DNA from: an uncultured Desulfobacteraceae bacterium
GTDB taxonomy: Bacteria > Desulfobacterota > Desulfobacteria > Desulfobacterales > UBA5852
DNA: 64,000 nucleotides
Direction: 5' to 3'
Assembly: GCA_913060875.1 (NCBI GenBank)
Contig: CAJXSL010000012.1
Span: 1 to 64,000 of the forward strand
A model generated the notes under the pieces. It had not been told where the DNA came from and did no database searches. It was given only the letters and a program-made list of their open reading frames with translations. This document shows positions 1 through 64,000 of this stretch, one piece after another (position 1 is the stretch's first letter; each line of letters opens with the position of its first letter). A program made the translations under genes and the position numbers.

Positions 1-1
1 G

Positions 2-85
2 AAGATCATTAAATGGTGGAATCGTTTGCCTGGAGCAGGTTTAATTCTAATTAGCCTTTATCTTGGTTATAGGTCCGAAATTTAA
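2..85 (+). CDS. C-terminal end of a LysE/RhtB-type exporter (partial)
   Basis: An open frame enters from the left edge and stops at TAA 83-85, giving 27 residues. The tail has a basic-aromatic start (KWWNR), then PGAG and a hydrophobic segment LILISLYLGY. The last transmembrane helix of LysE/RhtB amino-acid exporters commonly ends in this way (…NR..G..LI.LGLYL…). A terminator-like hairpin follows directly, which supports a real gene end. Only the tail is visible, so the family call is tentative. Confidence 0.45.
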   Translation, partial: KIIKWWNRLPGAGLILISLYLGYRSEI

Positions 86-96
86 TGATGTTGATG

Positions 97-127
97 AGGC
101 AGGGTCAATTTTGACCTTGCCTTTTTT
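97..127 (+). terminator. Rho-independent terminator after the partial exporter
   Basis: The arms AGGCAGGGTCAA (97-108) and TTGACCTTGCCT (111-122) pair with a single G-T position, and a run of T (122-127) follows. It lies 12 bases past the stop of the partial exporter gene. Confidence 0.75.
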
Positions 128-501
128 GGTGATTCTTCCAGCATAGTCTCACTTTGTCCCGAATGTAGATATCAACATTCCGTTCAGGTACTACTACCCA
201 TCTCCGACATCAGCGATAAGGTTTGACTAACCCATCAACTTGAATATATTCAATTATTAACATCCAAACCACCTCTCCAACTGCTCCGGAGCGAGCGTTT
301 GCCGCTGAATCGAACCTGCGCAACATGCGTTCTTGCGTTTCTCTGATTGATCCACCTGCCGAGTTCCCGGGTCTGAAACCTTAACCATGGGGGTGCCTAT
401 GGCCGGTCAAGGTTTTAAGCGCAAGCTCTCTGCCATTTTTTGCCCTGGCATCAAGGGATTCAGAGAGAATAATGAGGGCTCCGCCCGCACCCCATAGCCT
501 A
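128..501. other. Intergenic region without recognisable gene
   Basis: No coding frame with a plausible start and ribosome-binding site was seen. The left part is AT-rich and the part beyond about 280 is more GC-rich. A 60-codon frame on the minus strand (381-563) overlaps the start of the next gene and has no family resemblance, so it was not called. Confidence 0.4.
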
Positions 502-511
502 TGGAGGCAAA

Positions 512-1267
512 TTGCCCTTGGATTATACAAATCACAGGATTTCGTTATCCTGTTTTTTATCACAGGTATTTCCCGCTTTTGTGGCTATGGTGTTCCTCGC
601 AGGATGCCCATCTGATTCGAAGGGCCCGCAATACGAGATCTTTCCTCCTGCAGGTGGTAAAGGTGCGATTGTTTTAGCCGTATCCGGCTATGCCGGTACG
701 GACTATTTCCGCGACTTCAGTTCAAAACTCGCAGAGCTTGGGTACTTTACACTGTTGATGGATGGGAAGGATTTAATCGATCCTGGTAGCTTGGGTGAAA
801 TTATACCTGGCGCGGAGAACTTGCAGGCGGCTATCACTGCTGCGGAGTCTTCGCCGCATGCTATTCCCGGTAATGTAGCTCTGGTCGGATTTTCAATCGG
901 TGGCGCCGGCGTGTTGAAATATGGCGCCAAGTTGAAGGATCAGGTGTCGGCTGTGGTCGCCTATTATCCGGCGATTACGATTACCGGGGCCATATCCAAC
1001 TTAGCGGCAGGACTTCAGACGCCTGTCCTGGTGCTCGCCGGCGGGCAAGACCATTACCAGAACTGCTGCCTGATCGCATCGATGCGAGAGCTGGCCGAGG
1101 CTCCGAAAGCAGCACCATTTGAGCTGGTCGAGTATCCAGATGCCGGACACTGTTTCAATCTTAACGCCAATGTCCCGGTATTCACTTATCGCCCCCAAGA
1201 CGCCGCCGATGCATGGGATAGAACCGTTGCGTTCCTGAAGCGTCTTCATCCTCCGGAAGGTGAATGA
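512..1267 (+). CDS. Lipoprotein alpha/beta hydrolase (dienelactone hydrolase-like)
   Basis: This 251-residue protein has a hydrophobic N-terminus ending in a lipobox (VFLAGC, about residues 27-32), so it is probably a lipoprotein facing the periplasm. The hydrolase fold shows the nucleophile elbow GFSIGG, an acidic residue in GGQDHY, and a late histidine in DAGHCFN. These are the Ser-Asp-His order of the dienelactone hydrolase branch. The start is a TTG: GGAGG at 503-507 lies five bases upstream and no ATG fits better. Substrate cannot be told; ester hydrolysis is inferred from the fold. It stands alone between two intergenic regions. Confidence 0.75.
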   Translation: MPLDYTNHRISLSCFLSQVFPAFVAMVFLAGCPSDSKGPQYEIFPPAGGKGAIVLAVSGYAGTDYFRDFSSKLAELGYFTLLMDGKDLIDPGSLGEIIPGAENLQAAITAAESSPHAIPGNVALVGFSIGGAGVLKYGAKLKDQVSAVVAYYPAITITGAISNLAAGLQTPVLVLAGGQDHYQNCCLIASMRELAEAPKAAPFELVEYPDAGHCFNLNANVPVFTYRPQDAADAWDRTVAFLKRLHPPEGE

Positions 1268-1446
1268 AAAAGTTGCATGACCAGTCGGGATCACGCTGCG
1301 AGATATCCGATAACCAGGGCATATTTCTATGATGTCATTAATTCGGCTGGTCGGATGACGGGCACCTAATCTGCAAATTCAATAACCTCAATAATATCAA
1401 AAGTTAGAATCCAAAAATAAGGAAAAATCAAAAGGAGGTTGGAATT

Positions 1447-2517
1447 GTGAAAGTATTGGCTCTAAATTCAAGTGCACGACCAGGGGGGGAAAGTAAAACC
1501 GATTTGATGCTTCATCACCTTGTTAAGGGAATGAGAGAGGCAGGCGCCAAAGTCGAGACGGTCAATCTCCGAGAGAAGAATATCAAAAATTGTGTGGGAT
1601 GCTTTACGTGTATGACGAAAACCCCGGGGAAATGTGTACTCAAGGATGACATGACAAGAGATCTCTTCCCTAAATGGCTGGAATCCGATCTGGTCATATA
1701 CGCTACACCGCTGTTTCATCACACTGTCAATGCGACCATGAAAACCTTTATAGAGAGAACCTGGCCCATTTGTGAACCCTTCCTCGTGGAAAATGAAGGG
1801 CGTTGGTTTCACCCCCTTCGCAGTAAGCACCCTGGGGTTGTGGTTCTTTCCGTATGCGGCTTCCCGGCAATGTCCGCATTTGCTGGATTGACTCACTATG
1901 TGAAATTTCTTTATGACGCACAGGAAAAAGGGATGCTATGGGCTGAAATCTATCGGCCTGGCGCCGAATTCATGGTGTATCGAAAAGAGAAACAGAAAGA
2001 TATACTCGACGCCACCATCCATGCCGGTAAGGAGCTTGTGGAGACTAAAAGGGTTTCTCCGGAAACATTGGGACGTATCGAACAGCCGTTGACGGATAAT
2101 GTTTCTGATTTTGCAAAAATGGCGAATTGCTGGTGGAAGACCTGCATTGCGGAAGGGATAACCTTAAAAAAATTTGCCGATGAAGACATGATTCCGAGGC
2201 CTGATTCAGTCGAAACGTTTTTGCTCCTGATGACAATGGGATTCGATCCTGAGGCGGCAGGAGATATGAAAGCAACGTTGCAGTTTGAATTTACAGGCCG
2301 TGTGAAAGGATCATGCTATTTTAGCATCGCGGATGGGACGATAAAAGCAACGGAAGGGAAGTCAGAAGGACCGGACCTATTGATAAAGACGCCCTTTGAA
2401 GTATGGATGGATATCGTGACCGGCAAAGCAGATGGTGCTGAGATGTTCCTGGAGGGGAAATACGAAGCAGAGGGAAACATGGAATTCCTGGATATGCGTA
2501 AGCTTTTTGGACTATAA
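1447..2517 (+). CDS. Iron-sulfur flavoprotein-like NAD(P)H/FMN reductase fused to an SCP2 domain
   Basis: Residues 1-210 are a flavodoxin-like fold of the NADPH-dependent FMN reductase type, with an N-terminal phosphate loop (LNSSARPGG). A compact cysteine motif C49-x2-C52-x2-C55-x7-C63 resembles the cluster-binding motif of archaeal/anaerobe iron-sulfur flavoproteins. Residues about 245-356 look like an SCP2 sterol-carrier domain, which binds lipids or acyl-CoA in other proteins. The start is GTG behind a strong AAGGAGG at 1430-1438. The family moves electrons from reduced ferredoxin or NAD(P)H to small acceptors. The SCP2 tail suggests a hydrophobic substrate, but this is inference. Confidence 0.75.
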   Translation: MKVLALNSSARPGGESKTDLMLHHLVKGMREAGAKVETVNLREKNIKNCVGCFTCMTKTPGKCVLKDDMTRDLFPKWLESDLVIYATPLFHHTVNATMKTFIERTWPICEPFLVENEGRWFHPLRSKHPGVVVLSVCGFPAMSAFAGLTHYVKFLYDAQEKGMLWAEIYRPGAEFMVYRKEKQKDILDATIHAGKELVETKRVSPETLGRIEQPLTDNVSDFAKMANCWWKTCIAEGITLKKFADEDMIPRPDSVETFLLLMTMGFDPEAAGDMKATLQFEFTGRVKGSCYFSIADGTIKATEGKSEGPDLLIKTPFEVWMDIVTGKADGAEMFLEGKYEAEGNMEFLDMRKLFGL

Positions 2518-2546
2518 AAATCGTCGCGCCTATGAAAAAAAAAGGG

Positions 2547-4178
2547 TCATACCTTCAACACACGCCCCGGCCTGACACCCTGGACATAAACCCCGTCCTT
2601 CACAACCGTTTGACCGTTGATAAAAACTTGCCTGATCCCTTCAGGCCGTCCGGCAGGCTGGCGGTCATGGCCGGGGTTATCTGTTATTTCCCGTGGATCG
2701 AACAGGACCAGGTCCGCGGCCTTCCCGGGGGCCAGGGAGCCGATATCTTCCAAGCCGAATCGCTCCGCCGAGGCATGGGTCATGCGGCGGACGGCTTCCT
2801 CCAGCGTAAATAGCTTTCGGTCTCGCACGAAGCGGCCCAGGATCCTGGGGAAGGTGCCCGTGGCGGATGGGTTGGGCAGACCGTTGGCCTTGATGGCGGC
2901 GTCGGTTTCGAAGAGGCAGTCATCGCGGGAGAGAACTTTTTCCAGGGGCGCCTCGAAACCGGGCTCACCGCTGTAGGTGTGGTAGAGCATCAGGGCGGCG
3001 CCCCGGCTTTTTTCCGCCAGGGTCAGCATGGCCGTAAAGGGGGAGCAGTTTCACTTTTCGGCAATCTCGGTGATCCGTAGGCCGTTCAGATCCTCCCCGC
3101 CGGGGATGGCGCTGTCCATCACCTGGAAGTCCGGATAACTGAAGCCCACCAGTCGGAAGCCCACGGCCAGCTCCAGGCGCAGGCGTGTTTTAAGCAGGAT
3201 GTCGGCATAGGCTTCCGGGATTTTTTCAAGAAACCAGTAGGGGACGGGCGCCAGGATGGTGGTGTTGCCGCAGGTGTAGGGGAAGGCGTCGATCATCACG
3301 TCCACCCCCCGGGCGCGCGCTTGGTCGACCAGGTCGAGGGCCTCGTCCACGGTGGACCAGCTCTTGCGGCCGACGAAGATAAAATGGGACAACTGAAAGG
3401 CCGCACCGGTCTTTTCCGCCAGCAGGAGGGCTTCCTTCAAGGCTTTGATGTTGTGGGCCGCCAGTGTTGTCAGGGGATAGCAGGGGGAGATGCGGGAGAG
3501 GGCCTTCATGTGGATGGTGACGGGTTTGCCGGCCTCGGCGGCGACCCGGCTGAAGGCCTCCAGTTCTTCCAGGGAGGCATACATACCGGGATCGTAGCCC
3601 AGCCCGAAGCTGAGCCCGCAAGCGCCTTCGGCCAGGGCCTGGCGTGTGCTGCCCAGACAGCGCTCCAGATCCTCAGGCCCCATATCCCCCCGGTCCCGGC
3701 GGCTGTTGGCGTAGCGCACGGTGGCATGGCCGACCTGTTGGGCGATGTTGACCAGTGGGCCTTGTTCGGCCACGTGGTTGAAATACTCTTCCATCGAGCG
3801 CCAGGGATAATCCAGGGGCCCGTCCATGACGATGGACGCCAGTACTTCGGTCCGGGCCTTGGCCTCCGGTGTCATGGGGGCCGGCGAGATGCCGCAGTTG
3901 CCCGCCACCACCGTGGTAATGCCCTGTTCCACCAGGCATTTTAAATTTGTTGCGTGGCGCGCCAGGGGCAGGACCCAATCCGCGTGGGAGTGCATATCAA
4001 TGAAGCCGGGGCTGACCACCAGGCCCTGTGCATCGATTTGGTGATCGGCCGGGGGTAAGGCGGTGCCTTGGGGAAAAATGCTTGCGATGCGGTCGCCTTC
4101 AATCAACAGGCTGCCCTCAAAGGCCGGGCTCCCGGTGCCGTCCACGATGGTGCCGCCTTGAATCAGGGTGGTTGTCAT
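2547..4178 (-). pseudogene. N-acyl-D-amino-acid deacylase (D-aminoacylase) family amidohydrolase interrupted by an in-frame TGA
   Basis: The first 375 codons (4178 to 3054) encode the N-terminal part of a D-aminoacylase-type amidohydrolase: the metal motif is SPGFIDMHSHAD near residues 56-67, and NCGISPAP is a typical family signature. A TGA follows (3053-3051). The frame then continues without any shift for 167 codons to the end at 2547, and the second half carries the expected GSLAPGKAADLVLFDP C-terminal beta domain. The rejoined protein would be about 543 residues, normal for the family. The TGA falls where relatives usually have Arg (after EIAEK and before NCSPF), so CGA to TGA mutation is the simplest explanation. 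Selenocysteine decoding is possible in this lineage but I see no convincing SECIS hairpin. AAGGAG precedes the ATG at 4178. Confidence 0.75.
3051..3053 (-). other. In-frame TGA codon inside the amidohydrolase
   Basis: On the minus strand the codon series reads AAA TGA AAC TGC TCC. Both sides are in the same frame and both match the same protein family, so this is a nonsense codon, a sequencing error or a recoded UGA. A bacterial SECIS needs a stem-loop with a short G/U-containing apical loop just downstream. The next 40 bases offer only a weak GCCA/TGGC stem. Confidence 0.8.
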
Positions 4179-4302
4179 GGCGTCGCGGCTCCTTCACCCG
4201 GATCGATGATGATGAGGTGTCCATTGATGATATTTTGGTTTAATATCAATGAACATTCGAGATCAATCGTTTTAAATGGGATTGTAAAGAGAAGGGAAGA
4301 CC

Positions 4303-4497
4303 ATGGACGGTACACGAAGGGCCGACATACGGACGGGCATCAAAGTTCGCATCGTGTTGAAGAAAGACCAGCGCACCGGCAGGCTGACGGAGGGTGTGGT
4401 CAAAGATATCCTGACCCGTTCACCCACCCATCCCCACGGGATCAAGGTCCGCTTGCAAGACGGGGCGGTGGGGCGCGTTAAGGTAATAGAACCCTGA
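4303..4497 (+). CDS. ywbE: YwbE family protein
   Basis: This 64-residue protein matches the small YwbE family (DUF2196) over its full length: an N-terminal R-x-I-x-x-G stretch, KKDQRTGRLTEGVV, the invariant-looking SPTHPHGIKV segment and a closing GRVKVI. The family is a short beta-rich KOW/SH3-like protein of unknown function, suspected to bind nucleic acid. AGGGAAG lies just upstream of the ATG. It stands alone and diverges from the broken amidohydrolase. Confidence 0.9.
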   Translation: MDGTRRADIRTGIKVRIVLKKDQRTGRLTEGVVKDILTRSPTHPHGIKVRLQDGAVGRVKVIEP

Positions 4498-4699
4498 AGG
4501 TATTGGAGAGCCCCAATTCGTCCACCTTTAGAGGGTTTGTTGCAAACCTGCAAACACTGCCTATCGTATCTTTGCAAGAGCAGTCGCTTCCTAAGCGGCT
4601 GTATGTCGATCTGTCACCGACGGCACCTGCCGCCAAGCAGGCCTAAACCCAAAAAATACGGGCAGCATTGCTGCCGCACATATGGAAATGGAGGCTACC

Positions 4700-5197
4700 A
4701 TGTCCTCACGATTAACCCGAATTGCAACGGTTTTTGTATTGTTGACCTTTTTTGCCACGGCGGCATGGGCCGCCGGCAGCAGCCCCAAGCCGGCCAAGGA
4801 CAAGCGGCCCGGGGTTGCCGAGTACAACGCCGGTGTGAAGCTGATGCAAAAGGAACGCTTTGCCGAGGCCCAGTCCAAATTCGAGGCTGCCCTGGCCAAA
4901 AACCCAAAGATGGCCGAGGCCCACAACAATCTTGGGTATTCCCTGCGCAAACAGGGGGAAGCCAACTTTGCGAAGGCCCTGGAACATTACAACCGCGCCA
5001 TCGATCTCAAAAGCGACCTGGCCGAAGCCTACATGTACCGCGGCGTGCTGCACATGCTGATGGGCAACGAGGCCAAGGCCCTGGAGGATCATAAGGCCCT
5101 CACCGGAATGGATCGCGGGCTGGCCGATGCGCTGCAGGCGGCCATTGCCTCGGGCGAGGAGCCGGACGGGCTGGAAGGGCTGGCCACGGCGTGGTAG
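4700..5197 (+). CDS. Exported tetratricopeptide-repeat protein
   Basis: The 165-residue protein begins with a signal peptide (basic MSSRLTR, hydrophobic core, cleavage near AWA-AG). Three TPR units follow from about residue 40: AEYNAGVKLMQKERFAEA, AEAHNNLGYSLRKQGE and AEAYMYRGVLHMLMGN. An ATG 18 bases upstream exists, but GGAGG at 4690-4694 places the start at 4700. The stop overlaps the start of the di-haem peroxidase gene, so the two are probably translationally coupled. TPR proteins are scaffolds. Here it may help assemble or dock the peroxidase in the periplasm, which is inference from the overlap. Confidence 0.85.
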   Translation: MSSRLTRIATVFVLLTFFATAAWAAGSSPKPAKDKRPGVAEYNAGVKLMQKERFAEAQSKFEAALAKNPKMAEAHNNLGYSLRKQGEANFAKALEHYNRAIDLKSDLAEAYMYRGVLHMLMGNEAKALEDHKALTGMDRGLADALQAAIASGEEPDGLEGLATAW

Positions 5198-6348
5198 GAC
5201 CTCGCACGCTGGCCGCAGCGGCGCTGGTGCTGCTGGCCGTGGCCTGGCATGCCGGCCATCAGCGGCTGGTGCGCGCCAATGGCGACCGTGCCGAGGGCTT
5301 TGTCTGGCAGTTGCCCCAGGGGTTTCCCGCCCCCCGGGTGCCGCCGGACAACCCCATGACGCCGGTAAAAGTGGAACTCGGCCGTCGCCTTTTTCATGAC
5401 CCCCGCCTGTCGGGGGACGGCACACTGGCCTGCGTTAGCTGCCACGATCCGGCGCGCGCTTTCACCGACGGCCGGGCCCGGGCCCTGGGTATCCAGGACA
5501 ACCTTCATCCCCGGTCGGCCATGTCCCTCACCAATGTGGCCTACAATGCCACCCTGGGGTGGGACGATCCCGGCCTGACGCGCCTGGAAGACCAGGCCCT
5601 CGTGCCGCTGCTCAACACCCGGCCGCCGGAAATGGGCGTGGCCGGCCGGGAGGACGAGGTCCTGGCGCGCTTCGCGGGCGACAGACGCTACCGCGCCCTT
5701 TTCACGGAAGCGTTTCCCAAAGACGACCATCCGGTGACCCTGCGCAACGTGACCTATGCCCTGGCGGCGTTTGAACGCACCCTGATTTCCGGAAACTCTC
5801 CCTACGACCGCTGGGCCTACGGCGGCGAGGTGGCGGCGCTCGATCCGGAGGCCCGCGCCGGGGCCCGCCTGTTTTTCTCCCGTCGGCTGAACTGCTTCCG
5901 CTGTCACGCCGGCTTCAATTTTTCAGGGCCGGTGGTCTACGAGGGCTCGGCGGGACCCCGGCCCCTGTTTCACAATACCGGCCTCTACGACGAAGATGGC
6001 CGCGGGGCCTACCCGGCACCCAATACCGGGGTCCACCGGCACAGCGGGCGCGCTGCGGACATGGGCAAATTCCGGGCGCCCACCCTGCGGAACATCGCCC
6101 TGACAGCGCCCTACATGCATGACGGCAGCATCCCCACCCTCGCGGCGGTCCTCGACCATTACGCGGCGGGCGGCCGGGCCCGTTCCGCCGGACCCCATGC
6201 CCCTGCGGCCACGGACGATGACTTGACCGATCCCCTGATGGCCGGTTTCAAGCTCACCCCGGACGAACGCCGGCATCTGGTGGCCTTTCTCCACGCCCTC
6301 ACCGATGATTCGTTTGTCCGCCAGGCGCAGGAAACGGGCCAACCGTGA
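5191..6348 (+). CDS. Di-haem cytochrome c peroxidase family protein (MbnH/MXAN_0977-like)
   Basis: This 385-residue protein has an N-terminal signal anchor and two haem c motifs, CVSCH (81-85) and CFRCH (235-239). The segment around the second (LFFSRRLNCFRCHAGFNFSG) is typical of the MbnH/MXAN_0977 branch rather than classical CcpA. MNIAL/PYMHDGSIPTL near residue 300 is the conserved C-terminal peroxidase motif. MauG and MbnH enzymes use high-valent haem iron to oxidise protein residues; classical members reduce peroxide. The usual MbnH partner MbnP is not adjacent. The start is GTG, overlapping the TPR gene by seven bases. Confidence 0.85.
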   Translation: MVGPRTLAAAALVLLAVAWHAGHQRLVRANGDRAEGFVWQLPQGFPAPRVPPDNPMTPVKVELGRRLFHDPRLSGDGTLACVSCHDPARAFTDGRARALGIQDNLHPRSAMSLTNVAYNATLGWDDPGLTRLEDQALVPLLNTRPPEMGVAGREDEVLARFAGDRRYRALFTEAFPKDDHPVTLRNVTYALAAFERTLISGNSPYDRWAYGGEVAALDPEARAGARLFFSRRLNCFRCHAGFNFSGPVVYEGSAGPRPLFHNTGLYDEDGRGAYPAPNTGVHRHSGRAADMGKFRAPTLRNIALTAPYMHDGSIPTLAAVLDHYAAGGRARSAGPHAPAATDDDLTDPLMAGFKLTPDERRHLVAFLHALTDDSFVRQAQETGQP

Positions 6349-6417
6349 TCAACGGGGCACATACATGCCTGCCTGCCAAATTTTCGTGACTTCATCTGAA
6401 TAATTTTCGAGATTGTG

Positions 6418-7248
6418 TCAATCCGCAATGGCGCCCGTTAAAGCGCCGTCCGGCCGTTCCAAGGCCTCGTCGATGTGGGCGTCGATCTGTTGGAAGGCGG
6501 CCTGCAGGGCCTCGGTTTGGGGGAGTAGGTCTTTGAAGGTGGACAGATAATCGCGCCGGCGTAAGATCGCCAGGGATGGTGCAAAGTTGAAGTCGTATAC
6601 CCAGGCCAGTTTGATCAGGACTGCGTCCGCGTCGCTTTGGACATCCTGGTAGCGGATCACGCGTTTTTGCCGGAGGCTTTCGAGAACTTCAGGCGATACG
6701 TCCGGGGTCTTGATCGGTCCGATGAAATGATAGGTCGGGTGGTTCAGGTCGTCGGTGAGAACCTTCAGGATGTCGAGTTTGTCCGCATCCCGGATAAGGC
6801 GACCATGCAGGTGCCGGCGGGCATCCAGGCCCGGAGGGAGAGCGGCCTTGTTGTGATGGACCACGGCACACCGGATGATGTCACGGGTCTCCGCATCCAG
6901 GTCCCGGAGCATCGGGTGGTCCACCAGAAGTTCCGCCCCATAGGATCCATGGTCGATGGAGACATGGTCGTTAAAGGTCCGGTAGCGGGCAAATTGCTCG
7001 AACCGCCCCACATCGTGGAGCAGGCCGATGATTTTGGCCAGGGTGATATCGCCGTTGTCCAGGCGGATGCAGCGTCCGACCAGGCCCGCCAGGCTGGACA
7101 CGCGCAGGCTGTGGTTGCGTTTCAGCAGGATGTGGGCCCGGCAGGTGCTGTCCGTGTCCATGAAGGTGGCCACATAGGCCAGGAAGCGTTCCCGAATCCG
7201 GTTGAAGGCGATGGGGTAAAGGTGCCGGTGGTCGGCTTTGAGCAGCAT
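6418..7248 (-). CDS. HD-domain phosphohydrolase
   Basis: This 276-residue cytosolic protein carries the HD superfamily metal set: H46 in RNHSLRV, H78-D79 in LLHDVGRF, further histidines near 95-100 and 127-128, and a late Asp in RDADKLD. Such proteins are metal-dependent phosphohydrolases of nucleotides or signalling molecules. The substrate cannot be told. GAGGA lies seven bases before the ATG. The gene converges on the di-haem peroxidase gene, with 69 bases between their stops. Confidence 0.8.
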   Translation of the reverse strand: MLLKADHRHLYPIAFNRIRERFLAYVATFMDTDSTCRAHILLKRNHSLRVSSLAGLVGRCIRLDNGDITLAKIIGLLHDVGRFEQFARYRTFNDHVSIDHGSYGAELLVDHPMLRDLDAETRDIIRCAVVHHNKAALPPGLDARRHLHGRLIRDADKLDILKVLTDDLNHPTYHFIGPIKTPDVSPEVLESLRQKRVIRYQDVQSDADAVLIKLAWVYDFNFAPSLAILRRRDYLSTFKDLLPQTEALQAAFQQIDAHIDEALERPDGALTGAIAD

Positions 7249-7496
7249 GGTTGTTCCTCAAGAAAGCAAATTAACGTCATCCTGATGTTTGGCGGGTGGC
7301 GCCGCACATTGATTTCTACACCCGTGACCATGCTCCCACAAGCCTTATTCGGATGGTCCGGGCCTTTTCATGAAGCCGTATTTGCGTTATGGGAAAAAAG
7401 GGCGATTTGCATGGGGCGTTCTGCCCGGGAATTTACGATGGCCCTTAGACGTTGACCTGCCAAACCAACACCTGAGAGGAACCTGAAACCGATACC

Positions 7497-8030
7497 ATGG
7501 ATATACGAACAGCAACCGATGCGGATTTAGACGATGTCCTGGCCGTTGAACGCGAGGCCTTTGGTGAGGAGGACGAGGCCGAACTGGTCCGGGCGTTGCT
7601 CGATGATCCCAGCGCCATGCCGATCTTGTCTCTGCTGGCCTTTCAGGGTAAACGGGCCGTGGGGCATATCCTCTTCACCCGGGTCCGTCTTCAGGCGCAT
7701 CCACAATTATCGCTGGCGATTCTGGCACCCCTGGCGGTGGTGCCCGATGTCCAAAACCAGGGTATCGGCGGGAAGCTTATCGCGCACGGGCTGAATCTTT
7801 TGACGGCCTCCGGCGTCGACCTCGTTTTCGTGCTGGGGCACCCGGGCTATTATCCCCGCCACGGCTTTGCCCCTGCCGGCAAGCTTGGACTCCAGGCCCC
7901 TTATCCCATTCCGGAAAAAGATGCCGACGCCTGGATGGTCCAGGCCCTCAGGCCGGGGGTGATCGGGTCCGTGAGCGGCACGGTTCTGTGCGCCGACGCG
8001 CTGGACAAGCCGGAATACTGGCGGGAATGA
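7497..8030 (+). CDS. GNAT-family N-acetyltransferase (YhbS-like)
   Basis: The protein is 177 residues and has the GNAT acetyl-CoA loop in PDVQNQGIGGKLIAHGL (about residues 83-99), then the YhbS-type signature LVFVLGHPGYYPRHGF. Members transfer acetyl groups to small amines or protein N-termini. The gene ends 31 bases before the preferred start of the BKACE gene, so the two may be cotranscribed. The substrate is unknown. Confidence 0.85.
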   Translation: MDIRTATDADLDDVLAVEREAFGEEDEAELVRALLDDPSAMPILSLLAFQGKRAVGHILFTRVRLQAHPQLSLAILAPLAVVPDVQNQGIGGKLIAHGLNLLTASGVDLVFVLGHPGYYPRHGFAPAGKLGLQAPYPIPEKDADAWMVQALRPGVIGSVSGTVLCADALDKPEYWRE

Positions 8031-8061
8031 CCCCATGTCAATCCTGAGGAGATCTGACGCG

Positions 8062-8865
8062 ATGGATCGGAAAATCATTCTCGCGGTGGCCCCCACCGGC
8101 GGCTGGGGCCCGGGCCGCAACAATCCCGTCACGCCGGAGGCCATCGCCGGGGACGTGATCGCCTGCGCTCGGGCCGGTGCGGCCGTGGTTCACCTGCATG
8201 CCCGCGATGAAAAAGGTGCGCTTACCACCGACCTGGCGCCGTTTGCCGCTGCCGTGGATGCGATCACGGACGCCTGCGACATCATTCTGGAGGCCTCCAC
8301 CGGCGGTCTTTCGGATCTCACGGCGGCCGAGCGGGTCCTGCCCGTATCCAACCCCCGCGCGGAGATGGGGTCCCTCAACATCGGCTCCCTCAATTTCGGG
8401 GACGCGGTCTACCGCAACAGTCTGCCCGACGTGCGGTTTTGGATCGAGACGATGGCCAAGCGCGGGATCAAGCCCTCTTTGGAAATTTTCGATACGGGCC
8501 ATCTTGAAACCGCCCGCCACCTGATCGAAGAAGGGCTTGTCGGGACGCCCTGCAATTTCAGTTTTATTTTCGGTGTCCGCTGGGGCATGCTTTTCGACCC
8601 GGCCCTCCTGGCTTACCTGACGTCGCGCCTGCCCCCGGCAAGCCGTTGGGGCGCCATTATGATTCAGAGTGAGGATTTTGCCCCGCACCTGGCGGCCGCC
8701 CGGGCCGGCGCATCGATTCTCAGGGTGGGCTTTGAGGATTCCCTCCGCTACGACGGGAGAACGGCTGTCTCCAATGCCGAACTCGTGACCGCCCTTCGCG
8801 AGGAACTGGAAACCGCGGGCTTTGCCATTGCCTCCCCGGGGGATGCCCGGGCGATGCTGCTTTAA
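8062..8865 (+). CDS. Beta-keto acid cleavage enzyme (BKACE, DUF849)
   Basis: The 267-residue protein has the BKACE hallmarks: an N-terminal TPTGG-like loop, the zinc ligands in VVHLHARD, the EASTGG segment and SLEIFDTGH. The family condenses a beta-keto acid with acetyl-CoA, releasing acetoacetate and an acyl-CoA; Kce of lysine fermentation is the founding example. An in-frame ATG at 8035 lies further upstream, but AGGAG at 8046-8050 fits the ATG at 8062. The exact keto acid cannot be told from sequence. Confidence 0.85.
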   Translation: MDRKIILAVAPTGGWGPGRNNPVTPEAIAGDVIACARAGAAVVHLHARDEKGALTTDLAPFAAAVDAITDACDIILEASTGGLSDLTAAERVLPVSNPRAEMGSLNIGSLNFGDAVYRNSLPDVRFWIETMAKRGIKPSLEIFDTGHLETARHLIEEGLVGTPCNFSFIFGVRWGMLFDPALLAYLTSRLPPASRWGAIMIQSEDFAPHLAAARAGASILRVGFEDSLRYDGRTAVSNAELVTALREELETAGFAIASPGDARAMLL

Positions 8866-8894
8866 CCCGAACATGTCATGGAATATTCGGGCTA
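8863..8894. repeat. REP-like palindrome, copy 1
   Basis: TAACCCGAA (8863-8871) pairs imperfectly with TTCGGGCTA (8886-8894), and the loop carries ACATGTCATGG. The same core, CCCGAACATTTCATG or a one-base variant, occurs at 20071, 54702 and 61253. It directly follows the BKACE stop codon and may act as a terminator or mRNA stabiliser. Confidence 0.55.
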
Positions 8895-9073
8895 AACCGT
8901 CTGCCCCGCTGATGTTCGGGGCGGGACAATGGACAAGCGAACAGCCGAAACGACAAACCATTTTACGCCCCCTTCGAGAGGGTTGCTTGAGATCTCCCGC
9001 TTTGCGGGAATAGACTTACTTTCGGTATGGATCCACGCATCGCCAAACATGGAAAGGGCAAGGGGAGCATCAT

Positions 9074-9421
9074 ATGAGCACCATTGCGACCGTATTCGCC
9101 TTCATCGGTGGCGCCATCTTTATAGTTCTCTTCGTATGGAAATCACGGGATTTTTATAAAGAGGCCTGGCAAAATGCCGAAGCCAACCAGTTTTCGCCCC
9201 GGAAATGTCTATTCATCGCCATCGCCTATACCGCTCTGGTGTGGTTGTTGATCCTGGGCAGCTTTGTTGTTTTCGGGGCGGCCACCATCAAGGCGGACAG
9301 TCTTCTGGCGGGCCTTGTCGTGATGGCTGTCTGGGTGGTGGCCCTGATCCTCCTGATCATGAAATTGTCCAGCGCCATGCCCATCAAGGCCAAGGGGCCG
9401 GAAGACGATGCGCCGTCCTGA
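9074..9421 (+). CDS. Small membrane protein of unknown function
   Basis: This 115-residue protein has three predicted membrane helices (about residues 4-22, 47-69 and 76-95) joined by short loops, and a soluble acidic tail. I recognise no family. It sits alone, 78 bases before the HExxH protein gene, possibly in the same transcript. Confidence 0.6.
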   Translation: MSTIATVFAFIGGAIFIVLFVWKSRDFYKEAWQNAEANQFSPRKCLFIAIAYTALVWLLILGSFVVFGAATIKADSLLAGLVVMAVWVVALILLIMKLSSAMPIKAKGPEDDAPS

Positions 9422-9498
9422 TTCGCGGCCGCAATGCCGGTTATCGACCTTATCCTGGGAAAGAATTTGCCGAACACACGAAAACCTACCTTGGTGCC

Positions 9499-10044
9499 AT
9501 GAACCCGAACGATCTAATCCAGAAATTCCACCTTGCACTGCCACACTTGCGTCAATGGGTGGAAGACACGCTGGCCGCCCACCGGAAGCAATCCGTGCCG
9601 GTGAACCGCATGGGGTATGCCAGGTTGGGACAGGTGTTTCCAGAGGAACTGCTGCAAAGGGTCCGGTCCGTGGTCGTCGAGGGCAATCCCCCCTTTCCCG
9701 CCCTGAGCCGCATGGGCTTGCCGGAACTGGCCCGGTTCGAAGCCCTGCCCATCACCGGGGTGACTTACAGGGACACTTTTTTTGTGCGGCGCGCCCACCA
9801 GACCGAGAGTCTCTATTTTCATGAAACCGTTCATGTGGTCCAGTGGGACCGCCTGGGCGTGGACCGTTTCCTGCTGGCCTATGGCGTCGGTCTGATGCAG
9901 TTCGGTTATCGCGACAGCCCGTTGGAGGAGATGGCCTATACCCTGCAGGATGATTTTGATCAGGGCCGGCTTGCGGGGGATCTTGTGGGGCGCATCCACC
10001 GGGAAACCGATGCTGTTTGGGAGGGGGTGAAAGCCCTCCTTTAG
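9499..10044 (+). CDS. Putative zinc-dependent protein with HExxH motif
   Basis: The protein is 181 residues. The centre holds YFHETVHVVQW, an HExxH zinc motif followed by V-Q-W, like the HELTHVVQQ of DUF4157-type minimal metallopeptidases. About 30 residues later SPLEEMAY offers an acidic third ligand, as in gluzincins. There is no signal peptide, so it is probably cytosolic. The frame is open further upstream, but the ATG at 9499 gives a sensible N-terminus and the upstream part overlaps the preceding gene. Peptidase activity is inferred from the motif only. Confidence 0.6.
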   Translation: MNPNDLIQKFHLALPHLRQWVEDTLAAHRKQSVPVNRMGYARLGQVFPEELLQRVRSVVVEGNPPFPALSRMGLPELARFEALPITGVTYRDTFFVRRAHQTESLYFHETVHVVQWDRLGVDRFLLAYGVGLMQFGYRDSPLEEMAYTLQDDFDQGRLAGDLVGRIHRETDAVWEGVKALL

Positions 10045-10090
10045 ATATTGGACGGCCTTCAACAGGAGCTTACGCCCGGGGAGCGCATCA

Positions 10091-10231
10091 ATGGAATACA
10101 GAGTGATCAACCTCAAAAAGAAATTGTCACAGTTTTCCGATCAGTGGGCCCCCAAAATAGTCGCCCAAAGGCCGACGGACAGCAGATGTTCATGGGGCAG
10201 CAGTATCAAGTGGCGGGAGACCTGGCTTTGA
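10091..10231 (+). pseudogene. Truncated cupin-domain protein remnant
   Basis: An ATG at 10091 opens a 46-codon frame. Its first 26 residues (MEYRVINLKKKLSQFSDQWAP, then KIVAQ) match the conserved N-terminus of small cupin proteins of about 110 residues. Afterwards the similarity ends and the frame stops at 10229-10231, before any metal-binding cupin motif. Another frame across the last third encodes QVAGDLALMIELFK, reminiscent of the C-terminal tail of chemoreceptors, so the locus may be a junction of two decayed genes. Confidence 0.55.
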
Positions 10232-10263
10232 TGATCGAATTGTTCAAAGCGGAGGCATGATTA

Positions 10264-10283
10264 TTTCTTTTCCGGAAAAGAAA
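10264..10283. promoter_or_regulatory. 20-base perfect palindrome, copy 1
   Basis: TTTCTTTT-CCGG-AAAAGAAA is a perfect dyad 42 bases upstream of the methyltransferase start. An identical 20-mer occurs at 56753-56772, upstream of the PAS activator gene. It could be an operator. Nothing else shows which regulator binds. Confidence 0.4.
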
Positions 10284-10325
10284 AGAACGCGTCCAATCGA
10301 GATGAAAGCATAACAAGGGCAAAGC

Positions 10326-10922
10326 ATGTATCAAGAGAAGAAGAATGGTGCCGAAAGGGCGGGGGCCGATCAGCCGGTCAGGAAATTCACCGAAGGTATG
10401 CTTGACAACGACTTGATCCTGGAGACGCTGGCCATTGCGTCGGGCCAGACCGTTTTGGATGCCGGCTGCGGCACGGGCTACATGGCCAAGCTGTTTGCCG
10501 ACCGTGTGGGTTCGTCCGGTAAAGTGATCGCCCTCGATCCGAACAGCCATTTCATCCGGATCCTGGCGCAGGAAACCCGGGGCACAGTGATCCGGGCCAT
10601 GGAAGGGGATATCACCCGGCCGACCGGGCTGCCTTCCCGGTCGGTGGATCTCATCTACCTTGCCACCGTGATGCACATCTTTTCACCCCAACAGGTGCAG
10701 GGTTTTGTCCAGGAGGTCGGCCGCCTGCTCAAACCGGGCGGGATCCTGGCCGTGGTCAACCTCGACAAGAAGGAAACGCCCTTCGGTCCGCCCGTGGCCC
10801 AGCGCTACGCCCCGGAAGATGTGGTCGCCGTGATGCCGCTGCAATTGTTGAAAACCCTGTCCGTGGCCGACTATTTTTACATGCAGCTTTTCCGGAACCA
10901 GGGCATGGACGGCCGGCATTGA
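10326..10922 (+). CDS. Class I SAM-dependent methyltransferase
   Basis: The protein is 198 residues. VLDAGCGTGYMAKLFA (about residues 42-57) is the SAM-binding motif I, GKVIALDP the acidic motif, and LKPGGILAVVNL the post-motif III strand. The layout is close to UbiE/MenG-like small-molecule methyltransferases. The 20-base palindrome lies just upstream. The gene converges on the degenerate sigma-54-type regulator, with three bases between the two stops. The acceptor is unknown. Confidence 0.8.
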   Translation: MYQEKKNGAERAGADQPVRKFTEGMLDNDLILETLAIASGQTVLDAGCGTGYMAKLFADRVGSSGKVIALDPNSHFIRILAQETRGTVIRAMEGDITRPTGLPSRSVDLIYLATVMHIFSPQQVQGFVQEVGRLLKPGGILAVVNLDKKETPFGPPVAQRYAPEDVVAVMPLQLLKTLSVADYFYMQLFRNQGMDGRH

Positions 10923-10925
10923 GGA

Positions 10926-12401
10926 TCATTGCCCCGGCTGTTCGCTCTGGAGCTGTTTCAATTTGCGCCACAACGCGGCGCGGCTGATGCCCAGGATTTC
11001 GGCTGTTTTGGATTTGTTCCCCTGGGTGGCTTCCAAGACCTCGACGATATAGCGTTTTTCCACCTCCGCCAGGGTCATGAACTGCCTGGATCCCCGTAAC
11101 CTGGCCGGTTTCCGATCCTCGAGAAACCGTGCCGGCAGGTGCCGGCGTTCGACGGTGGTGCCGTCGGCCAGAATTACCGCCCGTTCCACGATGTACTCCA
11201 ATTCATGGACATTGCCGGGAAAGTCGTAATCAACCAGAATCTTAATGACTTCCGGCGCCATCGTATCGATCGGTTTGCCTAACTCCTGGCGGTATTTGTC
11301 AAAGAAGTACTGGCACAGGGGCGGGATGTCGTCCCTGCGCTCCCGCAGCGGCGGAAGCGTCAATTCGAACACTTGCAGCCGTTCCCAGAGGCCCTTCCGG
11401 AAGGACTGGGCCCGCACCCGTTGCGCCAGATCGGCATCGGTGGCGGCCAGGACCCGAATATCCACCGCGCTGTCATGCTGCTGAACATCCGTCACGTCGA
11501 GGATGTTCAATAGCTGCGCCTGCATATTGTCCGGCATTTTTTCAATCTGATCGAAAAGGAGGGTGCCCACCTGACCGGCACCGAAGATGCCGCTGCGGGT
11601 CCGGATGGCCTCGTAGAGGTTTCCGTTTTTGTAGCCGAGCAGATGACCGGCCAGTTGATCACTGCCGAAGTCGGCGCAATCGATGGCCAGAAAACGTTGG
11701 GTCCGGCGCATGCTTCCGGCGTGTATGGCCCGGGCGGCAAGTTCTTTTCCGGTGCCCGATTCGCCGTGCAGGAGCACCGTGCAGTCTAAATGCGCCACAC
11801 GCTCGATGTTTTTGCGCAGGGCCTGCATGGCCGGCGTTTCGCCGACAATGCGCGGCCGCTCCATGCTCCCGGATGGGGCCGAACCGATGGAAAGCCCATC
11901 CCGCCGCTTGCCGGTGGCGACAAAATCGCCCTGGGGGTGAATTTCGATCTCATTGGTCGAAAAGGGGGCCGGCGGGTTGGCACCATCGGCCTGGGGCTGG
12001 GCTAAAGCCGACTTGGGGCGGATGACCACCACGTTGCCATCGGTATTCAGTTTTTTGATGAAACGCCAGAAATCCCGCATCTCATCTTTTTCGAAATAGA
12101 GCGTATTGAGGGATTCCGTGGCCTGTTTCACCTTGTCATTGCCGTGCCCTGTCAGCAGGACGGTTTTCAGGCCGGGTTTGACTTCCTTGAGTTTGGTAAT
12201 CGTCACCAGCCCGTTCATATCGGGCATCTGAAGATCGACAATGGCCAGGTCGATGGGATTATTAGTTGCGATATCAATTGCTTGCAGCCCGCTGGTGGCC
12301 GTATGGGGTATGAACCCGAGAACGGTCAGGCGCTGGGCAATGGATTTGAGCAGCTTTTCTTCATCATCGACCAGGAGGACGCGTTTTGTCTCTGCCGTCA
12401 T
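10926..12401 (-). CDS. Response regulator with degenerate sigma-54 activator (AAA+) domain and Fis-type HTH
   Basis: The 491-residue protein has a receiver domain (residues 5-120, phospho-acceptor D56, K105), a linker, an NtrC-type AAA+ domain (185-415) and a Fis-like helix-turn-helix (about 445-485). Walker A is intact (GESGTGKE, 213-220). The sigma-54 contact loop GAFTGA is replaced by GNLYEA (260-265), and the Walker B Asp-Glu is Asp-Gln (D284-Q285). The arginine-finger region (FRKGLWERL) is kept. NtrC-family proteins need GAFTGA and the Walker B Glu to hydrolyse ATP and remodel sigma-54 holoenzyme. This protein therefore probably cannot do so and may bind DNA as a phospho-switch or antagonist. 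It diverges from the receiver-kinase cluster. Confidence 0.85.
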   Translation of the reverse strand: MTAETKRVLLVDDEEKLLKSIAQRLTVLGFIPHTATSGLQAIDIATNNPIDLAIVDLQMPDMNGLVTITKLKEVKPGLKTVLLTGHGNDKVKQATESLNTLYFEKDEMRDFWRFIKKLNTDGNVVVIRPKSALAQPQADGANPPAPFSTNEIEIHPQGDFVATGKRRDGLSIGSAPSGSMERPRIVGETPAMQALRKNIERVAHLDCTVLLHGESGTGKELAARAIHAGSMRRTQRFLAIDCADFGSDQLAGHLLGYKNGNLYEAIRTRSGIFGAGQVGTLLFDQIEKMPDNMQAQLLNILDVTDVQQHDSAVDIRVLAATDADLAQRVRAQSFRKGLWERLQVFELTLPPLRERRDDIPPLCQYFFDKYRQELGKPIDTMAPEVIKILVDYDFPGNVHELEYIVERAVILADGTTVERRHLPARFLEDRKPARLRGSRQFMTLAEVEKRYIVEVLEATQGNKSKTAEILGISRAALWRKLKQLQSEQPGQ

Positions 12402-12658
12402 TCCTTATTTCCTCCCGCCAGGGTCAAAACGTTAAGGGCATCTCCAAAGGCAAAGATCGTTTCATCAGGGGGCATACGGTTACCTATCATGACGTTATAG
12501 ATGACATACCAGATTTTTGAGTTTGTTTCAGAAAAAGAAGCGCTCGTTTCAAATTTCAAATAATAAAAAATTATATGTTTACAAATTAAACTTTTTCGGT
12601 TAATGCGTGTAGCATAAATGATATAAATTGTTCCGTCAACCGAAATAAATGTATTAAA
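12402..12658. promoter_or_regulatory. AT-rich divergent regulatory region
   Basis: The spacer between the degenerate regulator (minus) and the first stand-alone receiver (plus) is strongly AT-rich near 12530-12655. TCGGTT (12595-12600) and AACCGA (12638-12643) form an inverted repeat about 40 bases apart. No clear Shine-Dalgarno sequence precedes the ATG at 12659. I cannot assign a single promoter with confidence. Confidence 0.3.
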
Positions 12659-13021
12659 ATGAAACGTTATGATATATTGATTGTCGATGACGAACAGCGC
12701 TATGCGAACATGTTGGCCAATCGATTGACGCTGCGCGGTTTGACCTGCCAGGTTCGCTACGATGGCCGCACAGCGATCGATATCGTGGAAAAGGTTTTTT
12801 TCGCATGGGTCATTTTGGATCTGCGGCTGCCGGACTGCTACGGCGTGGAGGTGTTGTCTCGGATAAAGGCGATCCGCCCTGATACCAGGGTGATTATCCT
12901 CACCGGGCACGGCACGGAACAGGATCGCAGACAGTGCCTGGCCCTCGGTGCGCATGCCTTTGTCAATAAGCCGTTGGATATTAAGCGAATGATCGCCATC
13001 ATGGGGCAGGATAAAGCCTGA
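12659..13021 (+). CDS. Stand-alone response regulator receiver (CheY-like) 1
   Basis: This 120-residue protein is only a receiver domain: acidic pocket D10-D11, phospho-acceptor D54 in LDLRLPD, switch Thr in ILTGHG and K104 in NKPLD. It has no output domain, so it must signal by protein contact or pass phosphate on. It lies 17 bases before the histidine kinase gene. The VDDE-x-N-RL-x-LRG pattern is shared with the other four receivers of this cluster. Confidence 0.85.
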   Translation: MKRYDILIVDDEQRYANMLANRLTLRGLTCQVRYDGRTAIDIVEKVFFAWVILDLRLPDCYGVEVLSRIKAIRPDTRVIILTGHGTEQDRRQCLALGAHAFVNKPLDIKRMIAIMGQDKA

Positions 13022-13038
13022 ATTGGTAAATTGGTAAA

Positions 13039-14796
13039 ATGGACAAATTCAAAGCCAATCTCAAGTCGTTATACCCGCACTTTCACCGGCAAAGTGATGA
13101 GCACCTGAATCCATACTATACCTTTCAGGACTATCGGCAGATCTGGGGCGTGGGAATTTTCTTCCTGATGGCGACGGCGCTTCTGCCGCTCATTGCGATG
13201 ACCCTGATCTGCTACCAGCTTGTGGATCAATCCATCGACACCGAATCGCTTTTGCGCGCCGAGAGGCTGGCTTCCAACACCCGCCGCGCGGTATCGTTTT
13301 TCCTGGAGGAGCGCCTGGCGGCGTTGACCTTTACGGTCAACGAAATGGGCTATGAGCGTTTGACCGATCCCAGTCGACTGGAGGAAGTGCTCCGAAATCT
13401 GAAACTGGGCTTCGGCGGTTTGACCGACCTCAGCGTGATCGACGACAGCGGAACCCAGGTGGCCTATGCCGGTCCCTTCAACCTGGAAGGAAAAGACTAC
13501 AGTCGTCAAGCATGGTTCATGGAGTGCCAGCGACACGATGCCTGTGTCAGTGAAATTTTTTCCGGTTACCGTGATGTGCCCCACATCGTCGTGGCCGTCA
13601 AATCCATGCAGCCGGAGGGCCGTTTTTTCGTACTGCGGGCGACGCTGGAGACGGAACGGCTGATCCAGACCCTGTCATCCTACAAGACCGGGGAACATAC
13701 CGACATCTTCCTGACCAACCGTGAGGGGGTGATGCAGACGCCGTCCCGGTTTTACGAGGGGGACTTGAATCGATTGACGATTCCCCTGCCGGCCTATTCC
13801 GATCGCACCGAGGCCCTGATTTCTTCCGATCCGCAAGGCCAGCCCATCGTTATCGGCTACGCCTTCATTGACACCAAAATCGCCCCGACATCATTTGTTC
13901 TCATGGTCGTCAAGAAAAAAGCCGGCATGATGAAGGTGTGGCTGGACCTGCGTTCCAACATCAATTGGCTGTTGATCGTCAGCGCCGTCGTTATCGCCCT
14001 TGTGGTTTTCCTGACGTCTTCTTTCATGGTTAACAAAATGTTTGATGCGGACCGGGAAAAGGCCCGGACGATGGTCGCGGCCGAGCAGAATAGCCAGCTG
14101 GCTTCCATCGGCCAACTGGCCGCCGGGGTTGCCCATGAGATCAACAATCCGCTGGCGCTCATCAACGAAACAGCCGGTTATATCAAAGACCTGTTTATCC
14201 TGAAAGAACAGTACCGGGGCGATGCGGAACTGATCGAACACATCGATTCGATCATTGAAACCGTGGAACGGTGCGGCACCATTACCCGGCAGCTTCTGGG
14301 ATTTTCGCGCCGCTTCGATGTCCAGATACAACCCATCAATCTTGGCAAGATGGTTTCCGATGTCATCAACTTCCACAAAAAGGAGGCGGAATACCGCGCT
14401 ATCGCGATTCATGTCGACATACCCGCGACGCTTCCGCTGATCGAAACCGACCGGGGCAAGCTCCAGCAAATCATTCTAAACCTCGTGAACAATGCGTTTC
14501 AGGCCACGGACAACGGCGGTTGGCTGGATGTCCGCGCTGATGTGGAAGGCGCGGAACACGTGCGTCTGACCATTCGGGACAACGGCTGCGGTATTTCGGA
14601 AGAGCATCTCAACAAAATTTTCGAACCTTTTTTCACTACAAAAAAAGAAGGCCAAGGGACGGGGCTGGGTCTTTCCATTACGTATGGCCTGGTCAAGAAA
14701 CTGCATGGCGACATTGCCGTCCAGAGCAAACAGGGCGAAGGGACCACGTTTGTGGTCACGCTGCCGATTCACACCGAAAAGGGCTTTGATGCATGA
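13039..14796 (+). CDS. Membrane sensor histidine kinase with Cache-type sensor
   Basis: The protein is 585 residues. TM1 lies at about 38-60 and TM2 at 310-332, framing a periplasmic region of about 245 residues with double-Cache character (dCACHE-like, DctB/PhoR style). HisKA follows with the phospho-acceptor H366 in AAGVAHEINNPLA. The HATPase domain has its N box (LNLVNNAFQA), G1 (DNGCGI) and G2 (GTGLGLS). It should autophosphorylate on H366 and feed the neighbouring receivers. Its stop overlaps the start of the next receiver (ATGA), which argues for direct partnership. The ligand is unknown; the nearby SulP suggests an inorganic anion. Confidence 0.9.
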   Translation: MDKFKANLKSLYPHFHRQSDEHLNPYYTFQDYRQIWGVGIFFLMATALLPLIAMTLICYQLVDQSIDTESLLRAERLASNTRRAVSFFLEERLAALTFTVNEMGYERLTDPSRLEEVLRNLKLGFGGLTDLSVIDDSGTQVAYAGPFNLEGKDYSRQAWFMECQRHDACVSEIFSGYRDVPHIVVAVKSMQPEGRFFVLRATLETERLIQTLSSYKTGEHTDIFLTNREGVMQTPSRFYEGDLNRLTIPLPAYSDRTEALISSDPQGQPIVIGYAFIDTKIAPTSFVLMVVKKKAGMMKVWLDLRSNINWLLIVSAVVIALVVFLTSSFMVNKMFDADREKARTMVAAEQNSQLASIGQLAAGVAHEINNPLALINETAGYIKDLFILKEQYRGDAELIEHIDSIIETVERCGTITRQLLGFSRRFDVQIQPINLGKMVSDVINFHKKEAEYRAIAIHVDIPATLPLIETDRGKLQQIILNLVNNAFQATDNGGWLDVRADVEGAEHVRLTIRDNGCGISEEHLNKIFEPFFTTKKEGQGTGLGLSITYGLVKKLHGDIAVQSKQGEGTTFVVTLPIHTEKGFDA

Positions 14797-15167
14797 AGAT
14801 TTTATTGGTGGACGATGAACGAAAATTCGTGACGATGCTTGCCAGGCGGCTCGAGTTGAGGGGGTTTGCGGTGACGTGCGTTTACACCGGTGCCGAAGCC
14901 CTGAAGGTGGTCCAGGACGGCGCCAAATTTGATGCGGCGGTGCTCGATGTCAAAATGCCCGGAATCGGCGGCATCGAGCTGAGGCGGGAACTGCAGCAGT
15001 TGGATGGCGGTATGAAATTTGTCTTCCTTACCGGACACGGGTCCGATAGCGACTACTCCGTTGGCGCCAGGGAAGCGGCGCTATATCTTCCCAAACCGCT
15101 CAAGATCGATGATTTAGTGGACATTTTGTCAAGGGTGACCGGGAAAAACCCGGAAGGTGGCCATTAG
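14793..15167 (+). CDS. Stand-alone response regulator receiver 2
   Basis: This 124-residue single receiver domain has pocket residues D7-D8, phospho-acceptor D52 in LDVKMPG, and K101 in PKPLKID. It is coupled to the histidine kinase gene by a four-base ATGA overlap, so it is the most likely cognate partner. No output domain is present. Confidence 0.87.
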   Translation: MKILLVDDERKFVTMLARRLELRGFAVTCVYTGAEALKVVQDGAKFDAAVLDVKMPGIGGIELRRELQQLDGGMKFVFLTGHGSDSDYSVGAREAALYLPKPLKIDDLVDILSRVTGKNPEGGH

Positions 15168-15261
15168 AGGCACTTCCAAATTTTAAGATACTTCTACAGT
15201 TGATCGAAAGCCAGTGAGATTAGGCCCTAAAATGGATGCCTGCGGATAACGGGAGGCGCGG

Positions 15262-15912
15262 ATGGATCGAAAACAAGAACTTTTCAATTACGACAGCCTG
15301 GCGTTATTCGGGCGCGTCAATGCTTCTATCTCGCATGAATTGAAGAATATCATGGCCATCATTTCGGAAACCGCCGGACTGCTCAGCGACCTGTCGGAAA
15401 TGGCCAAAGGGGGGACGGCCATCGACCCGGATATTCTCACAGGCAGCATCGACAGCATCGCCGAGGAAATCGAAAGGGGCTTCACGACGATCCGGCAGAT
15501 GAATCGATTTTCCCACAGTGTCGACATTCCCGTCGGTTCCACCGACCTGATGGAGATCCTGGATTTGGTCGGCCAATTGTGCGGTTATCTCGCGTTTGCC
15601 GGGAAAATGCGCATACATCCGTGCCGAGAGGCATCTCCCGTCGTCCAGACCAGCCCATTCATTCTTCAGGCGGTAGTCTACCAAACGGTGGCCGGAATTT
15701 TCAAGAATACCGGTCCGGATACGGAACTGGATGTATCCGTTCAGCTCCGGGACGATGCGTCCTGGCGAATCCTTTTTGACGGGGCTGGTATCAAGGCGTT
15801 TGAACTGCATGCCGGTGACGGCATTGCACGCATGGCGGCATCCATCGGTGTCGCCATCCATTGGGAGCCGGCGGGGGATCGTTTGGAAATGACGGTCCCC
15901 TTTTCAATCTAA
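15262..15912 (+). CDS. Histidine phosphotransferase-like protein (DHp domain with degenerate ATPase)
   Basis: The 216-residue protein is soluble. Its N-terminal half has a kinase-type H box, with H25 in NASISHELKNIMAI, and a second helix around residues 58-85, giving the two-helix dimerisation and phosphotransfer hairpin. The C-terminal half has the size of a HATPase domain but lacks recognisable N, G1 and G2 boxes; only DGAGIKAFE faintly recalls G1. This is the architecture of Spo0B and ChpT, which shuttle phosphate between receivers instead of using ATP. Its position among three stand-alone receivers fits that job. The function is inferred. Confidence 0.65.
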   Translation: MDRKQELFNYDSLALFGRVNASISHELKNIMAIISETAGLLSDLSEMAKGGTAIDPDILTGSIDSIAEEIERGFTTIRQMNRFSHSVDIPVGSTDLMEILDLVGQLCGYLAFAGKMRIHPCREASPVVQTSPFILQAVVYQTVAGIFKNTGPDTELDVSVQLRDDASWRILFDGAGIKAFELHAGDGIARMAASIGVAIHWEPAGDRLEMTVPFSI

Positions 15913-15913
15913 G

Positions 15914-15952
15914 TAGTGTCCGTCCAGAGATGCCATTTATGGATTGACACTA
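15914..15952. repeat. Imperfect palindrome TAGTGTCC…GACACTA
   Basis: TAGTGTCCGTCCA (15914-15926) pairs with TGGATTGACACTA (15940-15952) at 11 of 13 positions. Part of it (AGATGCCATTTATGGAT) recurs inverted at 45850-45866. It follows the stop of the phosphotransferase-like gene and is followed by a second small hairpin CCCGG-AAGG-CCGGG at 15961-15974. Probably a REP or MITE relic. Confidence 0.45.
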
Positions 15953-16056
15953 AGTAGCGGCCCGGAAGGCCGGGAATGACGGCAGACGATAACAGGTTGC
16001 GCAACCGGGCGTAAATCGGAAGCGTTTTATTTAACCTCAAATAAGCGGAGAACCCC

Positions 16057-16551
16057 ATGGAAACAGACAACACGATTAAAATTCTTATGGTCGACGACGA
16101 AGTAAAGTTCCTCAAGGCCATTTCGGATCGGTTGAATTTGAAAGGTTTCGAGGTTACCACGGCAACCAACGGCGACGACGCCATCGATGCCGCCAGTAAA
16201 GGCGGTTTCGATGTGGCCGTGGTCGACCTGCAAATGCCGGGAACCGATGGCGCCCAGGTCCTGAAAATTCTCAAGCAGAACCACAAATTCATCGAAATCA
16301 TCATGCTGACCGGGCACGCGACGGTGGATTCCGCCGTGGAATGCACCAAGCTGGGTGCCTTCAAATACCTGGAAAAGCCCTACGATTTCGACAAGCTGGT
16401 GGAAGCCCTCAAGGAAGCTTTCCAGGCCCGACTGACGCATAAATTTGAAAGCAACATGAACCGCATGGCGGCCATTCAGAAGCTATCGCTGCAGCAGTCT
16501 CCCCTGGGGTTGCTCCGGGAAATGGCGCGGCTGGATGATGGCCGGAAATAA
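16057..16551 (+). CDS. Stand-alone response regulator receiver 3
   Basis: The protein is 164 residues: a receiver domain (8-125, phospho-acceptor D57 in VVDLQMPG, K107 in LEKPYD) plus a helical tail of about 40 residues without a known motif. The LEKPYDF ending of the receiver resembles NtrC-family receivers. It lies 57 bases upstream of the SulP gene, so it probably shares its transcript. The tail could contact the transporter or the phosphotransferase, which is speculation. Confidence 0.87.
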   Translation: METDNTIKILMVDDEVKFLKAISDRLNLKGFEVTTATNGDDAIDAASKGGFDVAVVDLQMPGTDGAQVLKILKQNHKFIEIIMLTGHATVDSAVECTKLGAFKYLEKPYDFDKLVEALKEAFQARLTHKFESNMNRMAAIQKLSLQQSPLGLLREMARLDDGRK

Positions 16552-16608
16552 ATCGCGGCGGCCGGATAAAGTTCTCAGCGCAGGTAAAAACTAAAATAGG
16601 AGTGGTAC

Positions 16609-18741
16609 ATGTTGGCCAAGGTATTTCCCTTTCTGGCGTGGTTCAAAAACTACGACAAGACATCCCTGCAACGCGATGCCATTTCGGGCCTGACCGTGGC
16701 CCTGGTCCTGATTCCTCAATCGATGGCCTATGCCCAGCTTGCCGGACTGCCCGCCTACTATGGGCTTTACGCCTCTTTTCTGCCGCCGATGATTGCCGCC
16801 CTGTTCGGGTCGAGCCGCCAACTGGCGACCGGGCCGGTGGCGGTGGTTTCCTTGATGACCGCGGCCTCCCTGGCGCCCCTGGCCACTGCCGGCAGTTCCG
16901 ACTACATCGGCTATGCCATCCTGTTGGCCCTCATGGTCGGCGCATTTCAGCTGACGCTGGGTATTCTGCGGCTGGGATTGGTGGTCAATTTTCTCTCCCA
17001 CCCGGTGGTCAACGGCTTTACCAACGCCGCCGCCATCATCATCGCCTCCTCCCAATTGTCCAAGATGTTTGGCGTATACGTGGACACGGCGCCCCACCAT
17101 TACGAAACCATCCTGCATGTCGTCGAAGCGGCCAGCCACTACACCCACTGGCCGACTCTGCTGATGGGGATTTTTGCCTTTGGGATCATGTACGGCCTTA
17201 AATGGCTTTCGCCGCGCATTCCCAACGTGCTCGTGGCCGTGGTCATTACCACCTTGCTATCCTGGGCCACCGGGTTTCAGCATGACCGTAACGTGAGCAT
17301 CGAAGCGATTGAAGCCCCGGCCGTCCGCAGTCTGATCGAACAGTTCAACGCGGTGACCACCACGCTGCCGTCCATGGCCGAAGGGCGAACCCAATTCGGG
17401 GAAGCCCTGGACAAAGCCAAGCAGCGCCACGACGAAGTCGGCATCCTGGATGCCGAGCACGACATGAATGTGGCGAACCTGAATATCGCCCGCCAGCAGG
17501 AAAGAGCGCACGGTTACCGGGAGCAGATCAGAGCGGTCCTGCTCGCTGGCGTTTCCCAGGCCGACGGCACCCTGGCATTTTATCCGGAAGACAACGTTCC
17601 GGCCGGTATGGAAAGCGACGGCCGCACCTGGCGTATCAAGGTCGGCAACAAACCCCTGGACACCGACAACCTCAGGATGATGGGCGGCGGCGCCGTGGTC
17701 GGCGCCATACCGAAAGGCCTCCCGTCGCTGGACATACCCCCGATCAACATCGGGGTCATGCTGCACCTGCTGCCTTTTGCGGCGATTATCTCGCTCTTGG
17801 GCTTCATGGAGGCCATTTCCATCGCCAAAGCCATGGCCAGTAAAACCGGTCAGCGACTGGATCCCAACCAGGAACTCATCGGCCAAGGGTTGGGGAATAT
17901 CCTGGGGGCGATCGGCAAGAGTTATCCCACCTCGGGTTCTTTCTCACGCTCGGCGGTCAATCTCCAGGCCCGGGCGGTCAGCGGATTATCCAGTGTCTTT
18001 ACCAGTCTGGCGGTTGTCATCGTGCTTTTATTTTTTACGCCCTTGCTCTACCATCTGCCCCAATCCGTGCTGGCCGCCGTCATCATGATGGCCGTTATCG
18101 GCCTGCTGAACGTTTCCGGGTTTATCCACGCCTGGAAGGCCAAATGGTACGACGGTGCCATTTCCATCATTTCATTTGTCGGCACGATGGTCTTTGCACC
18201 TCACCTGGACAAGGGCATCATGATCGGCGTGGTGCTTTCCCTGATGGTGTTTCTCTACAAGAGCATGCGGCCAAAAGTGGCCTTCCTGGCGCGGTCGGAA
18301 GACGAGGCGCTGCGCTGTGTATCGACCCATGGCCTGAAGGAATGTCCCTATGTCACCCTGGTACGCTTTGACGGGCCTCTTTTTTTCGCCAATGCCAGCT
18401 ATCTGGAAGACACCATAACCGAGATCATGCGCAGCAAAGAGGGTCTCAATCATATTCTCATCGCGGCCAACGGGATCAACGATATCGATTCCTCCGGTGA
18501 GGAAACGTTGTCCATGCTGGTGGATCGGGTCAGAAGCAATGGCATCGACATATCGATGAGCGGCGTCAACGAGTCGGTCATGGAAGTGTTCACCCGCACC
18601 CACTTTCTGGCCAAAATCGGTGAGGACCATATTTTCCCGACATTGGAAAAAGGCATCGTCACCATCCATCAATCCGCACACGAACAGGCCCAGGAAGCGA
18701 ACTGCCCCCTGCTGACCCCGTGCCGGCTTGTTGGCGCGTAA
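16609..18741 (+). CDS. SulP-family inorganic anion transporter with STAS domain and a large insertion
   Basis: This 710-residue SLC26/SulP transporter starts with the family signature near residues 40-70 (LIPQSMAYAQLAGLPAYYGL), has about 12-14 membrane segments, and ends in a cytoplasmic STAS domain (about 577-690). Typical bacterial SulP proteins are 550-600 residues. The excess is a soluble insertion at about 224-366, with a helical, probably coiled-coil stretch rich in Glu, Lys and Gln. It imports sulfate, bicarbonate or a similar anion; the substrate cannot be told. It sits inside the two-component cluster and is followed 15 bases later by the kinase-like/receiver fusion. Confidence 0.88.
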   Translation: MLAKVFPFLAWFKNYDKTSLQRDAISGLTVALVLIPQSMAYAQLAGLPAYYGLYASFLPPMIAALFGSSRQLATGPVAVVSLMTAASLAPLATAGSSDYIGYAILLALMVGAFQLTLGILRLGLVVNFLSHPVVNGFTNAAAIIIASSQLSKMFGVYVDTAPHHYETILHVVEAASHYTHWPTLLMGIFAFGIMYGLKWLSPRIPNVLVAVVITTLLSWATGFQHDRNVSIEAIEAPAVRSLIEQFNAVTTTLPSMAEGRTQFGEALDKAKQRHDEVGILDAEHDMNVANLNIARQQERAHGYREQIRAVLLAGVSQADGTLAFYPEDNVPAGMESDGRTWRIKVGNKPLDTDNLRMMGGGAVVGAIPKGLPSLDIPPINIGVMLHLLPFAAIISLLGFMEAISIAKAMASKTGQRLDPNQELIGQGLGNILGAIGKSYPTSGSFSRSAVNLQARAVSGLSSVFTSLAVVIVLLFFTPLLYHLPQSVLAAVIMMAVIGLLNVSGFIHAWKAKWYDGAISIISFVGTMVFAPHLDKGIMIGVVLSLMVFLYKSMRPKVAFLARSEDEALRCVSTHGLKECPYVTLVRFDGPLFFANASYLEDTITEIMRSKEGLNHILIAANGINDIDSSGEETLSMLVDRVRSNGIDISMSGVNESVMEVFTRTHFLAKIGEDHIFPTLEKGIVTIHQSAHEQAQEANCPLLTPCRLVGA

Positions 18742-18756
18742 AAGGAGGAATCACCC

Positions 18757-19983
18757 ATGCCAGTCATTTCCCTGTTCAGCGGCAGCTATTGCAACGAGGA
18801 ACCGGTCGTTCAGGAAATCGGTTCGCGTACCGGCTACAGGCTGATATCGGATCAGCAAATCGTTGCGGAAGCCAGCCGTCTCTCCACCATACCTGAAAAC
18901 AGGATCGTCCGGGTGTTTTCCGATAAGACCTCGGTATTCAATCGCGTGACCCGTGAACGCGAGCGTTCGATGGCGAGCCTTCGGATGGCCCTGGCAAACA
19001 TTCTTGCCGAAGACGACCTGATCATCAGCGGATTTGCCGGTCAGCTGATTCCGCGCGCTGTAAAGCATGTGCTGCGGGTTTGCCTGATCGCGGATATGAA
19101 TGCCCGCGTTGCCACCGCCGCCGATGCGCACGGGATCACCCCGCCCGAAGCGCTCAAAACCATCCATGGCGCGGATGAGAAGTGTGCGGCCTGGATGCAT
19201 ATGATTTGCGGCACGCAAGATCCGTGGCGGGCCGACCTTTACGACATTGCTTTTCCAACCGACAAAACATCGCCGCAAGACATTGCCGCCACGATCGAAA
19301 AAAGCATCGCCACGCCCGTCATCAAACTTGCCGGCAACGCCCAACAGGCGGTCGGTGATTTCGCTGTCGCCGCCCAGGTGGAAATGGTGCTGGTCAAGAA
19401 AGGCCATACCGTGGGGGTCGATGTCGAGGCCGGCGCCGTTACACTGACCATCAACAAGCATGTCCTGATGCTGAATCGCTACGAGGAGGAACTCAAGGCG
19501 ATTGCCGGGCGCGTGCCGGGTGTGACATCGGTCGCGGCCAAGGTGGGGCCCGGGTATTATTTGACCGATGTCTACCGCCGCCAGGATTTCGACGCGCCGT
19601 CGAAGATCCTGCTGGTGGACGATGAAAAGAAATATGTCCAGACCCTGTCCCAACGCCTGATGATGCGGGAATTGGATTCGGCCGTGGTCTATGATGGCGA
19701 AGCGGCCCTTGAATTGGCCCGGGAGGACGAACCCGACGTGATGATCCTGGACCTTCGCATGCCCGGTATCGACGGGATTGAGGTGTTGCGCCGCGTCAAG
19801 CAAGACCACCCGGCCATCGAGGTGATTGTCCTGACCAGCCAGGGATCGGAAGCGGACAAAAAGACCTGTATGGAACTGGGCGCCTATGCGTTCCTCTCCA
19901 AATCCGTCGACATCGAGGAATTGAGCAAGACCATCAAGGCCGCGAAAGAGAAAATCCGTCAAACACGAGAGGCGGGGAGTTAA
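18757..19983 (+). CDS. Cytidylate-kinase-like / BON-like / receiver fusion protein
   Basis: The protein is 408 residues. Residues 1-190 resemble the cytidylate kinase-like family, but the P-loop lysine is missing: SLFSGSYCNEEP stands where relatives have G-x-x-G-x-G-K/R. Residues about 200-268 look like a BON domain (VEAGAVTLTI, then VPGVTSVAAKV). Residues 284-402 are a complete receiver with pocket D288-D289, phospho-acceptor D332 and K382, where the usual Lys-Pro is Lys-Ser. BON domains often bind membranes or ligands. AAAGGAGG precedes the ATG and a strong terminator follows, so this is the last gene of the SulP transcript. The kinase-like part may sense nucleotides and not catalyse. Confidence 0.75.
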   Translation: MPVISLFSGSYCNEEPVVQEIGSRTGYRLISDQQIVAEASRLSTIPENRIVRVFSDKTSVFNRVTRERERSMASLRMALANILAEDDLIISGFAGQLIPRAVKHVLRVCLIADMNARVATAADAHGITPPEALKTIHGADEKCAAWMHMICGTQDPWRADLYDIAFPTDKTSPQDIAATIEKSIATPVIKLAGNAQQAVGDFAVAAQVEMVLVKKGHTVGVDVEAGAVTLTINKHVLMLNRYEEELKAIAGRVPGVTSVAAKVGPGYYLTDVYRRQDFDAPSKILLVDDEKKYVQTLSQRLMMRELDSAVVYDGEAALELAREDEPDVMILDLRMPGIDGIEVLRRVKQDHPAIEVIVLTSQGSEADKKTCMELGAYAFLSKSVDIEELSKTIKAAKEKIRQTREAGS

Positions 19984-20026
19984 ACCAAGGCGTGCAGTCC
20001 AACCTTCTGAAACGGGCTAAACAGAA

Positions 20027-20060
20027 ACGGCCACTCTATCGTGAGTGGCCGTTTTTCTTG
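20027..20060 (+). terminator. Rho-independent terminator of the SulP/phosphorelay operon
   Basis: ACGGCCACTC (20027-20036) and GAGTGGCCGT (20043-20052) form a perfect 10-bp stem with a six-base loop, followed by TTTTCTT. Confidence 0.9.
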
Positions 20061-20070
20061 CTTCGCCGGT

Positions 20071-20150
20071 TAGCCCGGACATTTCATGAAATTTTTTCGG
20101 TGCAATAAATTTATGTAACTATACAGGGTTATTAACGCTATTCGGGCTAT
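20071..20150. repeat. REP-like palindrome, copy 2 (interrupted)
   Basis: TAGCCCGGACATTTCATG (20071-20088) matches the shared core. The expected partner TTCGGGCTA lies at 20141-20149, about 50 bases further away than in copies 1 and 4, so AT-rich sequence seems to have entered the loop. Confidence 0.45.
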
Positions 20151-20174
20151 GTGCGAAAGTCTTCTATCGACACC

Positions 20175-20774
20175 CTACCAACTTAAGGTGATTTCGTTTG
20201 AGCAAACCGATGTTCCCTTCGTACAAACCTGGTAAGTTGCCGGCTTTCCGCTGTTAAACGGACCATGCAGATATTCTCCGTCGTTAGGTATCCCCGCACC
20301 ATCAGAAACCAAACTCCCGTTGCGATAAACATCGATGTATTCTGAGGAGGCTCCCAACCAGGAAAGGTTGGCGAATTTATCCCCTTTTATTTTGAAAGCA
20401 TCAGCGCTAAGGGTGATATCGTCGTCGGAGGTCGCTATGGGGGGTTCGACAACCGTGCTGTCTGGTTCAGGGATTGTAATGTAAGTTTCAGAGGAATAAC
20501 CGCTTTCATTCCCCACTTTGTCCACCGCGGTTACTGCAAAGAAGTAAGTCTTTCCCGATTGTAAATTGGCGTAAAGATATTCGGTCGTATTACCGATGGA
20601 AATAGGCGGGCCGTAAGCCCTGGATTGGGTACCGCAATAGACATTGTAGCCTTTCAGGTCCGGCTCCGTGTTTGGCTGCCATTGCAGCAAGCTGTCGTTG
20701 GCCGCTGAGGGGTGTGAGGCGAAAAAAATAAAAATCAGAAGAAAAGAAAAACCGAGGTGTTTGCTTGTTTTCAT
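20175..20774 (-). CDS. Secreted fibronectin type III-domain protein
   Basis: The 199-residue protein has a clear signal peptide (basic start, FSFLLIFIFFASHPSAA). Residues 28-105 are an FnIII fold: LLQWQPNTEPDLKGYNVYCG, then YANLQSGKTYFFAVTAVDKVGNES. A second beta-rich half (about 115-199) has DVYRNGSLV and ends in EITLSW. It is likely an extracellular or periplasmic adhesion module. The gene stands alone, and its coding sequence is visibly richer in A and T than its neighbours, which hints at separate ancestry. Confidence 0.75.
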   Translation of the reverse strand: MKTSKHLGFSFLLIFIFFASHPSAANDSLLQWQPNTEPDLKGYNVYCGTQSRAYGPPISIGNTTEYLYANLQSGKTYFFAVTAVDKVGNESGYSSETYITIPEPDSTVVEPPIATSDDDITLSADAFKIKGDKFANLSWLGASSEYIDVYRNGSLVSDGAGIPNDGEYLHGPFNSGKPATYQVCTKGTSVCSNEITLSW

Positions 20775-21176
20775 TTTTCCTCTCCGATAAGCGGTTTCTT
20801 TTTAAGGAACCAGCAAAATTTAAGCCAAAGAGAGGAAAACGTATTCTATCGCAATTTTTTTAGGGCATCTAATCGCGATTTTCAGCGACCATTCCGTTTT
20901 ATTTGATTATAAATGCTATCATATCAATAAGATATGGGCATAATGAAGGTAAATTCAATGCGGTCTTCATGTTCTGGGGGTAAAAAGAAGCAAAGGGATT
21001 ATAACTAACTGTTTATATATAAAAACGTTATTTTATGTATACAAAAGTATTCGATGCGGGTTGTTGCTGTATGCTTTTCCCACCTGTTGGCGTTCTTTTA
21101 GAGCTTATTGTATTTTTACGTGCAATGGCTGTCGGGTGGCCAGGCAGGAAGTTACTTGGTGGTTCCGTTGATGACT
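20775..21176. other. AT-rich intergenic region between convergent-side genes
   Basis: About 400 bases, AT-rich, lying upstream of the FnIII gene and downstream of the FadR-type regulator. The frames at 21035-21371 on the plus strand run into the regulator gene and show no family features. I see no RNA gene or clear terminator here. Confidence 0.4.
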
Positions 21177-21890
21177 TTAGTCAATGGTTACGCCGCGACG
21201 TTTGGCTGCATTCTGGAGATGGGCTCTTACAGCTTTTCGCGCTCGATCGGGCTCCCCGCGTTCAATCGCCTGAAAAATATCGATATGTTCATTCTGGACT
21301 TCATGGGGCAGTCCGATCTGGATAGAGCTGTCCCGATCGGCCTGCACCAGATCGCGAATTTTATTTCCTAGAAACGACATAAAATCAATCAGGTAAGGGT
21401 TTTTGCTGGCGGCCGTCACTTCTTTATGGAAATCGACATTCGCGCCTGTCCCATCACGATGATCCTCGCTGGCCCGGCTTAAATCACCAATCAGCTGTCT
21501 CATTTCATCCAGATCTTCATCCGTGCGCCGTACCGCCGCCAATGCGGCGGCTTCACTTTCCAGAATTGCCCGAAATTCATAAAGATAAGCGATTTCCTCC
21601 AGGTTATTCGCCTCGAGCTGATTCATGCGAAACACACGCTTGGAGCCGTCACTGGCTACCTTGGAGCGGCTGCCCTGGCTCGACTCCAGGAGTCCATCAT
21701 ATTTCAGGCGTCCCAAAGCCTCGCGAATGACGGTCCGACTGACATTAAACTGATCAGACAACTCGGCCTCGGAAGGCAGGAGCTCGCCCGGTTTAATGTT
21801 GCCGCTTTCGATTTCCGCGATGAGGAAGTCGGAAATTTGATCGGAAAGCTTGGGCACGCGCATGATGTTCGGTTTGCGGGATAGTTTCAT
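21177..21890 (-). CDS. FadR/GntR-family transcriptional regulator (FCD domain)
   Basis: The protein is 237 residues. A winged helix-turn-helix occupies about 12-80 (LPSEAELSDQFNVSRTVIREALGRL is the GntR signature) and an FCD ligand domain about 95-225, with metal-binding candidates in DFHKEV, the following HEVQNEH and RAHLQ. FadR-subfamily proteins usually repress a divergent catabolic operon and release it when a carboxylate binds. The divergent CoA-transferase/TRAP operon is the obvious target, and a dyad lies between them. Confidence 0.88.
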   Translation of the reverse strand: MKLSRKPNIMRVPKLSDQISDFLIAEIESGNIKPGELLPSEAELSDQFNVSRTVIREALGRLKYDGLLESSQGSRSKVASDGSKRVFRMNQLEANNLEEIAYLYEFRAILESEAAALAAVRRTDEDLDEMRQLIGDLSRASEDHRDGTGANVDFHKEVTAASKNPYLIDFMSFLGNKIRDLVQADRDSSIQIGLPHEVQNEHIDIFQAIERGEPDRARKAVRAHLQNAAKRRGVTID

Positions 21891-21917
21891 AGCGTCGATC
21901 CAATCTGTTGATATCGC

Positions 21918-21947
21918 ATACTATGGGAAACGATGGTTGAATGTCAA
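21918..21947 (-). promoter_or_regulatory. Sigma-70 promoter of the FadR-type regulator
   Basis: On the minus strand TTGACA (21947-21942) and TAGTAT (21923-21918) are separated by 18 bases, ending 28 bases before the ATG. Confidence 0.55.
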
Positions 21948-21976
21948 ACATTAAGGTTTTTTATAGCATTTTATAC

Positions 21977-21997
21977 TTGACATACAACATTATATGT
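21977..21997 (+). promoter_or_regulatory. Candidate operator with -35 element for the CoA-transferase/TRAP operon
   Basis: TTGACA (21977-21982) looks like a -35 box and overlaps the dyad ACATA-(8 bases)-TATGT (21980-21997). GntR proteins bind short dyads of this kind in divergent spacers. No good -10 sequence is seen at the matching distance. Confidence 0.4.
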
Positions 21998-22096
21998 TAT
22001 TGGTTACGACAAAATATGACTGGCAGACGCAAAATGAATGACACTCAGAATCGGTTGCCAAGACCGATCACCCAAGAGGCGCAAGGAGGTAGATGA

Positions 22097-23296
22097 ATGT
22101 ATGCTCTGGAGGGCTTGAAGGTCGTTGATTTGACCCGTTTCGTTTCCGGCACTTTTTGCTCTATGCAGTTGGCCGACCATGGCGCTGATGTGGTCAAAAT
22201 CGAGTCCCCCATCGACCGCGGGGATCAGTTGCGGAGTTGGGGGCCGTTCATCGGGGACAAGAGCTACTACTTCATAACCCTCAACAAGAACAAACGCAGC
22301 ATTGCCCTCGATCTGAGGAGTCCGGAGGGCATCGAGATCGTCAAACGGCTTATTGAAGAAAGTGACGTGCTGGTCGAAAACTTCCGTCCAGGGCTGATGG
22401 AAAAAATGGGGCTTTCCTGGCCGGAAGTCCACAAAATCAATCCCAGGCTCGTATATTGTTCCATCACCGCCTATGGGCAGACAGGCCCCTTTCAAAGCAA
22501 ATCCGGTTTTGACGTCTCTGTTCAAGGCGATACGGGTTTCATGGATATCACCGGCTTCGATATCCCCACCCGTGTCGGCATCGGCTTGACCGATTTCATC
22601 GGGGCGTTTTACGGCCTGGTCGGTATATATTCCGCCCTTCTCGCACGGGAAAAGACCGGTGAGGGACAGCATGTCGACAGCGCCATGATGGACGGCATGA
22701 TGGCGCTCCTCACCTACCAGGCCGGCCATTATTTCGCGACGGGCGAGACACCGAAAAGGACCGGCAACCGCCATCCCCAGCAAACGCCTTATGGAACGTT
22801 TCAAACCAAAGACGGCTTCGTGATCATTGGCGCCGGCAGCCAGCGGCTGTGGGAGAATCTATGCGCCAAGGTTCTCGATCGCCGGGACCTCATGGCGGAT
22901 CCCAGATTTCTCACGCTCAAGGACCGCAACCAAAATCACGCTGTTTTGCAGGACGAAATCGAAAAAACAACCCGGGAAAAGGATACGGATACCTGGGTGG
23001 AACTTCTCAACCAGGGGAGCGTTCCCTGTGGAAAGGTGCGTACCGTCAAGGAAGCCTTTGAGTTGGAGCAAACAAAAGCACGCGAGATGGTTGTCGAAAT
23101 GGAGGACGCGTTGCGCGGCCGGATTAAAATGCTGGGCATCCCCACGAAACTTTCCGCAACCCCGGGTAAAATCAGGTTGATGCCACCGCTTCTCGGTGAG
23201 CACACCGATGAGGTCCTGAAAGAGATCGGCTACGCGGAGGATAAGATCCAGGCGTTGAAGGAGTTCAACGTGGTCCGGCAGTATGCGATCCCCTGA
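22097..23296 (+). CDS. CaiB/BaiF-type (class III) CoA-transferase
   Basis: This 399-residue protein is full length for the family. It begins LEGLKVVDLTRFVSGTF, has VKIESPIDRGDQLR, LDLRSPEGIEIVKRL and VENFRPGLMEKMGL, and the catalytic Asp is expected in GFDVSVQGDTG (about residue 137-147). Class III enzymes move CoA between carboxylic acids through an aspartyl-CoA thioester. AAGGAGG lies just before the ATG. It opens the operon with the TAXI-TRAP transporter, so it probably activates the acid that the transporter brings in. Confidence 0.9.
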   Translation: MYALEGLKVVDLTRFVSGTFCSMQLADHGADVVKIESPIDRGDQLRSWGPFIGDKSYYFITLNKNKRSIALDLRSPEGIEIVKRLIEESDVLVENFRPGLMEKMGLSWPEVHKINPRLVYCSITAYGQTGPFQSKSGFDVSVQGDTGFMDITGFDIPTRVGIGLTDFIGAFYGLVGIYSALLAREKTGEGQHVDSAMMDGMMALLTYQAGHYFATGETPKRTGNRHPQQTPYGTFQTKDGFVIIGAGSQRLWENLCAKVLDRRDLMADPRFLTLKDRNQNHAVLQDEIEKTTREKDTDTWVELLNQGSVPCGKVRTVKEAFELEQTKAREMVVEMEDALRGRIKMLGIPTKLSATPGKIRLMPPLLGEHTDEVLKEIGYAEDKIQALKEFNVVRQYAIP

Positions 23297-23384
23297 GATT
23301 TGGAACGTAAGCAGAGAATTGAGAGTCAAAAGAAGTGTGTAGGAATTCGTGTACTTGTGTCCAGAAACGGTAAAGGAGGAAATC

Positions 23385-24377
23385 ATGAAGAGGGCTTTTG
23401 CTGCGATAACGGTTGTTCTGACAGTGGCCGCGTTCATGGCAACAGATGCGTTCGCCGCGCGGGCGTATCGAATCAAATGGGGCGCGGTTTCCCCCCGGAT
23501 CGGGTCGTTCGCCTACATTACAACCATGGCGCGAACCGTTAACAAGGATCTGAAGGGACAGGTCACGATTTCCCCGATGGAAACCGGAGGGTTTCTCGAC
23601 AACATCCTGAGACTTCAGAAGGGGCTCGTCCACTGCGGTCTCACCCACAACCTGGCCGCGTATGCGTGCTACAAGGGCATCGCCGATTTCGAAGGCAAAG
23701 GCGATGATCAGCTTAGGGGGTTGTGGGGCGGCTATGTCGCTCCCGTACTCCAGGTTGCCATCAAGGACCGCAATATCAACAGCATCTACGAACTCGACGG
23801 AAAGCCGTATGTGATGAGTCCCGGCACGACCGGCGGGCGGCTGTCCAAAATGTTTCTCGGGTCACTTGGTATCAAGCCTGAATACAAGCTCATGGGAATT
23901 TCTTCAGGCATCGACGCCATGAAAGCCGGATCGGTGGATGCCTTCTACCGCATTGGGCCGCTCGATTCCTCCATCCTTGAGATTCAATCGACCATGGATG
24001 TGGTCTTTCTGCCGGTCACCCCCGACGATTTGGCCAAATTTGAAAAAGCCTGGCCCAAGCATTCGCTCGAATACACGCTGGCGGCCAACACCTACGACGG
24101 CCAGACGGACCCGGTGCTTTGCCTGGCCTACGCCTGTGGTGACTACAGTCATGTCAGGGTGCCGGAAGACGTGATTTACAAGATCGTCAAGTCCGCTTAC
24201 CAGAACCGGGAAAAAATCGGCACGTCCGTTCCCATCGCCCGCGACGGGAAATGGAGCGAAATGTGGGACCATACGGTCAAGTTCATGGAAGTCCCGCTGC
24301 ATAAAGGGGCTGTAAAAGCATATCGGGAACTCGGATTCACCGTTCCTGAAAGACTTATTCCGCCGGAAGCAAAATAG
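23385..24377 (+). CDS. TAXI-family TRAP transporter solute-binding protein
   Basis: The 330-residue protein has a signal peptide (MKRAFAAITVVLTVAAF…AFAA). Its repeated-motif layout is that of TAXI binding proteins: GAVSPRIGSFAYI, NILRLQKGLVHCGLTHN, YVMSPGTTGG and MKAGSVDAFYRIG. AAAGGAGG at 23372-23379 selects the ATG at 23385. TAXI proteins bind carboxylates such as glutamate or 2-oxoglutarate in the periplasm and deliver them to a fused TRAP permease, here two genes downstream. Confidence 0.88.
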   Translation: MKRAFAAITVVLTVAAFMATDAFAARAYRIKWGAVSPRIGSFAYITTMARTVNKDLKGQVTISPMETGGFLDNILRLQKGLVHCGLTHNLAAYACYKGIADFEGKGDDQLRGLWGGYVAPVLQVAIKDRNINSIYELDGKPYVMSPGTTGGRLSKMFLGSLGIKPEYKLMGISSGIDAMKAGSVDAFYRIGPLDSSILEIQSTMDVVFLPVTPDDLAKFEKAWPKHSLEYTLAANTYDGQTDPVLCLAYACGDYSHVRVPEDVIYKIVKSAYQNREKIGTSVPIARDGKWSEMWDHTVKFMEVPLHKGAVKAYRELGFTVPERLIPPEAK

Positions 24378-24391
24378 GCAAGGAGGGTGAT

Positions 24392-24787
24392 ATGAAAAGA
24401 AGGCCGCAAGCAGCTGTCGGAATTATCCTGGGGCTATCCTTGACGTTGTTCCTGGTCTTTTCCGGCTGTGCCGGCAGGGACATCAAAGCCGGCGCCGCAA
24501 CACCGGCGCTGACCGTTTCGGGCTCCGGCGTCCCCGGCAAGGTTATGGACGTGAGCGGAACCGGATTCGTTCCGGATGAGGTCATTGAACTGGTATTGAA
24601 CATGGAAGACGTGCCGATCATTGTCGGGAAGAAAGGCAAAGTCATCAAGGCAGGACCGGACGGCGCCTTCAAGGCCAAAACCAACTATCCCCATAAGTAC
24701 GTGGCCATCGCGGGTCTCTGGGACCTGGAGGCCACAGGCGACAAGGGATCTTTCGCCGTCTGCAAGGTGAAACTCCAGAAGCCCTGA
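24392..24787 (+). CDS. Small lipoprotein in the TRAP operon, unknown function
   Basis: The protein is 131 residues with a lipobox VFSGC (about residues 22-26) after a hydrophobic stretch. The mature part is a single beta-rich domain of about 100 residues, with SGSGVPGKVMDVSGTGFVPDE resembling an IPT/TIG-like start. It sits between the TAXI protein and the permease, so it may assist substrate capture at the membrane. I recognise no defined family. Confidence 0.65.
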   Translation: MKRRPQAAVGIILGLSLTLFLVFSGCAGRDIKAGAATPALTVSGSGVPGKVMDVSGTGFVPDEVIELVLNMEDVPIIVGKKGKVIKAGPDGAFKAKTNYPHKYVAIAGLWDLEATGDKGSFAVCKVKLQKP

Positions 24788-24855
24788 CAGGCGAGGGATA
24801 ATAAGGCCCAAGACCATACCGGATCTAGGCCATTGCTATTGAGGAGAAATTGGGT

Positions 24856-24899
24856 GAGAAGGCCGTTCCAGGTGCTAAACGGCTATCGGTGGCCTTCTC
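24856..24899 (+). other. Long hairpin between lipoprotein and TRAP permease genes
   Basis: GAGAAGGCC (24856-24864) pairs perfectly with GGCCTTCTC (24891-24899), and the inner CCGTT/AACGG arms extend it. C and T runs follow. The 349-base spacer (24788-25136) holds no other supported gene. The hairpin could reduce permease expression relative to the binding protein, as transcript-processing sites often do in transporter operons. Confidence 0.45.
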
Positions 24900-25136
24900 C
24901 CCCCCTTATAGCGGCATAAGGTAAATGTCGGTCACAGCAAGATTGGCAACGATTGAAATAGAACGAAACAGGGCGATCAGAAGGATGCCATCTGAGACTC
25001 AATCGCCTGATGTCGCATATTATTTTCAAAGAACGCGCCGGGCGTCCCTTGCCATCACCGGGCCCGCGATGTCTTTGGTAAGGATTTCCACGACAGTTTT
25101 TACACGGGCCATTGAGCCGATTTACAGGAGACTAAA

Positions 25137-27155
25137 ATGAGAGCACTCACGGGCGTTTGGAAGTGGATTGTAATCGCAATTACCGGAATGGCCGTAACTT
25201 TTATCGTTTTCACTTCGCTCTGGCGTCCTTTCCATCCAGCCCTGCAGGGGGCCGTTGTCCTCACGTTCGGCATGCTCGTCGTTTTTATCAACTATCCCAT
25301 CAGTAAATCAGCATTGACCCGGAACCCGTCCGGAAGTGCGGCCATGCTGCTATACGGTTCCGGTAATGCCCCATCCCTCCTCGACATCATTTTTACAGTG
25401 CTGGGAACGGCCCCGTGCATTTTCATCATTTTCAACTGGGAGCCGATCGTCAGCAATCCGCTCACCTACGAAACCTACTACCTGGTGCTCGGTGCCATCC
25501 TGTTTATCATGCTGGTGGAAGCGACCCGCCGGACCCTTGGCAACATCGTGCCGATTGTTGTTTCGTTGTTTATTGCCTATGCGCTCTTGGGCCATCTGCT
25601 CCCCGGGGAACTCGGTCATGCCGGTTACGGCCTTGAGGAACTGCTCTACATTTTCTACCTGACCACTGAAGGTGTCTGGGGGCTTCTCACCGACTTGACC
25701 AGCCGGTTGATTGCCATTTTCATTCTGCTCGGACCGATCCTGTTCGCATGCGGTGTCGGGAACACGTTCATTAAATGGTCACGCTTTACCGGCGGCCGCA
25801 TCAGGGGCGGGGCCGGCCAGATCGCGCTGCTCTCCAGTGCCGGTCTGGGAATGCTGTCGGGTTCGTCGGTGGCCAATGTCGCCACGACCGGCACCTTCAC
25901 GATCCCGACAATGAAAAAGCTCGGATACAATGACGAAATCGCCGCTGCGACCGAAGCCTCGGCCTCTTCCGGTGGGCAGATCATGCCCCCGATCATGGGC
26001 GCCGGGGCCTTCGTCATGGCCGAGCTGCTTGGCATCAAGTACATGGAGATCATGTTTGCGGCCATCATTCCGGCAATTTGCTATTTTATGGGCATCGGCA
26101 GCGGCATTTATGTGCTTGCCGGGAAATATGGTCTTGGCAAACTGCCCGCCAAACTCATCCCCAAATGGGCGGATCTTTTTGACCCCCGCGAATTGATGAA
26201 CACGGTCATTCCCATCGGGATTCTTATTTACCTTCTCGTACAATACATGCCGCCGCAGACTTGTGCCGGATGGGCCCTGGTCTCCTCCCTGGTCATTTTC
26301 ATATTCATGGGGGGGCCCCTGAAGCGTCAGGAAACGACGAAGCGCGTCACCATAAGCCTGCAGGCATTTTACAAAGCGGTCAACGGCGCCCTTGTCATGC
26401 TCATCGTCATGATGAGTTGTGTGCAAGTAGTCGTTACGCTCATCAACGCAACAGGTCTGGGGGTCAAAATCTCCGAGTTCATCGTCAACCTGGCGGGCAC
26501 CAATGCCTTCCTCGCACTCGTGGCGGTGATGATTGTGGCCATCATTCTGGGCATGGGGATGTCCACCACGGCCGCGTATGTCATTGCGGCGTCAGCCCTC
26601 GGACCGGCCCTGGTCACCCTCGGCCTGCCGGGATTGCCGTCGCACCTGTTTATCTTTTATTTTGCCATCGCGGCCGGCATCACGCCCCCCGTGTGTGTGG
26701 CCGTATTCACGGCACGCGCCATTTCCGGCGGATCCTGGGTCCGAATTGCGATGATCTCGATGGGGCTGAGTCTCGGCGGATACATCATTCCATATTTTTT
26801 CATCTATCAGCCGGCCATCCTGATGCAGGGCGGCACTTTCCTGGGAACCATTTGGATTATGATCACCGTGGCGATTGCCATGTTTTTCATCGAAGCCGGT
26901 GTGTTCGGATATTTCCTGAAACCGACCTCGATACCGGAAAGGGTACTCTTCATTATCGGGGGATTGTTTCTTCTCAGCTCCACCTTGGTGTCGGATATCG
27001 TCGGCATTGCGCTGGTCGGGGTGGGAATTCTGTGCCACATTTATACCCCCAATATTCCGTTTCTCAGCAGCCGGCCGGAAGAACTTCCCCGGGTGAACCT
27101 GGAAGATATTGATTGGACCGGCGAGGACAGCATCGCCAACATGAAGGTCAGTTGA
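25137..27155 (+). CDS. TRAP transporter fused permease (DctQM-type, TAXI-linked)
   Basis: This 672-residue protein fuses the small 4-TM and large 12-TM TRAP subunits, as is usual for TAXI systems. Conserved DctM motifs include GGRIRGGAGQIALLSSAGLG, SSVANVATTGTFTIPTMK, EASASSGGQIMPPIMGAGAF and the GITPPVCVAVFTARAISGG loop. It imports the solute using the sodium or proton gradient. It is followed 36 bases later by the MBL gene. Confidence 0.92.
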   Translation: MRALTGVWKWIVIAITGMAVTFIVFTSLWRPFHPALQGAVVLTFGMLVVFINYPISKSALTRNPSGSAAMLLYGSGNAPSLLDIIFTVLGTAPCIFIIFNWEPIVSNPLTYETYYLVLGAILFIMLVEATRRTLGNIVPIVVSLFIAYALLGHLLPGELGHAGYGLEELLYIFYLTTEGVWGLLTDLTSRLIAIFILLGPILFACGVGNTFIKWSRFTGGRIRGGAGQIALLSSAGLGMLSGSSVANVATTGTFTIPTMKKLGYNDEIAAATEASASSGGQIMPPIMGAGAFVMAELLGIKYMEIMFAAIIPAICYFMGIGSGIYVLAGKYGLGKLPAKLIPKWADLFDPRELMNTVIPIGILIYLLVQYMPPQTCAGWALVSSLVIFIFMGGPLKRQETTKRVTISLQAFYKAVNGALVMLIVMMSCVQVVVTLINATGLGVKISEFIVNLAGTNAFLALVAVMIVAIILGMGMSTTAAYVIAASALGPALVTLGLPGLPSHLFIFYFAIAAGITPPVCVAVFTARAISGGSWVRIAMISMGLSLGGYIIPYFFIYQPAILMQGGTFLGTIWIMITVAIAMFFIEAGVFGYFLKPTSIPERVLFIIGGLFLLSSTLVSDIVGIALVGVGILCHIYTPNIPFLSSRPEELPRVNLEDIDWTGEDSIANMKVS

Positions 27156-27191
27156 TTTGGCATCGACGTTGGCGAAAAGGAGTGCGGTGAT

Positions 27192-28049
27192 TTGAAAATA
27201 CGCCTGACGACCCTGAGCGAAAATACGGCCGGCAAACCAGGATTTTCAGCGGAGTGGGGGCTGAGCATACTGGTCGAGGCCGATGATCACACCATCCTGT
27301 TTGACACCGGGGCCGGTGACGTTGCCTTGCGCAATGCCGACCGCCTGGGCATCCGGATTCCATCCGGGACCCCCATTGTCCTGAGCCATGCCCATGCGGA
27401 TCACACCGGCGGATTGGTACCGGTGCTGAAGCGCATTGGGAACACCAGGGTCATGGCCCATCCCGCCATATGGGAGAAGAAATATACCCGGCGCCCCTAT
27501 GAAGACCAGGCGGCCGACATCAGCATGCCCTATGAAAGGCCGGCGCTGGAACAACTGGGGGCTGATTTTCATCTGAGTGCCGAGCCGGTAAAGATTGCGG
27601 AGAACATTTGGGTGAGTGGTGAAATTCCAATGGTAACGGATTTCGAAGCCATCGAGCCTATTTTCTACATCAAGGAAAACGGCGCATTCCGGCCTGATCC
27701 CATTCTTGACGACCAGGCCTTGTATATTCGCAGCAACAAGGGCCTGGTTATCGTTTTGGGCTGCGCCCATCGCGGAATGGTGAACACGGTTTTGCATGCC
27801 CGCAACATTACCGGTGAGCCGCGAGTTCATACCATTATCGGCGGCACCCATCTTTTTCCGAAAACCGAAGACCAGAAACAAAACGCCATCGAAGCGCTCA
27901 AAGAATTGGGCGTACAAAAAATCGGCGCCTCCCATTGCACCGGGTTTCCTGCGGCCATGATGCTGGTGCAAGCGTTTGGGGATAAATTCTTTTCCAATAA
28001 TGCCGGAAGCATCACCATCATCGATGACGCCGACACCACGGACGATTGA
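27192..28049 (+). CDS. MBL-fold metallohydrolase
   Basis: The protein is 285 residues. The metallo-beta-lactamase motif is SHAHADHTGG, with later ligands in LGCAHRG and ASHCTG. The overall pattern resembles the MBL group often labelled 7,8-dihydropterin-6-methyl-PABA phosphate synthase-like, found in many anaerobes. The start is TTG with AAAGGAG about nine bases upstream; an upstream GTG is closed by a stop. In this operon it may hydrolyse a thioester or ester of the imported compound, which is inferred from context only. Confidence 0.78.
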   Translation: MKIRLTTLSENTAGKPGFSAEWGLSILVEADDHTILFDTGAGDVALRNADRLGIRIPSGTPIVLSHAHADHTGGLVPVLKRIGNTRVMAHPAIWEKKYTRRPYEDQAADISMPYERPALEQLGADFHLSAEPVKIAENIWVSGEIPMVTDFEAIEPIFYIKENGAFRPDPILDDQALYIRSNKGLVIVLGCAHRGMVNTVLHARNITGEPRVHTIIGGTHLFPKTEDQKQNAIEALKELGVQKIGASHCTGFPAAMMLVQAFGDKFFSNNAGSITIIDDADTTDD

Positions 28050-28056
28050 AGGACCA

Positions 28057-29610
28057 ATGAACGCGGAGACGACGAAAACCAACGGGCAGGATTGTTTGTC
28101 GGCTCGCCTGGACCGGAGCTTCCGAAAGCATGCCGAGCAGTCGGCCTTGCGGTTTTTGCGGGATGGCAACGTTGAAACTGCGCTGACCTACGCTGAACTC
28201 AACAACGATGTCAACCGAATGGCCCGCTATTTTGTGGAATCCGGGATTCGGAAAGGAGACCGGGTCATTCTCTTTTTGCCCAAATCGGTCGTTTTTCTCG
28301 TTTCCCACCTTTCTCTTCTCCGTATCGGGGTCGTGTCCGTGCCCGTGAATCCCGGTTTTCGTCAAGCAGAAATGGACTATCTGGTTCGAGATACGGATCC
28401 GGCCCTGATTGTCGCCGACAAGCCCCAGGCGGAGATACTCGAAAAGGTAAACCCCCATTGCAGTGTTCTTGTTTTGAGGACGGATCAGTCATATGACGAT
28501 GTCGACTTCTTTCGGTCGTTTTCCGAGAAAATTCCGACTGTCGACATCCAGCCGCAAGATCCCGGCACGATCATTTATACATCCGGCACGACGGGGCAGC
28601 CCAAGGGGGCTGTTTTAACCCAGGGCAACCTCGCCCATGACGCGAAAAATATCATCGCCATATGGCAAATCAATGACGCCGATCGCATCTGCCATGCGCT
28701 GCCCCTTTTTCATGTCCACGGCCTCGGTTTTGCGGTGCACACAGCTTTGATGGCGGGTTCCGAGATTTTGCTGCATGATCGATTTATGCCCCAAACGGTC
28801 ATCGATGCACTGGCTCGGAAGGAGCGCGAGAACCGCTGCACGGTGTTTATGGCGGTGCCGTCCATGTATGTCAAAATGATCGAGGCGATTGAAAAAGCAC
28901 GGATGGATTTCGATCATATACGGTTGTGGACGTCCGGGTCGGCTCCGCTCCTCACTAAAGACTTCGATAGGATCAAGGCTGTTTTCGGGAAAGCGCCGGT
29001 TGAACGCGAGGGGATGTCGGAAACCGGCATGAACTTCTCCAACCCCTTGAAGGGGCTGAAAAAGCCCGGATCCATCGGCCTGCCCTTGCCCCAGCTCGAG
29101 GTGAAAATCGTTTCAACGGAAACGGGTGCCATCCTGCCATCAGGAGAAGTCGGGGAAATCTGGCTTAGAGGACCCGGCATAACGCCCGGATACTGGCAAA
29201 AACCGCAGGAAACCGCCAAGGCATTTGAAGATAGCTGGTTCAAAACAGGCGATCTTGGCTATGTGGACCGGGACGGATACTACTATTTGACGGATCGTTT
29301 GAAAAACATCATCATTTCCGGTGGCGAGAATATATCGCCTAAAGAAGTCGAGACCGTTATCAATCAGATAGATGCTGTCCTTGAATCGTCTGTGGTCGGT
29401 ATTCCGGACGAAAAGTGGGGTGAAAAAGTGGTCGCCGCAATCAAATGCCGCCCCGGTAAGGAGCTGGATGCTTCCGCAATACGACAACATTGCCGGAACC
29501 ATCTACATGCCTGGAAAACGCCCAAGGATGTCAGATTTGTCGAAGAGATCCCCAAAAACCGAATGGGAAAGGTCTTAACGCGTGACGTGCGGCAGTTCTT
29601 CACGGACTAG
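28057..29610 (+). CDS. AMP-forming acyl-CoA synthetase
   Basis: The 517-residue protein has the adenylate-forming motifs IIYTSGTTGQPKGAV (about residue 170), the switch REGMSETGM, the adenine-binding GDLGYVDRDGYYYLTDR and the catalytic Lys near the end in PKNRMGKVL. It converts a carboxylic acid, ATP and CoA to acyl-CoA. The frame is open upstream, but AAGGA at 28048-28052 fits the ATG at 28057. With the CoA-transferase it gives the operon two ways to activate acids. Acid chain length cannot be told. Confidence 0.9.
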   Translation: MNAETTKTNGQDCLSARLDRSFRKHAEQSALRFLRDGNVETALTYAELNNDVNRMARYFVESGIRKGDRVILFLPKSVVFLVSHLSLLRIGVVSVPVNPGFRQAEMDYLVRDTDPALIVADKPQAEILEKVNPHCSVLVLRTDQSYDDVDFFRSFSEKIPTVDIQPQDPGTIIYTSGTTGQPKGAVLTQGNLAHDAKNIIAIWQINDADRICHALPLFHVHGLGFAVHTALMAGSEILLHDRFMPQTVIDALARKERENRCTVFMAVPSMYVKMIEAIEKARMDFDHIRLWTSGSAPLLTKDFDRIKAVFGKAPVEREGMSETGMNFSNPLKGLKKPGSIGLPLPQLEVKIVSTETGAILPSGEVGEIWLRGPGITPGYWQKPQETAKAFEDSWFKTGDLGYVDRDGYYYLTDRLKNIIISGGENISPKEVETVINQIDAVLESSVVGIPDEKWGEKVVAAIKCRPGKELDASAIRQHCRNHLHAWKTPKDVRFVEEIPKNRMGKVLTRDVRQFFTD

Positions 29611-30805
29611 ATGGTCATCCGACTCGTTTCCAACATGGGAAGAGGTACGAGATCGGGTGGAACGGTTTGCCCAAACAAATGCTGATATCACTCAGATCGA
29701 AACCATCGGCCACACCGCGGAAGGAAGGGCAATCCGCGCGGTTTTTGTCACCAATACCGACCATCCGGACCAAAACAAGGAGATCGTTCTAATTGTTTTC
29801 GGACGGCACGGGGATGAACTCGGTACCCGCACCGTCGGCCTGCAGCTCCTTGAATGGCTGGCTTCACCGGAAGCAAGGGACGTCCTGATCAATCAACAGG
29901 TCATTGTGGTGCCGGTCGCCAATCCGGATGGCTGCGCTACGCAAACCTTTGGTCTTCCTGCCAATCGGCTTTCGACGCTCGAAAAAGAATCCATCATCAA
30001 ATTCGGTCTTTCCATCGTTCCGGATTTAGTTCTAGACGTTCACAGCGTTGGAAAGGGGAAATACGGGTACAACTGGGGTGGCCTGGAGGCTGTCATTATT
30101 GATGAGACCGCCCGATCCGGGGAAGACCCCTATATCCTGCATACACTGGCAGACCAAATGATCCAGGGGGCCGCCCAGAAAGGCTATCCGTTCCTTCTGC
30201 ATACCGCCGAATTCTATCGCAACCTGAAAAATAAAGCGGCTACGCTTACGGACGGCGCTTTCAACAACCATGTTAATCAGGTTTTTTACGATGCCTTCCA
30301 TTCCCTGACCTTCGGTATGGAAGTCAACCATTTTGTCCTCAACCCCCAAGAAGCCGCCGAAAGCGGTGTCGCCGCCATCGCCGCTCTTCTCGAAGCTGGC
30401 AACGCTGTTTATCCCTGGGAATATTACGCGGGGTATCCCAATCGGATCATCATCGGTGATTTCCAAGCCTCCATACGTCCCCGGGGCGAAACCGCGGCGA
30501 TACGCCGCTCTTCAAGGCTGGAAATCTGGGCGCAGCGCCATATTTTCGGCAGCATTGCGCCCTACCGAAAAATGGAAAACGATCATTCGCTCGACCTTGA
30601 ATTCGCCTTTCACGGCGCGAGGCCACTCCAGGGCGGACTGACCGTTGGCACACGTCTTCGGGGACAGCCACGGATCAAGCGGATTGAAGCCAACGGGACC
30701 ATCCCCACCTATGCCGCTGCCACGGACGTTTGCTCCACCCATCTTTTCATTGATTTTGAAACCATCGAACCCGACATACACAATAAGATTTATGTTGAAT
30801 TTTAA
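29582..30805 (+). CDS. M14-family zinc carboxypeptidase
   Basis: This 407-residue protein shows the M14 zinc set: H-x-x-E in FGRHGDELG (about residues 73-81), the third ligand in LDVHSVGKG (about 151-159), and the catalytic Glu in FGMEVNHF. M14 enzymes release C-terminal amino acids or deacylate amino-acid conjugates. The gene overlaps the synthetase by 29 bases and has no signal peptide, so it is cytosolic. With the transporter and acyl-CoA enzymes, this suggests that amino-acid conjugates of carboxylic acids are cleaved after uptake (inference). The start GTG is the best available but is not certain. Confidence 0.8.
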   Translation: MTCGSSSRTRWSSDSFPTWEEVRDRVERFAQTNADITQIETIGHTAEGRAIRAVFVTNTDHPDQNKEIVLIVFGRHGDELGTRTVGLQLLEWLASPEARDVLINQQVIVVPVANPDGCATQTFGLPANRLSTLEKESIIKFGLSIVPDLVLDVHSVGKGKYGYNWGGLEAVIIDETARSGEDPYILHTLADQMIQGAAQKGYPFLLHTAEFYRNLKNKAATLTDGAFNNHVNQVFYDAFHSLTFGMEVNHFVLNPQEAAESGVAAIAALLEAGNAVYPWEYYAGYPNRIIIGDFQASIRPRGETAAIRRSSRLEIWAQRHIFGSIAPYRKMENDHSLDLEFAFHGARPLQGGLTVGTRLRGQPRIKRIEANGTIPTYAAATDVCSTHLFIDFETIEPDIHNKIYVEF

Positions 30806-30875
30806 TCCCTCAATTCAACTTTGTATGTCCAGGAGATATCGCACTACCTTCAGGACGCTTGATAGTCATGCCGTC

Positions 30876-31442
30876 CTATCCAATGATTTTATGGGCGAAG
30901 GCGATTGCTTTGTCTTTGATGCGCTCATCCAATTGGTCCGGTGTTGAACACGACCCGATGAAAAGCTCCCCGGCGTTTACCGCCTTATGGGGCTTTTGCA
31001 GGCGGCCGAACGCCGTGAAGGCGGCTTCGGCATTATTTTCGTAGGGGCCACCGCCGGTTACCAGCAAGGCCTGGCGTTGCCCCTCAACCAGTGAAGCATG
31101 CCCGGGCTGGTGATAATCGACATAAAGGCTGTAGGTGCGATCGATGACGGTTTTCAATTGGGCGCTCACACCCCAGAAATAGAGGGGCGATGCAAAAATC
31201 ACCAGCTCGGCCCGGGTCATTTTTTCCAGAATTTCCGGGATATCGTCTTTCTGGATGCATCCGACGGTATCCGGCTTTTCCTTGCATTGGCCACACGCAA
31301 GGCACCCTTTAAGGTTTTTCGTATTCAAAAAGATGGATTCAACTTCGTGACCCAAAGCGCCAAGCTCTTGTTCGACCCAGGAAAGTACCTGGGCTGTATT
31401 GCCATTTTTTCGGGGGCTTCCCTGCAGGGTAATGACCTTCAT
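30876..31442 (-). CDS. Iron-sulfur flavoprotein / NADPH-dependent FMN reductase family protein
   Basis: The 188-residue protein has the phosphate loop LQGSPRKNGNT and the compact cysteine motif C47-x2-C50-x2-C53-x8-C62 typical of anaerobe iron-sulfur flavoproteins. SPLYFWGVSAQLKTVIDR is the flavin-contact segment. AGGAGG six bases before the ATG fixes the start; an upstream in-frame ATG lacks this. It converges on the M14 gene. It probably transfers electrons from ferredoxin to an unknown acceptor. Confidence 0.85.
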   Translation of the reverse strand: MKVITLQGSPRKNGNTAQVLSWVEQELGALGHEVESIFLNTKNLKGCLACGQCKEKPDTVGCIQKDDIPEILEKMTRAELVIFASPLYFWGVSAQLKTVIDRTYSLYVDYHQPGHASLVEGQRQALLVTGGGPYENNAEAAFTAFGRLQKPHKAVNAGELFIGSCSTPDQLDERIKDKAIAFAHKIIG

Positions 31443-31616
31443 TTCCGTCCTCCTGTATGACCTGTCATTAACACATCGATGCGATTTCATATTCCCGTAT
31501 CCAAGATAAAGGCGTCATTTAGGCGAAATGGATGGCGTCGTCAAATGAATTGTTGGATACCCCGCTGAAGGGTGGCGCCGCTATGCCATCTACGGGACCT
31601 GAGGGTTGGCGGCCAC

Positions 31617-31726
31617 CGGCCAACGCTTGACATATCGCGCCCTGCCTTTTATGCCTTTCAAGACAAACCGGCCTGATATTGAGCAGACACTTCCTATTCC
31701 AACGGGGCGAGCGGAGGTGGCGATGG
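31617..31726 (+). repeat. Left ~110-bp direct repeat flanking the caspase-like gene
   Basis: This 110-base segment matches 35436-35546 at all but three positions (two substitutions and one indel). It ends with GCGGAGG…ATGG, which in the right copy is the ribosome-binding site and start codon of the DUF362 gene. Here the frame closes after nine codons. Beyond it (31727-31868) the nonamer GTCATGCAC occurs twice, at 31789 and 31828. No other gene is seen in 31443-31868. Confidence 0.85.
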
Positions 31727-31868
31727 TAGCCGCCTCGAAATGCTCATGTAATTAGCGTTCGCTCCGTTTTCTTGCCGCCTTACGTCTTGTCATGCACCCT
31801 AATCTTGTTTTTGGGATAGGTTATCGTGTCATGCACGTTGACCGCTTACACTGACGGGAGGTGATCAG

Positions 31869-34800
31869 GTGTTTAAACGGCACACCCTGCGGGCGCAAGC
31901 CCCTTTCCTCATCGTTATCCTGTTGGCGGCAATAGGGTGCCATAGCGGAACCGGAGGACAGCGGCTGGGATTATCGGCACCTCTCCCTGCGCCATTGCCT
32001 TTGGATAACCTGAACGCAATTCAGCTGCGCTTTTTTGAATCGGGATACACGGCGAGCCCATTCGGGAATAGAAATTACAGAACCCGATTTGAACGCCGGG
32101 GCACACGATATATCTATTGGGAACTTCGCCTCAATTTCTCTCCACCGAAACGTGATATATATTTCAACATTGATGCTATCTGGTTCCGATCCGACGGCCG
32201 CATTCTAGCAAAAGACGCCTGCCGGTTTCATGTTAAGCCGAACTGGACCCACTTTCGGGTATACCGGGGATGGGGCGCAAGGAGCGGTTCATGGTGGTTG
32301 CCCGGGGCCTATCGCGTGGTCCTTTATTTCGAGGGGCGCGAGCTTGCAGAAGGTAAGTTTGAAGTCGAGGGCTCGGATCGAAAGCCGCCCCGGAAACCGT
32401 TCCTCCGGCTGGATACAGGAATGCATACGGCCTCCACCTGGGAGTTGGATGTCGATGCAGACAATCGCTACATGGTGACCGGTGCCAACGATAAGACGGT
32501 GCGGGTGTGGGACCTGATCAACCGTCGGTTACTGCGAACCTTGCGCCCGCCGATTGGGGAAGGAAAAGAAGGCGCTATCGGCGCATTGGCAATTTCGCCT
32601 GATGGCCGTGCGGTTGCTTGCGGCGGCAGAACAGGATGTTCATGGGAGGGAACCTGTTCGGTCTACATATTTGAAACGCAATCCGGAAAACTTATACGGC
32701 GTATCAAAGGCTTTGCAGGGCCAATCAAGCATATTGACTATTCGCGGCAGGGTCGCTATCTGGCCATTGCTTATCGCAACGGGCTTGCAATATATCGAAT
32801 ACCGACTTACGACCTTATCGGTCGAGATGAAGACTACCAATCGCAATGCACCAGTGTGGACTTCGGCCCGGACCGACTTATCGCCTCCGTCTCCCCTGAT
32901 GGCTTTGTGCGGCTGTACCGTGTCCGGAAGGACAGCCTAAAGCTTATATCTAAACGAAAATCCCCCCATGATCGTCCGCCATATTGCGTGCAATATGCCC
33001 CTGATGGAAAAAAAATAGCGATAGGATACTGGTCCTCGAAGGGCTATTGGGCTCAGGATACCCCGAAAGTCGATGTGATATCAGGCGTGGACTTACAATT
33101 CCTGTATTCTCCGGATACCAGTGGACTCACGCACGGTTTGGAGCCGGTTACATGGTCCAAGGATGGGCGTTGTCTGTACGCCGGGGGGTACCCAATGACA
33201 TGGGCGGGTAAACGGATGGCACCGGTGATCCGATGGTCCAAGGAGGGCCGTGGCACCAAGACCGTTTTTCCGGCAGATAACGATGCCATTCAGGACATAT
33301 TTCCACTCAAGAATGGCGGCATCGTATTTGTTGCCCATAACACCGCTTGGGGCGTTCTGGATTCCGCCGGCAGGAAAGTTTACTACCATCGTCCCTGCAA
33401 AGCTGATTTCAGGGGCTATATGAACATACCTTCTTCCATGTTGAAGACATATATGGATCAGCTGGCTTCGCAACAGGTGAATGCTTCGCAAGATCAAAAG
33501 GGATGGTTAGAAGAGCCTGCGATAAGAGGGTTTCCGATTTCTGAAGATGCCACCAAAGTGATTTTCAGTTTTGAAGCGAAAGGCCGCCAAGCAGCCCTTT
33601 TTGATGTTGCGGGAAGATCACTCCAGCTGAACCCGCTTTGGAAGAATAGCTATTTGCTTCCGATTCTCGAATCGCCTCGGCTGCAAGTTACAGGGTGGTG
33701 TGGCAAGGCCAAGCCCAAGCTGAATGGCCGGCGCTTGAGGCTGGGCACAAATGAAATATCATGGTGTCTGGCAATATCGCCGAATGACGGCGGTTTTCTG
33801 CTCGGTACGGAGTGGAACCTTTATCATTTTGATCAGGAAGGGCACAAAATCTGGCGGACTCCTTTGGATTCGGCCGCTTGGGCGGTGAATATTTCAAAAG
33901 ACAGCCGTATCGCCGTCCTTCATCTGGCGGACGGTACGATCCGCTGGTACCGCATGCTCGATGGAAATGAAATTTTGGCATTCTTTCCACATGCGGATCG
34001 CAACCGTTGGATTGCTTGGACGCCGGAAGGGTACTACATGTCTTCTCCCTATGGAGATGAATTGGTCGGATGGCATTTAAACAATGGCAAGGACCAGGAG
34101 GCTCACTTTTACGCGGCCATGCAATTTGAGCGTATTCTTTTTCAACCGGCATACGTCCAATCCTATTTTCGCTATCTCGGAAATCGAAAAAAGGCCGCTA
34201 AAATGCTTGGCGGGCCGTTCTTCGATATTAAAGACTTGCGGTCAATAGCGCCCCCTCGCGTTGAGATTGGGTTATCAAAACCTTCTGGCAGAGGCCGTTC
34301 CAATAAGATTGAGTTGGTTTTTAAAGCCGACAAACAAAGTCTGCCAATGGAATCCTTCGCTGTATTTGTAAACGATATTCCGATAATTCCGTCCACAGAA
34401 AGGTTGTTGTTCGGAAAGGAGCGAAACCAATTCTCCCGCCAGCTTGAAATTCCTGTGCAGAGCAGGAGAAACAATATACGGGTCGAGGTTTTCAACGGCA
34501 GGTCCATGGGGTTGGCCCATACCTCAGTGCCTTATGATGGCAACACAATCGAAGCGAAGCGGGGGGATCTTTATCTGTTGGCCGTGGGGGTTAACCATTT
34601 CCCCAAGATGCCGTCATGGAATCTCACCTATGCGGTCCAGGATGCCGTCAACATCGCCGCCCTATTTAGCCAGCAAAAAGGGGGAATTTATCATGACGTC
34701 CATCATCGCGTCATTTCGGATCGCTCCGGCATCAAGCCACGGAAGACCCAAATTCTTGCCAGTCTCGATTTTATTGCCGATGCCGGTGCCAATGACACCG

Positions 34801-35363
34801 TGATCGTCTTCTTGGCATCGCACGGCGTGAGTGATCTGGCCGGGAATTACTATTTCGTACCTTCCGATGCCGAAATTGCCGATATTCAGCGTGTCGAAAA
34901 CTCGCGCCGGAGCGGTCAGGTACTACCAGAGGCGGGAGTACCCTCACTGGTGCCGTGGAAAGTTTTTTTCGACGCGTTGAGGGCAACTGCCGGCCGTCGG
35001 ATTCTCATTGTCGACACCTGTCAGGCCCGGGCTATTTCAGGCCCTTTGGATATACACGCGTTGGCGAAAAAATCATTGACGTCTGCTTTTGCGCTTCTCG
35101 CGGCCTCCAAAGGGGATGAGTCGTCGCAGGAATATCCTGAAGGTCGACATGGACTGTTCACATACGCTTTGCTAAAGGGTCTTTGGGGCGATGGCGATAG
35201 GGACAATGACCGGCAAGTTACTTTGAATGAGCTTTACGAATTCGCTCGGCGGTTTGTCGAGAGCAAACGCGACCGATCGATTGGACGTCAAACGCCACAG
35301 TTGGCCTCACCTTCGATTCTCAAGGATATTCCGCTATCATTTTGTCGGAGGCGAGATCCATAG
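31869..35363 (+). CDS. Lipoprotein with WD40 repeats and C-terminal caspase-like (peptidase C14) domain
   Basis: The protein is 1164 residues. A lipobox (LLAAIGC) ends the signal peptide, so the mature protein is probably anchored outside the cytoplasm. Residues about 30-175 are an unrecognised beta-rich domain. About 188-720 hold degenerate WD40 blades (e.g. DADNRYMVTGANDKTVRVWDL). About 893-1120 are a caspase-like domain with H985 in FLASHG and C1051 in VDTCQA, so the catalytic pair is intact. GGGAGG precedes the GTG start. The gene appears lower in G and C than its neighbours and lies between ~110-bp direct repeats, which points to acquisition. Caspase-WD40 proteins occur in bacterial signalling, cell death and defence; the substrate is unknown. 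Confidence 0.88.
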   Translation: MFKRHTLRAQAPFLIVILLAAIGCHSGTGGQRLGLSAPLPAPLPLDNLNAIQLRFFESGYTASPFGNRNYRTRFERRGTRYIYWELRLNFSPPKRDIYFNIDAIWFRSDGRILAKDACRFHVKPNWTHFRVYRGWGARSGSWWLPGAYRVVLYFEGRELAEGKFEVEGSDRKPPRKPFLRLDTGMHTASTWELDVDADNRYMVTGANDKTVRVWDLINRRLLRTLRPPIGEGKEGAIGALAISPDGRAVACGGRTGCSWEGTCSVYIFETQSGKLIRRIKGFAGPIKHIDYSRQGRYLAIAYRNGLAIYRIPTYDLIGRDEDYQSQCTSVDFGPDRLIASVSPDGFVRLYRVRKDSLKLISKRKSPHDRPPYCVQYAPDGKKIAIGYWSSKGYWAQDTPKVDVISGVDLQFLYSPDTSGLTHGLEPVTWSKDGRCLYAGGYPMTWAGKRMAPVIRWSKEGRGTKTVFPADNDAIQDIFPLKNGGIVFVAHNTAWGVLDSAGRKVYYHRPCKADFRGYMNIPSSMLKTYMDQLASQQVNASQDQKGWLEEPAIRGFPISEDATKVIFSFEAKGRQAALFDVAGRSLQLNPLWKNSYLLPILESPRLQVTGWCGKAKPKLNGRRLRLGTNEISWCLAISPNDGGFLLGTEWNLYHFDQEGHKIWRTPLDSAAWAVNISKDSRIAVLHLADGTIRWYRMLDGNEILAFFPHADRNRWIAWTPEGYYMSSPYGDELVGWHLNNGKDQEAHFYAAMQFERILFQPAYVQSYFRYLGNRKKAAKMLGGPFFDIKDLRSIAPPRVEIGLSKPSGRGRSNKIELVFKADKQSLPMESFAVFVNDIPIIPSTERLLFGKERNQFSRQLEIPVQSRRNNIRVEVFNGRSMGLAHTSVPYDGNTIEAKRGDLYLLAVGVNHFPKMPSWNLTYAVQDAVNIAALFSQQKGGIYHDVHHRVISDRSGIKPRKTQILASLDFIADAGANDTVIVFLASHGVSDLAGNYYFVPSDAEIADIQRVENSRRSGQVLPEAGVPSLVPWKVFFDALRATAGRRILIVDTCQARAISGPLDIHALAKKSLTSAFALLAASKGDESSQEYPEGRHGLFTYALLKGLWGDGDRDNDRQVTLNELYEFARRFVESKRDRSIGRQTPQLASPSILKDIPLSFCRRRDP

Positions 35364-35435
35364 ATCGAAGGCCATTGATACGGCAGCGGCGACTTTTGCG
35401 TATTTTCTATTTGAAGCTGAAGCGATGGTTGCAGA

Positions 35436-35546
35436 CGGCCAACGCTTGACATATCGTGCCCTGCCTTTTATGCCTTTACAAGACAAACCGGCCTGATATT
35501 GAGCAGACACTTCCTATTCCAACGGGGCGAGCGGAGGCGGCGATGG
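35436..35546 (+). repeat. Right ~110-bp direct repeat overlapping the DUF362 gene start
   Basis: The partner of the repeat at 31617-31726. It ends over the ATG of the DUF362 gene, so this copy supplies the working translation start. Confidence 0.85.
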
Positions 35547-36946
35547 GTTCGAGTGATCCGGGCAATACGGTGTTTATCAAGCGCTGCGAGGACTACGATC
35601 GGAAACGGATAGAAGCCATTGTGTCGGAAGGCATGGCCTACTGCAACTACCGCCCGCGCGGCCGTGTCATGGTGAAGCCCAATGTGGTCTTTGCCTACAA
35701 CACCGAGCGGTTCGGCAGCACGGCTTATACCGCCACGCCCCTGGTGGGCGCCTCCCTCACAGCACTTGCACGATCTTCGGCGGTGAAGCGGATCGATATG
35801 GGGGAGAACTGCGCCGTGGGGATGCCCACCCGGCTTTGCTACCGGAACGCCGGCTACTACGATGAAGTGGCGTGCGTCAATCAGGAGGCCGGCTGTCCGG
35901 TGGGGATCTTCTGCATGGACGAAGAGCCGCGCGAATCCGTCTTTGTCGGCGGGGTGGTGCACGACAACTTGCGAATTTCCCGCAAAATGGCCCGGGCGGA
36001 CACCAAGGTTTATCTCCCCAAACTCAAGTGCCACTGCGTCAGCAACATGACCGGTGCGGTCAAACTCAACATCGGCATTTGCTCGGATGACGAGCGCGCC
36101 ATCCGCCACGATTTTATGCTGGACGAAAAAATCGTCGATCTTTTGGCGCCCGGTTATCCGGATTTCATCGTCATGGACGCCATTGACGTGGGCGTGGGCA
36201 ACGAGGCCTTTCCCACCCCCCGCAAGTTGGGTCTGGTGATCATGGGCACCAATCCCATGGCCGTGGATATCGTTGGCGCAAGGCTTTTGGGGTTTGACCT
36301 GGCCGATGTGCCCTATCTCCAGGCGGCGGTCGGACGCGGTTATGGGCCGTCCCGGATCGACCAGGTCACCCTTGCGGGCGACCTGCAAAGCGTTGCCGAC
36401 CTGGACGAACAGGCCCAACGGCTACTGCCCTACGATGATGCCTATACGCGCTGGCAGGATGTGGGCCGGGAGCTCGAGCGGCTGCAATCGCCCATGCGCT
36501 TTTACTGGGGCAGCTATCATGCCGGCAACGGGCACAAATGCCTGACGGGATGCGTCATGGGCCTCAAGATGTTTCTGGGCGGTATTGAGCGATTCGCCGG
36601 CGCCGAAGCGTTTGCCGGTGCCAGGCCCGTAACGTTCGTGATCGGCCGCTGTGAAGAGACCATCGATGCCCGGGGGGAAGACGTCTTCCTGCTGGGCAGC
36701 TGCGCCCGGGCCGACATCATCAACGCCAAAAAAGTCATCCACCTGGACAAGTGCTTCACCACCGCCGGCGACATGAACCTGGCCATCGGCCACAAACTCG
36801 GCATGCCGGCGGTCACCCGGGATCCGGCGTTTCTTTTCCACCTGGTCGGGGCGACGCTAAAAGCCTCGGTACGCAAAGCGGCCAGCATGCGTTACCTGCA
36901 GGACATCCACCACTTCGCAACGAAAAGCCTCATCCGCCGGGTTTAA
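35543..36946 (+). CDS. DUF362 domain protein
   Basis: This 467-residue protein has the DUF362 core: VMVKPNVV near residue 40, a cysteine-poor loop, AVKLNIGI, and PDFIVMDAIDVGVGNE followed by GTNPMAVDIVGARLLGFD. DUF362 proteins are frequent in anaerobes and often accompany ferredoxin domains, though none is seen here. Late cysteines (GRCEE, LGSCARAD, KCFTTAGD) might bind a metal. GGAGG seven bases before the ATG at 35543 fixes the start, although the frame is open further upstream. The following methyltransferase gene is six bases away, so both share a transcript. Confidence 0.82.
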   Translation: MGSSDPGNTVFIKRCEDYDRKRIEAIVSEGMAYCNYRPRGRVMVKPNVVFAYNTERFGSTAYTATPLVGASLTALARSSAVKRIDMGENCAVGMPTRLCYRNAGYYDEVACVNQEAGCPVGIFCMDEEPRESVFVGGVVHDNLRISRKMARADTKVYLPKLKCHCVSNMTGAVKLNIGICSDDERAIRHDFMLDEKIVDLLAPGYPDFIVMDAIDVGVGNEAFPTPRKLGLVIMGTNPMAVDIVGARLLGFDLADVPYLQAAVGRGYGPSRIDQVTLAGDLQSVADLDEQAQRLLPYDDAYTRWQDVGRELERLQSPMRFYWGSYHAGNGHKCLTGCVMGLKMFLGGIERFAGAEAFAGARPVTFVIGRCEETIDARGEDVFLLGSCARADIINAKKVIHLDKCFTTAGDMNLAIGHKLGMPAVTRDPAFLFHLVGATLKASVRKAASMRYLQDIHHFATKSLIRRV

Positions 36947-36952
36947 CTTTTG

Positions 36953-37636
36953 ATGAACGCTTATGATCCTAACGGCGAAGGGAGCGATGGCTCCCGTGAC
37001 AGGACAGGATGCCCTCTGTGCCGCTGTCGTGATATCCTGATGTTTTTTCGGGACAGGGCGCGAACCTACCTGCAATGCGACGCCTGTCAGCTGGTTTTTG
37101 TCCCCGAACGCTACTGGGTTTCGGCGGAAGAAGAGCGCCGCACCTATGATTTTCATCAAAACGACCCCGGGGATCCGGGGTACCGCCGATTCCTGTCGCG
37201 GCTGAGCGATCCCCTTTCAGAAAGGCTGCCTCCCGGGCGGACCGGACTGGATTTCGGCTGCGGACCGGGGCCGGCCCTGCAAGCCCTGCTGGAAGAAAAG
37301 GGGCACACGGTGGATTTATACGACCCGCTCTACAATAACGACCCCGGGGTATTCCGGAAGCGTTACGACTTCATCTGCGCCACGGAAGTGGTGGAGCACC
37401 TGCGCGCCCCCGGTTCGGAATTCGACACCCTGTTCCAACTGCTCAAACCCGGGGGCTGGCTGGGGATCATGACCAAGCTGGTCATCGACAAGCAAGCCTT
37501 CCGCCGGTGGCATTACATTCGCGATCTGACCCACATCTGCTTCTACAGCCGGAGAACCCTCGATGATATCGCCCGGCGCTACAACGCCCGGCTTGAGCTC
37601 GTGGCCGAAGACGCCTTTCTTTTCCGCAAAGCATAA
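36953..37636 (+). CDS. Class I methyltransferase with N-terminal zinc ribbon
   Basis: The 227-residue protein starts with a C-P-L-C … C-D-A-C ribbon (about residues 19-45), then a SAM fold: LDFGCGPGPALQALL and EVVEHLRAP (motif II/III), LKPGGWLGIMTK. The H-x-x-R-D-L-T-H-x-x-F-Y segment (WHYIRDLTHICFYS) near residue 185 is common in methyltransferases with this ribbon. The acceptor is unknown. It is cotranscribed with the DUF362 gene. Confidence 0.85.
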   Translation: MNAYDPNGEGSDGSRDRTGCPLCRCRDILMFFRDRARTYLQCDACQLVFVPERYWVSAEEERRTYDFHQNDPGDPGYRRFLSRLSDPLSERLPPGRTGLDFGCGPGPALQALLEEKGHTVDLYDPLYNNDPGVFRKRYDFICATEVVEHLRAPGSEFDTLFQLLKPGGWLGIMTKLVIDKQAFRRWHYIRDLTHICFYSRRTLDDIARRYNARLELVAEDAFLFRKA

Positions 37637-37649
37637 GGTGCTGTTTCTT

Positions 37650-38261
37650 TCAGGCGACATCCGCCTGCTTTTCGAAGCACGGCAGGCAGTAGCATTTGTT
37701 CCCCCGCAGCCGGGTGCGGGTTTCCATGACCCTTTCGCCGCATCCGTCGCACACACGGCTTTCGAGTATCCTGGCCTTTTGGGGCGGCGGGTCGTTCAAG
37801 GCCTGGATATCAAAGATGTCTCCGAGTGCGGCGTCCATGGTTTGGGCGGCGACATGTTCCCGGAGGGCCTGAAGCCGGTCCGCCTCCCCGGGCGTCAAGC
37901 CCGTGGCCTTTTTGCGGTGCAGGGCGGTCATTTCTTCCTGTTCGGCCGTGTTCCCCATACCCTTCAGAACAAGGCGGGCCGCTTTGCCATCCGAGCGGCG
38001 ATAAAAGGAAAAGGCCAACTTGCCATAGTCCCGGTAGATGAGGTTGCCTTTGCCGAAGGTGCAGCCGGTGAGGCACTGAACGGCATCGATGCCGCAATAG
38101 TCGGTCTCCACGACCGCCACCAGTTCTTCGTCTTCCGAGCGGGGCCCCATTTCCGCAAGCGCCCATTCCGCCGCCCGGATGCCGCTGGCCAGCCCCGGGC
38201 ACCAGTGGCCGTGGAAGGCGATGGCATGATCGATCTGCTCTTGGGTCAGTTGGCAGGGCAT
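37650..38261 (-). CDS. FmdE-family protein with C-terminal zinc finger
   Basis: The 203-residue protein begins with the FmdE signature FHGHWCPGLASGIRAAEWAL (about residues 18-37), then CGIDAVQCLTGCTFGKGNL. FmdE proteins are linked to molybdenum/tungsten formylmethanofuran dehydrogenase loci but are also common in bacteria without that enzyme. The tail has CDGCGERV and CYCLPCFE, a zinc ribbon. GGAG eight bases before the ATG at 38261 favours that start over the ATG at 38279. It is the last gene of the FecCD-type importer operon, which suggests a role in metal or cofactor handling. Confidence 0.88.
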   Translation of the reverse strand: MPCQLTQEQIDHAIAFHGHWCPGLASGIRAAEWALAEMGPRSEDEELVAVVETDYCGIDAVQCLTGCTFGKGNLIYRDYGKLAFSFYRRSDGKAARLVLKGMGNTAEQEEMTALHRKKATGLTPGEADRLQALREHVAAQTMDAALGDIFDIQALNDPPPQKARILESRVCDGCGERVMETRTRLRGNKCYCLPCFEKQADVA

Positions 38262-38275
38262 AGATTTACTCCTTG

Positions 38276-39028
38276 TCATTGAGGGATTACGAGGGGAAAG
38301 CCGTTGTGGTGATGGATTTCCACGGGGATACCGTAGACTTCCCTGATGATGTCACCGGTGATTTCCCGGGGAGCGGCGACAGCGTGAATGCGGCCGTTTT
38401 TGAGGAACAGGCACTTGTCGGCGTACCGGAAAGCCGTGGTGAGATCGTGCAGGGTCATGACGGCGCCGACGGCATGCTCCCGGACCACATGGCGGATCAG
38501 TTTCAGGATTTCAATCTGGTTTTTCAGGTCGAGACTGCTCGTGGGTTCGTCCATCAGGAGAAGACGGGGCTCCTGGACCAGGGCCCGCCCGATGGCGACC
38601 TTTTGCAGCTCGCCGCCGCTCATGCGGTCGATGGGCCGCATGGCCAGGTCTTCCAGGTGCAAACTTTTGATGGCGCCGTCGACGATTTCAAGGTCCCTCC
38701 GGCGGACCTGCAGGCGGATGTGGGGGCGCCGGCCCATCAGGATGGCATCGAAGGCGGTGAGTTTGCCGGCGGTCTGGTACTGGGACACGTAGCCGATGCG
38801 GCGCGCCACCGCCATGGCGCTCAATTGGAGCACATTTTCATCTTCCACCATGACAGCCCCGGAGGACGGCCTGAGAATGCCGTTGATGCATCGCAGCAGG
38901 GTGGATTTGCCGACACCGTTGGGGCCGAGAACGGCAACGAGTTCGCCTTTTGAGACAGCCATGGAAACATTGTCCAGGACCGGCTTGCCGTTGTAGCGGA
39001 AGGCGATATCGTCGATATGCAGGATCAT
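38276..39028 (-). CDS. ABC importer ATP-binding protein (FecE/BtuD family)
   Basis: This 250-residue ATPase has Walker A GPNGVGKST (about 35-43), signature MSGGELQKV, and Walker B LLLMDEPTSSLD. It drives the FecCD-type permease encoded upstream; the start overlaps the permease stop by four bases. The family imports iron-siderophore, haem, cobalamin or, in MolABC of Haemophilus, molybdate and tungstate. Confidence 0.92.
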   Translation of the reverse strand: MILHIDDIAFRYNGKPVLDNVSMAVSKGELVAVLGPNGVGKSTLLRCINGILRPSSGAVMVEDENVLQLSAMAVARRIGYVSQYQTAGKLTAFDAILMGRRPHIRLQVRRRDLEIVDGAIKSLHLEDLAMRPIDRMSGGELQKVAIGRALVQEPRLLLMDEPTSSLDLKNQIEILKLIRHVVREHAVGAVMTLHDLTTAFRYADKCLFLKNGRIHAVAAPREITGDIIREVYGIPVEIHHHNGFPLVIPQ

Positions 39029-40089
39029 CCGCGTTGTCCTTTCACGATCAGCAGCATGAAGACCGGGGCCCCCAAAAAAGCCGTAATGATGGAGACGGGC
39101 AGCAGGTGCGGGGCGAGGACCAGGCGGGCGACGGTATCCGCAACCAGGAGCAGGATAGCACCCAAAACAACCGTGGCGGGCAGCAGAAAGCGGTTGTCAC
39201 CGCCGATCAGGCGGCGCACCACATGGGGGCATACCAGGCCCACAAAGCCGATGATGCCCAGAAAAGAAACAATGACGGCCGTTACCAGTGAGGCCGTCAG
39301 CATGCCCCAGAGACGCACCCGTCCAACGTTGACCCCCAGTCCCTGGGCGGTTTCATCGCCGGCGTCCACCGCGTTGTAGTTCCAGGCATTGAACAGGAAG
39401 TAAAGGGTCGCCGCCGCGGTGACCCCGCCCAGAATGGCCAGATCCTGCCAGCCGGCCCGGGCCACATCCCCGAACGTCCAGAAGACCATGGCGGCCAGCT
39501 GAACATCGTCGGCAAAAAATTGCAGCAGCATGGTGCCGGCCGTAAACAGGGCGCCCAGGGCGACCCCGGCGAGGATCATGGTTTCCGGTTTGGCCCCCCG
39601 CATGCGGGATACGGCCACGATGAAAAGCGCGGCCAGCATGGAGAAGGAAAAGGCCGCCATTGTCGTGACGATAGGATTGGCAATGGCAATGGACCCGGCG
39701 CTGGTCATGGTGCCGGAGCCCAGAATCATGACGGCAAAGGCGGCGCCGAAGGCGGCCGCGTGGGAGATGCCCAGGGTAAACGGTGATCCCAAGGGGTTGC
39801 GCAGGATGGACTGCATCACGGCACCGCTCACGGAAAGACCGGCCCCGGCGACAACCGCTGCCAGCACCTGGGGCAGGCGAATTTGCCATACAATCAAATC
39901 GAAGCGCGGGGACGCACCCGTGCCCATCAGGGATCGGATCACCTCGGCCACGGGAATGCGGGCGGCGCCACTGGCAATGCCGTACAGGACGGCCAGGACC
40001 AGCACGGCCAGGCCGGCATGGATCAGGAGGAGCTTGCGTTGGGTGTAGCGGGTGTAATCCCGGTTCAGGGTGCCGTCATGAAAGTGCAT
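39025..40089 (-). CDS. ABC importer permease (FecCD family)
   Basis: The 354-residue protein has about ten membrane helices and typical BtuC/FecCD motifs: LIVWQIRLPQVLAAVVAGAGLS, SGAVMQSILRNPLGSPFTLGIS, and FLGIIGFVGLVCPHVVRRLIGGDNRFLLP. It forms the channel dimer for the neighbouring ATPase and binding protein. It follows the binding-protein gene after seven bases. Confidence 0.93.
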   Translation of the reverse strand: MHFHDGTLNRDYTRYTQRKLLLIHAGLAVLVLAVLYGIASGAARIPVAEVIRSLMGTGASPRFDLIVWQIRLPQVLAAVVAGAGLSVSGAVMQSILRNPLGSPFTLGISHAAAFGAAFAVMILGSGTMTSAGSIAIANPIVTTMAAFSFSMLAALFIVAVSRMRGAKPETMILAGVALGALFTAGTMLLQFFADDVQLAAMVFWTFGDVARAGWQDLAILGGVTAAATLYFLFNAWNYNAVDAGDETAQGLGVNVGRVRLWGMLTASLVTAVIVSFLGIIGFVGLVCPHVVRRLIGGDNRFLLPATVVLGAILLLVADTVARLVLAPHLLPVSIITAFLGAPVFMLLIVKGQRG

Positions 40090-40096
40090 GGATTTC

Positions 40097-41218
40097 CTAT
40101 CGCAGGGGGACCGGTCGAAAGACCATCTCCCCGAAAGCCTTGTTCATCGTGTCAAACACCGGCTGGCCCACCAGGTAGGTGTAGATCCGATCCGCTTCGG
40201 CGACCGGATCGGTATCCGCGAAGGCCTCCGGATAGACGCATTTGCCGATATAATAGGCGTTGGCCAGGATCGAGCCGAAATTGCAGCTGTACCAGTTGTA
40301 GGGCAGAAGCCCATAGACCCGCCCCTCTTGAACGGCACTGAGGCCGCGGTAGGCCGGATCGGTTTTCAGTTCATGCCATCCGCCGGCCTGGCCGCCCATT
40401 TGCAGCGTGGACAGATCCAGGAAGAGCCGATCGGGATTCCAGACGACGATCTGTTCTTTGGCAACGCTGCTGTGGGCCAGGGTTTCAGCGCCGGATCCGG
40501 CCCGGCCGGCCAGGTTGCGGACATTGACGAAGGTAAAGGGCGGGTAGGCCGGCTCGGTGGATTGAAACCCGTGGGGACCTCGATAAGCGATCCCGCCCAC
40601 AAAACAGCCCGGACGCTTGTCCGCCGGGATAGGATGGGTGCGGGCTTCCAGGTCATGGATGCGTTGTTCGAAAAAGGCGATCACCGCCTCGGCCCTTGGG
40701 GATTGCCCCAGGACCGTTCCCATGATCCGGAGGGCCTGGTACAAGTCGGGACGATGGCGGCCGAGGTCGCCGGTGTTCAGGACGACCACCGGAAGGCCGG
40801 TTTTTATGGCCAGCTCTTCCGGATCGTAGCCGGTTGAGGAACGGGCCTTGAAAATGACCTGGGGCAGGGGATCCAGGGTCAGAATGCGTTCCGGGTGATC
40901 ATGCCCGCGAAACCCGCCGAAGACGGGGAGGGTTTTGAAGCGGGGATTGGCCAACGCATAGGGGCGTGCGTCGAACTGCGGTCGCCGGGCTTCCATGTCG
41001 TCCACGGCCACGATGCGGTCCTGGCTATCGAGGTAGGTCAACAGCCGCAAGATACCGGCCCCGGAGCAGATGACGTGATCCACGCTGTCGGGGACTGAAA
41101 CGTCCCGGCCGGCCGCATCCGTGATGCTGCGGCCCATGGCCGGGCGGGAGCCCAACCCGGCTATAGTAATGATGGTCGCGACGAGAACGAAAACGATAGG
41201 CCGATGGTTTTTTTTCAT
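40097..41218 (-). CDS. ABC importer periplasmic binding protein (class III, possible molybdate/tungstate or metal-chelate)
   Basis: The 373-residue protein has a signal peptide (KKNHRPIVFVLVATIITIA…) and the class III binding-protein fold: ITDAAGRDVSVPDSVDHVICSG, then PQVIFKARS, a long spine helix and LYQALRIMGTVLG. An upstream in-frame ATG at 41257 lies inside the leader terminator, so the ATG at 41218 is chosen. The family cannot give the ligand. The FmdE gene in the same operon makes an oxyanion such as molybdate or tungstate attractive, since MolABC is of this class; siderophore or cobalamin remain possible. Confidence 0.87.
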   Translation of the reverse strand: MKKNHRPIVFVLVATIITIAGLGSRPAMGRSITDAAGRDVSVPDSVDHVICSGAGILRLLTYLDSQDRIVAVDDMEARRPQFDARPYALANPRFKTLPVFGGFRGHDHPERILTLDPLPQVIFKARSSTGYDPEELAIKTGLPVVVLNTGDLGRHRPDLYQALRIMGTVLGQSPRAEAVIAFFEQRIHDLEARTHPIPADKRPGCFVGGIAYRGPHGFQSTEPAYPPFTFVNVRNLAGRAGSGAETLAHSSVAKEQIVVWNPDRLFLDLSTLQMGGQAGGWHELKTDPAYRGLSAVQEGRVYGLLPYNWYSCNFGSILANAYYIGKCVYPEAFADTDPVAEADRIYTYLVGQPVFDTMNKAFGEMVFRPVPLR

Positions 41219-41238
41219 GTGTTTGGCGGACTCCCCAT

Positions 41239-41293
41239 AAAAAAAGCCACGAAGCACAACACCTTCCGGGGGTGTTGCCGGCCTTCGTGGCTT
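41239..41293 (-). terminator. Leader terminator/attenuator hairpin upstream of the importer operon
   Basis: On the minus strand AAGCCACGAAG (41293-41283) pairs perfectly with CTTCGTGGCTT (41254-41244). An inner CAACACC/GGTGTTG stem (41277-41271, 41263-41257) closes on a seven-base loop, and seven T follow (41245-41239). It lies between the promoter and the first gene, 21 bases before the ATG, so it probably acts as a conditional terminator. Confidence 0.75.
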
Positions 41294-41343
41294 AAACGCT
41301 AATATCGATAAACGTTGATCCGCCTGCCTTCTGGCAGGTCATG

Positions 41344-41383
41344 CTAAGACGCTATCTTAGGTGGCTGCGACCCCGCCTGTCAA
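41344..41383 (-). promoter_or_regulatory. Sigma-70 promoter with overlapping dyad for the importer operon
   Basis: On the minus strand TTGACA (41383-41378) and TAAGAT (41359-41354) are 18 bases apart. The dyad CTAAGA-tagcg-TCTTAG (41360-41344) covers the -10 box, a good position for a repressor. The leader then contains CTGCC-AGAA-GGCAG and the terminator hairpin. Confidence 0.65.
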
Positions 41384-41642
41384 GACCAAAATAGGATTGA
41401 AACCGCCTTCACTTTATGGTTTGATCGCTAGCGTTCTTCCGATCACTATAGCTTCATCGGTTGATGGCGGCGTAAGCTCAGGATGGAAGCGATTCCGGGA
41501 GTGTTCGGGATAACCAAGAAGGACTGCCGACGACAGGATCCTGGATGTCGTCGCAACGCTAACGCCCCAAACGACCCGCCTTTCATTCGGTGGCCACGGC
41601 ATATCGTGACCATCAGACCCTCGCAAACCATTTGGAGACCCT

Positions 41643-44600
41643 ATGCAGACGTGTCGATACAATTTGATTGCGGTGCTTCTCCTGCTGGCAATGGCGTCGT
41701 CGGCCTTTGCCCTTTCTTCCGAAGAAAACGTCAGGCAAAGCACGCCCGAATCGCTTTATGAATGGAAGCACTGGGTCCTCTTCGACAAGGAAGATCGTCT
41801 CTGCCCGACCAACTACAACGACGGTGAAGCCTATCGCTGCGACTGGCCGTCGCGCCTGCGTTTCGATCTGGATGCCAGCGGGGGGACATTCGCCCAGGAG
41901 TGGATGGTTTTTTCCCAGGGCTGGCAGCCGTTGGCCGGTGATGCCGGCCTTGGCATCTGGCCTGCAGGCGTCCGGGTTGACGATCAGGAAACACCGGTCA
42001 TCAACCGGGGCGGAAAACCCTACGTGCATCTTACGGCGGGCCGCCATCTTGTGGCGGGCCGTTTCGCCTGGCATACGCTGCCGGAAACGATTCCGGTGCC
42101 GCCGGCCGTCGGGCTGATCGATCTTGCGATCGGGGGCCGCACGGTGAAGCGCTTGCAGTACGATCCGGACGGACGCCTCTGGCTCCAGCCCCGGGAAGGC
42201 CAGACCGGGGCGGCCGATCGCCTGCAGGTGCATGTCTTCCGACGGCTGGACGATACGATTCCCATGCGCATCACCAGCCTGTTCCGCCTGGACGTTTCCG
42301 GTCGGGCCAGGGAAATCCGGCTGGATGATGTGCTGCCGGACGGCACCCGGGCCATCGGCCTGCAAAGCCCTCTGCCGGCCAAACTGGGGCCCGGAGGAGC
42401 CCTTTTTGTGCAGGCCCGGCCCGGCCAGTGGAAAATCCAAATCACGGCGCGGTCCGAGGGGCCCGTGACCGGGATGACGGCGCCCGGCGCCTACGCGCCG
42501 GAAATCTGGTCGTTTCAGGCCTGGAATCACTTTCGCATGGTGGAGGTCTCCGGCGCATCATCGGTGGAGCCCGCGCGGACCGATATGCCGCCGGAATGGC
42601 GCGGCTTTCCGGCCTACCTGATCGAAGCGGGGGGCGGTCTGGTCTTCAAGGAGGTCCGCCGGGGCGACCCCGATCCGGCGCCGGACCGGCTGACCCTGGC
42701 CCGGACCTGGTGGCTGGATTTCGACGGCGGTGGGTTTACCCTCCAGGACCGCCTGCAGGGTACCGTGAGCCGGCAGTGGTCCGTGGCCATGGCACCGCCT
42801 TTTACGCTTGGCCGTGTATCGGTGGACGGTCGCGACCGTATGATCACCCGGCACGGGCCCAACGGCCTGCCGGGCGTGGAATTGCGGCGCGGCAGCCTGA
42901 ATCTCACGGCTGAGGCCCGCTATGGGGCTTCGGTTTTTGGCACGCTGCCGGCCGTTGGCTGGACCCACGATTTTCAGAAGGTCTCAGGTGTTCTCAATCT
43001 GCCGCCCGGCTGGCGGCTTTTTGCGGCGGACGGGGTGGACCGCATGGACGGCAGCTGGATCCAGCAATGGACCCTGCTCGATTTTTTTCTTGTTCTCATC
43101 ATCGCCCTGGCTGTTTTTAAAATCCGCAACTGGCGCTGGGGCCTCGCGGCGCTGGTGACCATGGCGCTTGTCTATCAGGAGCCCAATGCGCCGGTTTACG
43201 TGTGGCTGCACATCCTGGCGGCCATGGCGCTCCTGAAAGTGCTGCCGGAGGGCCGGATCAGGGGCCTGGTCAAGCTGTGGGGGTTCATGGCCATTGTGGT
43301 TTTGCTGGCCATGGCGATTCCCTTCATGGTGCAGCAGATCCGCTGGGGGATCTATCCCCAGTTGGAGCGCGCCAACGTGTTCACCGCATCTTCCCACCGG
43401 GCCATGGCGCCTTCACCGCAGATGGCCCAGGCTCCGGCGCCATTGCAGGAGGAGGCCCTGGAGGGCGAAATCCGGGTGGAAGCTGATCGCGCTGCTCCGG
43501 CCAAGATGAAATCGCTGGCCGGATCCAGCCTGAAACGTCGACCCCGGCCGGTTAGCGCCGTCGAACAGTTCGATCCGGATGCCCTGGTGCCCACCGGCCC
43601 GGGCCTGCCCCGCTGGCGCTGGCGCGCCCACCCCTTTGCGTGGAACGGGCCGGTCCAAAGCAGCCAAACCTGCCGGTTCTGGCTGATTCCGCCCTGGGCC
43701 AATCTGCTGTTGGCGGTTGTGCGGGTCCTGCTCCTGGGCGTTCTGATCCTCGGGGTCGTGCACTGGAAAACCTGGTGGCAAACGATTCGCACCCGGTTTC
43801 AACCGGGGGTGGCCGCCGGCCTGTTGGGTGCGGTGATCCTGGTGCCTTTGCTGGCCGACCAAAGCCATGCCGCCGGGGATGGCTTCCCCCCGACGGCCCT
43901 GTTGGAGCAATTGGAAAAACGCCTGCTGGAAAAACCCGACTGTCTCCCGGATTGCGCCGATATCGTGCAGATGGAGATGACCGCCCGCCCGGAGGCCCTG
44001 CAGGTGCTGCTCAGGGTGCACGCGGCTGTCCAAACCGCTGTGCCGCTTCCGGTAACGGCCCAATCCTGGACACCCGTTCAGGTGAGCATGGACGGGTCGC
44101 CCGCCCGCGATCTGGCCCGCGATGCCGCCGGCCGCCTGTGGATCCTTGTACCTGAAGGTGTCCATACCATAGCCCTGACAGGCGGTGTGGCGCCGGGTTC
44201 CGGCACCGTCCAGTTGTCGTTTCCTCTCCAGCCTCACACGGCCAGCTATACGGCCGAGGGGTGGCAGGTGGTTGGCATTGGGCCGGACGGGAAGGTGGCG
44301 GGCACGGTCCAGCTGGTCGCTGAAAAACCGGCCGAAGAAAAATCGGTGGACTACAAGGACAATGTCCTCCCGCCTTTTTTGCATGTCCACCGGACCCTGC
44401 ACCTTGGTTTGACCTGGCAGGTGGCCACCACGGTGACGCGCATCACCCCGACGGGCACGCCGGTGGTGGTGTCCCTTCCCCTTCTGGCGGGCGAGTCCAT
44501 TACCACGCCGGGTATTGAGACCCAGGAGAGCACCGTCCGTCTCGACATGGCCCCGGCCGTCAAACAGGTGCGGTTCGATTCCGTGTTGGCGTTCGCGCCG

Positions 44601-45773
44601 GCCCTTGCGCTGGCAGCCCCCCGGGCCGTTCCCTGGACCGAGACCTGGACCCTGGATGCCAGTCCCGTATGGCATTGCGAAATGCAGGGGATACCCGCCA
44701 TTCATCACCAGGGCAAAAGCGGGCAGTGGCAGCCGGAATGGCGGCCATGGCCCGGGGAGCGCGTCGAGATCCGGGTGACCCGGCCGGAAGCTGTCCCGGG
44801 ACGTTCCCTGACGCTGGATGCGGCCGAACTGGTGTTCATCCCGGGCCAGCGGTTTGATCGGGCCCGCCTGAAAGTGGCCGCCCGCACGAGCACCGGGGGG
44901 CGGCACTGGATCGAACTGCCGGCGGCGGCCGAACTGCAACTGGCCCAGCTCAACGGCAAAACGCTCCCGATCCGTGCGGAAGAGCGCGGGGTGCCGATTC
45001 CCCTGGCGCCCGGGGCCCAGGAGATCCTGCTGGAGTGGCACCAGCCCTCGCCGTCCCGGCTGTTTGTCAAAGCGCCGCCCGTCAAGATCGGTGAAGAAGC
45101 GGTCAACGCCACCGTGTCGTTTGAGATGCCGGACAGCCGCTGGATCATATTTACCGGCGGACCGCGCCTGGGGCCTGCCGTTCTCTTCTGGAGCTATCTC
45201 CTCGTCATGGTGCTGGTGGCGTTTGCCCTGGCCCGGACCCGGCTCACGCCACTCAAATACGTCGCCTGGATCCTTCTGACCGTGGGGCTGACCCAGACAT
45301 CGATTCCGGCGGCGCTCATCGTGGTGGGCTGGTTTTTTGCGCTGGCCTGGCGGGAAAGAAAACCGGCGGAAGTCGGCTGGTTCCAATTCGACCTGGTGCA
45401 GGTGGTTATCGTACTGTGGACCATCGCGGCCCTGGCCGGGCTTTACGAAGCGGTGGAGCGCGGCCTGCTGGGGACACCGGACATGCAGATCGCGGGCAAC
45501 GGATCCACCCGCTACCTGCTCCACTGGACCCAGGACCGGATCGGCGCATGGATGCCGCAGCCGTGGGCGCTGACCCTGCCCATGTGGCTCTATCGCATGT
45601 TGATGCTGTTCTGGTCCCTGTGGCTGGCCTTTGCCCTGCTGAAATGGCTGCGCTGGGGATGGACGTGTTTCAGCCGCGACGCTATCTGGAAGAAGCCACC
45701 CCCGATCCGGCGGAAGACCAAGATCAAACCGACCCCGGAAACCTCGGAAGAAAAAGGCGGAGGCCGTGCCTGA
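41643..45773 (+). CDS. Very large membrane protein of unknown function
   Basis: This 1376-residue protein has a signal peptide, a beta-rich periplasmic region (about 25-475), a block of membrane helices (about 480-580), a Pro/Ala-rich cytoplasmic or periplasmic linker (about 580-690), another helix near 695, a second long beta-rich region (about 740-1165), four to five helices (about 1178-1330), and a basic tail rich in Lys and Pro. The two long soluble parts look like related beta-sandwich units, for example RHWIELPAAAELQLAQLNGK near 1085. I recognise no characterised family. It stands alone between the importer leader and an MBL gene. A role in envelope maintenance or assembly is possible but unproven. 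Confidence 0.8.
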   Translation: MQTCRYNLIAVLLLLAMASSAFALSSEENVRQSTPESLYEWKHWVLFDKEDRLCPTNYNDGEAYRCDWPSRLRFDLDASGGTFAQEWMVFSQGWQPLAGDAGLGIWPAGVRVDDQETPVINRGGKPYVHLTAGRHLVAGRFAWHTLPETIPVPPAVGLIDLAIGGRTVKRLQYDPDGRLWLQPREGQTGAADRLQVHVFRRLDDTIPMRITSLFRLDVSGRAREIRLDDVLPDGTRAIGLQSPLPAKLGPGGALFVQARPGQWKIQITARSEGPVTGMTAPGAYAPEIWSFQAWNHFRMVEVSGASSVEPARTDMPPEWRGFPAYLIEAGGGLVFKEVRRGDPDPAPDRLTLARTWWLDFDGGGFTLQDRLQGTVSRQWSVAMAPPFTLGRVSVDGRDRMITRHGPNGLPGVELRRGSLNLTAEARYGASVFGTLPAVGWTHDFQKVSGVLNLPPGWRLFAADGVDRMDGSWIQQWTLLDFFLVLIIALAVFKIRNWRWGLAALVTMALVYQEPNAPVYVWLHILAAMALLKVLPEGRIRGLVKLWGFMAIVVLLAMAIPFMVQQIRWGIYPQLERANVFTASSHRAMAPSPQMAQAPAPLQEEALEGEIRVEADRAAPAKMKSLAGSSLKRRPRPVSAVEQFDPDALVPTGPGLPRWRWRAHPFAWNGPVQSSQTCRFWLIPPWANLLLAVVRVLLLGVLILGVVHWKTWWQTIRTRFQPGVAAGLLGAVILVPLLADQSHAAGDGFPPTALLEQLEKRLLEKPDCLPDCADIVQMEMTARPEALQVLLRVHAAVQTAVPLPVTAQSWTPVQVSMDGSPARDLARDAAGRLWILVPEGVHTIALTGGVAPGSGTVQLSFPLQPHTASYTAEGWQVVGIGPDGKVAGTVQLVAEKPAEEKSVDYKDNVLPPFLHVHRTLHLGLTWQVATTVTRITPTGTPVVVSLPLLAGESITTPGIETQESTVRLDMAPAVKQVRFDSVLAFAPALALAAPRAVPWTETWTLDASPVWHCEMQGIPAIHHQGKSGQWQPEWRPWPGERVEIRVTRPEAVPGRSLTLDAAELVFIPGQRFDRARLKVAARTSTGGRHWIELPAAAELQLAQLNGKTLPIRAEERGVPIPLAPGAQEILLEWHQPSPSRLFVKAPPVKIGEEAVNATVSFEMPDSRWIIFTGGPRLGPAVLFWSYLLVMVLVAFALARTRLTPLKYVAWILLTVGLTQTSIPAALIVVGWFFALAWRERKPAEVGWFQFDLVQVVIVLWTIAALAGLYEAVERGLLGTPDMQIAGNGSTRYLLHWTQDRIGAWMPQPWALTLPMWLYRMLMLFWSLWLAFALLKWLRWGWTCFSRDAIWKKPPPIRRKTKIKPTPETSEEKGGGRA

Positions 45774-45841
45774 CCCGGTGGCGAGAGCGTGCGTGCCCTG
45801 ACGCCGAGGGGCCTGTCGCTCTTCTCGCCAAAAGGTGTAAA

Positions 45842-45866
45842 TAGTGCCCATCCATAAATGGCATCT
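45842..45866. repeat. Half copy of the TAGTGTCC palindrome
   Basis: TAGTGCCCATCCATAAATGGCATCT is the reverse-complement relative of the element at 15914-15952; seventeen bases, ATCCATAAATGGCATCT, are identical in inverted orientation. A weak GAGCG/CGCTC hairpin with a T run (45876-45898) follows. Confidence 0.45.
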
Positions 45867-45980
45867 TTTGGCCCCGAGCGGCGTTTTCGCTCTTTTTATT
45901 TGCTTTTTCAGGTCAGTGTTAATAAAGAAGGCTTTTTTCCAAAACGGCCTGCTTGATGGCCACGAAAGTGAATCCGCACG

Positions 45981-46889
45981 ATGCCTGAAGAAAGCCTTCT
46001 GGAAGACGCCATCCAGCCTCAACGCTGGTTTTCAACCCTTCCCCGGCCGGAATACGCCGCACTGCCTAAAATTGAGACCTCCGAACCCTGGTTCGAGGTT
46101 TATCAACTGCCCGGCAATGTGATGGCCCTTTATGAACCGGGCCACTTCCAGGAAGTCATTTCCTTTCTCGTACTGGGAAGCGATAAAGCGCTGTTGATCG
46201 ATACCGGCCTGGGCATCGCCAACATCAGGGCCGTCGTGGAGGAACTGACCACGCTCGATGTCGTCGTCGTCAACAGCCACACCCATTTTGATCACATCGG
46301 GGACAATCACCGTTTCCCGTGCGTGCATGTCTACAACCACCCTCACGCGATCAAACGGCTTGGTGACGGTATGGAACCGGACCAGCTATCGGTGCACCTT
46401 CGCGGCGATTCCATCTGGATGCCCGTCCCGGAGCGTTTTGATCCGGAGGCCTATCGCATACCGGCCTGCCGTTTCGCAACCATCGAGGAGGGCCATCTAT
46501 TCGACCTTGGCGGTCGACGGCTGGAGACGCTCTACACGCCCGGCCATTCACCGGACAGCATCATGCTCCTGGATCGGGAAAACCGCCTGCTCTTTACCGG
46601 GGATACGCTCTATCCGGCCGTACTATACGCCCATTTGGAAGGGTCGGCTTTCCATACCTACCGGAAAACGATGGCCCGCATTGCCGAACTGGCCCCCCAA
46701 CTGGACAGGGTCTACTGCTCCCACAATACACCGGTCCACCGGCCGCAATTTCTGATCGACGCCGCCGCGGCTTTTGAGGCCATTGCTGCCGGCGAGGCCG
46801 ACTATAAATTGGATGCGAACGGCATTCGGCTCTATTCTTTCGAAGGGTTTGCCATTGCCACCCCGGATGATGAACGCGTTTTGTCTTGA
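45981..46889 (+). CDS. MBL-fold metallohydrolase (glyoxalase II-like)
   Basis: The 302-residue protein has the MBL motif NSHTHFDHIGD, then TPGHSPDSIML and FTGDTLYPAVLY, with a last ligand in YCSHNTP. The order is that of soluble hydrolases of thioesters or lactones. It has no signal peptide. The next gene starts 49 bases later. The substrate is unknown. Confidence 0.83.
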   Translation: MPEESLLEDAIQPQRWFSTLPRPEYAALPKIETSEPWFEVYQLPGNVMALYEPGHFQEVISFLVLGSDKALLIDTGLGIANIRAVVEELTTLDVVVVNSHTHFDHIGDNHRFPCVHVYNHPHAIKRLGDGMEPDQLSVHLRGDSIWMPVPERFDPEAYRIPACRFATIEEGHLFDLGGRRLETLYTPGHSPDSIMLLDRENRLLFTGDTLYPAVLYAHLEGSAFHTYRKTMARIAELAPQLDRVYCSHNTPVHRPQFLIDAAAAFEAIAAGEADYKLDANGIRLYSFEGFAIATPDDERVLS

Positions 46890-46938
46890 TATATTGTTAC
46901 TCGAATCGATACAGCACCACAATTTCCAAGGAGGAAAA

Positions 46939-47706
46939 ATGAAACCCATGCGAACCATGACGATTGTTGCCGCGATATGTGCATGTCTCGGCGTATTCCT
47001 GGGCCAGGCCACGGCGGCGGACACGTCGACCTGGGATAAAATCCAAAAGGCCGGTAAGATTACCGTGGGCAACAGCCCGGACTACCCCCCCTTCGAAACG
47101 CTGGACGACAACGGCAAGCGTGTCGGGTTCGACATCGATCTCCTGAATGCCATGTGTGCCCAGTTGGGCATCGAGGCGGAATTCGTCACCATGGATTTCG
47201 GGGCCATCGTCACGGCCACCCAAAGCGGCCAGGTGAATATCGGCATGTCCGGCTTCAGTATCACGGAAGAACGCCGGAAAATGGTCAACTTTTCAAACCC
47301 TTACTACATCAGCGGCCAGGCGGTCGTCACCACGCCGAAGACCGGGATCAAGTCCGTCGATGACCTGAAAGGCAAACGGGTCGCGGTGGGCCTGGGCACC
47401 ACCGGGCAGGAAGAAGCGGAAAAAATCGAGGGGATCACCATCCAGTACCCCGAAGATTACACGGTGGCCTTTGTCATGCTTAAAAACGGCGGCAGTGACG
47501 CGGTCATCTGCGACCTGCCCGTGGCGGAAGCCTACCTGAAACAAGGCGGGTTCGAACTGGTGGGCAAACCCCTGTCCTACGAGGAGTTCGCCATCATCGC
47601 CAATAAAAAGGACGACGCGGTGGTCAAGAACCTCAACGACGCCCTGGCCAAAGTCAAGGCGGACGGCACCTATGACGCGCTGATCAAGAAGTGGGAATTG
47701 AAATAA
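46939..47706 (+). CDS. Amino-acid ABC transporter substrate-binding protein
   Basis: The 255-residue protein has a signal peptide (cleavage near ATAA-DTS) and family 3 binding-protein motifs: GKITVGNSPDYPPFETLDDNGKRVGFDIDL, FVTMDFGAIVTATQSGQV and SITEERRKMVNFSNPYY. These bind polar amino acids such as glutamine, arginine or cystine. AAGGAGG at 46928-46934 fixes the ATG. A terminator-like hairpin separates it from the permease gene. Confidence 0.92.
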   Translation: MKPMRTMTIVAAICACLGVFLGQATAADTSTWDKIQKAGKITVGNSPDYPPFETLDDNGKRVGFDIDLLNAMCAQLGIEAEFVTMDFGAIVTATQSGQVNIGMSGFSITEERRKMVNFSNPYYISGQAVVTTPKTGIKSVDDLKGKRVAVGLGTTGQEEAEKIEGITIQYPEDYTVAFVMLKNGGSDAVICDLPVAEAYLKQGGFELVGKPLSYEEFAIIANKKDDAVVKNLNDALAKVKADGTYDALIKKWELK

Positions 47707-47718
47707 ACGTTTGCTGCC

Positions 47719-47744
47719 GCGGGGACTTCGGTCCCCGCTTTTTT
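47719..47744 (+). terminator. Hairpin terminator between binding protein and permease genes
   Basis: GCGGGGAC-TTCG-GTCCCCGC (47719-47738) with a UUCG tetraloop is followed by six T. It would reduce read-through, giving more binding protein than permease. Confidence 0.88.
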
Positions 47745-47813
47745 ATTGCGAAAACGCCGGTGTAACCCGTTGTGGTGCCATACGCCGTAACCCAAGTCCT
47801 CAGGAGTCGCGCG

Positions 47814-48485
47814 GTGGATCTTTTTCTTATCTGGAAACACAAGGCCATGTTGCTCAAGGGCACGGTGGTGACCCTGGAATTGACCGGCGGCGCCATCACG
47901 ATGGGCTTGATACTGGGAATTATCGCCGGCATGGGGGTCATTTCCCGAAACAAATGGTACCGCACCCTATCCGATATTTATGTGCAGCTCATCCGCGGTA
48001 CGCCGGTGCTGCTGCAGATTTTTTTCTTCTTCCTGGGCGTACCACAGATTTATAACGCGGTCACCGGCAATACATTGTCGCCGGACCCGGTCATCACCGG
48101 CATTATCGCCCTGGGTTTCAACAGCGGCGCCTATACCGCCGAAATCATCCGGGCCGGCATCCAGGCCATTCCGTCCGGGCAGGGCGAGGCCTCCCATTCT
48201 CTCGGCATGTCGGATGCCCAGACCATGCGTTATGTCATTTTGCCCCAGGCATTGCGGCGGATGGTTCCGCCGCTTCTGAGCGAACTGATCGTCCTGCTGA
48301 AGGATTCCGCCCTGGTTTCCACCATCGGCGTGATGGATCTCATGTTTACATCCAAGCTGCTGGGGGCGAAATACTACAATTACGTGCCCTTCCTGGTGGG
48401 GGCCGGCGCAATTTATCTGTTTTTCACGGTGTTTTTATCCCGCTTGCTGAAAGTGTACGAGAGGAAATACCCGATACGGAAGTAA
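47814..48485 (+). CDS. Amino-acid ABC transporter permease (HisM/GlnP family)
   Basis: This 223-residue protein has about five membrane helices, the first HisMQ-type segment (GTVVTLELTGGAITMGLILG) and the conserved ATPase-contact loop IPSGQGEASHSLGMSDAQTM. The frame is open to 47772, but AGGAG at 47802-47806 selects the GTG at 47814 and gives the usual family length. No ATP-binding subunit gene follows, so the ATPase must be encoded elsewhere or has been lost at the downstream junction. Confidence 0.88.
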   Translation: MDLFLIWKHKAMLLKGTVVTLELTGGAITMGLILGIIAGMGVISRNKWYRTLSDIYVQLIRGTPVLLQIFFFFLGVPQIYNAVTGNTLSPDPVITGIIALGFNSGAYTAEIIRAGIQAIPSGQGEASHSLGMSDAQTMRYVILPQALRRMVPPLLSELIVLLKDSALVSTIGVMDLMFTSKLLGAKYYNYVPFLVGAGAIYLFFTVFLSRLLKVYERKYPIRK

Positions 48486-48802
48486 ATCCTGCCAGCCGGT
48501 ATTCATCTTCGGAAAATTACAATCTCGCCAGTGCCCGGGCTGTCAAAAAGGCGGTCACCATACCTGTCATAGCGGTGGGTGGATTCATCCGCCCCGCGGC
48601 CATGGAAGCGGCCCTCTTCAACGGCGATGCCGATGCCGTTGCCCTGTCCCGGCCCTTCATCGCCGACCCGAAGTTCCCCCGGAAGATTGCCGGCGGGGCC
48701 ACGGCGCTTTCGCGCTGCATCCAGTGCAACCTTTGCCTGTTCTATGCCCCCGTTGCCCCGTTGAAGTGCTACCATGGCAAACGAATGCCCGCGGCCGGAT
48801 GA
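48483..48802 (+). pseudogene. C-terminal remnant of a flavin-dependent (Old Yellow Enzyme-type) oxidoreductase
   Basis: A frame of about 105 codons, open back into the end of the permease gene, encodes the last part of an OYE barrel: TIPVIAVGGF, GDADAVALSRPFIADPKFPRKI, then CIQCNLC and LKCYHG. Full-length members have about 350 residues or more, and the rest is missing upstream. A GTG at 48575 is possible but has no good ribosome-binding site. It looks like a deletion relic, probably the same event that removed the ABC ATPase gene. Confidence 0.65.
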
Positions 48803-48991
48803 CGGTGTGACAGTTGAGGCAATTGTAGCCCGAAGGATGCGAAGGCGGCTCCTCAAGTTCGCCTGACGGACCCCATTGCGGGAAGACCGATAGGGTAGAG
48901 ATGGCATCCTTCATATAAAGCACCGCCCGGCGCTGCTTGCGCGACCGGGCGGCGGGGTTGATGCAACCATCGGATGGAGGAACGTAACGGC

Positions 48992-49648
48992 TCACTCCAG
49001 CTTTTTATGGCAGAACCACCAGTCGTAGTTGTCGAACTGTTCCAGACGTTCTTTGGCGGTTTTTTCGTCGGTGGCCGGCGGCACGATGACCCGGTCTTTG
49101 ATCAGCTCGTTGTTGGGCCATCCGGCCGGCATGGCCACCTTGTTGGCATCGGACACCTGGAGCGCGTGCACGGCGCGCAGGATTTCATCCATGTTGCGGC
49201 CGACCTCCTGGGGGTAGTAGAGAATGAGGCGCACTTTGCCTTCCGGGTCGCCCACAAAGACAGCCCGTACCGTATTGCTGCCCTTGGCCGGGTGCATCAT
49301 GCCCAGTTTCCCCGCCACCGTGTCATTGCCGGCGATGATGGGGTAGGTGATTTCCACATCGAGTTTTTCCTTGATCCATTCCACCCATTTGATGTGGGAG
49401 AAAACCTGGTCCACGGACAGGCCGATGAGCTTGCAGTTCAACCTGTCGAATTCTTCCATCCGTTTCTGGAAGGCCACGAATTCCGTCGTACACACCGGCG
49501 TGTAGTCGGCCGGGTGGCTGAACAGGACGAACCAGGATCCTTTGAGGTCTCCGGGAATGTTCATGGGGCCGTGGGTGGTTTGAACGGACAGCTCGGGAAA
49601 GTCTTCCCCCAAAAGGGGCATTCCGGTTTTTTTCTCTTCCATTGTCAT
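48992..49648 (-). CDS. 1-Cys peroxiredoxin (Prx6 type)
   Basis: The 218-residue protein has the peroxidatic Cys53 in [13 protein letters not shown] and the long C-terminal domain of the Prx6 subfamily ([20 protein letters not shown]…, LRAVHALQ). It reduces peroxides in the cytoplasm using a thiol donor; thioredoxin is encoded nearby. AAGGA before the ATG fits. It follows the MBL-rhodanese gene by 19 bases, so the two form an operon. Confidence 0.93.
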
Positions 49649-49667
49649 TTTTCCTTTTTTTTAAGTT

Positions 49668-51044
49668 TCAGTCGACGACATCATAGCCGGCGTTCAGCCA
49701 GGCTTTCATGCCGCCGGCCAGGCTGTGAACGTGTTCGAAGCCAAGGCCTTCGAGAAAGCTGGCGGCGATGTTGCCGCGATAGCCGATGCCGCACATGGCG
49801 ATGATCTCCTCGTTTTTGGGAAAATCCACGTTGCCCTTGAGCAGTTCCGTAAGGGGCAGGTGGATGGCACCATCGACATGGCCCATCTGCCATTCGGCCG
49901 GGGTGCGCACATCGACAAGGCGGTGGTGGTTGCCGGCGATCTTTCCCTTGAGGGTTTCCGCCGAAATCTGCCACAGGTGGCGCAGGGGGTAGCCGGCCTC
50001 CTGCCAGGCCGCGATGCCGCCATAGAGATAGCCGGCAATGTTGTCGTAGCCGATGCGGTGGAGATGGGTGGACATGGCCTCGTAGGCCTCTTCGTCCGGG
50101 ACCACCAGGACCAGTTCCGCGGCCGGCTCGATGACCATGCCGATCCAGTTGGCGGTCTGTTTGGCCAGGCCGATATTGATGCTGTCGGGGATGTGGACGC
50201 CGCCGAAGGCCGCCGTATCCCGGGCATCCAGAACAGTGGCGCCGGCTTCGATGCGTGTTTTCACCTGGGCCGGGGACAGGTCCCGGCTGATGGGGCAGCG
50301 CTCCAAAAGCGGTGGGCCCGACTTGTTGGTGTTGATGATATGGGTGAAGCTTTTGGGCCGCTCGGGGAAGCTGGCGGCAAAGTTTTCTTTGAAGGCTGTT
50401 TCGTCCAGGTTCAGAACGGGGTTGTTGCGCTTTTCGAATCCGATGGTGGAGCTTGATTTGGCGCTCATGCCCTTGCCGCAGAGGGAGCCTTCGCCATGGG
50501 CCGGAAAAATTTCGAGGCTGTCCGGAAGATGCCCCAACTTGCGATAGAGGGACTGGTAGAGGTTGTCCACCTGCTCGTCGATCAGTTCCGCGCCGGCCAA
50601 ATCAGGCCGACCCACATCGCCGACAAACATGCAGTCGCCGGTCAACACCAGCCAGGGGTCTTCGCCCCGGGACCGATCGGTGACCAGAATCGACATGGAA
50701 TGGGGGGTGTGTCCCGGTGTTTTCATCATTTCGAGCTTGGCGTTGCCGAATTCGAAGACATCCCCTTCCCGTACGGTTTCGTGGTCAAAAGTGACGGGAG
50801 AGTCCTCCATAAAGTGGATTTTGGCGCCGGTCCGGGACTTGAGCTCCATGTTGCCGCTGACGTGGTCGGCATGCACGTGGGTTTCGAACACATGGGTGAT
50901 CTGCATGTCGTTCTTACGCGCCAGATCGATGTACGTCTGTACATCCCGTTTGGGATCCACCACACAGGCCACTTTGGCCATCGGACAACCGATCAGGTAA
51001 GACAGACATCCCATGCCCTCCACGGCGATCTGCTTGAAATACAT
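49668..51044 (-). CDS. MBL-fold/rhodanese fusion (persulfide dioxygenase-like)
   Basis: The 458-residue protein has an ETHE1/BLH-type MBL domain (residues 1-245: THVHADHVSGN, LTGDCMFVGDVGRPDLAG) and two rhodanese domains. The first (about 260-350) has no active-site Cys, while the second has the CGIGYRG loop. Persulfide dioxygenases oxidise glutathione persulfide to sulfite; the rhodanese part moves sulfane sulfur. In an anaerobe it may instead act as a sulfur carrier. AAAGGAGG precedes the ATG at 51044; the longer upstream frame is not used. Confidence 0.88.
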   Translation of the reverse strand: MYFKQIAVEGMGCLSYLIGCPMAKVACVVDPKRDVQTYIDLARKNDMQITHVFETHVHADHVSGNMELKSRTGAKIHFMEDSPVTFDHETVREGDVFEFGNAKLEMMKTPGHTPHSMSILVTDRSRGEDPWLVLTGDCMFVGDVGRPDLAGAELIDEQVDNLYQSLYRKLGHLPDSLEIFPAHGEGSLCGKGMSAKSSSTIGFEKRNNPVLNLDETAFKENFAASFPERPKSFTHIINTNKSGPPLLERCPISRDLSPAQVKTRIEAGATVLDARDTAAFGGVHIPDSINIGLAKQTANWIGMVIEPAAELVLVVPDEEAYEAMSTHLHRIGYDNIAGYLYGGIAAWQEAGYPLRHLWQISAETLKGKIAGNHHRLVDVRTPAEWQMGHVDGAIHLPLTELLKGNVDFPKNEEIIAMCGIGYRGNIAASFLEGLGFEHVHSLAGGMKAWLNAGYDVVD

Positions 51045-51210
51045 TGAGCAACCTCCTTTATTGAATGGTGATGAAACGTGTTTCAGGATACGGACCAAAT
51101 ACTTGAGAACCGTTATTATTAAGAGGTGATATTTCTAGGATGGTTACAAAAAGATGAGAAGACCAAAAGCTTAAAAAGCGTTCCAAGCCCCCCCTAAAGG
51201 AGCCACCTGA

Positions 51211-51235
51211 GGTCCTCCCGCTCTGCGGGAGGACC
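51211..51235 (-). other. 11-bp hairpin between the corrinoid activator and MBL-rhodanese genes
   Basis: GGTCCTCCCGC and GCGGGAGGACC (51211-51221, 51225-51235) form a perfect stem with a three-base loop. No T run follows, so it is a weak terminator or a processing site. The 235-base spacer shows nothing else. Confidence 0.5.
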
Positions 51236-51279
51236 CTCATTGCCGCAGGGCGCCACGCCGTCAACCTGACGCCGGGCCT

Positions 51280-53400
51280 TTAATTGGCGACTGCCCGCGT
51301 GTTGTCCCGGTCGACGACACTCGGGAACATGTCCAGGTTCGTGTGGGGCAGAAACAGGGCCGAGGTGAATTCGTCCATGTAGCGCGGATTGCTCGAGAAA
51401 TCGATATAGGTCATGTTGTTGCAGATAGCCTGGGCCTCCTTGCGGTAGCGGTCAGACAGCAACGCCATATAGGCGCCGACGATCGAACTGTTGCCCAGAT
51501 AAGCGAAACGGCTGCGTTCCATGTCCGGCAGGAGGCCGATGTAAATGGCTTTTTCAATATTCAGGTATTGCCCGAAGCCGCCGGTAATCACCATGCGTTC
51601 GACCATGGAAAAGTCCAGGCCGGCCTCGTTGAGCAGCGTCGTAAAGCCGGAATAAACCGCCCCCTTGCTGTAGATCAGGTTTTTGACGTCCGATTCCGTA
51701 AAGATGATATCTTCCGCCATGGGGGTCTGGTCGGCAAAGGCCAGGACATAGGCGGGTTCGTCGTTGATCGCGGTGATCCGGGGGTGCTCCCGTTCGGTAT
51801 GAAAATGACCGCTGCGGTCGATGATGCCGGCATCCAGCAGTTCGGCCATGAGGTCGATCATCCCGGAGCCGCAGATGCCGCGGGGGGGCTGGCCGCCGAC
51901 GGTCGTGATGTCGGGCTCCAGGGTTGCCGGATCGATGGTGACTTTTTCGATGGCGCCGTCCTCGGCCCGCATGCCCCAGCGGATGCCGCCGCCTTCAAAC
52001 GCCGGCCCGGCGCTGCAGGCCGCGGTCATCATCCAGTCTTGATTTCCCAACACGATTTCGCCATTGGTGCCCACGTCGATAAAGAGGGTCAGGGGCGACT
52101 CCCGATGCAGGCCCGTGTAAAGCAGGCCGGCCACGATATCGCCGCCGACATAGCTGGCCGGACCGGGCATGACAAATACCGCCGCCATCGGGTTGGCGGC
52201 CAGACCGATGTCACCGGCCTTGAAGATGGGGAACTCCGTGGCAGTGGGGATATAGGGCTCCCGGCGGATGTAGCGGGGCTCGATCTCCAACAGCAGGTGC
52301 GCCATGGTGGTGTTGCCGGACAGCACCACGTTCTTGACCTGGTCCCCGGAGGCGCCGGCACTGTCCAGGGCTTCTGCAACCAGATTATTGATGGTGACCA
52401 ATGCCAAGCGGCTGAGTTTTTTAACGCCGCTTTTTTCCGCGCACACCATGCGGTTGATGACATCGTCGCCGCAGGCGGCCTGCCGATTGTGTCCGGAAGC
52501 CGCGGCCAGGATGGTGCCCTTGGCCATGTCCACCAGGTAGACGACAATGGAGGTCGTGCCGATATCCACCGCCAGCCCCAGGGAGCGGGGGGCATTGTTG
52601 CCCGGGCGGACCGCCAGGATTTCGTTAGAGCATTTGCGTTGCACCACGGACACCGTTATCTTCCAGCTCTCTTCGCGGACCGTCGCGGCCAGTTGCCGCA
52701 TGACGTCCAGGCTGACATTGAGACGGTCGATATCGCAGTTTGCTTTTTTCAGCCCCCGTTTGAGTCGGTCCAGGTCGCTCACGGCATCCGCCAGAGTGGG
52801 TGGGTCGAGGATGAGGGGGATTTCCCGCAGCATGGGTTCCGGTTCGGTAACCAGCCCTTTCAGACGGTTGGTGGCCTCCTGGCCCATGCCGGCCACCTTG
52901 AGTTTGCGCTGGCGGGCATCCTCCGGAATGCGCACACGGATATCGCCGGTGACGTTGCTCTGGCAGGCCAGCACATATCCCTTGTGTTTCTCTGCCTCGG
53001 TCAGCAATGGGGTGTCCGGGGCATCCGCCTCACCCGACGTCACGATCAGTTTGCATTTGCCGCAGGCGCCCTTGCCGTTGCAGGACGCATTGATGTGAAC
53101 ACCGGCCTGCCGTGCCGCTTCCAGGAGGGTGGTGCCGGTCGAAACGCTGACCGTTTGGGCCTGGCCATCGGATCCAAAGGTGACCGTGTGTGCCGGCAGG
53201 GTTTCCACGGCGGCTTCCGATGCCGGTTCGGCATCCAGCCCTGCTTTTTTACGGGACATGAACCATATCGGACAGGATTCACGGAACTTGCAATATAGCT
53301 TCGGGTCGCGGCATTGCAGGCATTCCTCGCACAGATAGACGTTGTGTTTCATACAGATGTAGCTGGTTTCACGCTCCGGATGATTCGTACAGGTTCCCAT
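51280..53400 (-). CDS. ASKHA-domain corrinoid-protein reductive activator (RACE) with [2Fe-2S] domain
   Basis: The 706-residue protein starts with a Cys/His-rich zinc-finger-like segment (C4, H7, C16, H19, C24, C27, C30, C37, C43). A plant-type ferredoxin domain follows (about 72-165; C107, C113, C116, C146). Then come a linker and an ASKHA ATPase fold (about 268-680: GLAVDIGTTSIVVYLVD, LFIDVGTNGEIVL, GICGSGMIDL, VITGGFGQYLNI). Such proteins use ATP and low-potential electrons to reduce Co(II) corrinoid cofactors back to Co(I) in methyltransferase systems. No corrinoid protein or methyltransferase is in this window, so its partners lie elsewhere. The thioredoxin gene is 88 bases upstream. Confidence 0.9.
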   Translation of the reverse strand: MGTCTNHPERETSYICMKHNVYLCEECLQCRDPKLYCKFRESCPIWFMSRKKAGLDAEPASEAAVETLPAHTVTFGSDGQAQTVSVSTGTTLLEAARQAGVHINASCNGKGACGKCKLIVTSGEADAPDTPLLTEAEKHKGYVLACQSNVTGDIRVRIPEDARQRKLKVAGMGQEATNRLKGLVTEPEPMLREIPLILDPPTLADAVSDLDRLKRGLKKANCDIDRLNVSLDVMRQLAATVREESWKITVSVVQRKCSNEILAVRPGNNAPRSLGLAVDIGTTSIVVYLVDMAKGTILAAASGHNRQAACGDDVINRMVCAEKSGVKKLSRLALVTINNLVAEALDSAGASGDQVKNVVLSGNTTMAHLLLEIEPRYIRREPYIPTATEFPIFKAGDIGLAANPMAAVFVMPGPASYVGGDIVAGLLYTGLHRESPLTLFIDVGTNGEIVLGNQDWMMTAACSAGPAFEGGGIRWGMRAEDGAIEKVTIDPATLEPDITTVGGQPPRGICGSGMIDLMAELLDAGIIDRSGHFHTEREHPRITAINDEPAYVLAFADQTPMAEDIIFTESDVKNLIYSKGAVYSGFTTLLNEAGLDFSMVERMVITGGFGQYLNIEKAIYIGLLPDMERSRFAYLGNSSIVGAYMALLSDRYRKEAQAICNNMTYIDFSSNPRYMDEFTSALFLPHTNLDMFPSVVDRDNTRAVAN

Positions 53401-53488
53401 GTGAAGTCCTTTTCGATTGGCGATTGGAAGGGAGGAAATATGCTCCCGCCGACGGGCGTATTGTCAAGGCCTGCGGATGCTGCCGGTA

Positions 53489-53809
53489 TCACCCCGCCAG
53501 GGCGAGTTCCAGCGCCTGCCGGAGGGTTTTGGCCTGCTGCAACCCCACGAACCGGTTAACTTCTCGGCCGTCCTTGTAAAGGATCAGGGTCGGAATGCTC
53601 TGGATGCCGAGGTCCCGCGCCACGTCGGCATGGTCGTCGATGTTCATCGTGGCAATATCGGCCCGGCCGTCGTACTGCAGGTCCATCTCATTGAGAACCG
53701 GCTCCTGGGCCCGACAAGGGCCGCACCAGGGGGCATTGAAGTCCACCAGGGTGACGCCTTTTTTAATCATTTTCTCAAAATCGGTTTGGGATTTCAATTC
53801 ATTTGCCAT
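53489..53809 (-). CDS. Thioredoxin
   Basis: The 106-residue protein has the redox motif WCGPC in FNAPWCGPCRAQEP and the cis-proline in IQSIPTLILY. The first Met of a longer frame lies in the hairpin upstream and lacks a binding site, so the ATG at 53809 is chosen. It is probably in one transcript with the small helical protein upstream and the corrinoid activator downstream, and may recycle the 1-Cys peroxiredoxin. Confidence 0.93.
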   Translation of the reverse strand: MANELKSQTDFEKMIKKGVTLVDFNAPWCGPCRAQEPVLNEMDLQYDGRADIATMNIDDHADVARDLGIQSIPTLILYKDGREVNRFVGLQQAKTLRQALELALAG

Positions 53810-53844
53810 TATCGTGTTACTCCCGTAGCAGCGTTGTTTGTTGG

Positions 53845-53877
53845 CCATGGGCTGCTGTCGTCAACAGCAGCCCATGG
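53845..53877. other. Perfect 14-bp hairpin between small helical protein and thioredoxin genes
   Basis: CCATGGGCTGCTGT (53845-53858) and ACAGCAGCCCATGG (53864-53877) pair perfectly over a five-base loop. There is no T run. It is probably a transcript stabiliser or processing site inside the operon. Confidence 0.6.
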
Positions 53878-53905
53878 ATGAGGGACTGTGGGTGCCGATG
53901 GTGGT

Positions 53906-54223
53906 TTAACCACCAAAATTACCCGCCCCCAAACCGCGCATGGCTTCTTCGGTGGTGACTCGCAGCGTTGAAATGGCCTGGTCGAAAGATTTGCGTTCGG
54001 TCTGGATGTCGTCCATACCCGTCTCCGGAGTGCAATTGGCCCGGATCTGCTCGATCCGGTCATCCATTTCACCGATGAGCATATGCAGATCTTCGATGTT
54101 GGGCCGGATTTTTTCCTTTTCCCCGCCCGGCAATTGCTCCATTCTGCGGCTGATGTCGTAAACGATGGCTTTCCAGCCGGTCAATTCCATCTCCATGGTC
54201 TTGCAGCAGTTTCTGGCCTTCAT
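53906..54223 (-). CDS. Small helical protein of unknown function
   Basis: The 105-residue protein is mostly amphipathic helix (residues about 8-100). It has a paired Cys near the start (MKARNCCKT), one further Cys in RANCTPETG, and a Gly-rich C-terminus. AAAGGAG before the ATG fixes the start at 54223; the frame is open further up. A GGTAACG heptamer lies 27 bases upstream and a candidate -24/-12 promoter about 90 bases upstream. It leads the thioredoxin transcript. I recognise no characterised family. Confidence 0.75.
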   Translation of the reverse strand: MKARNCCKTMEMELTGWKAIVYDISRRMEQLPGGEKEKIRPNIEDLHMLIGEMDDRIEQIRANCTPETGMDDIQTERKSFDQAISTLRVTTEEAMRGLGAGNFGG

Positions 54224-54249
54224 GATGATCTCCTTTGTTTGGGGTTCAA

Positions 54250-54507
54250 GGTAACGCCTCATGGGACGAATGCCCAACGGGTATTTTATCGATTACAAGC
54301 CCCATTATTACAAAATCAATGCCAGTATGACCTGTTTTGCAATTTGGTCGAAAAAATATATAAATATATGAAAACGTTTAGTTTAGTATGGTCATGCCGA
54401 TAAGGTGGGAACCTGGCTGTTCTGATTTCAAGGCTTTCTGATAGACCGTGCGTTACTTGTGGTAACGATTGTTGGCGAGGTAACGTTATGTTGCGCTAAT
54501 GGTAACG
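54250..54507. promoter_or_regulatory. GGTAACG heptamer cluster 1 (activator-binding sites)
   Basis: Four exact copies occur at 54250-54256, 54461-54467, 54479-54485 and 54501-54507. The second has an inverted partner, giving the dyad CGTTAC-ttgtg-GTAACG at 54451-54467. The only other intergenic copies are the four in front of the PAS activator gene at 56870. Confidence 0.6.
54309..54324 (-). promoter_or_regulatory. Candidate sigma-54 promoter of the small helical protein/thioredoxin operon
   Basis: On the minus strand the sequence reads TGGCATTGATTTTGTA: a -24 element TGGCA, five-base spacing and a -12 element TTGT, where consensus is TTGC. It lies about 85 bases before the ATG. GGTAACG sites at 54461-54507 are at a normal activator-binding distance (about 150-200 bases upstream). 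Confidence 0.5.
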
Positions 54508-54563
54508 GTGGGCGGGATTCGGCCCGCGACCTTTGATGGGCGACCCGGGAGGAGATTTTTCAA

Positions 54564-54686
54564 ATGAATGTCTTCGTCTTCATGCTCGTGAAGGAAAACG
54601 CCCATGCCCCGATGCATCCTGCGCGTCGTAGGCGCGACCGGAGCGCGCGAAGACGCGCCCGCCTGTGGTCAATCTTCGGCGGGTAA
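54564..54686 (+). CDS. Possible short ORF, unknown
   Basis: An ATG at 54564 behind a good AGGAG (nine-base spacing) opens 40 codons: a hydrophobic start (MNVFVFMLV) and then a very Arg-rich stretch. A hairpin with UUCG loop (AAGCGCG/CGCGCTT, 54685-54702) follows the stop. It may be a leader peptide or the 5' end of a lost gene. No family resemblance. Confidence 0.25.
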   Translation: MNVFVFMLVKENAHAPMHPARRRRDRSARRRARLWSIFGG

Positions 54687-54701
54687 GCGCGTTCGCGCGC
54701 T

Positions 54702-54727
54702 TTAACCCGAACATTTCATCAATATTT
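54702..54727. repeat. REP-like element, copy 3 (half)
   Basis: TTAACCCGAACATTTCATC carries the shared core, but the TTCGGG partner is missing. It lies in the 562-base spacer 54224-54785, which otherwise holds the heptamers, a sigma-54-like promoter and one short ORF. Confidence 0.45.
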
Positions 54728-54785
54728 TCACCCTGCGGGCGCCACCGAGATGGCCATTGACCGCGTTCTCAAGAGGTTGCGCCCA

Positions 54786-56417
54786 TCACGATGCGGCCGA
54801 TACGGTGCCCGTGGCCTGGCGGTCGGCGGGGTGTGCCGCAAGCCCGTGTTCCCGGGGCAGTTGAACCACCAGAACCGGGCAGCGGCTTTGGCGGATCACA
54901 TCGCTGGCCGTGCTTCCGATCACCTTTTCTTCGAGCTTGCCGTGGCCGTGGGTGCCCATGATGATGAGATCGAAATCACCCCCATCGGCAGCGGCCAGGA
55001 TTTCTTCCACGGGATTTCCGATCCTGACGACGACGTTGTCGTCTGTCAGCGGGCATTCGGGCATTTCGTCTTTTACCTGACGCGATGTTTCCCGGATGCG
55101 TCGGTGGATGGCCGCGCGTGCCTTGGCAACGCCGGATTTATGAAAGGTATCCCATTCTTTCGGGTCCATGTGATCCGCAAGGTCGATACCGGCTTCGGCC
55201 GAAAGGGTTTGGACCATGTCCGGAATGACGTGCAGCAGGGTGACCGCCGCATGGTGAAGATTCCCCAGGCTGCAGGCGTAGCGGGCCGCATGGCGGGCGG
55301 TGGCCGACAGGTCGGTAACGTAAAGGATGCGGTTGATGGCGGGGATGGCGGCGCGTACCGTATCCGGCTGCGGTGACGGAAACGGGGCCACCTTGGCCGG
55401 TTCGCTGCCGTCGGCCGGCACGGTGGAAGGCAAGGCCTCGGCTTCCGTCTTTCCGAAAATGCGATCCACCAGTCGCACGTACCAGGCGGCCGATTGGATC
55501 TGGATGACATAGGCCAGGGCAATGAGCAGGGCGATGGTCAGGCCCTGCTGGCCAAAAGCCGTCATGGCGATGGCAAGGGCAATGGAAAGATCCCGCATGA
55601 CCACCCCGAAGACCATGGCCACGGCATCTTCCCGACTGAAAAACAGGCGGCCCGCGACGGAAAGGAGGCCGTAGGAGATGATGTAGAAGACCCCCAGGGG
55701 CACCAGGATGGAAACGATATCGCCGGGATTGGCGATAATGCTTTTGGCCTTCAGGGCCATGGCCACAAATGCAATCAGGGTCACCCCCAGAGCGGAGAAG
55801 GGTGGGAATTTGGGTTTGATGCGCTGGTTCCAGGTCTGGGCGCCAAATTTTTTCTTGGCGATGACCTGGGTAAGCAGGCCGGCGGCCAACGGTACGAAAA
55901 CGAACAGCACGATTTGCCGGAACATGTGAAGCATGTTCACATCGACGGTGGCCCCCATGAAAACCTTGGTGTAGACAGGGGCGGCCAGGGCACCGAGTAC
56001 CAGGCCGAAAATCACCATTTTGATGGCGGCTTCCTTGTTGCCTTTGGCAAACCCGGTCCATGAAATGGTCATGCCCGAGGTGGGCAGCACCCCGATTAAA
56101 AACAGACCCACGGCCCACAGCCCGAATTTTTCAGCTTCGCCGCTGAAAAACAGCTTGCCGGTATAAAACGCGAGGAGCGGGATCAGGACAAAATTGATAA
56201 ACTGGGTGGCCAACTGCAGCTTGTAGTCCCGCCCCTTGAAAATGGTCTGGACGTTCAAGGTCACCATCATGGGATAGACCATGATGAAGGTCACCGGAAT
56301 GATGAAACGCTTCAAGGGGCTGGCGTCGAACAGATAGCCGCAGGCCAGGCCCAGGAGCATGGATATGGGAATGGACCACACCAGATTTTTTTGCAGCAGC
56401 GAGAGGGCTTTCAGCAT
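54786..56417 (-). CDS. ACR3/bile-acid-symporter-type transporter fused to a universal stress protein domain
   Basis: The 543-residue protein has about ten membrane helices (residues 10-330) of the BASS/ACR3 superfamily, with VTFIMVYPMMVTLN and GVLPTSGMTISWTGFAKGN. After a Pro-rich linker, residues about 362-520 form a Usp domain that keeps the ATP-binding signature G-x2-G-x9-G-S (GTHGHGKLEEKVIGST). The membrane part may export arsenite or move an organic anion or sulfur compound; the Usp part probably regulates it by nucleotide. AAAGGAG fixes the ATG at 56417. A candidate sigma-54 promoter lies about 75 bases upstream, divergent from the PAS activator gene. Confidence 0.82.
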   Translation of the reverse strand: MLKALSLLQKNLVWSIPISMLLGLACGYLFDASPLKRFIIPVTFIMVYPMMVTLNVQTIFKGRDYKLQLATQFINFVLIPLLAFYTGKLFFSGEAEKFGLWAVGLFLIGVLPTSGMTISWTGFAKGNKEAAIKMVIFGLVLGALAAPVYTKVFMGATVDVNMLHMFRQIVLFVFVPLAAGLLTQVIAKKKFGAQTWNQRIKPKFPPFSALGVTLIAFVAMALKAKSIIANPGDIVSILVPLGVFYIISYGLLSVAGRLFFSREDAVAMVFGVVMRDLSIALAIAMTAFGQQGLTIALLIALAYVIQIQSAAWYVRLVDRIFGKTEAEALPSTVPADGSEPAKVAPFPSPQPDTVRAAIPAINRILYVTDLSATARHAARYACSLGNLHHAAVTLLHVIPDMVQTLSAEAGIDLADHMDPKEWDTFHKSGVAKARAAIHRRIRETSRQVKDEMPECPLTDDNVVVRIGNPVEEILAAADGGDFDLIIMGTHGHGKLEEKVIGSTASDVIRQSRCPVLVVQLPREHGLAAHPADRQATGTVSAAS

Positions 56418-56490
56418 GTTACGGTTCTCCTTTCGGCAACCGGGTGTGTTCCCGGAGGGTTCGCATTTTGGATCGGTGGGTATGGTGATA

Positions 56491-56506
56491 ACCAAATTTC
56501 GTGCCA
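56491..56506 (-). promoter_or_regulatory. Candidate sigma-54 promoter of the transporter-Usp gene
   Basis: On the minus strand the sequence is TGGCACGAAATTTGGT: a perfect -24 element TGGCACG and a -12 element TTGG at the right spacing, where consensus is TTGC. It lies about 75 bases before the ATG at 56417. Confidence 0.5.
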
Positions 56507-56637
56507 GGAGGGCCCTGGGGCTTGGAGGATGACTGTTGGGTACCTTCCAGATGGTTTCCCGAAATGTTGCGGCCAGGAGAACGTGGGGGGGTAGGGCGAG
56601 GCTGTGTCTTAATTCAACAGGGTATCCTGTTTTTGCC

Positions 56638-56717
56638 CGTCATGCCGGCGAAAGCCGGCATCTCCTCAAGCCAATGAAATGATGATGCAACAGATTCCGG
56701 CTTCCGCCGGAATGACG
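56638..56717. repeat. 80-bp inverted-repeat element of the CGTCAT-CCGG type
   Basis: The ends CGTCATGCCGGC (56638-56649) and CCGGAATGACG (56707-56717) are near inverted repeats. Each end also forms its own small hairpin (GCCGGC-gaaa-GCCGGC; TCCGG-cttccg-CCGGA). This is a common bacterial REP/MITE form. Confidence 0.65.
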
Positions 56718-56752
56718 TCAAAACGGGAAGTTCGACTTTTTGCGTGACCAGA

Positions 56753-56772
56753 TTTCTTTTCCGGAAAAGAAA
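56753..56772. promoter_or_regulatory. 20-base perfect palindrome, copy 2
   Basis: Identical to 10264-10283 (TTTCTTTT-CCGG-AAAAGAAA). It lies directly upstream of the -35 box of the PAS activator promoter. Confidence 0.45.
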
Positions 56773-56782
56773 GGAAATAAGA

Positions 56783-56811
56783 TTGACAGGCTTACTATGG
56801 CCACATATGGT
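56783..56811 (+). promoter_or_regulatory. Sigma-70 promoter of the PAS activator gene
   Basis: TTGACA (56783-56788) and TATGGT (56806-56811) are 17 bases apart. Transcription would begin near 56818, inside the GGTAACG cluster, which suggests autorepression. Confidence 0.55.
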
Positions 56812-56813
56812 TT

Positions 56814-56866
56814 GGTAACGTTAGGTAACGTAAAGGTAACGCAACTTGCAGTCGCCGGAGGTAACG
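56814..56866. promoter_or_regulatory. GGTAACG heptamer cluster 2
   Basis: Exact copies start at 56814, 56824, 56835 and 56860. The first three are about one helical turn apart (10 and 11 bases); the last overlaps the ribosome-binding region. They lie at and just after the predicted transcription start. Confidence 0.6.
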
Positions 56867-56869
56867 CTC

Positions 56870-58282
56870 ATGGGGAACCGCACCCACGAAATCTGGAATT
56901 TTCATCTGGTCAGCAAGATTATCGACTCCATGGCCGACGGGGTGTTCACCATGGACGACCGGGGGCGGATTTCTTCCTGGAATCCGGCCATGGAGCGCAT
57001 CAGCGGCTATTCGGCCGAGGAGGCCCTGGGCCAGACATGCGGTCTGCTCCAGTGCAGCCGCTGTTTCGGCCGTGAATGCCCGGCTGATGTCAACAAGTGC
57101 CGTATCATGGAGCAGGGGCATGCCGAAGCCAAGGAGTGCCGGCTGCGGCACAAGAACGGCCATGATGTGGAGGTTATCAAGAACGCCAATGTCGTGCGGG
57201 ACGAAAACGACACCGTCATCGGTATTGTGGAAACGGTGACGGATCTGACCGAACTGAACCGGGCCCGCCGCAAAGCGGAAGAGGCGGCCCTGCGGCTGGC
57301 GGAAGTCCATCAGATGGACAACATCATCGGCAAGAGCGCGGCCATGCAGCATGTTTTTCAAAACGTCAAAGCCGCGGCTTCCAGCCAGGCGACCATCCTG
57401 GTGCACGGTGAAAGCGGCACGGGCAAGGAACTCGTGGCCGGCGCCATCCATTACAACAGCGAGCGCAAGGATGCTCCCCTGGTGACGGTCAACTGCAGCG
57501 CCCTGTCGGAAACCCTTCTGGAAAGCGAGCTCTTCGGCCATGTCAAGGGCGCCTACACAGGAGCGGTGCGGGATCGCCGGGGGCGCTTCGAAGAGGCCGC
57601 CGGCGGCACGGTCTTCCTGGACGAAATTGGGGAATTGAGCCCCTTTATCCAGGTCAAACTGCTGCGGGTGCTGCAGGAAAAGGAGATCGAGCGGGTGGGG
57701 GATTCCCGCAAGCGGAAAATCGACATCCGCATCATCACGGCGACGCATCGCGATCTCTACAGTCAGGTGCAGAAGGGCCATTTCCGGGAAGATCTCTACT
57801 ACCGCCTGAAGGTATTTCCGATTCGTTTGCCGCCGCTCCGGGAGCGCCGGGAGGATATCCCCCTCCTGGTGGATCATTTCACCCGCCGCATGAACGCCAG
57901 CACCGGCAAGCGCGTGCAGAACGTTTCCCGGCAGGCCCTGCGGGCGCTGATGGATTACCGCTGGCCGGGCAACGTGCGGGAGTTGGAGAATGCCATCGAA
58001 CACGCGTTCGTGCTTTGCCATCGCGACCGGATTGCCTTCGGGGATCTGCCCATCGACATTCGCGAACCTTCCGGGGGCGGGGTCTGTGCCGATCCGGCCG
58101 CCGCCGCGGGCCTGCCGGCAGGGGCGAAGCGGTCACGGTTGACCAAGGAGCGGCTGCTGGCGCTCCTTGAGGAAAGCGGCTGGAACAAGGCTGCGGTGGG
58201 TCGGCGGGTGGGCCTGAGCCGAACGGCCATTTGGAAGTACATGAAAAAGTGGGAGATTCCCTTGCAGCCCGAAGATGCCTGA
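56870..58282 (+). CDS. Sigma-54-dependent activator with cysteine-rich PAS sensor
   Basis: The 470-residue protein has a PAS domain (about 12-135), an AAA+ domain (about 150-380) and a Fis-type HTH (about 425-462). The AAA+ part is complete: GESGTGKE, the sigma-54 loop GAYTGA and Walker [10 protein letters not shown]. The PAS carries an inserted Cys set in [19 protein letters not shown] and a further Cys in AKECRLRH, suitable for a metal, cluster or thiol switch. GGAGG eight bases before the ATG at 56870 fixes the start. It probably activates the candidate sigma-54 promoters nearby and represses its own gene through the GGTAACG sites (inference). Confidence 0.88.
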
Positions 58283-58312
58283 CCGGTGGAAGACCATGTC
58301 TCCCACCGGTCA
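58280..58312. terminator. Hairpin between convergent genes
   Basis: TGACCGGTGG (58280-58289) and CCACCGGTCA (58303-58312) form a perfect 10-bp stem that includes the activator's stop codon. It lies between two convergent genes and could stop both transcripts, but no T run is present on either side. Confidence 0.5.
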
Positions 58313-58328
58313 AATGGGGCCCGGCGCA

Positions 58329-58985
58329 TTAATCCGCGTTCAGTATACGCGCCTGATCGGCCAGCAGACCTTTAAAGCGGTCCAGGGTAATGGGGTAGGG
58401 AATGATGGGGATGCCCATCCAGTCGGAATATCCGAGAAAGCCCTCGGGGTCTTCGGCCATATAGGTGTCCATGTAGCCGATGCCGTCCAGGACGATGGCC
58501 CCACCGGTGTGCTTGGGAAAGTTTTCGTTGGCCAGTCCTTGGTCCCATCCTTTGAAGACATCTTTGCGGAATTTCACCCAGCCCGGCGTCATCCACCAGA
58601 CCGGCTCGTCGCCGGCCATTTCCCGGGCGATGCCGTTGCGCTCATTTTCATCAGCCAGCATATCCATGCAGTGGGTGGCGTCGATGCGGGCCACCCCGGC
58701 CCCCTGTTCCTGGATGATCGTCTGCATCAGGCGGGTGGGTTCGTCCACATTGACATAGCAGAACTTGCCGCCGTAGACGACGATGACTTTGCCATGCTTT
58801 TCTTTGGCCTTGGTGACCAGGCGCACCAATTGGCTCTCCAACGCGGGGATGTCCTGATGAAGCCCTGGCGTCGTGTAGTAAATCTGGGGGGTGTCCAGGA
58901 AGCCGCTGGCTTTCAAATGATTCAGTTCGAGACTCATTGTTCCGCAGGAGACAATGCTGATGCCTGAAAACGACGGTTCGCCCAT
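58329..58985 (-). CDS. DUF1638 family protein
   Basis: The 218-residue protein matches DUF1638: SIVSCGTMSLELNHL, IYYTTPGLHQDIPALE, VIVVYGGKFCYVN, RIDATHCMDMLA, and a final WMGIPIIPYPITL. The family occurs beside corrinoid methyltransferase genes and their activators in anaerobes; its function is not established. The start is placed at the ATG at 58985, with AAAGGTGAG upstream. A candidate sigma-54 promoter lies about 75 bases upstream. Confidence 0.85.
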   Translation of the reverse strand: MGEPSFSGISIVSCGTMSLELNHLKASGFLDTPQIYYTTPGLHQDIPALESQLVRLVTKAKEKHGKVIVVYGGKFCYVNVDEPTRLMQTIIQEQGAGVARIDATHCMDMLADENERNGIAREMAGDEPVWWMTPGWVKFRKDVFKGWDQGLANENFPKHTGGAIVLDGIGYMDTYMAEDPEGFLGYSDWMGIPIIPYPITLDRFKGLLADQARILNAD

Positions 58986-59055
58986 GATGATTCTCACCTT
59001 TCTTGGAAGCATTTAACGCATTCGCTTCATGGAAGCGTTCTGCTCTCCAAGAGGA

Positions 59056-59071
59056 TACAAAATTGGTGCCA
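59056..59071 (-). promoter_or_regulatory. Candidate sigma-54 promoter of the DUF1638 gene
   Basis: On the minus strand the sequence is TGGCACCAATTTTGTA, with the same ATTTTGTA end as the promoter at 54309-54324. The -24 element TGGCAC is perfect and the -12 is TTGT. Confidence 0.55.
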
Positions 59072-59078
59072 GATCGAA

Positions 59079-61175
59079 TCAGGTGTCGAATTTAACCACC
59101 ACGCAGGTAAAATCATCGCTGCGGCCGGTGCCGGCCTGAAACGCCTCGACCGCATCCATGACGGCGGTGGCGATCATTTTGGCACTGGCGCCGGCATTGG
59201 CCCGCAGGATGGCTTTGATGCGGCGTTTACCGAAAAATTCTCCCCGGTCGTTGCGCGCCTCCCAAATGCCATCGGTTCCAAGGAAAAAGACCTGGCCCGG
59301 CTCAAACGGATGGTTTTCCTCCAGATAGGTTTCCGTCTGGTCGATGCCCAAGGGCAGGCCCTTGCCCACGCCCATCAGCGTGGTGAAGACATCCGTTTGG
59401 GGGTCATACAATAGCGCCGGGTCGTGGCCGGCGCGGACCCAGTGGATCCGGCGCTTGTCCCGATCCAGACGCGCCAGGAAAAGGGTTACGAAATTACCCG
59501 AAACCTCCACATCTTCGGCGAAAATGGCATTGGTGCTTGCGACAATGTCGCTCAGGGCGCCGGAAATGCGGGTACGCATGCGCAGGGCCGAGCGCACCGA
59601 AGCCATCAGAAGGGCCGAGGCGATGCCGTGTCCGGAAACATCGCCGATGGCCACGCACAGGCGGCCCTGCTCCGCCTCATCACAGAGGAAGTCATAATAG
59701 TCACCGCCGGCATAATGGCTGTAGAGGGTCAGCCCGAAAATGTCGAATCCGTCAATGCGGGGCGGATGCGGCAGCAGGTGCGTCTGGATTTCGGAGGCCA
59801 GCTCGACGGACCGTCGCATATCATAGGCTTGCGACAGCTGGGGCCCGATCTGATTGAAAACACCGGCCAGCGTGCCGATTTCGTCCCGCGCAGCGATATC
59901 TACCCGGGCATCGAGATTGCCGGACCCGAGTTTGCGGGCGGCCCGGGTCAGTTTTTCAAGGGGTTTGGTCACAATTTGGGAAAAGGTGACCGCGGTGATC
60001 GTCGCCGCGAGCACCAGCACCGCGAGAAAAACGGCGGTCAGGATTTCGACCCGCCGGGTCCTCTGCCGGATGGCATTTAGCAAACCGGCCACCTCGCTGG
60101 CGTCCTGGGCCGGCACCACCAGTACCAGGCCCACGCCCAGATGGGGAATCGGGTTGAAAGCCCAGTGGCTGGCTTGGCCATCCAGGTGGATGTTGTGGAT
60201 GTTGGCGCGCAAGCGCGAGAAATCGTTCAGGATCGCTTGGTAGGGGGCGCTGTCGCCTTTAAGGCCGAAGTCACCGGCCCTGATTGCCGCGGGTTGCGTG
60301 TCTGCCCCGTCCGCTTCGCCGGTGCGGGCGTAGGTCCGGATGATGGTTTCGTCCGTTGAGGAGTCCTCCGCCAGGACACCGATGAAAGCGAAGGGATCCT
60401 TTTCCGAGGGCGGCAGGTCCAAGGACAGATCCAGGAGGGCCTGCAGATCGATGATCATGCTGGTGATGCCGAAAATATCATCCTCCTGGCAGTAAAGCGG
60501 CAGGGAAAGCGCAATCACCGGCCGTCCCGAGTCCGGGTCGATGTAGGGGCGGGACCAGTAGGACACGCGTTCTTCGAAGGCCGCGGCGTACCAGGCGCCG
60601 AAGACGCCCCGGGAGGCGGCACATCGATCGTGACGGCAGGGAAAGACGCTGACCCATTGGTCGATCATGGTGTAGTGGTGGCGCACTATCGCCCCCAAAT
60701 GGTCGTCGATGGTTTCATAAACCGGCCGAAGCGCGCTGAGGGCCTCGTAAACCGGGCCATCCTGGTTTTTCATGCGGTCATGCACGGCATAGACGTGATG
60801 CCGGGAACCGGAAGGGGCCGTGGGGGGCTGGTCGGCGACCCGGTCGTATCGCCTCGCATGGTCTGCATCCGGGGTATACCCCCGGCAGCCGCTGGCGGTC
60901 CGCAGCAGCCGGCGGGCTTCGTAGGTCTGGAAAAGAAGAGCGGTTTCCAGCTTTTCGAAGGTCTGGCTGAGAAGCTTCTGGTGGCCCTGCAAGATGGCGT
61001 TAAAGCGCAGTTCGCTGCTCTTTTGCTGGTTCAGATTGACCTGGCGGGTGACCTCGTCCGCAAACAGGTGGACATTATGGATGCCAAAGGCGCGCAGCGC
61101 GAGGATGGGGATAATGGAAAGGCAGACCAGCAGGAGGATCAGTTTTTTACGGAAGTTCATGGGACACCTGTTCAT
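59079..61175 (-). CDS. Membrane sensor with HAMP and SpoIIE-type PP2C phosphatase domain
   Basis: The protein is 698 residues: TM1 (about 11-32), a large periplasmic region with Cache-like sequence (about 35-365), TM2 (about 372-395), HAMP (about 395-448) and a PPM/SpoIIE phosphatase domain (about 475-697). The phosphatase metal motifs include GGDYYDF, GDVSGHG and GTDGIWEA. Such proteins dephosphorylate anti-anti-sigma or similar Ser/Thr-phosphorylated switch proteins. No partner with a STAS or kinase switch is adjacent. A second ATG 15 bases downstream (61160) is an alternative start. Confidence 0.88.
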   Translation of the reverse strand: MNRCPMNFRKKLILLLVCLSIIPILALRAFGIHNVHLFADEVTRQVNLNQQKSSELRFNAILQGHQKLLSQTFEKLETALLFQTYEARRLLRTASGCRGYTPDADHARRYDRVADQPPTAPSGSRHHVYAVHDRMKNQDGPVYEALSALRPVYETIDDHLGAIVRHHYTMIDQWVSVFPCRHDRCAASRGVFGAWYAAAFEERVSYWSRPYIDPDSGRPVIALSLPLYCQEDDIFGITSMIIDLQALLDLSLDLPPSEKDPFAFIGVLAEDSSTDETIIRTYARTGEADGADTQPAAIRAGDFGLKGDSAPYQAILNDFSRLRANIHNIHLDGQASHWAFNPIPHLGVGLVLVVPAQDASEVAGLLNAIRQRTRRVEILTAVFLAVLVLAATITAVTFSQIVTKPLEKLTRAARKLGSGNLDARVDIAARDEIGTLAGVFNQIGPQLSQAYDMRRSVELASEIQTHLLPHPPRIDGFDIFGLTLYSHYAGGDYYDFLCDEAEQGRLCVAIGDVSGHGIASALLMASVRSALRMRTRISGALSDIVASTNAIFAEDVEVSGNFVTLFLARLDRDKRRIHWVRAGHDPALLYDPQTDVFTTLMGVGKGLPLGIDQTETYLEENHPFEPGQVFFLGTDGIWEARNDRGEFFGKRRIKAILRANAGASAKMIATAVMDAVEAFQAGTGRSDDFTCVVVKFDT

Positions 61176-61252
61176 GGTAGGATTCCAAAAGTTGTCGGGC
61201 GGGGATCAGGCACAAACTATCCTATGATCTAAAACTTTGTCAAAAACCTGCT

Positions 61253-61285
61253 CAGCCCGAACATTTCATGCCATATTCGGGTTAG
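61253..61285. repeat. REP-like palindrome, copy 4
   Basis: CAGCCCGAACATTTCATG (61253-61270) and TTCGGGTTAG (61276-61285) repeat the pattern of copy 1. It lies upstream of the phosphatase gene. Confidence 0.5.
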
Positions 61286-61306
61286 GCCTGCCGCCAGTGG
61301 AGATGG

Positions 61307-61338
61307 CGGCCGGGTCGTACCGCTATGCGACCCGGCCG
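61307..61338 (-). terminator. Hairpin after the small 87-residue protein gene
   Basis: CGGCCGGGTCG (61307-61317) and CGACCCGGCCG (61328-61338) form a perfect 11-bp stem, just beyond the stop of the minus-strand gene ending at 61349. There is no T run. Confidence 0.5.
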
Positions 61339-61348
61339 CGGGGGGCAA

Positions 61349-61612
61349 TCAATCGGAATCCGGGAAGCGTTCGCCGAGGGGAATTTCCTCCCCGGGACGC
61401 CAGGTCTCAAAATCCCCTGTTCCGAGGAATTCCCCGGCTTTGGTTTTGGTCTTGACCCATACGATGCGGGTGTCGCATTCCCATACCCTTTTGCCCAATG
61501 TTTTCATTCGTTTGGCAAGGGCCTTTTCAGCGGTTTCCCGGCTGCGGTGGACGGAAACGACTTCTTTGCGGGGTTGGGACAAATTGCCGTCGTCCAAGAT
61601 GAGTGCGTACAT
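61349..61612 (-). CDS. Small protein of unknown function
   Basis: The 87-residue protein has alternating strands and one helix (ETAEKALAKRMKTLGKRVWEC), ending in an acidic tail. AGGAGG is too near the ATG at 61615 and fits the next ATG at 61612. It follows the flavodoxin gene by 48 bases, so both are probably cotranscribed. No family recognised. Confidence 0.65.
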   Translation of the reverse strand: MYALILDDGNLSQPRKEVVSVHRSRETAEKALAKRMKTLGKRVWECDTRIVWVKTKTKAGEFLGTGDFETWRPGEEIPLGERFPDSD

Positions 61613-61660
61613 CATAACCTCCTGAAAATTTTGGGTTTACGTTATCCTGACGGCCAATGT

Positions 61661-62140
61661 TCAAATCACCAATGCCGTGACGATATCGTTCAGGCGGCCA
61701 AGGTCTTCCTCGTCGGGGTGGCCCGCTGCCGCGTCGGCATCCCCGATCCAGGGAGGCTTCGGATTCTTGTTTCTGATCTTCAATAGCACCCTGGGGTTCA
61801 CCGCCCCCTGGCAATTGAAGGTGCCCAGGACCCGGGCATCCGGGGCCAGGCTTTGGGCGTAGGCCATCGCGTTTTGTGCATGGGCCGAGTCGGCGGCGGC
61901 CCCATGGGTGGCGAACAGAAACAGCGGCGCTTTGCCGATTTTTTGCAAATAGGCGGCGGCTTTGGCGTCCGGCTTGCCGGCCTGGAGCCAGAAACCCACG
62001 GCAATGCAGTCGTAGCCCGCCGGTACGGGGGCGTCATCCACCGCCACCATCTGCTTTTCGCCCGGCAAGGCCGTATAGACCGTCATGGCCAGTTTAAGGG
62101 TGTTGCCGGTTTGGCTGGAATACACGATGAGGGATTTCAT
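61661..62140 (-). CDS. Flavodoxin-family protein
   Basis: The 159-residue protein has the FMN phosphate loop YSSQTGNTLKLA at the N-terminus, VGFWLQAGKPDA and FATHGAAADSAHA. It ends with an extra segment that lacks cysteine clusters. It is a single-electron carrier or a flavin-dependent reductase partner. AAAGGAGG precedes the ATG. A consensus sigma-54 promoter about 300 bases upstream, next to a sigma-54 activator gene, suggests its control. Confidence 0.85.
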   Translation of the reverse strand: MKSLIVYSSQTGNTLKLAMTVYTALPGEKQMVAVDDAPVPAGYDCIAVGFWLQAGKPDAKAAAYLQKIGKAPLFLFATHGAAADSAHAQNAMAYAQSLAPDARVLGTFNCQGAVNPRVLLKIRNKNPKPPWIGDADAAAGHPDEEDLGRLNDIVTALVI

Positions 62141-62247
62141 GCGGAGCCTCCTTTGCGAAAAAAGTTGTTTTTATTTGTCTCGAGGAAACACGGCCGGGTC
62201 GATTCCGGCCCTTTTTCGACGAAACTGCCATTTTGATCATGCGAAGT

Positions 62248-62263
62248 TTCAAGAAATGTGCCA
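62248..62263 (-). promoter_or_regulatory. Second sigma-54-like sequence upstream of the flavodoxin gene
   Basis: On the minus strand TGGCACATTTCTTGAA has a perfect -24 element and TTGA at -12. It is closer to the flavodoxin start than the consensus site at 62449 but is a poorer match. Confidence 0.35.
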
Positions 62264-62353
62264 TAACTATCTGGCAGTCGGGGGGTGCATTTCAGGCGGA
62301 ATGGATGGTTCGATCGGGGATTAAAAGAGGGTGCAAGGCCCAAAAGATCACAA

Positions 62354-62376
62354 CCCTGGCGGACTATCCGCCAGGG
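62354..62376. other. 10-bp hairpin in the flavodoxin leader
   Basis: CCCTGGCGGA and TCCGCCAGGG (62354-62363, 62367-62376) form a perfect stem with a three-base loop. It lies between the consensus sigma-54 promoter and the flavodoxin gene, in a leader of about 300 bases (62141-62440) without a supported gene. This suggests a structured leader or a small RNA. Confidence 0.45.
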
Positions 62377-62448
62377 CCGTGTGCTAGGAGGTGAGAGCAA
62401 GACAACAGCTGATGGAGGGGTTGCCAAGCTTACTCTGGGAATAGTTAA

Positions 62449-62464
62449 AGCAAATGGTGTGCCA
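62449..62464 (-). promoter_or_regulatory. Consensus sigma-54 promoter upstream of the flavodoxin gene
   Basis: On the minus strand TGGCACACCATTTGCT matches the consensus TGGCAC-N5-TTGC fully. It lies 140 bases downstream of the sigma-54 activator gene and points to the flavodoxin gene. Confidence 0.75.
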
Positions 62465-62603
62465 TAATTGAACCGGAAGAAAAAAATATCGTTGCGGTTA
62501 AATTCGCCGGTGTGGATGGGAACGTCTTCTGGGGTGAATCCGCCCGGTTCGGCATCGACCTGTCACGGCATTTCCGGACCAAGCCATTGGGCCTGCGGTC
62601 CTG

Positions 62604-63992
62604 TCAGGCGTCGATGACTTTATTGAGATCGATGCCGTATTTGCGCATCCGGTTCCATACCGTGACCCGGTTGATGCCCAGGAGGCGGGCGGCCTGGGTC
62701 TGGTTGCCGCCGGTTTGGCGCAGGGCGTCGACCAGGGCCTGTTTTTCCGCCCCTGCTCCGCCCGGTCGGCCGCCCCCCTGGATGCTGAGGGTTGAAGGTG
62801 TCTCCGCAGCCGGTGTCGGAAGGTGCTCGAGGTCGATCTTGCCCTTCTCCGCAATCACGAAGGCGTATTCCAGCGCACTTTTGAGTTCGCGCACGTTGCC
62901 CGGCCAGGTGTAGTCCATCAGGTGCCGCAGGGCGCCGGACGTCAGGCCGGTGATGGCTTTTCCGGTGCGTCCCCTTAGCCGCTGGACAAAGCTGTTGACC
63001 AGCAGCGGGATGTCTTCCCGCCGTTCCCGCAGGGGGGGGATGCGTATGGGGATCACATTGATCCGGAAATACAAATCCTCACGAAACTGCTGCTGTTCGA
63101 TCAAGCTGACCAGGTTCTGGTGGGTGGCCGATATGATGCGGACATCCACATCCACGGAGCGGTGGTCGCCCACCCGTTCGATCTGCTTGTTTTCAAGCAC
63201 CCGCAGCAGCTTGACCTGGACCGACAGAGGGATATCACCGATTTCGTCCAGGAAGATCGACCCGCCGTCCGCGGCCTCAAAGCGTCCCGTACGATGGCGA
63301 TAGGCGCCTGTGAAGGCGCCCTTGATATGGCCGAAGAGTTCGCTTTCCAGCAGCGCGGCATTCAGGGCGGCGCAATTGAGCTGGACATAGGGGCCTTTTT
63401 TACGGTGTCCCCGTTCATGGATGGCCCGGGCTACCAACTCCTTGCCGGTGCCGCTTTCCCCTAAGATGATCACCGGCGCGTTGCTCTGGGCCGCCTTTTC
63501 CACCACCTGGAACACCTTGCGGATGGCGGGCGAGGTGCCGATGATGCCATGCTGCTCCCGATAGTCGTTCAACTGACGGGAGAGGAGTTCCACCTGCTGG
63601 TCCAACCGGTCGATTTCGCTGATGTCGGTGATGGTTTCCACGGCGCCGAGAACCGTACCGTCATCGTCTCGCAGGACCGATGCGTTTTTGAGGGCCGGCA
63701 GGCAGGTGCCGTCCTTGCGGACGATGCCGCAGCGGCAGCGGCGCATATCCGGGTGGTTGGGCAGGAACAGTTTGCACCATTCGCCGGGCCGGTTGTGGAG
63801 GGTCTGCTCACAGGCATCGCACTCCAAAAGGGTGCAGGACTTGCCGATGGCTTCGCCGGCACTGTAGCCGGTCAGGCGCTCGAAGGATTTGTTGACCATC
63901 AAAATGGTCCCTTCCGCGCTGATCAGCATCAGGCCGTCATTCATGGTGTTGATGATGCGCTTCCAGTAGCGGCTGATGTCTTCGCTCTTCAT
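62604..63992 (-). CDS. Sigma-54-dependent activator with cysteine-rich PAS sensor (second paralogue)
   Basis: The 462-residue protein has a PAS domain (about 5-130), AAA+ (about 145-375) and Fis-type HTH (about 415-455). [14 protein letters not shown] and IFLDEIGDI show a working sigma-54 ATPase. The PAS holds a Cys-rich insert (LLECDACEQT…, EWCKLFLP, MRRCRCG) at the same place as in the activator at 56870, so both belong to one sensor type. Its target is probably the consensus promoter at 62449 for the flavodoxin gene. The window ends eight bases upstream of its ATG, so its own control region is not visible. Confidence 0.9.
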   Translation of the reverse strand: MKSEDISRYWKRIINTMNDGLMLISAEGTILMVNKSFERLTGYSAGEAIGKSCTLLECDACEQTLHNRPGEWCKLFLPNHPDMRRCRCGIVRKDGTCLPALKNASVLRDDDGTVLGAVETITDISEIDRLDQQVELLSRQLNDYREQHGIIGTSPAIRKVFQVVEKAAQSNAPVIILGESGTGKELVARAIHERGHRKKGPYVQLNCAALNAALLESELFGHIKGAFTGAYRHRTGRFEAADGGSIFLDEIGDIPLSVQVKLLRVLENKQIERVGDHRSVDVDVRIISATHQNLVSLIEQQQFREDLYFRINVIPIRIPPLRERREDIPLLVNSFVQRLRGRTGKAITGLTSGALRHLMDYTWPGNVRELKSALEYAFVIAEKGKIDLEHLPTPAAETPSTLSIQGGGRPGGAGAEKQALVDALRQTGGNQTQAARLLGINRVTVWNRMRKYGIDLNKVIDA

Positions 63993-64000
63993 TATAGTTC

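Follow-up and report, generated by a model that had tools for sequence, protein, structure and literature searches.

How did a single gene for a predicted WD40-caspase lipoprotein come to lie between two nearly identical copies of the leader of its downstream neighbor? The question is raised by one region of the window (the whole stretch of DNA analyzed, 64,000 nt), which an earlier note had attributed to an insertion with duplication of the target region or to capture by recombination. The reading favored here, to which we give about an even chance of being right, is a recent replication-based rearrangement, in which a template switch through microhomology at a palindromic MITE, and not transposition, inserted the caspase segment. 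The features on which the argument draws are collected in Table 1.

Table 1. Features of the locus, with positions in the window.
Feature	Position	Strand	Details and basis
Left leader copy	31617..31726	+	TTGACA, untranslated leader, RBS, ATGG; alignment and genome search
Predicted hairpin	31701..31768	+	Left-copy RBS/ATG region and MITE remnant, then TTTTCTT; folding
MITE right half	31716..31825	+	Right terminal repeat TTTTTGGGATAGGTTAT at ~31808-31825; alignment of dispersed copies
Open frame of 10 codons	31723..31755	+	MVAASKCSCN-stop, begins at the duplicated ATG; sequence
WD40-caspase gene, 1164 aa	31869..35363	+	GTG start, RBS GGGAGGTGAT; putative lipoprotein-type signal in residues 1-24
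Seven-bladed WD40 propeller, residues ~184-508	32418..33392	+	Against 7bie: Z 37.2, rmsd 1.8, 283 residues aligned
Peptidase_C14 domain, residues 904-1153	34578..35327	+	49.6 bits against a cut-off of 21.4
Catalytic H985	34821-34823	+	Conserved in 58/61 family members
Catalytic C1051	35019-35021	+	Conserved in 59/61 family members
Right leader copy, in place ahead of the DUF362 gene	35436..35546	+	GGAGG 35533-35537, ATG 35543; alignment
DUF362 gene	35543..36946	+	PF04015, 102.7 bits, E 3.7e-29; orthologue in G003 78% identical

Repeat Pair and Enclosed Segment

The two direct repeats are 110 bp (left) and 111 bp (right) long and are identical in 108 of 111 aligned columns (97% identity), with two substitutions and a one-base indel accounting for the three differing positions reported earlier. 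As had also been claimed, the repeat includes the ribosome-binding site and the start codon of the DUF362 gene, and the left copy runs on for only a few codons before a stop. A search of the whole genome (5.88 Mb) returned the repeat at two sites only (E 4.6e-70 and 3.5e-47), so a chance resemblance can be set aside. No copy was detected among 116 relatives, in the 389 genomes of the order other than this one, or in IMG/VR. The possibility that the repeat belongs to a general family found at many unrelated loci, which would have spoken against an insertion, is therefore not borne out, the repeat being confined to this locus in the genome and the relatives searched. The segment between the copies (31727-35435, 3,709 bp) holds the caspase gene alone, in agreement with the 3.7 kb described before; no transposase, integrase, replication or mobility gene accompanies it, and no inverted repeats were found at the ends of the segment.

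The leader presumably acts as the promoter of the DUF362 gene. TTGACA in the right copy resembles a -35 element and is followed, at a spacing of 17 bp, by a poor -10 (TATGCC); a consensus promoter scan listed no promoter at this copy. A riboswitch or other known RNA in the leader was considered and dropped, since comparison with Rfam gave nothing at gathering scores and chance-level matches only. No empty site was found, the leader being absent from every other genome searched, and the nearest stand-in is the genus mate G003, in which the DUF362 gene follows a small membrane-protein gene and no caspase gene lies upstream. A 12-mer, CGCTTGACATAT, occurs both in the leader and, in G003, in the promoter region that precedes the small gene and DUF362 (12/1000 shuffles did equally well), which weakly favors a leader native to DUF362.

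Base Composition and Genomic Context

The lower GC content ascribed to the insert holds against one flank and fails against the other. The caspase gene has a GC of 0.52 and a GC3 of 0.55, lower than in the right-flank genes (0.60-0.65 and 0.71-0.78, respectively) but close to the left-flank genes (0.52-0.56 and 0.56-0.71). The GC step at ~35.5 kb bounds a segment from ~20.1 to 35.4 kb that has almost no DNA match in the genus mates; G003 matches parts of 8-20 kb and of 35.5-45.7 kb. Judged by these matches, this ~15-kb segment is species-specific and stops at the DUF362 gene, with the caspase gene as its right-hand end. The GC contrast thus belongs to the ~15-kb segment and is not specific to the 3.7-kb insert. 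The genes of the segment encode a GntR regulator, a CoA-transferase, a TRAP transporter, an acyl-CoA ligase, an M14 peptidase, an FMN reductase, and the caspase.

The two marks of a genomic island at a tRNA gene, a tRNA target and an integrase, are both missing: no tRNA was found in the 64-kb window, and neither an integrase nor a transposase was detected among the ten neighbor genes tested. A tRNA-anchored island was rejected also for the multicopy match at 20066-20156, which is a dispersed element of ~80 bp and not a tRNA.

The WD40-Caspase and Its Relatives

The most probable identity of the gene product is an orthocaspase-type cysteine protease that is anchored in the membrane and guided by its propeller. 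As for the external anchoring named in the earlier note, the sequence offers only an N-terminus that, read by eye (MFKRH...FLIVILLAAIGC), fits a lipoprotein-type signal, and the structural model is mostly of low confidence over residues 1-84 (mean pLDDT 83 and pTM 0.80 at full length). Assignment to the WD40 proteins follows from the seven-bladed fold of the model, in which residues 186-508 superpose on 7bie, and that to Peptidase_C14 from a score above the curated cut-off together with an intact His-Cys dyad, the two residues of which the earlier note had named correctly. The caspase fold rests on the Pfam match and the dyad, because a fold search with the whole model was filled by propellers and the sequence of the caspase domain matched no solved structure; folded alone without an alignment, the domain gave a poor model (pLDDT 38), which was set aside. 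The suggested tie to defense found no support, as none of five proteins matched the known defense models of PADLOC.

The WD40-caspase family is known and widespread. The same kind of gene, which the earlier note proposed to look for at other sites, was found at no fewer than 505 loci (at least 505) in named genomes by an alignment-based scan; with a single protein as the query the scan returned no relatives. A tree of 61 rows spans 11 phylum-level groups. The four genus mates have no close caspase homologue and gave weak matches only (E 3e-8 or worse). The same genome encodes a second copy at C15:103801-107019, which shares 46% identity with the window protein across the C-terminal half and pairs with it as its sister in the tree (SH-aLRT 99); among the sequences compared, an extra N-terminal portion of ~150 aa is restricted to these two proteins. 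A search of this genome for the C14 family returned three other loci and missed both WD40-caspases, and is not a count of the family. The paralogue has no flanking repeats, and such repeats were rejected as a general trait of caspase loci, since only three chance-like cases were seen at 80 related loci. Only 4 of the 72,556 plasmid records searched contain the family, each with a coverage below 80%, and in IMG/VR the matches are distant and fall mostly in the propeller region.

The Left Junction

The DNA directly 3' of the left repeat is a truncated palindromic element, which overlaps the last 11 bp of the repeat. Aligned copies with located ends indicate that the whole element is an imperfect palindrome of ~145 bp, with termini CTAGAACCTATCTCAAAA and TTTTGAGATAGGTTCTAG and TA at each end. 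Three genus mates contain 45, 44, and 31 matches, the genome itself 13, and G003 five; related sites are scattered through the genus mates and also occur in certain other families of the order, and several of these sites lie at contig ends. The family is thus short and multicopy, with terminal inverted repeats, and is called MITE-like because the sampled flanks of its copies contained no transposase. The copy in the window consists of the right half only and is 73-76% identical to the copies of relatives, a divergence that, set against the 97% identity of the leader repeats, makes the MITE far older than the duplication. At the junction the copied DUF362 leader stands where the left half of the MITE should be, and the missing half did not turn up in the sequence left of the repeat.

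The changeover from leader to MITE falls inside GG(C/T)GGCG.TG, a string common to the start region of DUF362 and the element. The resulting microhomology extends over ~11 bp (GGCGGCG.TG) and is imperfect, with 9 of 11 positions matching. Such a changeover is what characterizes microhomology junctions at palindromes.

A hairpin is predicted across this join, with a folding energy of -43.1 kcal/mol over 31656-31779 (z -2.2). When the downstream part was shuffled 500 times, 8 versions were as stable, a moderate significance for a structure spotted post hoc; the right leader copy has no such hairpin (z +2.45). With modest confidence, the hairpin can be described as terminator-like and as hiding the left RBS and ATG. 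If real, it would stop or weaken transcription ahead of the caspase gene. With the hairpin separating it from the left leader upstream, the caspase gene probably relies on start signals of its own, which include a good RBS, and receives at most leaky read-through.

Origin of the Arrangement

Under the template-switch reading, a replication fork would have stalled after copying the DUF362 leader and switched template at the ~11-bp GGCGGCG.TG, from the start region of DUF362 into the interior of a MITE upstream of the WD40-caspase gene. Copying would have gone on through half of the MITE and the caspase gene, 3.7 kb in all, until a second switch returned the fork to a point shortly before the DUF362 promoter region. 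The insert would then have a leader copy on either side, with the working one still joined to DUF362. Rearrangement junctions in E. coli carry 3-30 bp of microhomology, some of them at REP palindromes, and have been read as template switches (PMC3161906). We infer the two switches in one event, since neither an empty site nor a donor site for the caspase segment was found. A switch as the mechanism, with an inward move of the caspase segment rather than a leftward one of the leader, is the favored reading; given the age of the MITE, it is just as conceivable that the caspase gene already stood at the locus before the duplication. Of the insertion proposed in the earlier note, the gain itself agrees with the absence of the gene from four genus mates, with the caspase-free DUF362 gene of G003, and with the broken mobile element at the left join; duplication of a target by transposition does not agree with the lack of a transposase and of inverted repeats, nor with a length of 111 bp.

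The opposite direction we think rather unlikely: the caspase gene and the MITE would already have stood beside DUF362, and a copy of the leader would have been pasted into the MITE with loss of its left half, so that a promoter-like sequence came to precede the caspase gene. The left junction and its microhomology fit this course equally, the caspase gene resembles in GC the species-specific segment on its left side, and the copying of 111 bp would suffice. Yet the lost half of the MITE was not found left of the repeat, the terminator-like hairpin downstream would blunt the benefit of a promoter, and no clear DUF362 homologue adjoins the caspase gene among 80 caspase loci.

Improbable, in our judgment, is a Campbell-type integration of circular or donor DNA that already bore the caspase gene together with a leader copy. 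One crossover at the leader would yield flanking direct repeats, and the repeats are long enough to recombine, but this course requires a prior molecule that combined leader and caspase, the segment has no replication, integrase, or mobility gene, and plasmids and phages hardly contain the family. Tandem duplication is a common event in bacteria, and a larger leader-DUF362 stretch could have been doubled, with the left DUF362 then deleted and replaced by the MITE and the caspase gene; we consider this quite unlikely, as no DUF362 remnant follows the left ATGG and the MITE starts at once. Still less credit can be given to insertion of a mobile element with a long target-site duplication, despite the direct repeats around a gene that the genus mates lack and the MITE sequence at one border: a duplication of 111 bp is far beyond the normal target-site duplication, the segment ends carry no inverted repeats, a transposase is missing, the MITE lies on one side only and is itself truncated, and no such repeats occur at the paralogue or, generally, at the 80 related caspase loci. 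An assembly error, to which a 111-bp repeat could have led a short-read assembler, is the least probable account, given the three differences between the copies and their place within a contig of 163 kb, in an assembly of 30 contigs with a completeness of 99.7%.

If the template switch is the right reading, the locus is a clean natural case of gene gain (or of control-region copying) by microhomology at a MITE, with its junction marks readable. The junction is well preserved, but the rearrangement is of an ordinary kind.

Possible Link to Two-Partner Secretion

The closest clade of the window protein, found in Thauera sp. 2A1, Rubrivivax MAGs, Parahaliea maris, and Deltaproteobacterium HGW-12, forms its sister group in the tree (SH-aLRT 98-100), and the nearest members are ~40% identical over residues 171-1163. 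In all five sister-clade loci (5/5), genes for ShlB/FhaC and a two-partner-secretion (TPS) domain lie directly upstream of the caspase gene, and at one of them a CHASE2-cyclase gene lies downstream. On the strength of this adjacency, the ancestral role would most likely have been the processing or quality control of an exported TPS exoprotein at the cell envelope. Neither the window nor the paralogue locus contains TpsA or TpsB genes, and both caspase copies in this genome are orphaned from TPS partners; no TPS domain was found in the genome by a search that had no positive control. Full-text searches yielded no paper on a link between bacterial caspases and TPS, and the papers they did return on TPS together with caspases concerned host caspases. 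Of the leads from this locus, the TPS neighborhood in the closest clade holds most promise, as it suggests a testable surface role for bacterial caspases.

A wider reading combines these threads: a replication accident at a MITE would have given a duplicated control region to a secreted, membrane-anchored caspase, the MITE remnant would serve as a hairpin attenuator, and an unremarked branch of WD40-caspases would work with TPS exoproteins at the cell surface. As a whole, we hold it to be doubtful.

Comparison with Known Systems

Like the prokaryotic metacaspases and orthocaspases that carry WD40 repeats, the window protein combines a C14 domain with an intact C-H dyad, and, of the domains that accompany bacterial metacaspases, WD40 is the most frequent (10.9% of 671; PMC3501461). 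It differs from them in that the caspase is C-terminal, behind the seven-bladed propeller and further strands, and in its putative lipoprotein-type signal and extra N-terminal ~150 aa. The TPS-linked sister clade has TPS/ShlB genes upstream of the caspase gene, whereas none lie near it here. The palindromic element resembles bacterial MITEs and REP-like palindromes (reviewed in PMC10969869), which are likewise short and multicopy, with terminal inverted repeats, TA ends, and no transposase seen; the copy in the window is, in contrast, half an element and apparently served as a breakpoint rather than a mover. The E. coli microhomology template switches (PMC3161906) share with this locus a short-homology junction and a palindrome at the breakpoint, but those cases are lac amplifications, whereas the present one, seen once, is a 3.7-kb segment between duplicated leaders.

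Species-specific segment and dispersed repeats

The WD40-caspase gene lies in a segment of ~15 kb that is specific to the species and lower in GC; apart from short conserved stretches, no DNA matches to it were found in genus mates. The dispersed ~80-bp element at 20066-20156 is represented in the source genome by at least 40 scored copies, obtained from 137 candidates, and copies are also carried by genus mates. It is not a tRNA. A related short form occurs elsewhere in the window.

The palindromic MITE-like family is ~145 bp long with TA at its ends, and a longer variant (~175 bp) exists. Three genus mates among genomes G001-G004 contain 31-45 matches each, and no source transposase was identified in the flanks of sampled copies. 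In the stretch that leads from the MITE remnant to the start of the caspase gene, a short sequence is directly repeated and may be an operator.

Features of the window and the source genome
Feature	Position	Content
Related short form	~8865-8900	
~80-bp element	20066-20156	TTAGCCCGRACATTTCATGAAATTTTTTC...CTATTCGGGCTA; multicopy in source genome
~15-kb segment	~20150-35436	GntR, CoA-transferase, TRAP transporter, MBL-fold, acyl-CoA ligase, M14 peptidase, FMN reductase, caspase
MITE-like family	31716-31825	
Short direct repeat	31785-31850	GTCATGCAC, two copies ~37 bp apart
Second full-length WD40-caspase	L036:6790-10173 = G000:C15:103801-107019	same genome as window

Gene neighborhoods of WD40-caspases

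The second WD40-caspase (locus L036) and that of the window have an unusual N-terminal extension in common. The neighbors of the former include a peptidoglycan-binding-type protein and no two-partner secretion (TPS) genes. In all five loci of the sister clade (L077, L078, L079, L083, and L127), ShlB/FhaC and TPS-domain genes are directly followed by the WD40-caspase gene, with a CHASE2-cyclase gene downstream of it at L078; CHASE2-like genes are also located near the caspase gene at L096, L105, and L108.
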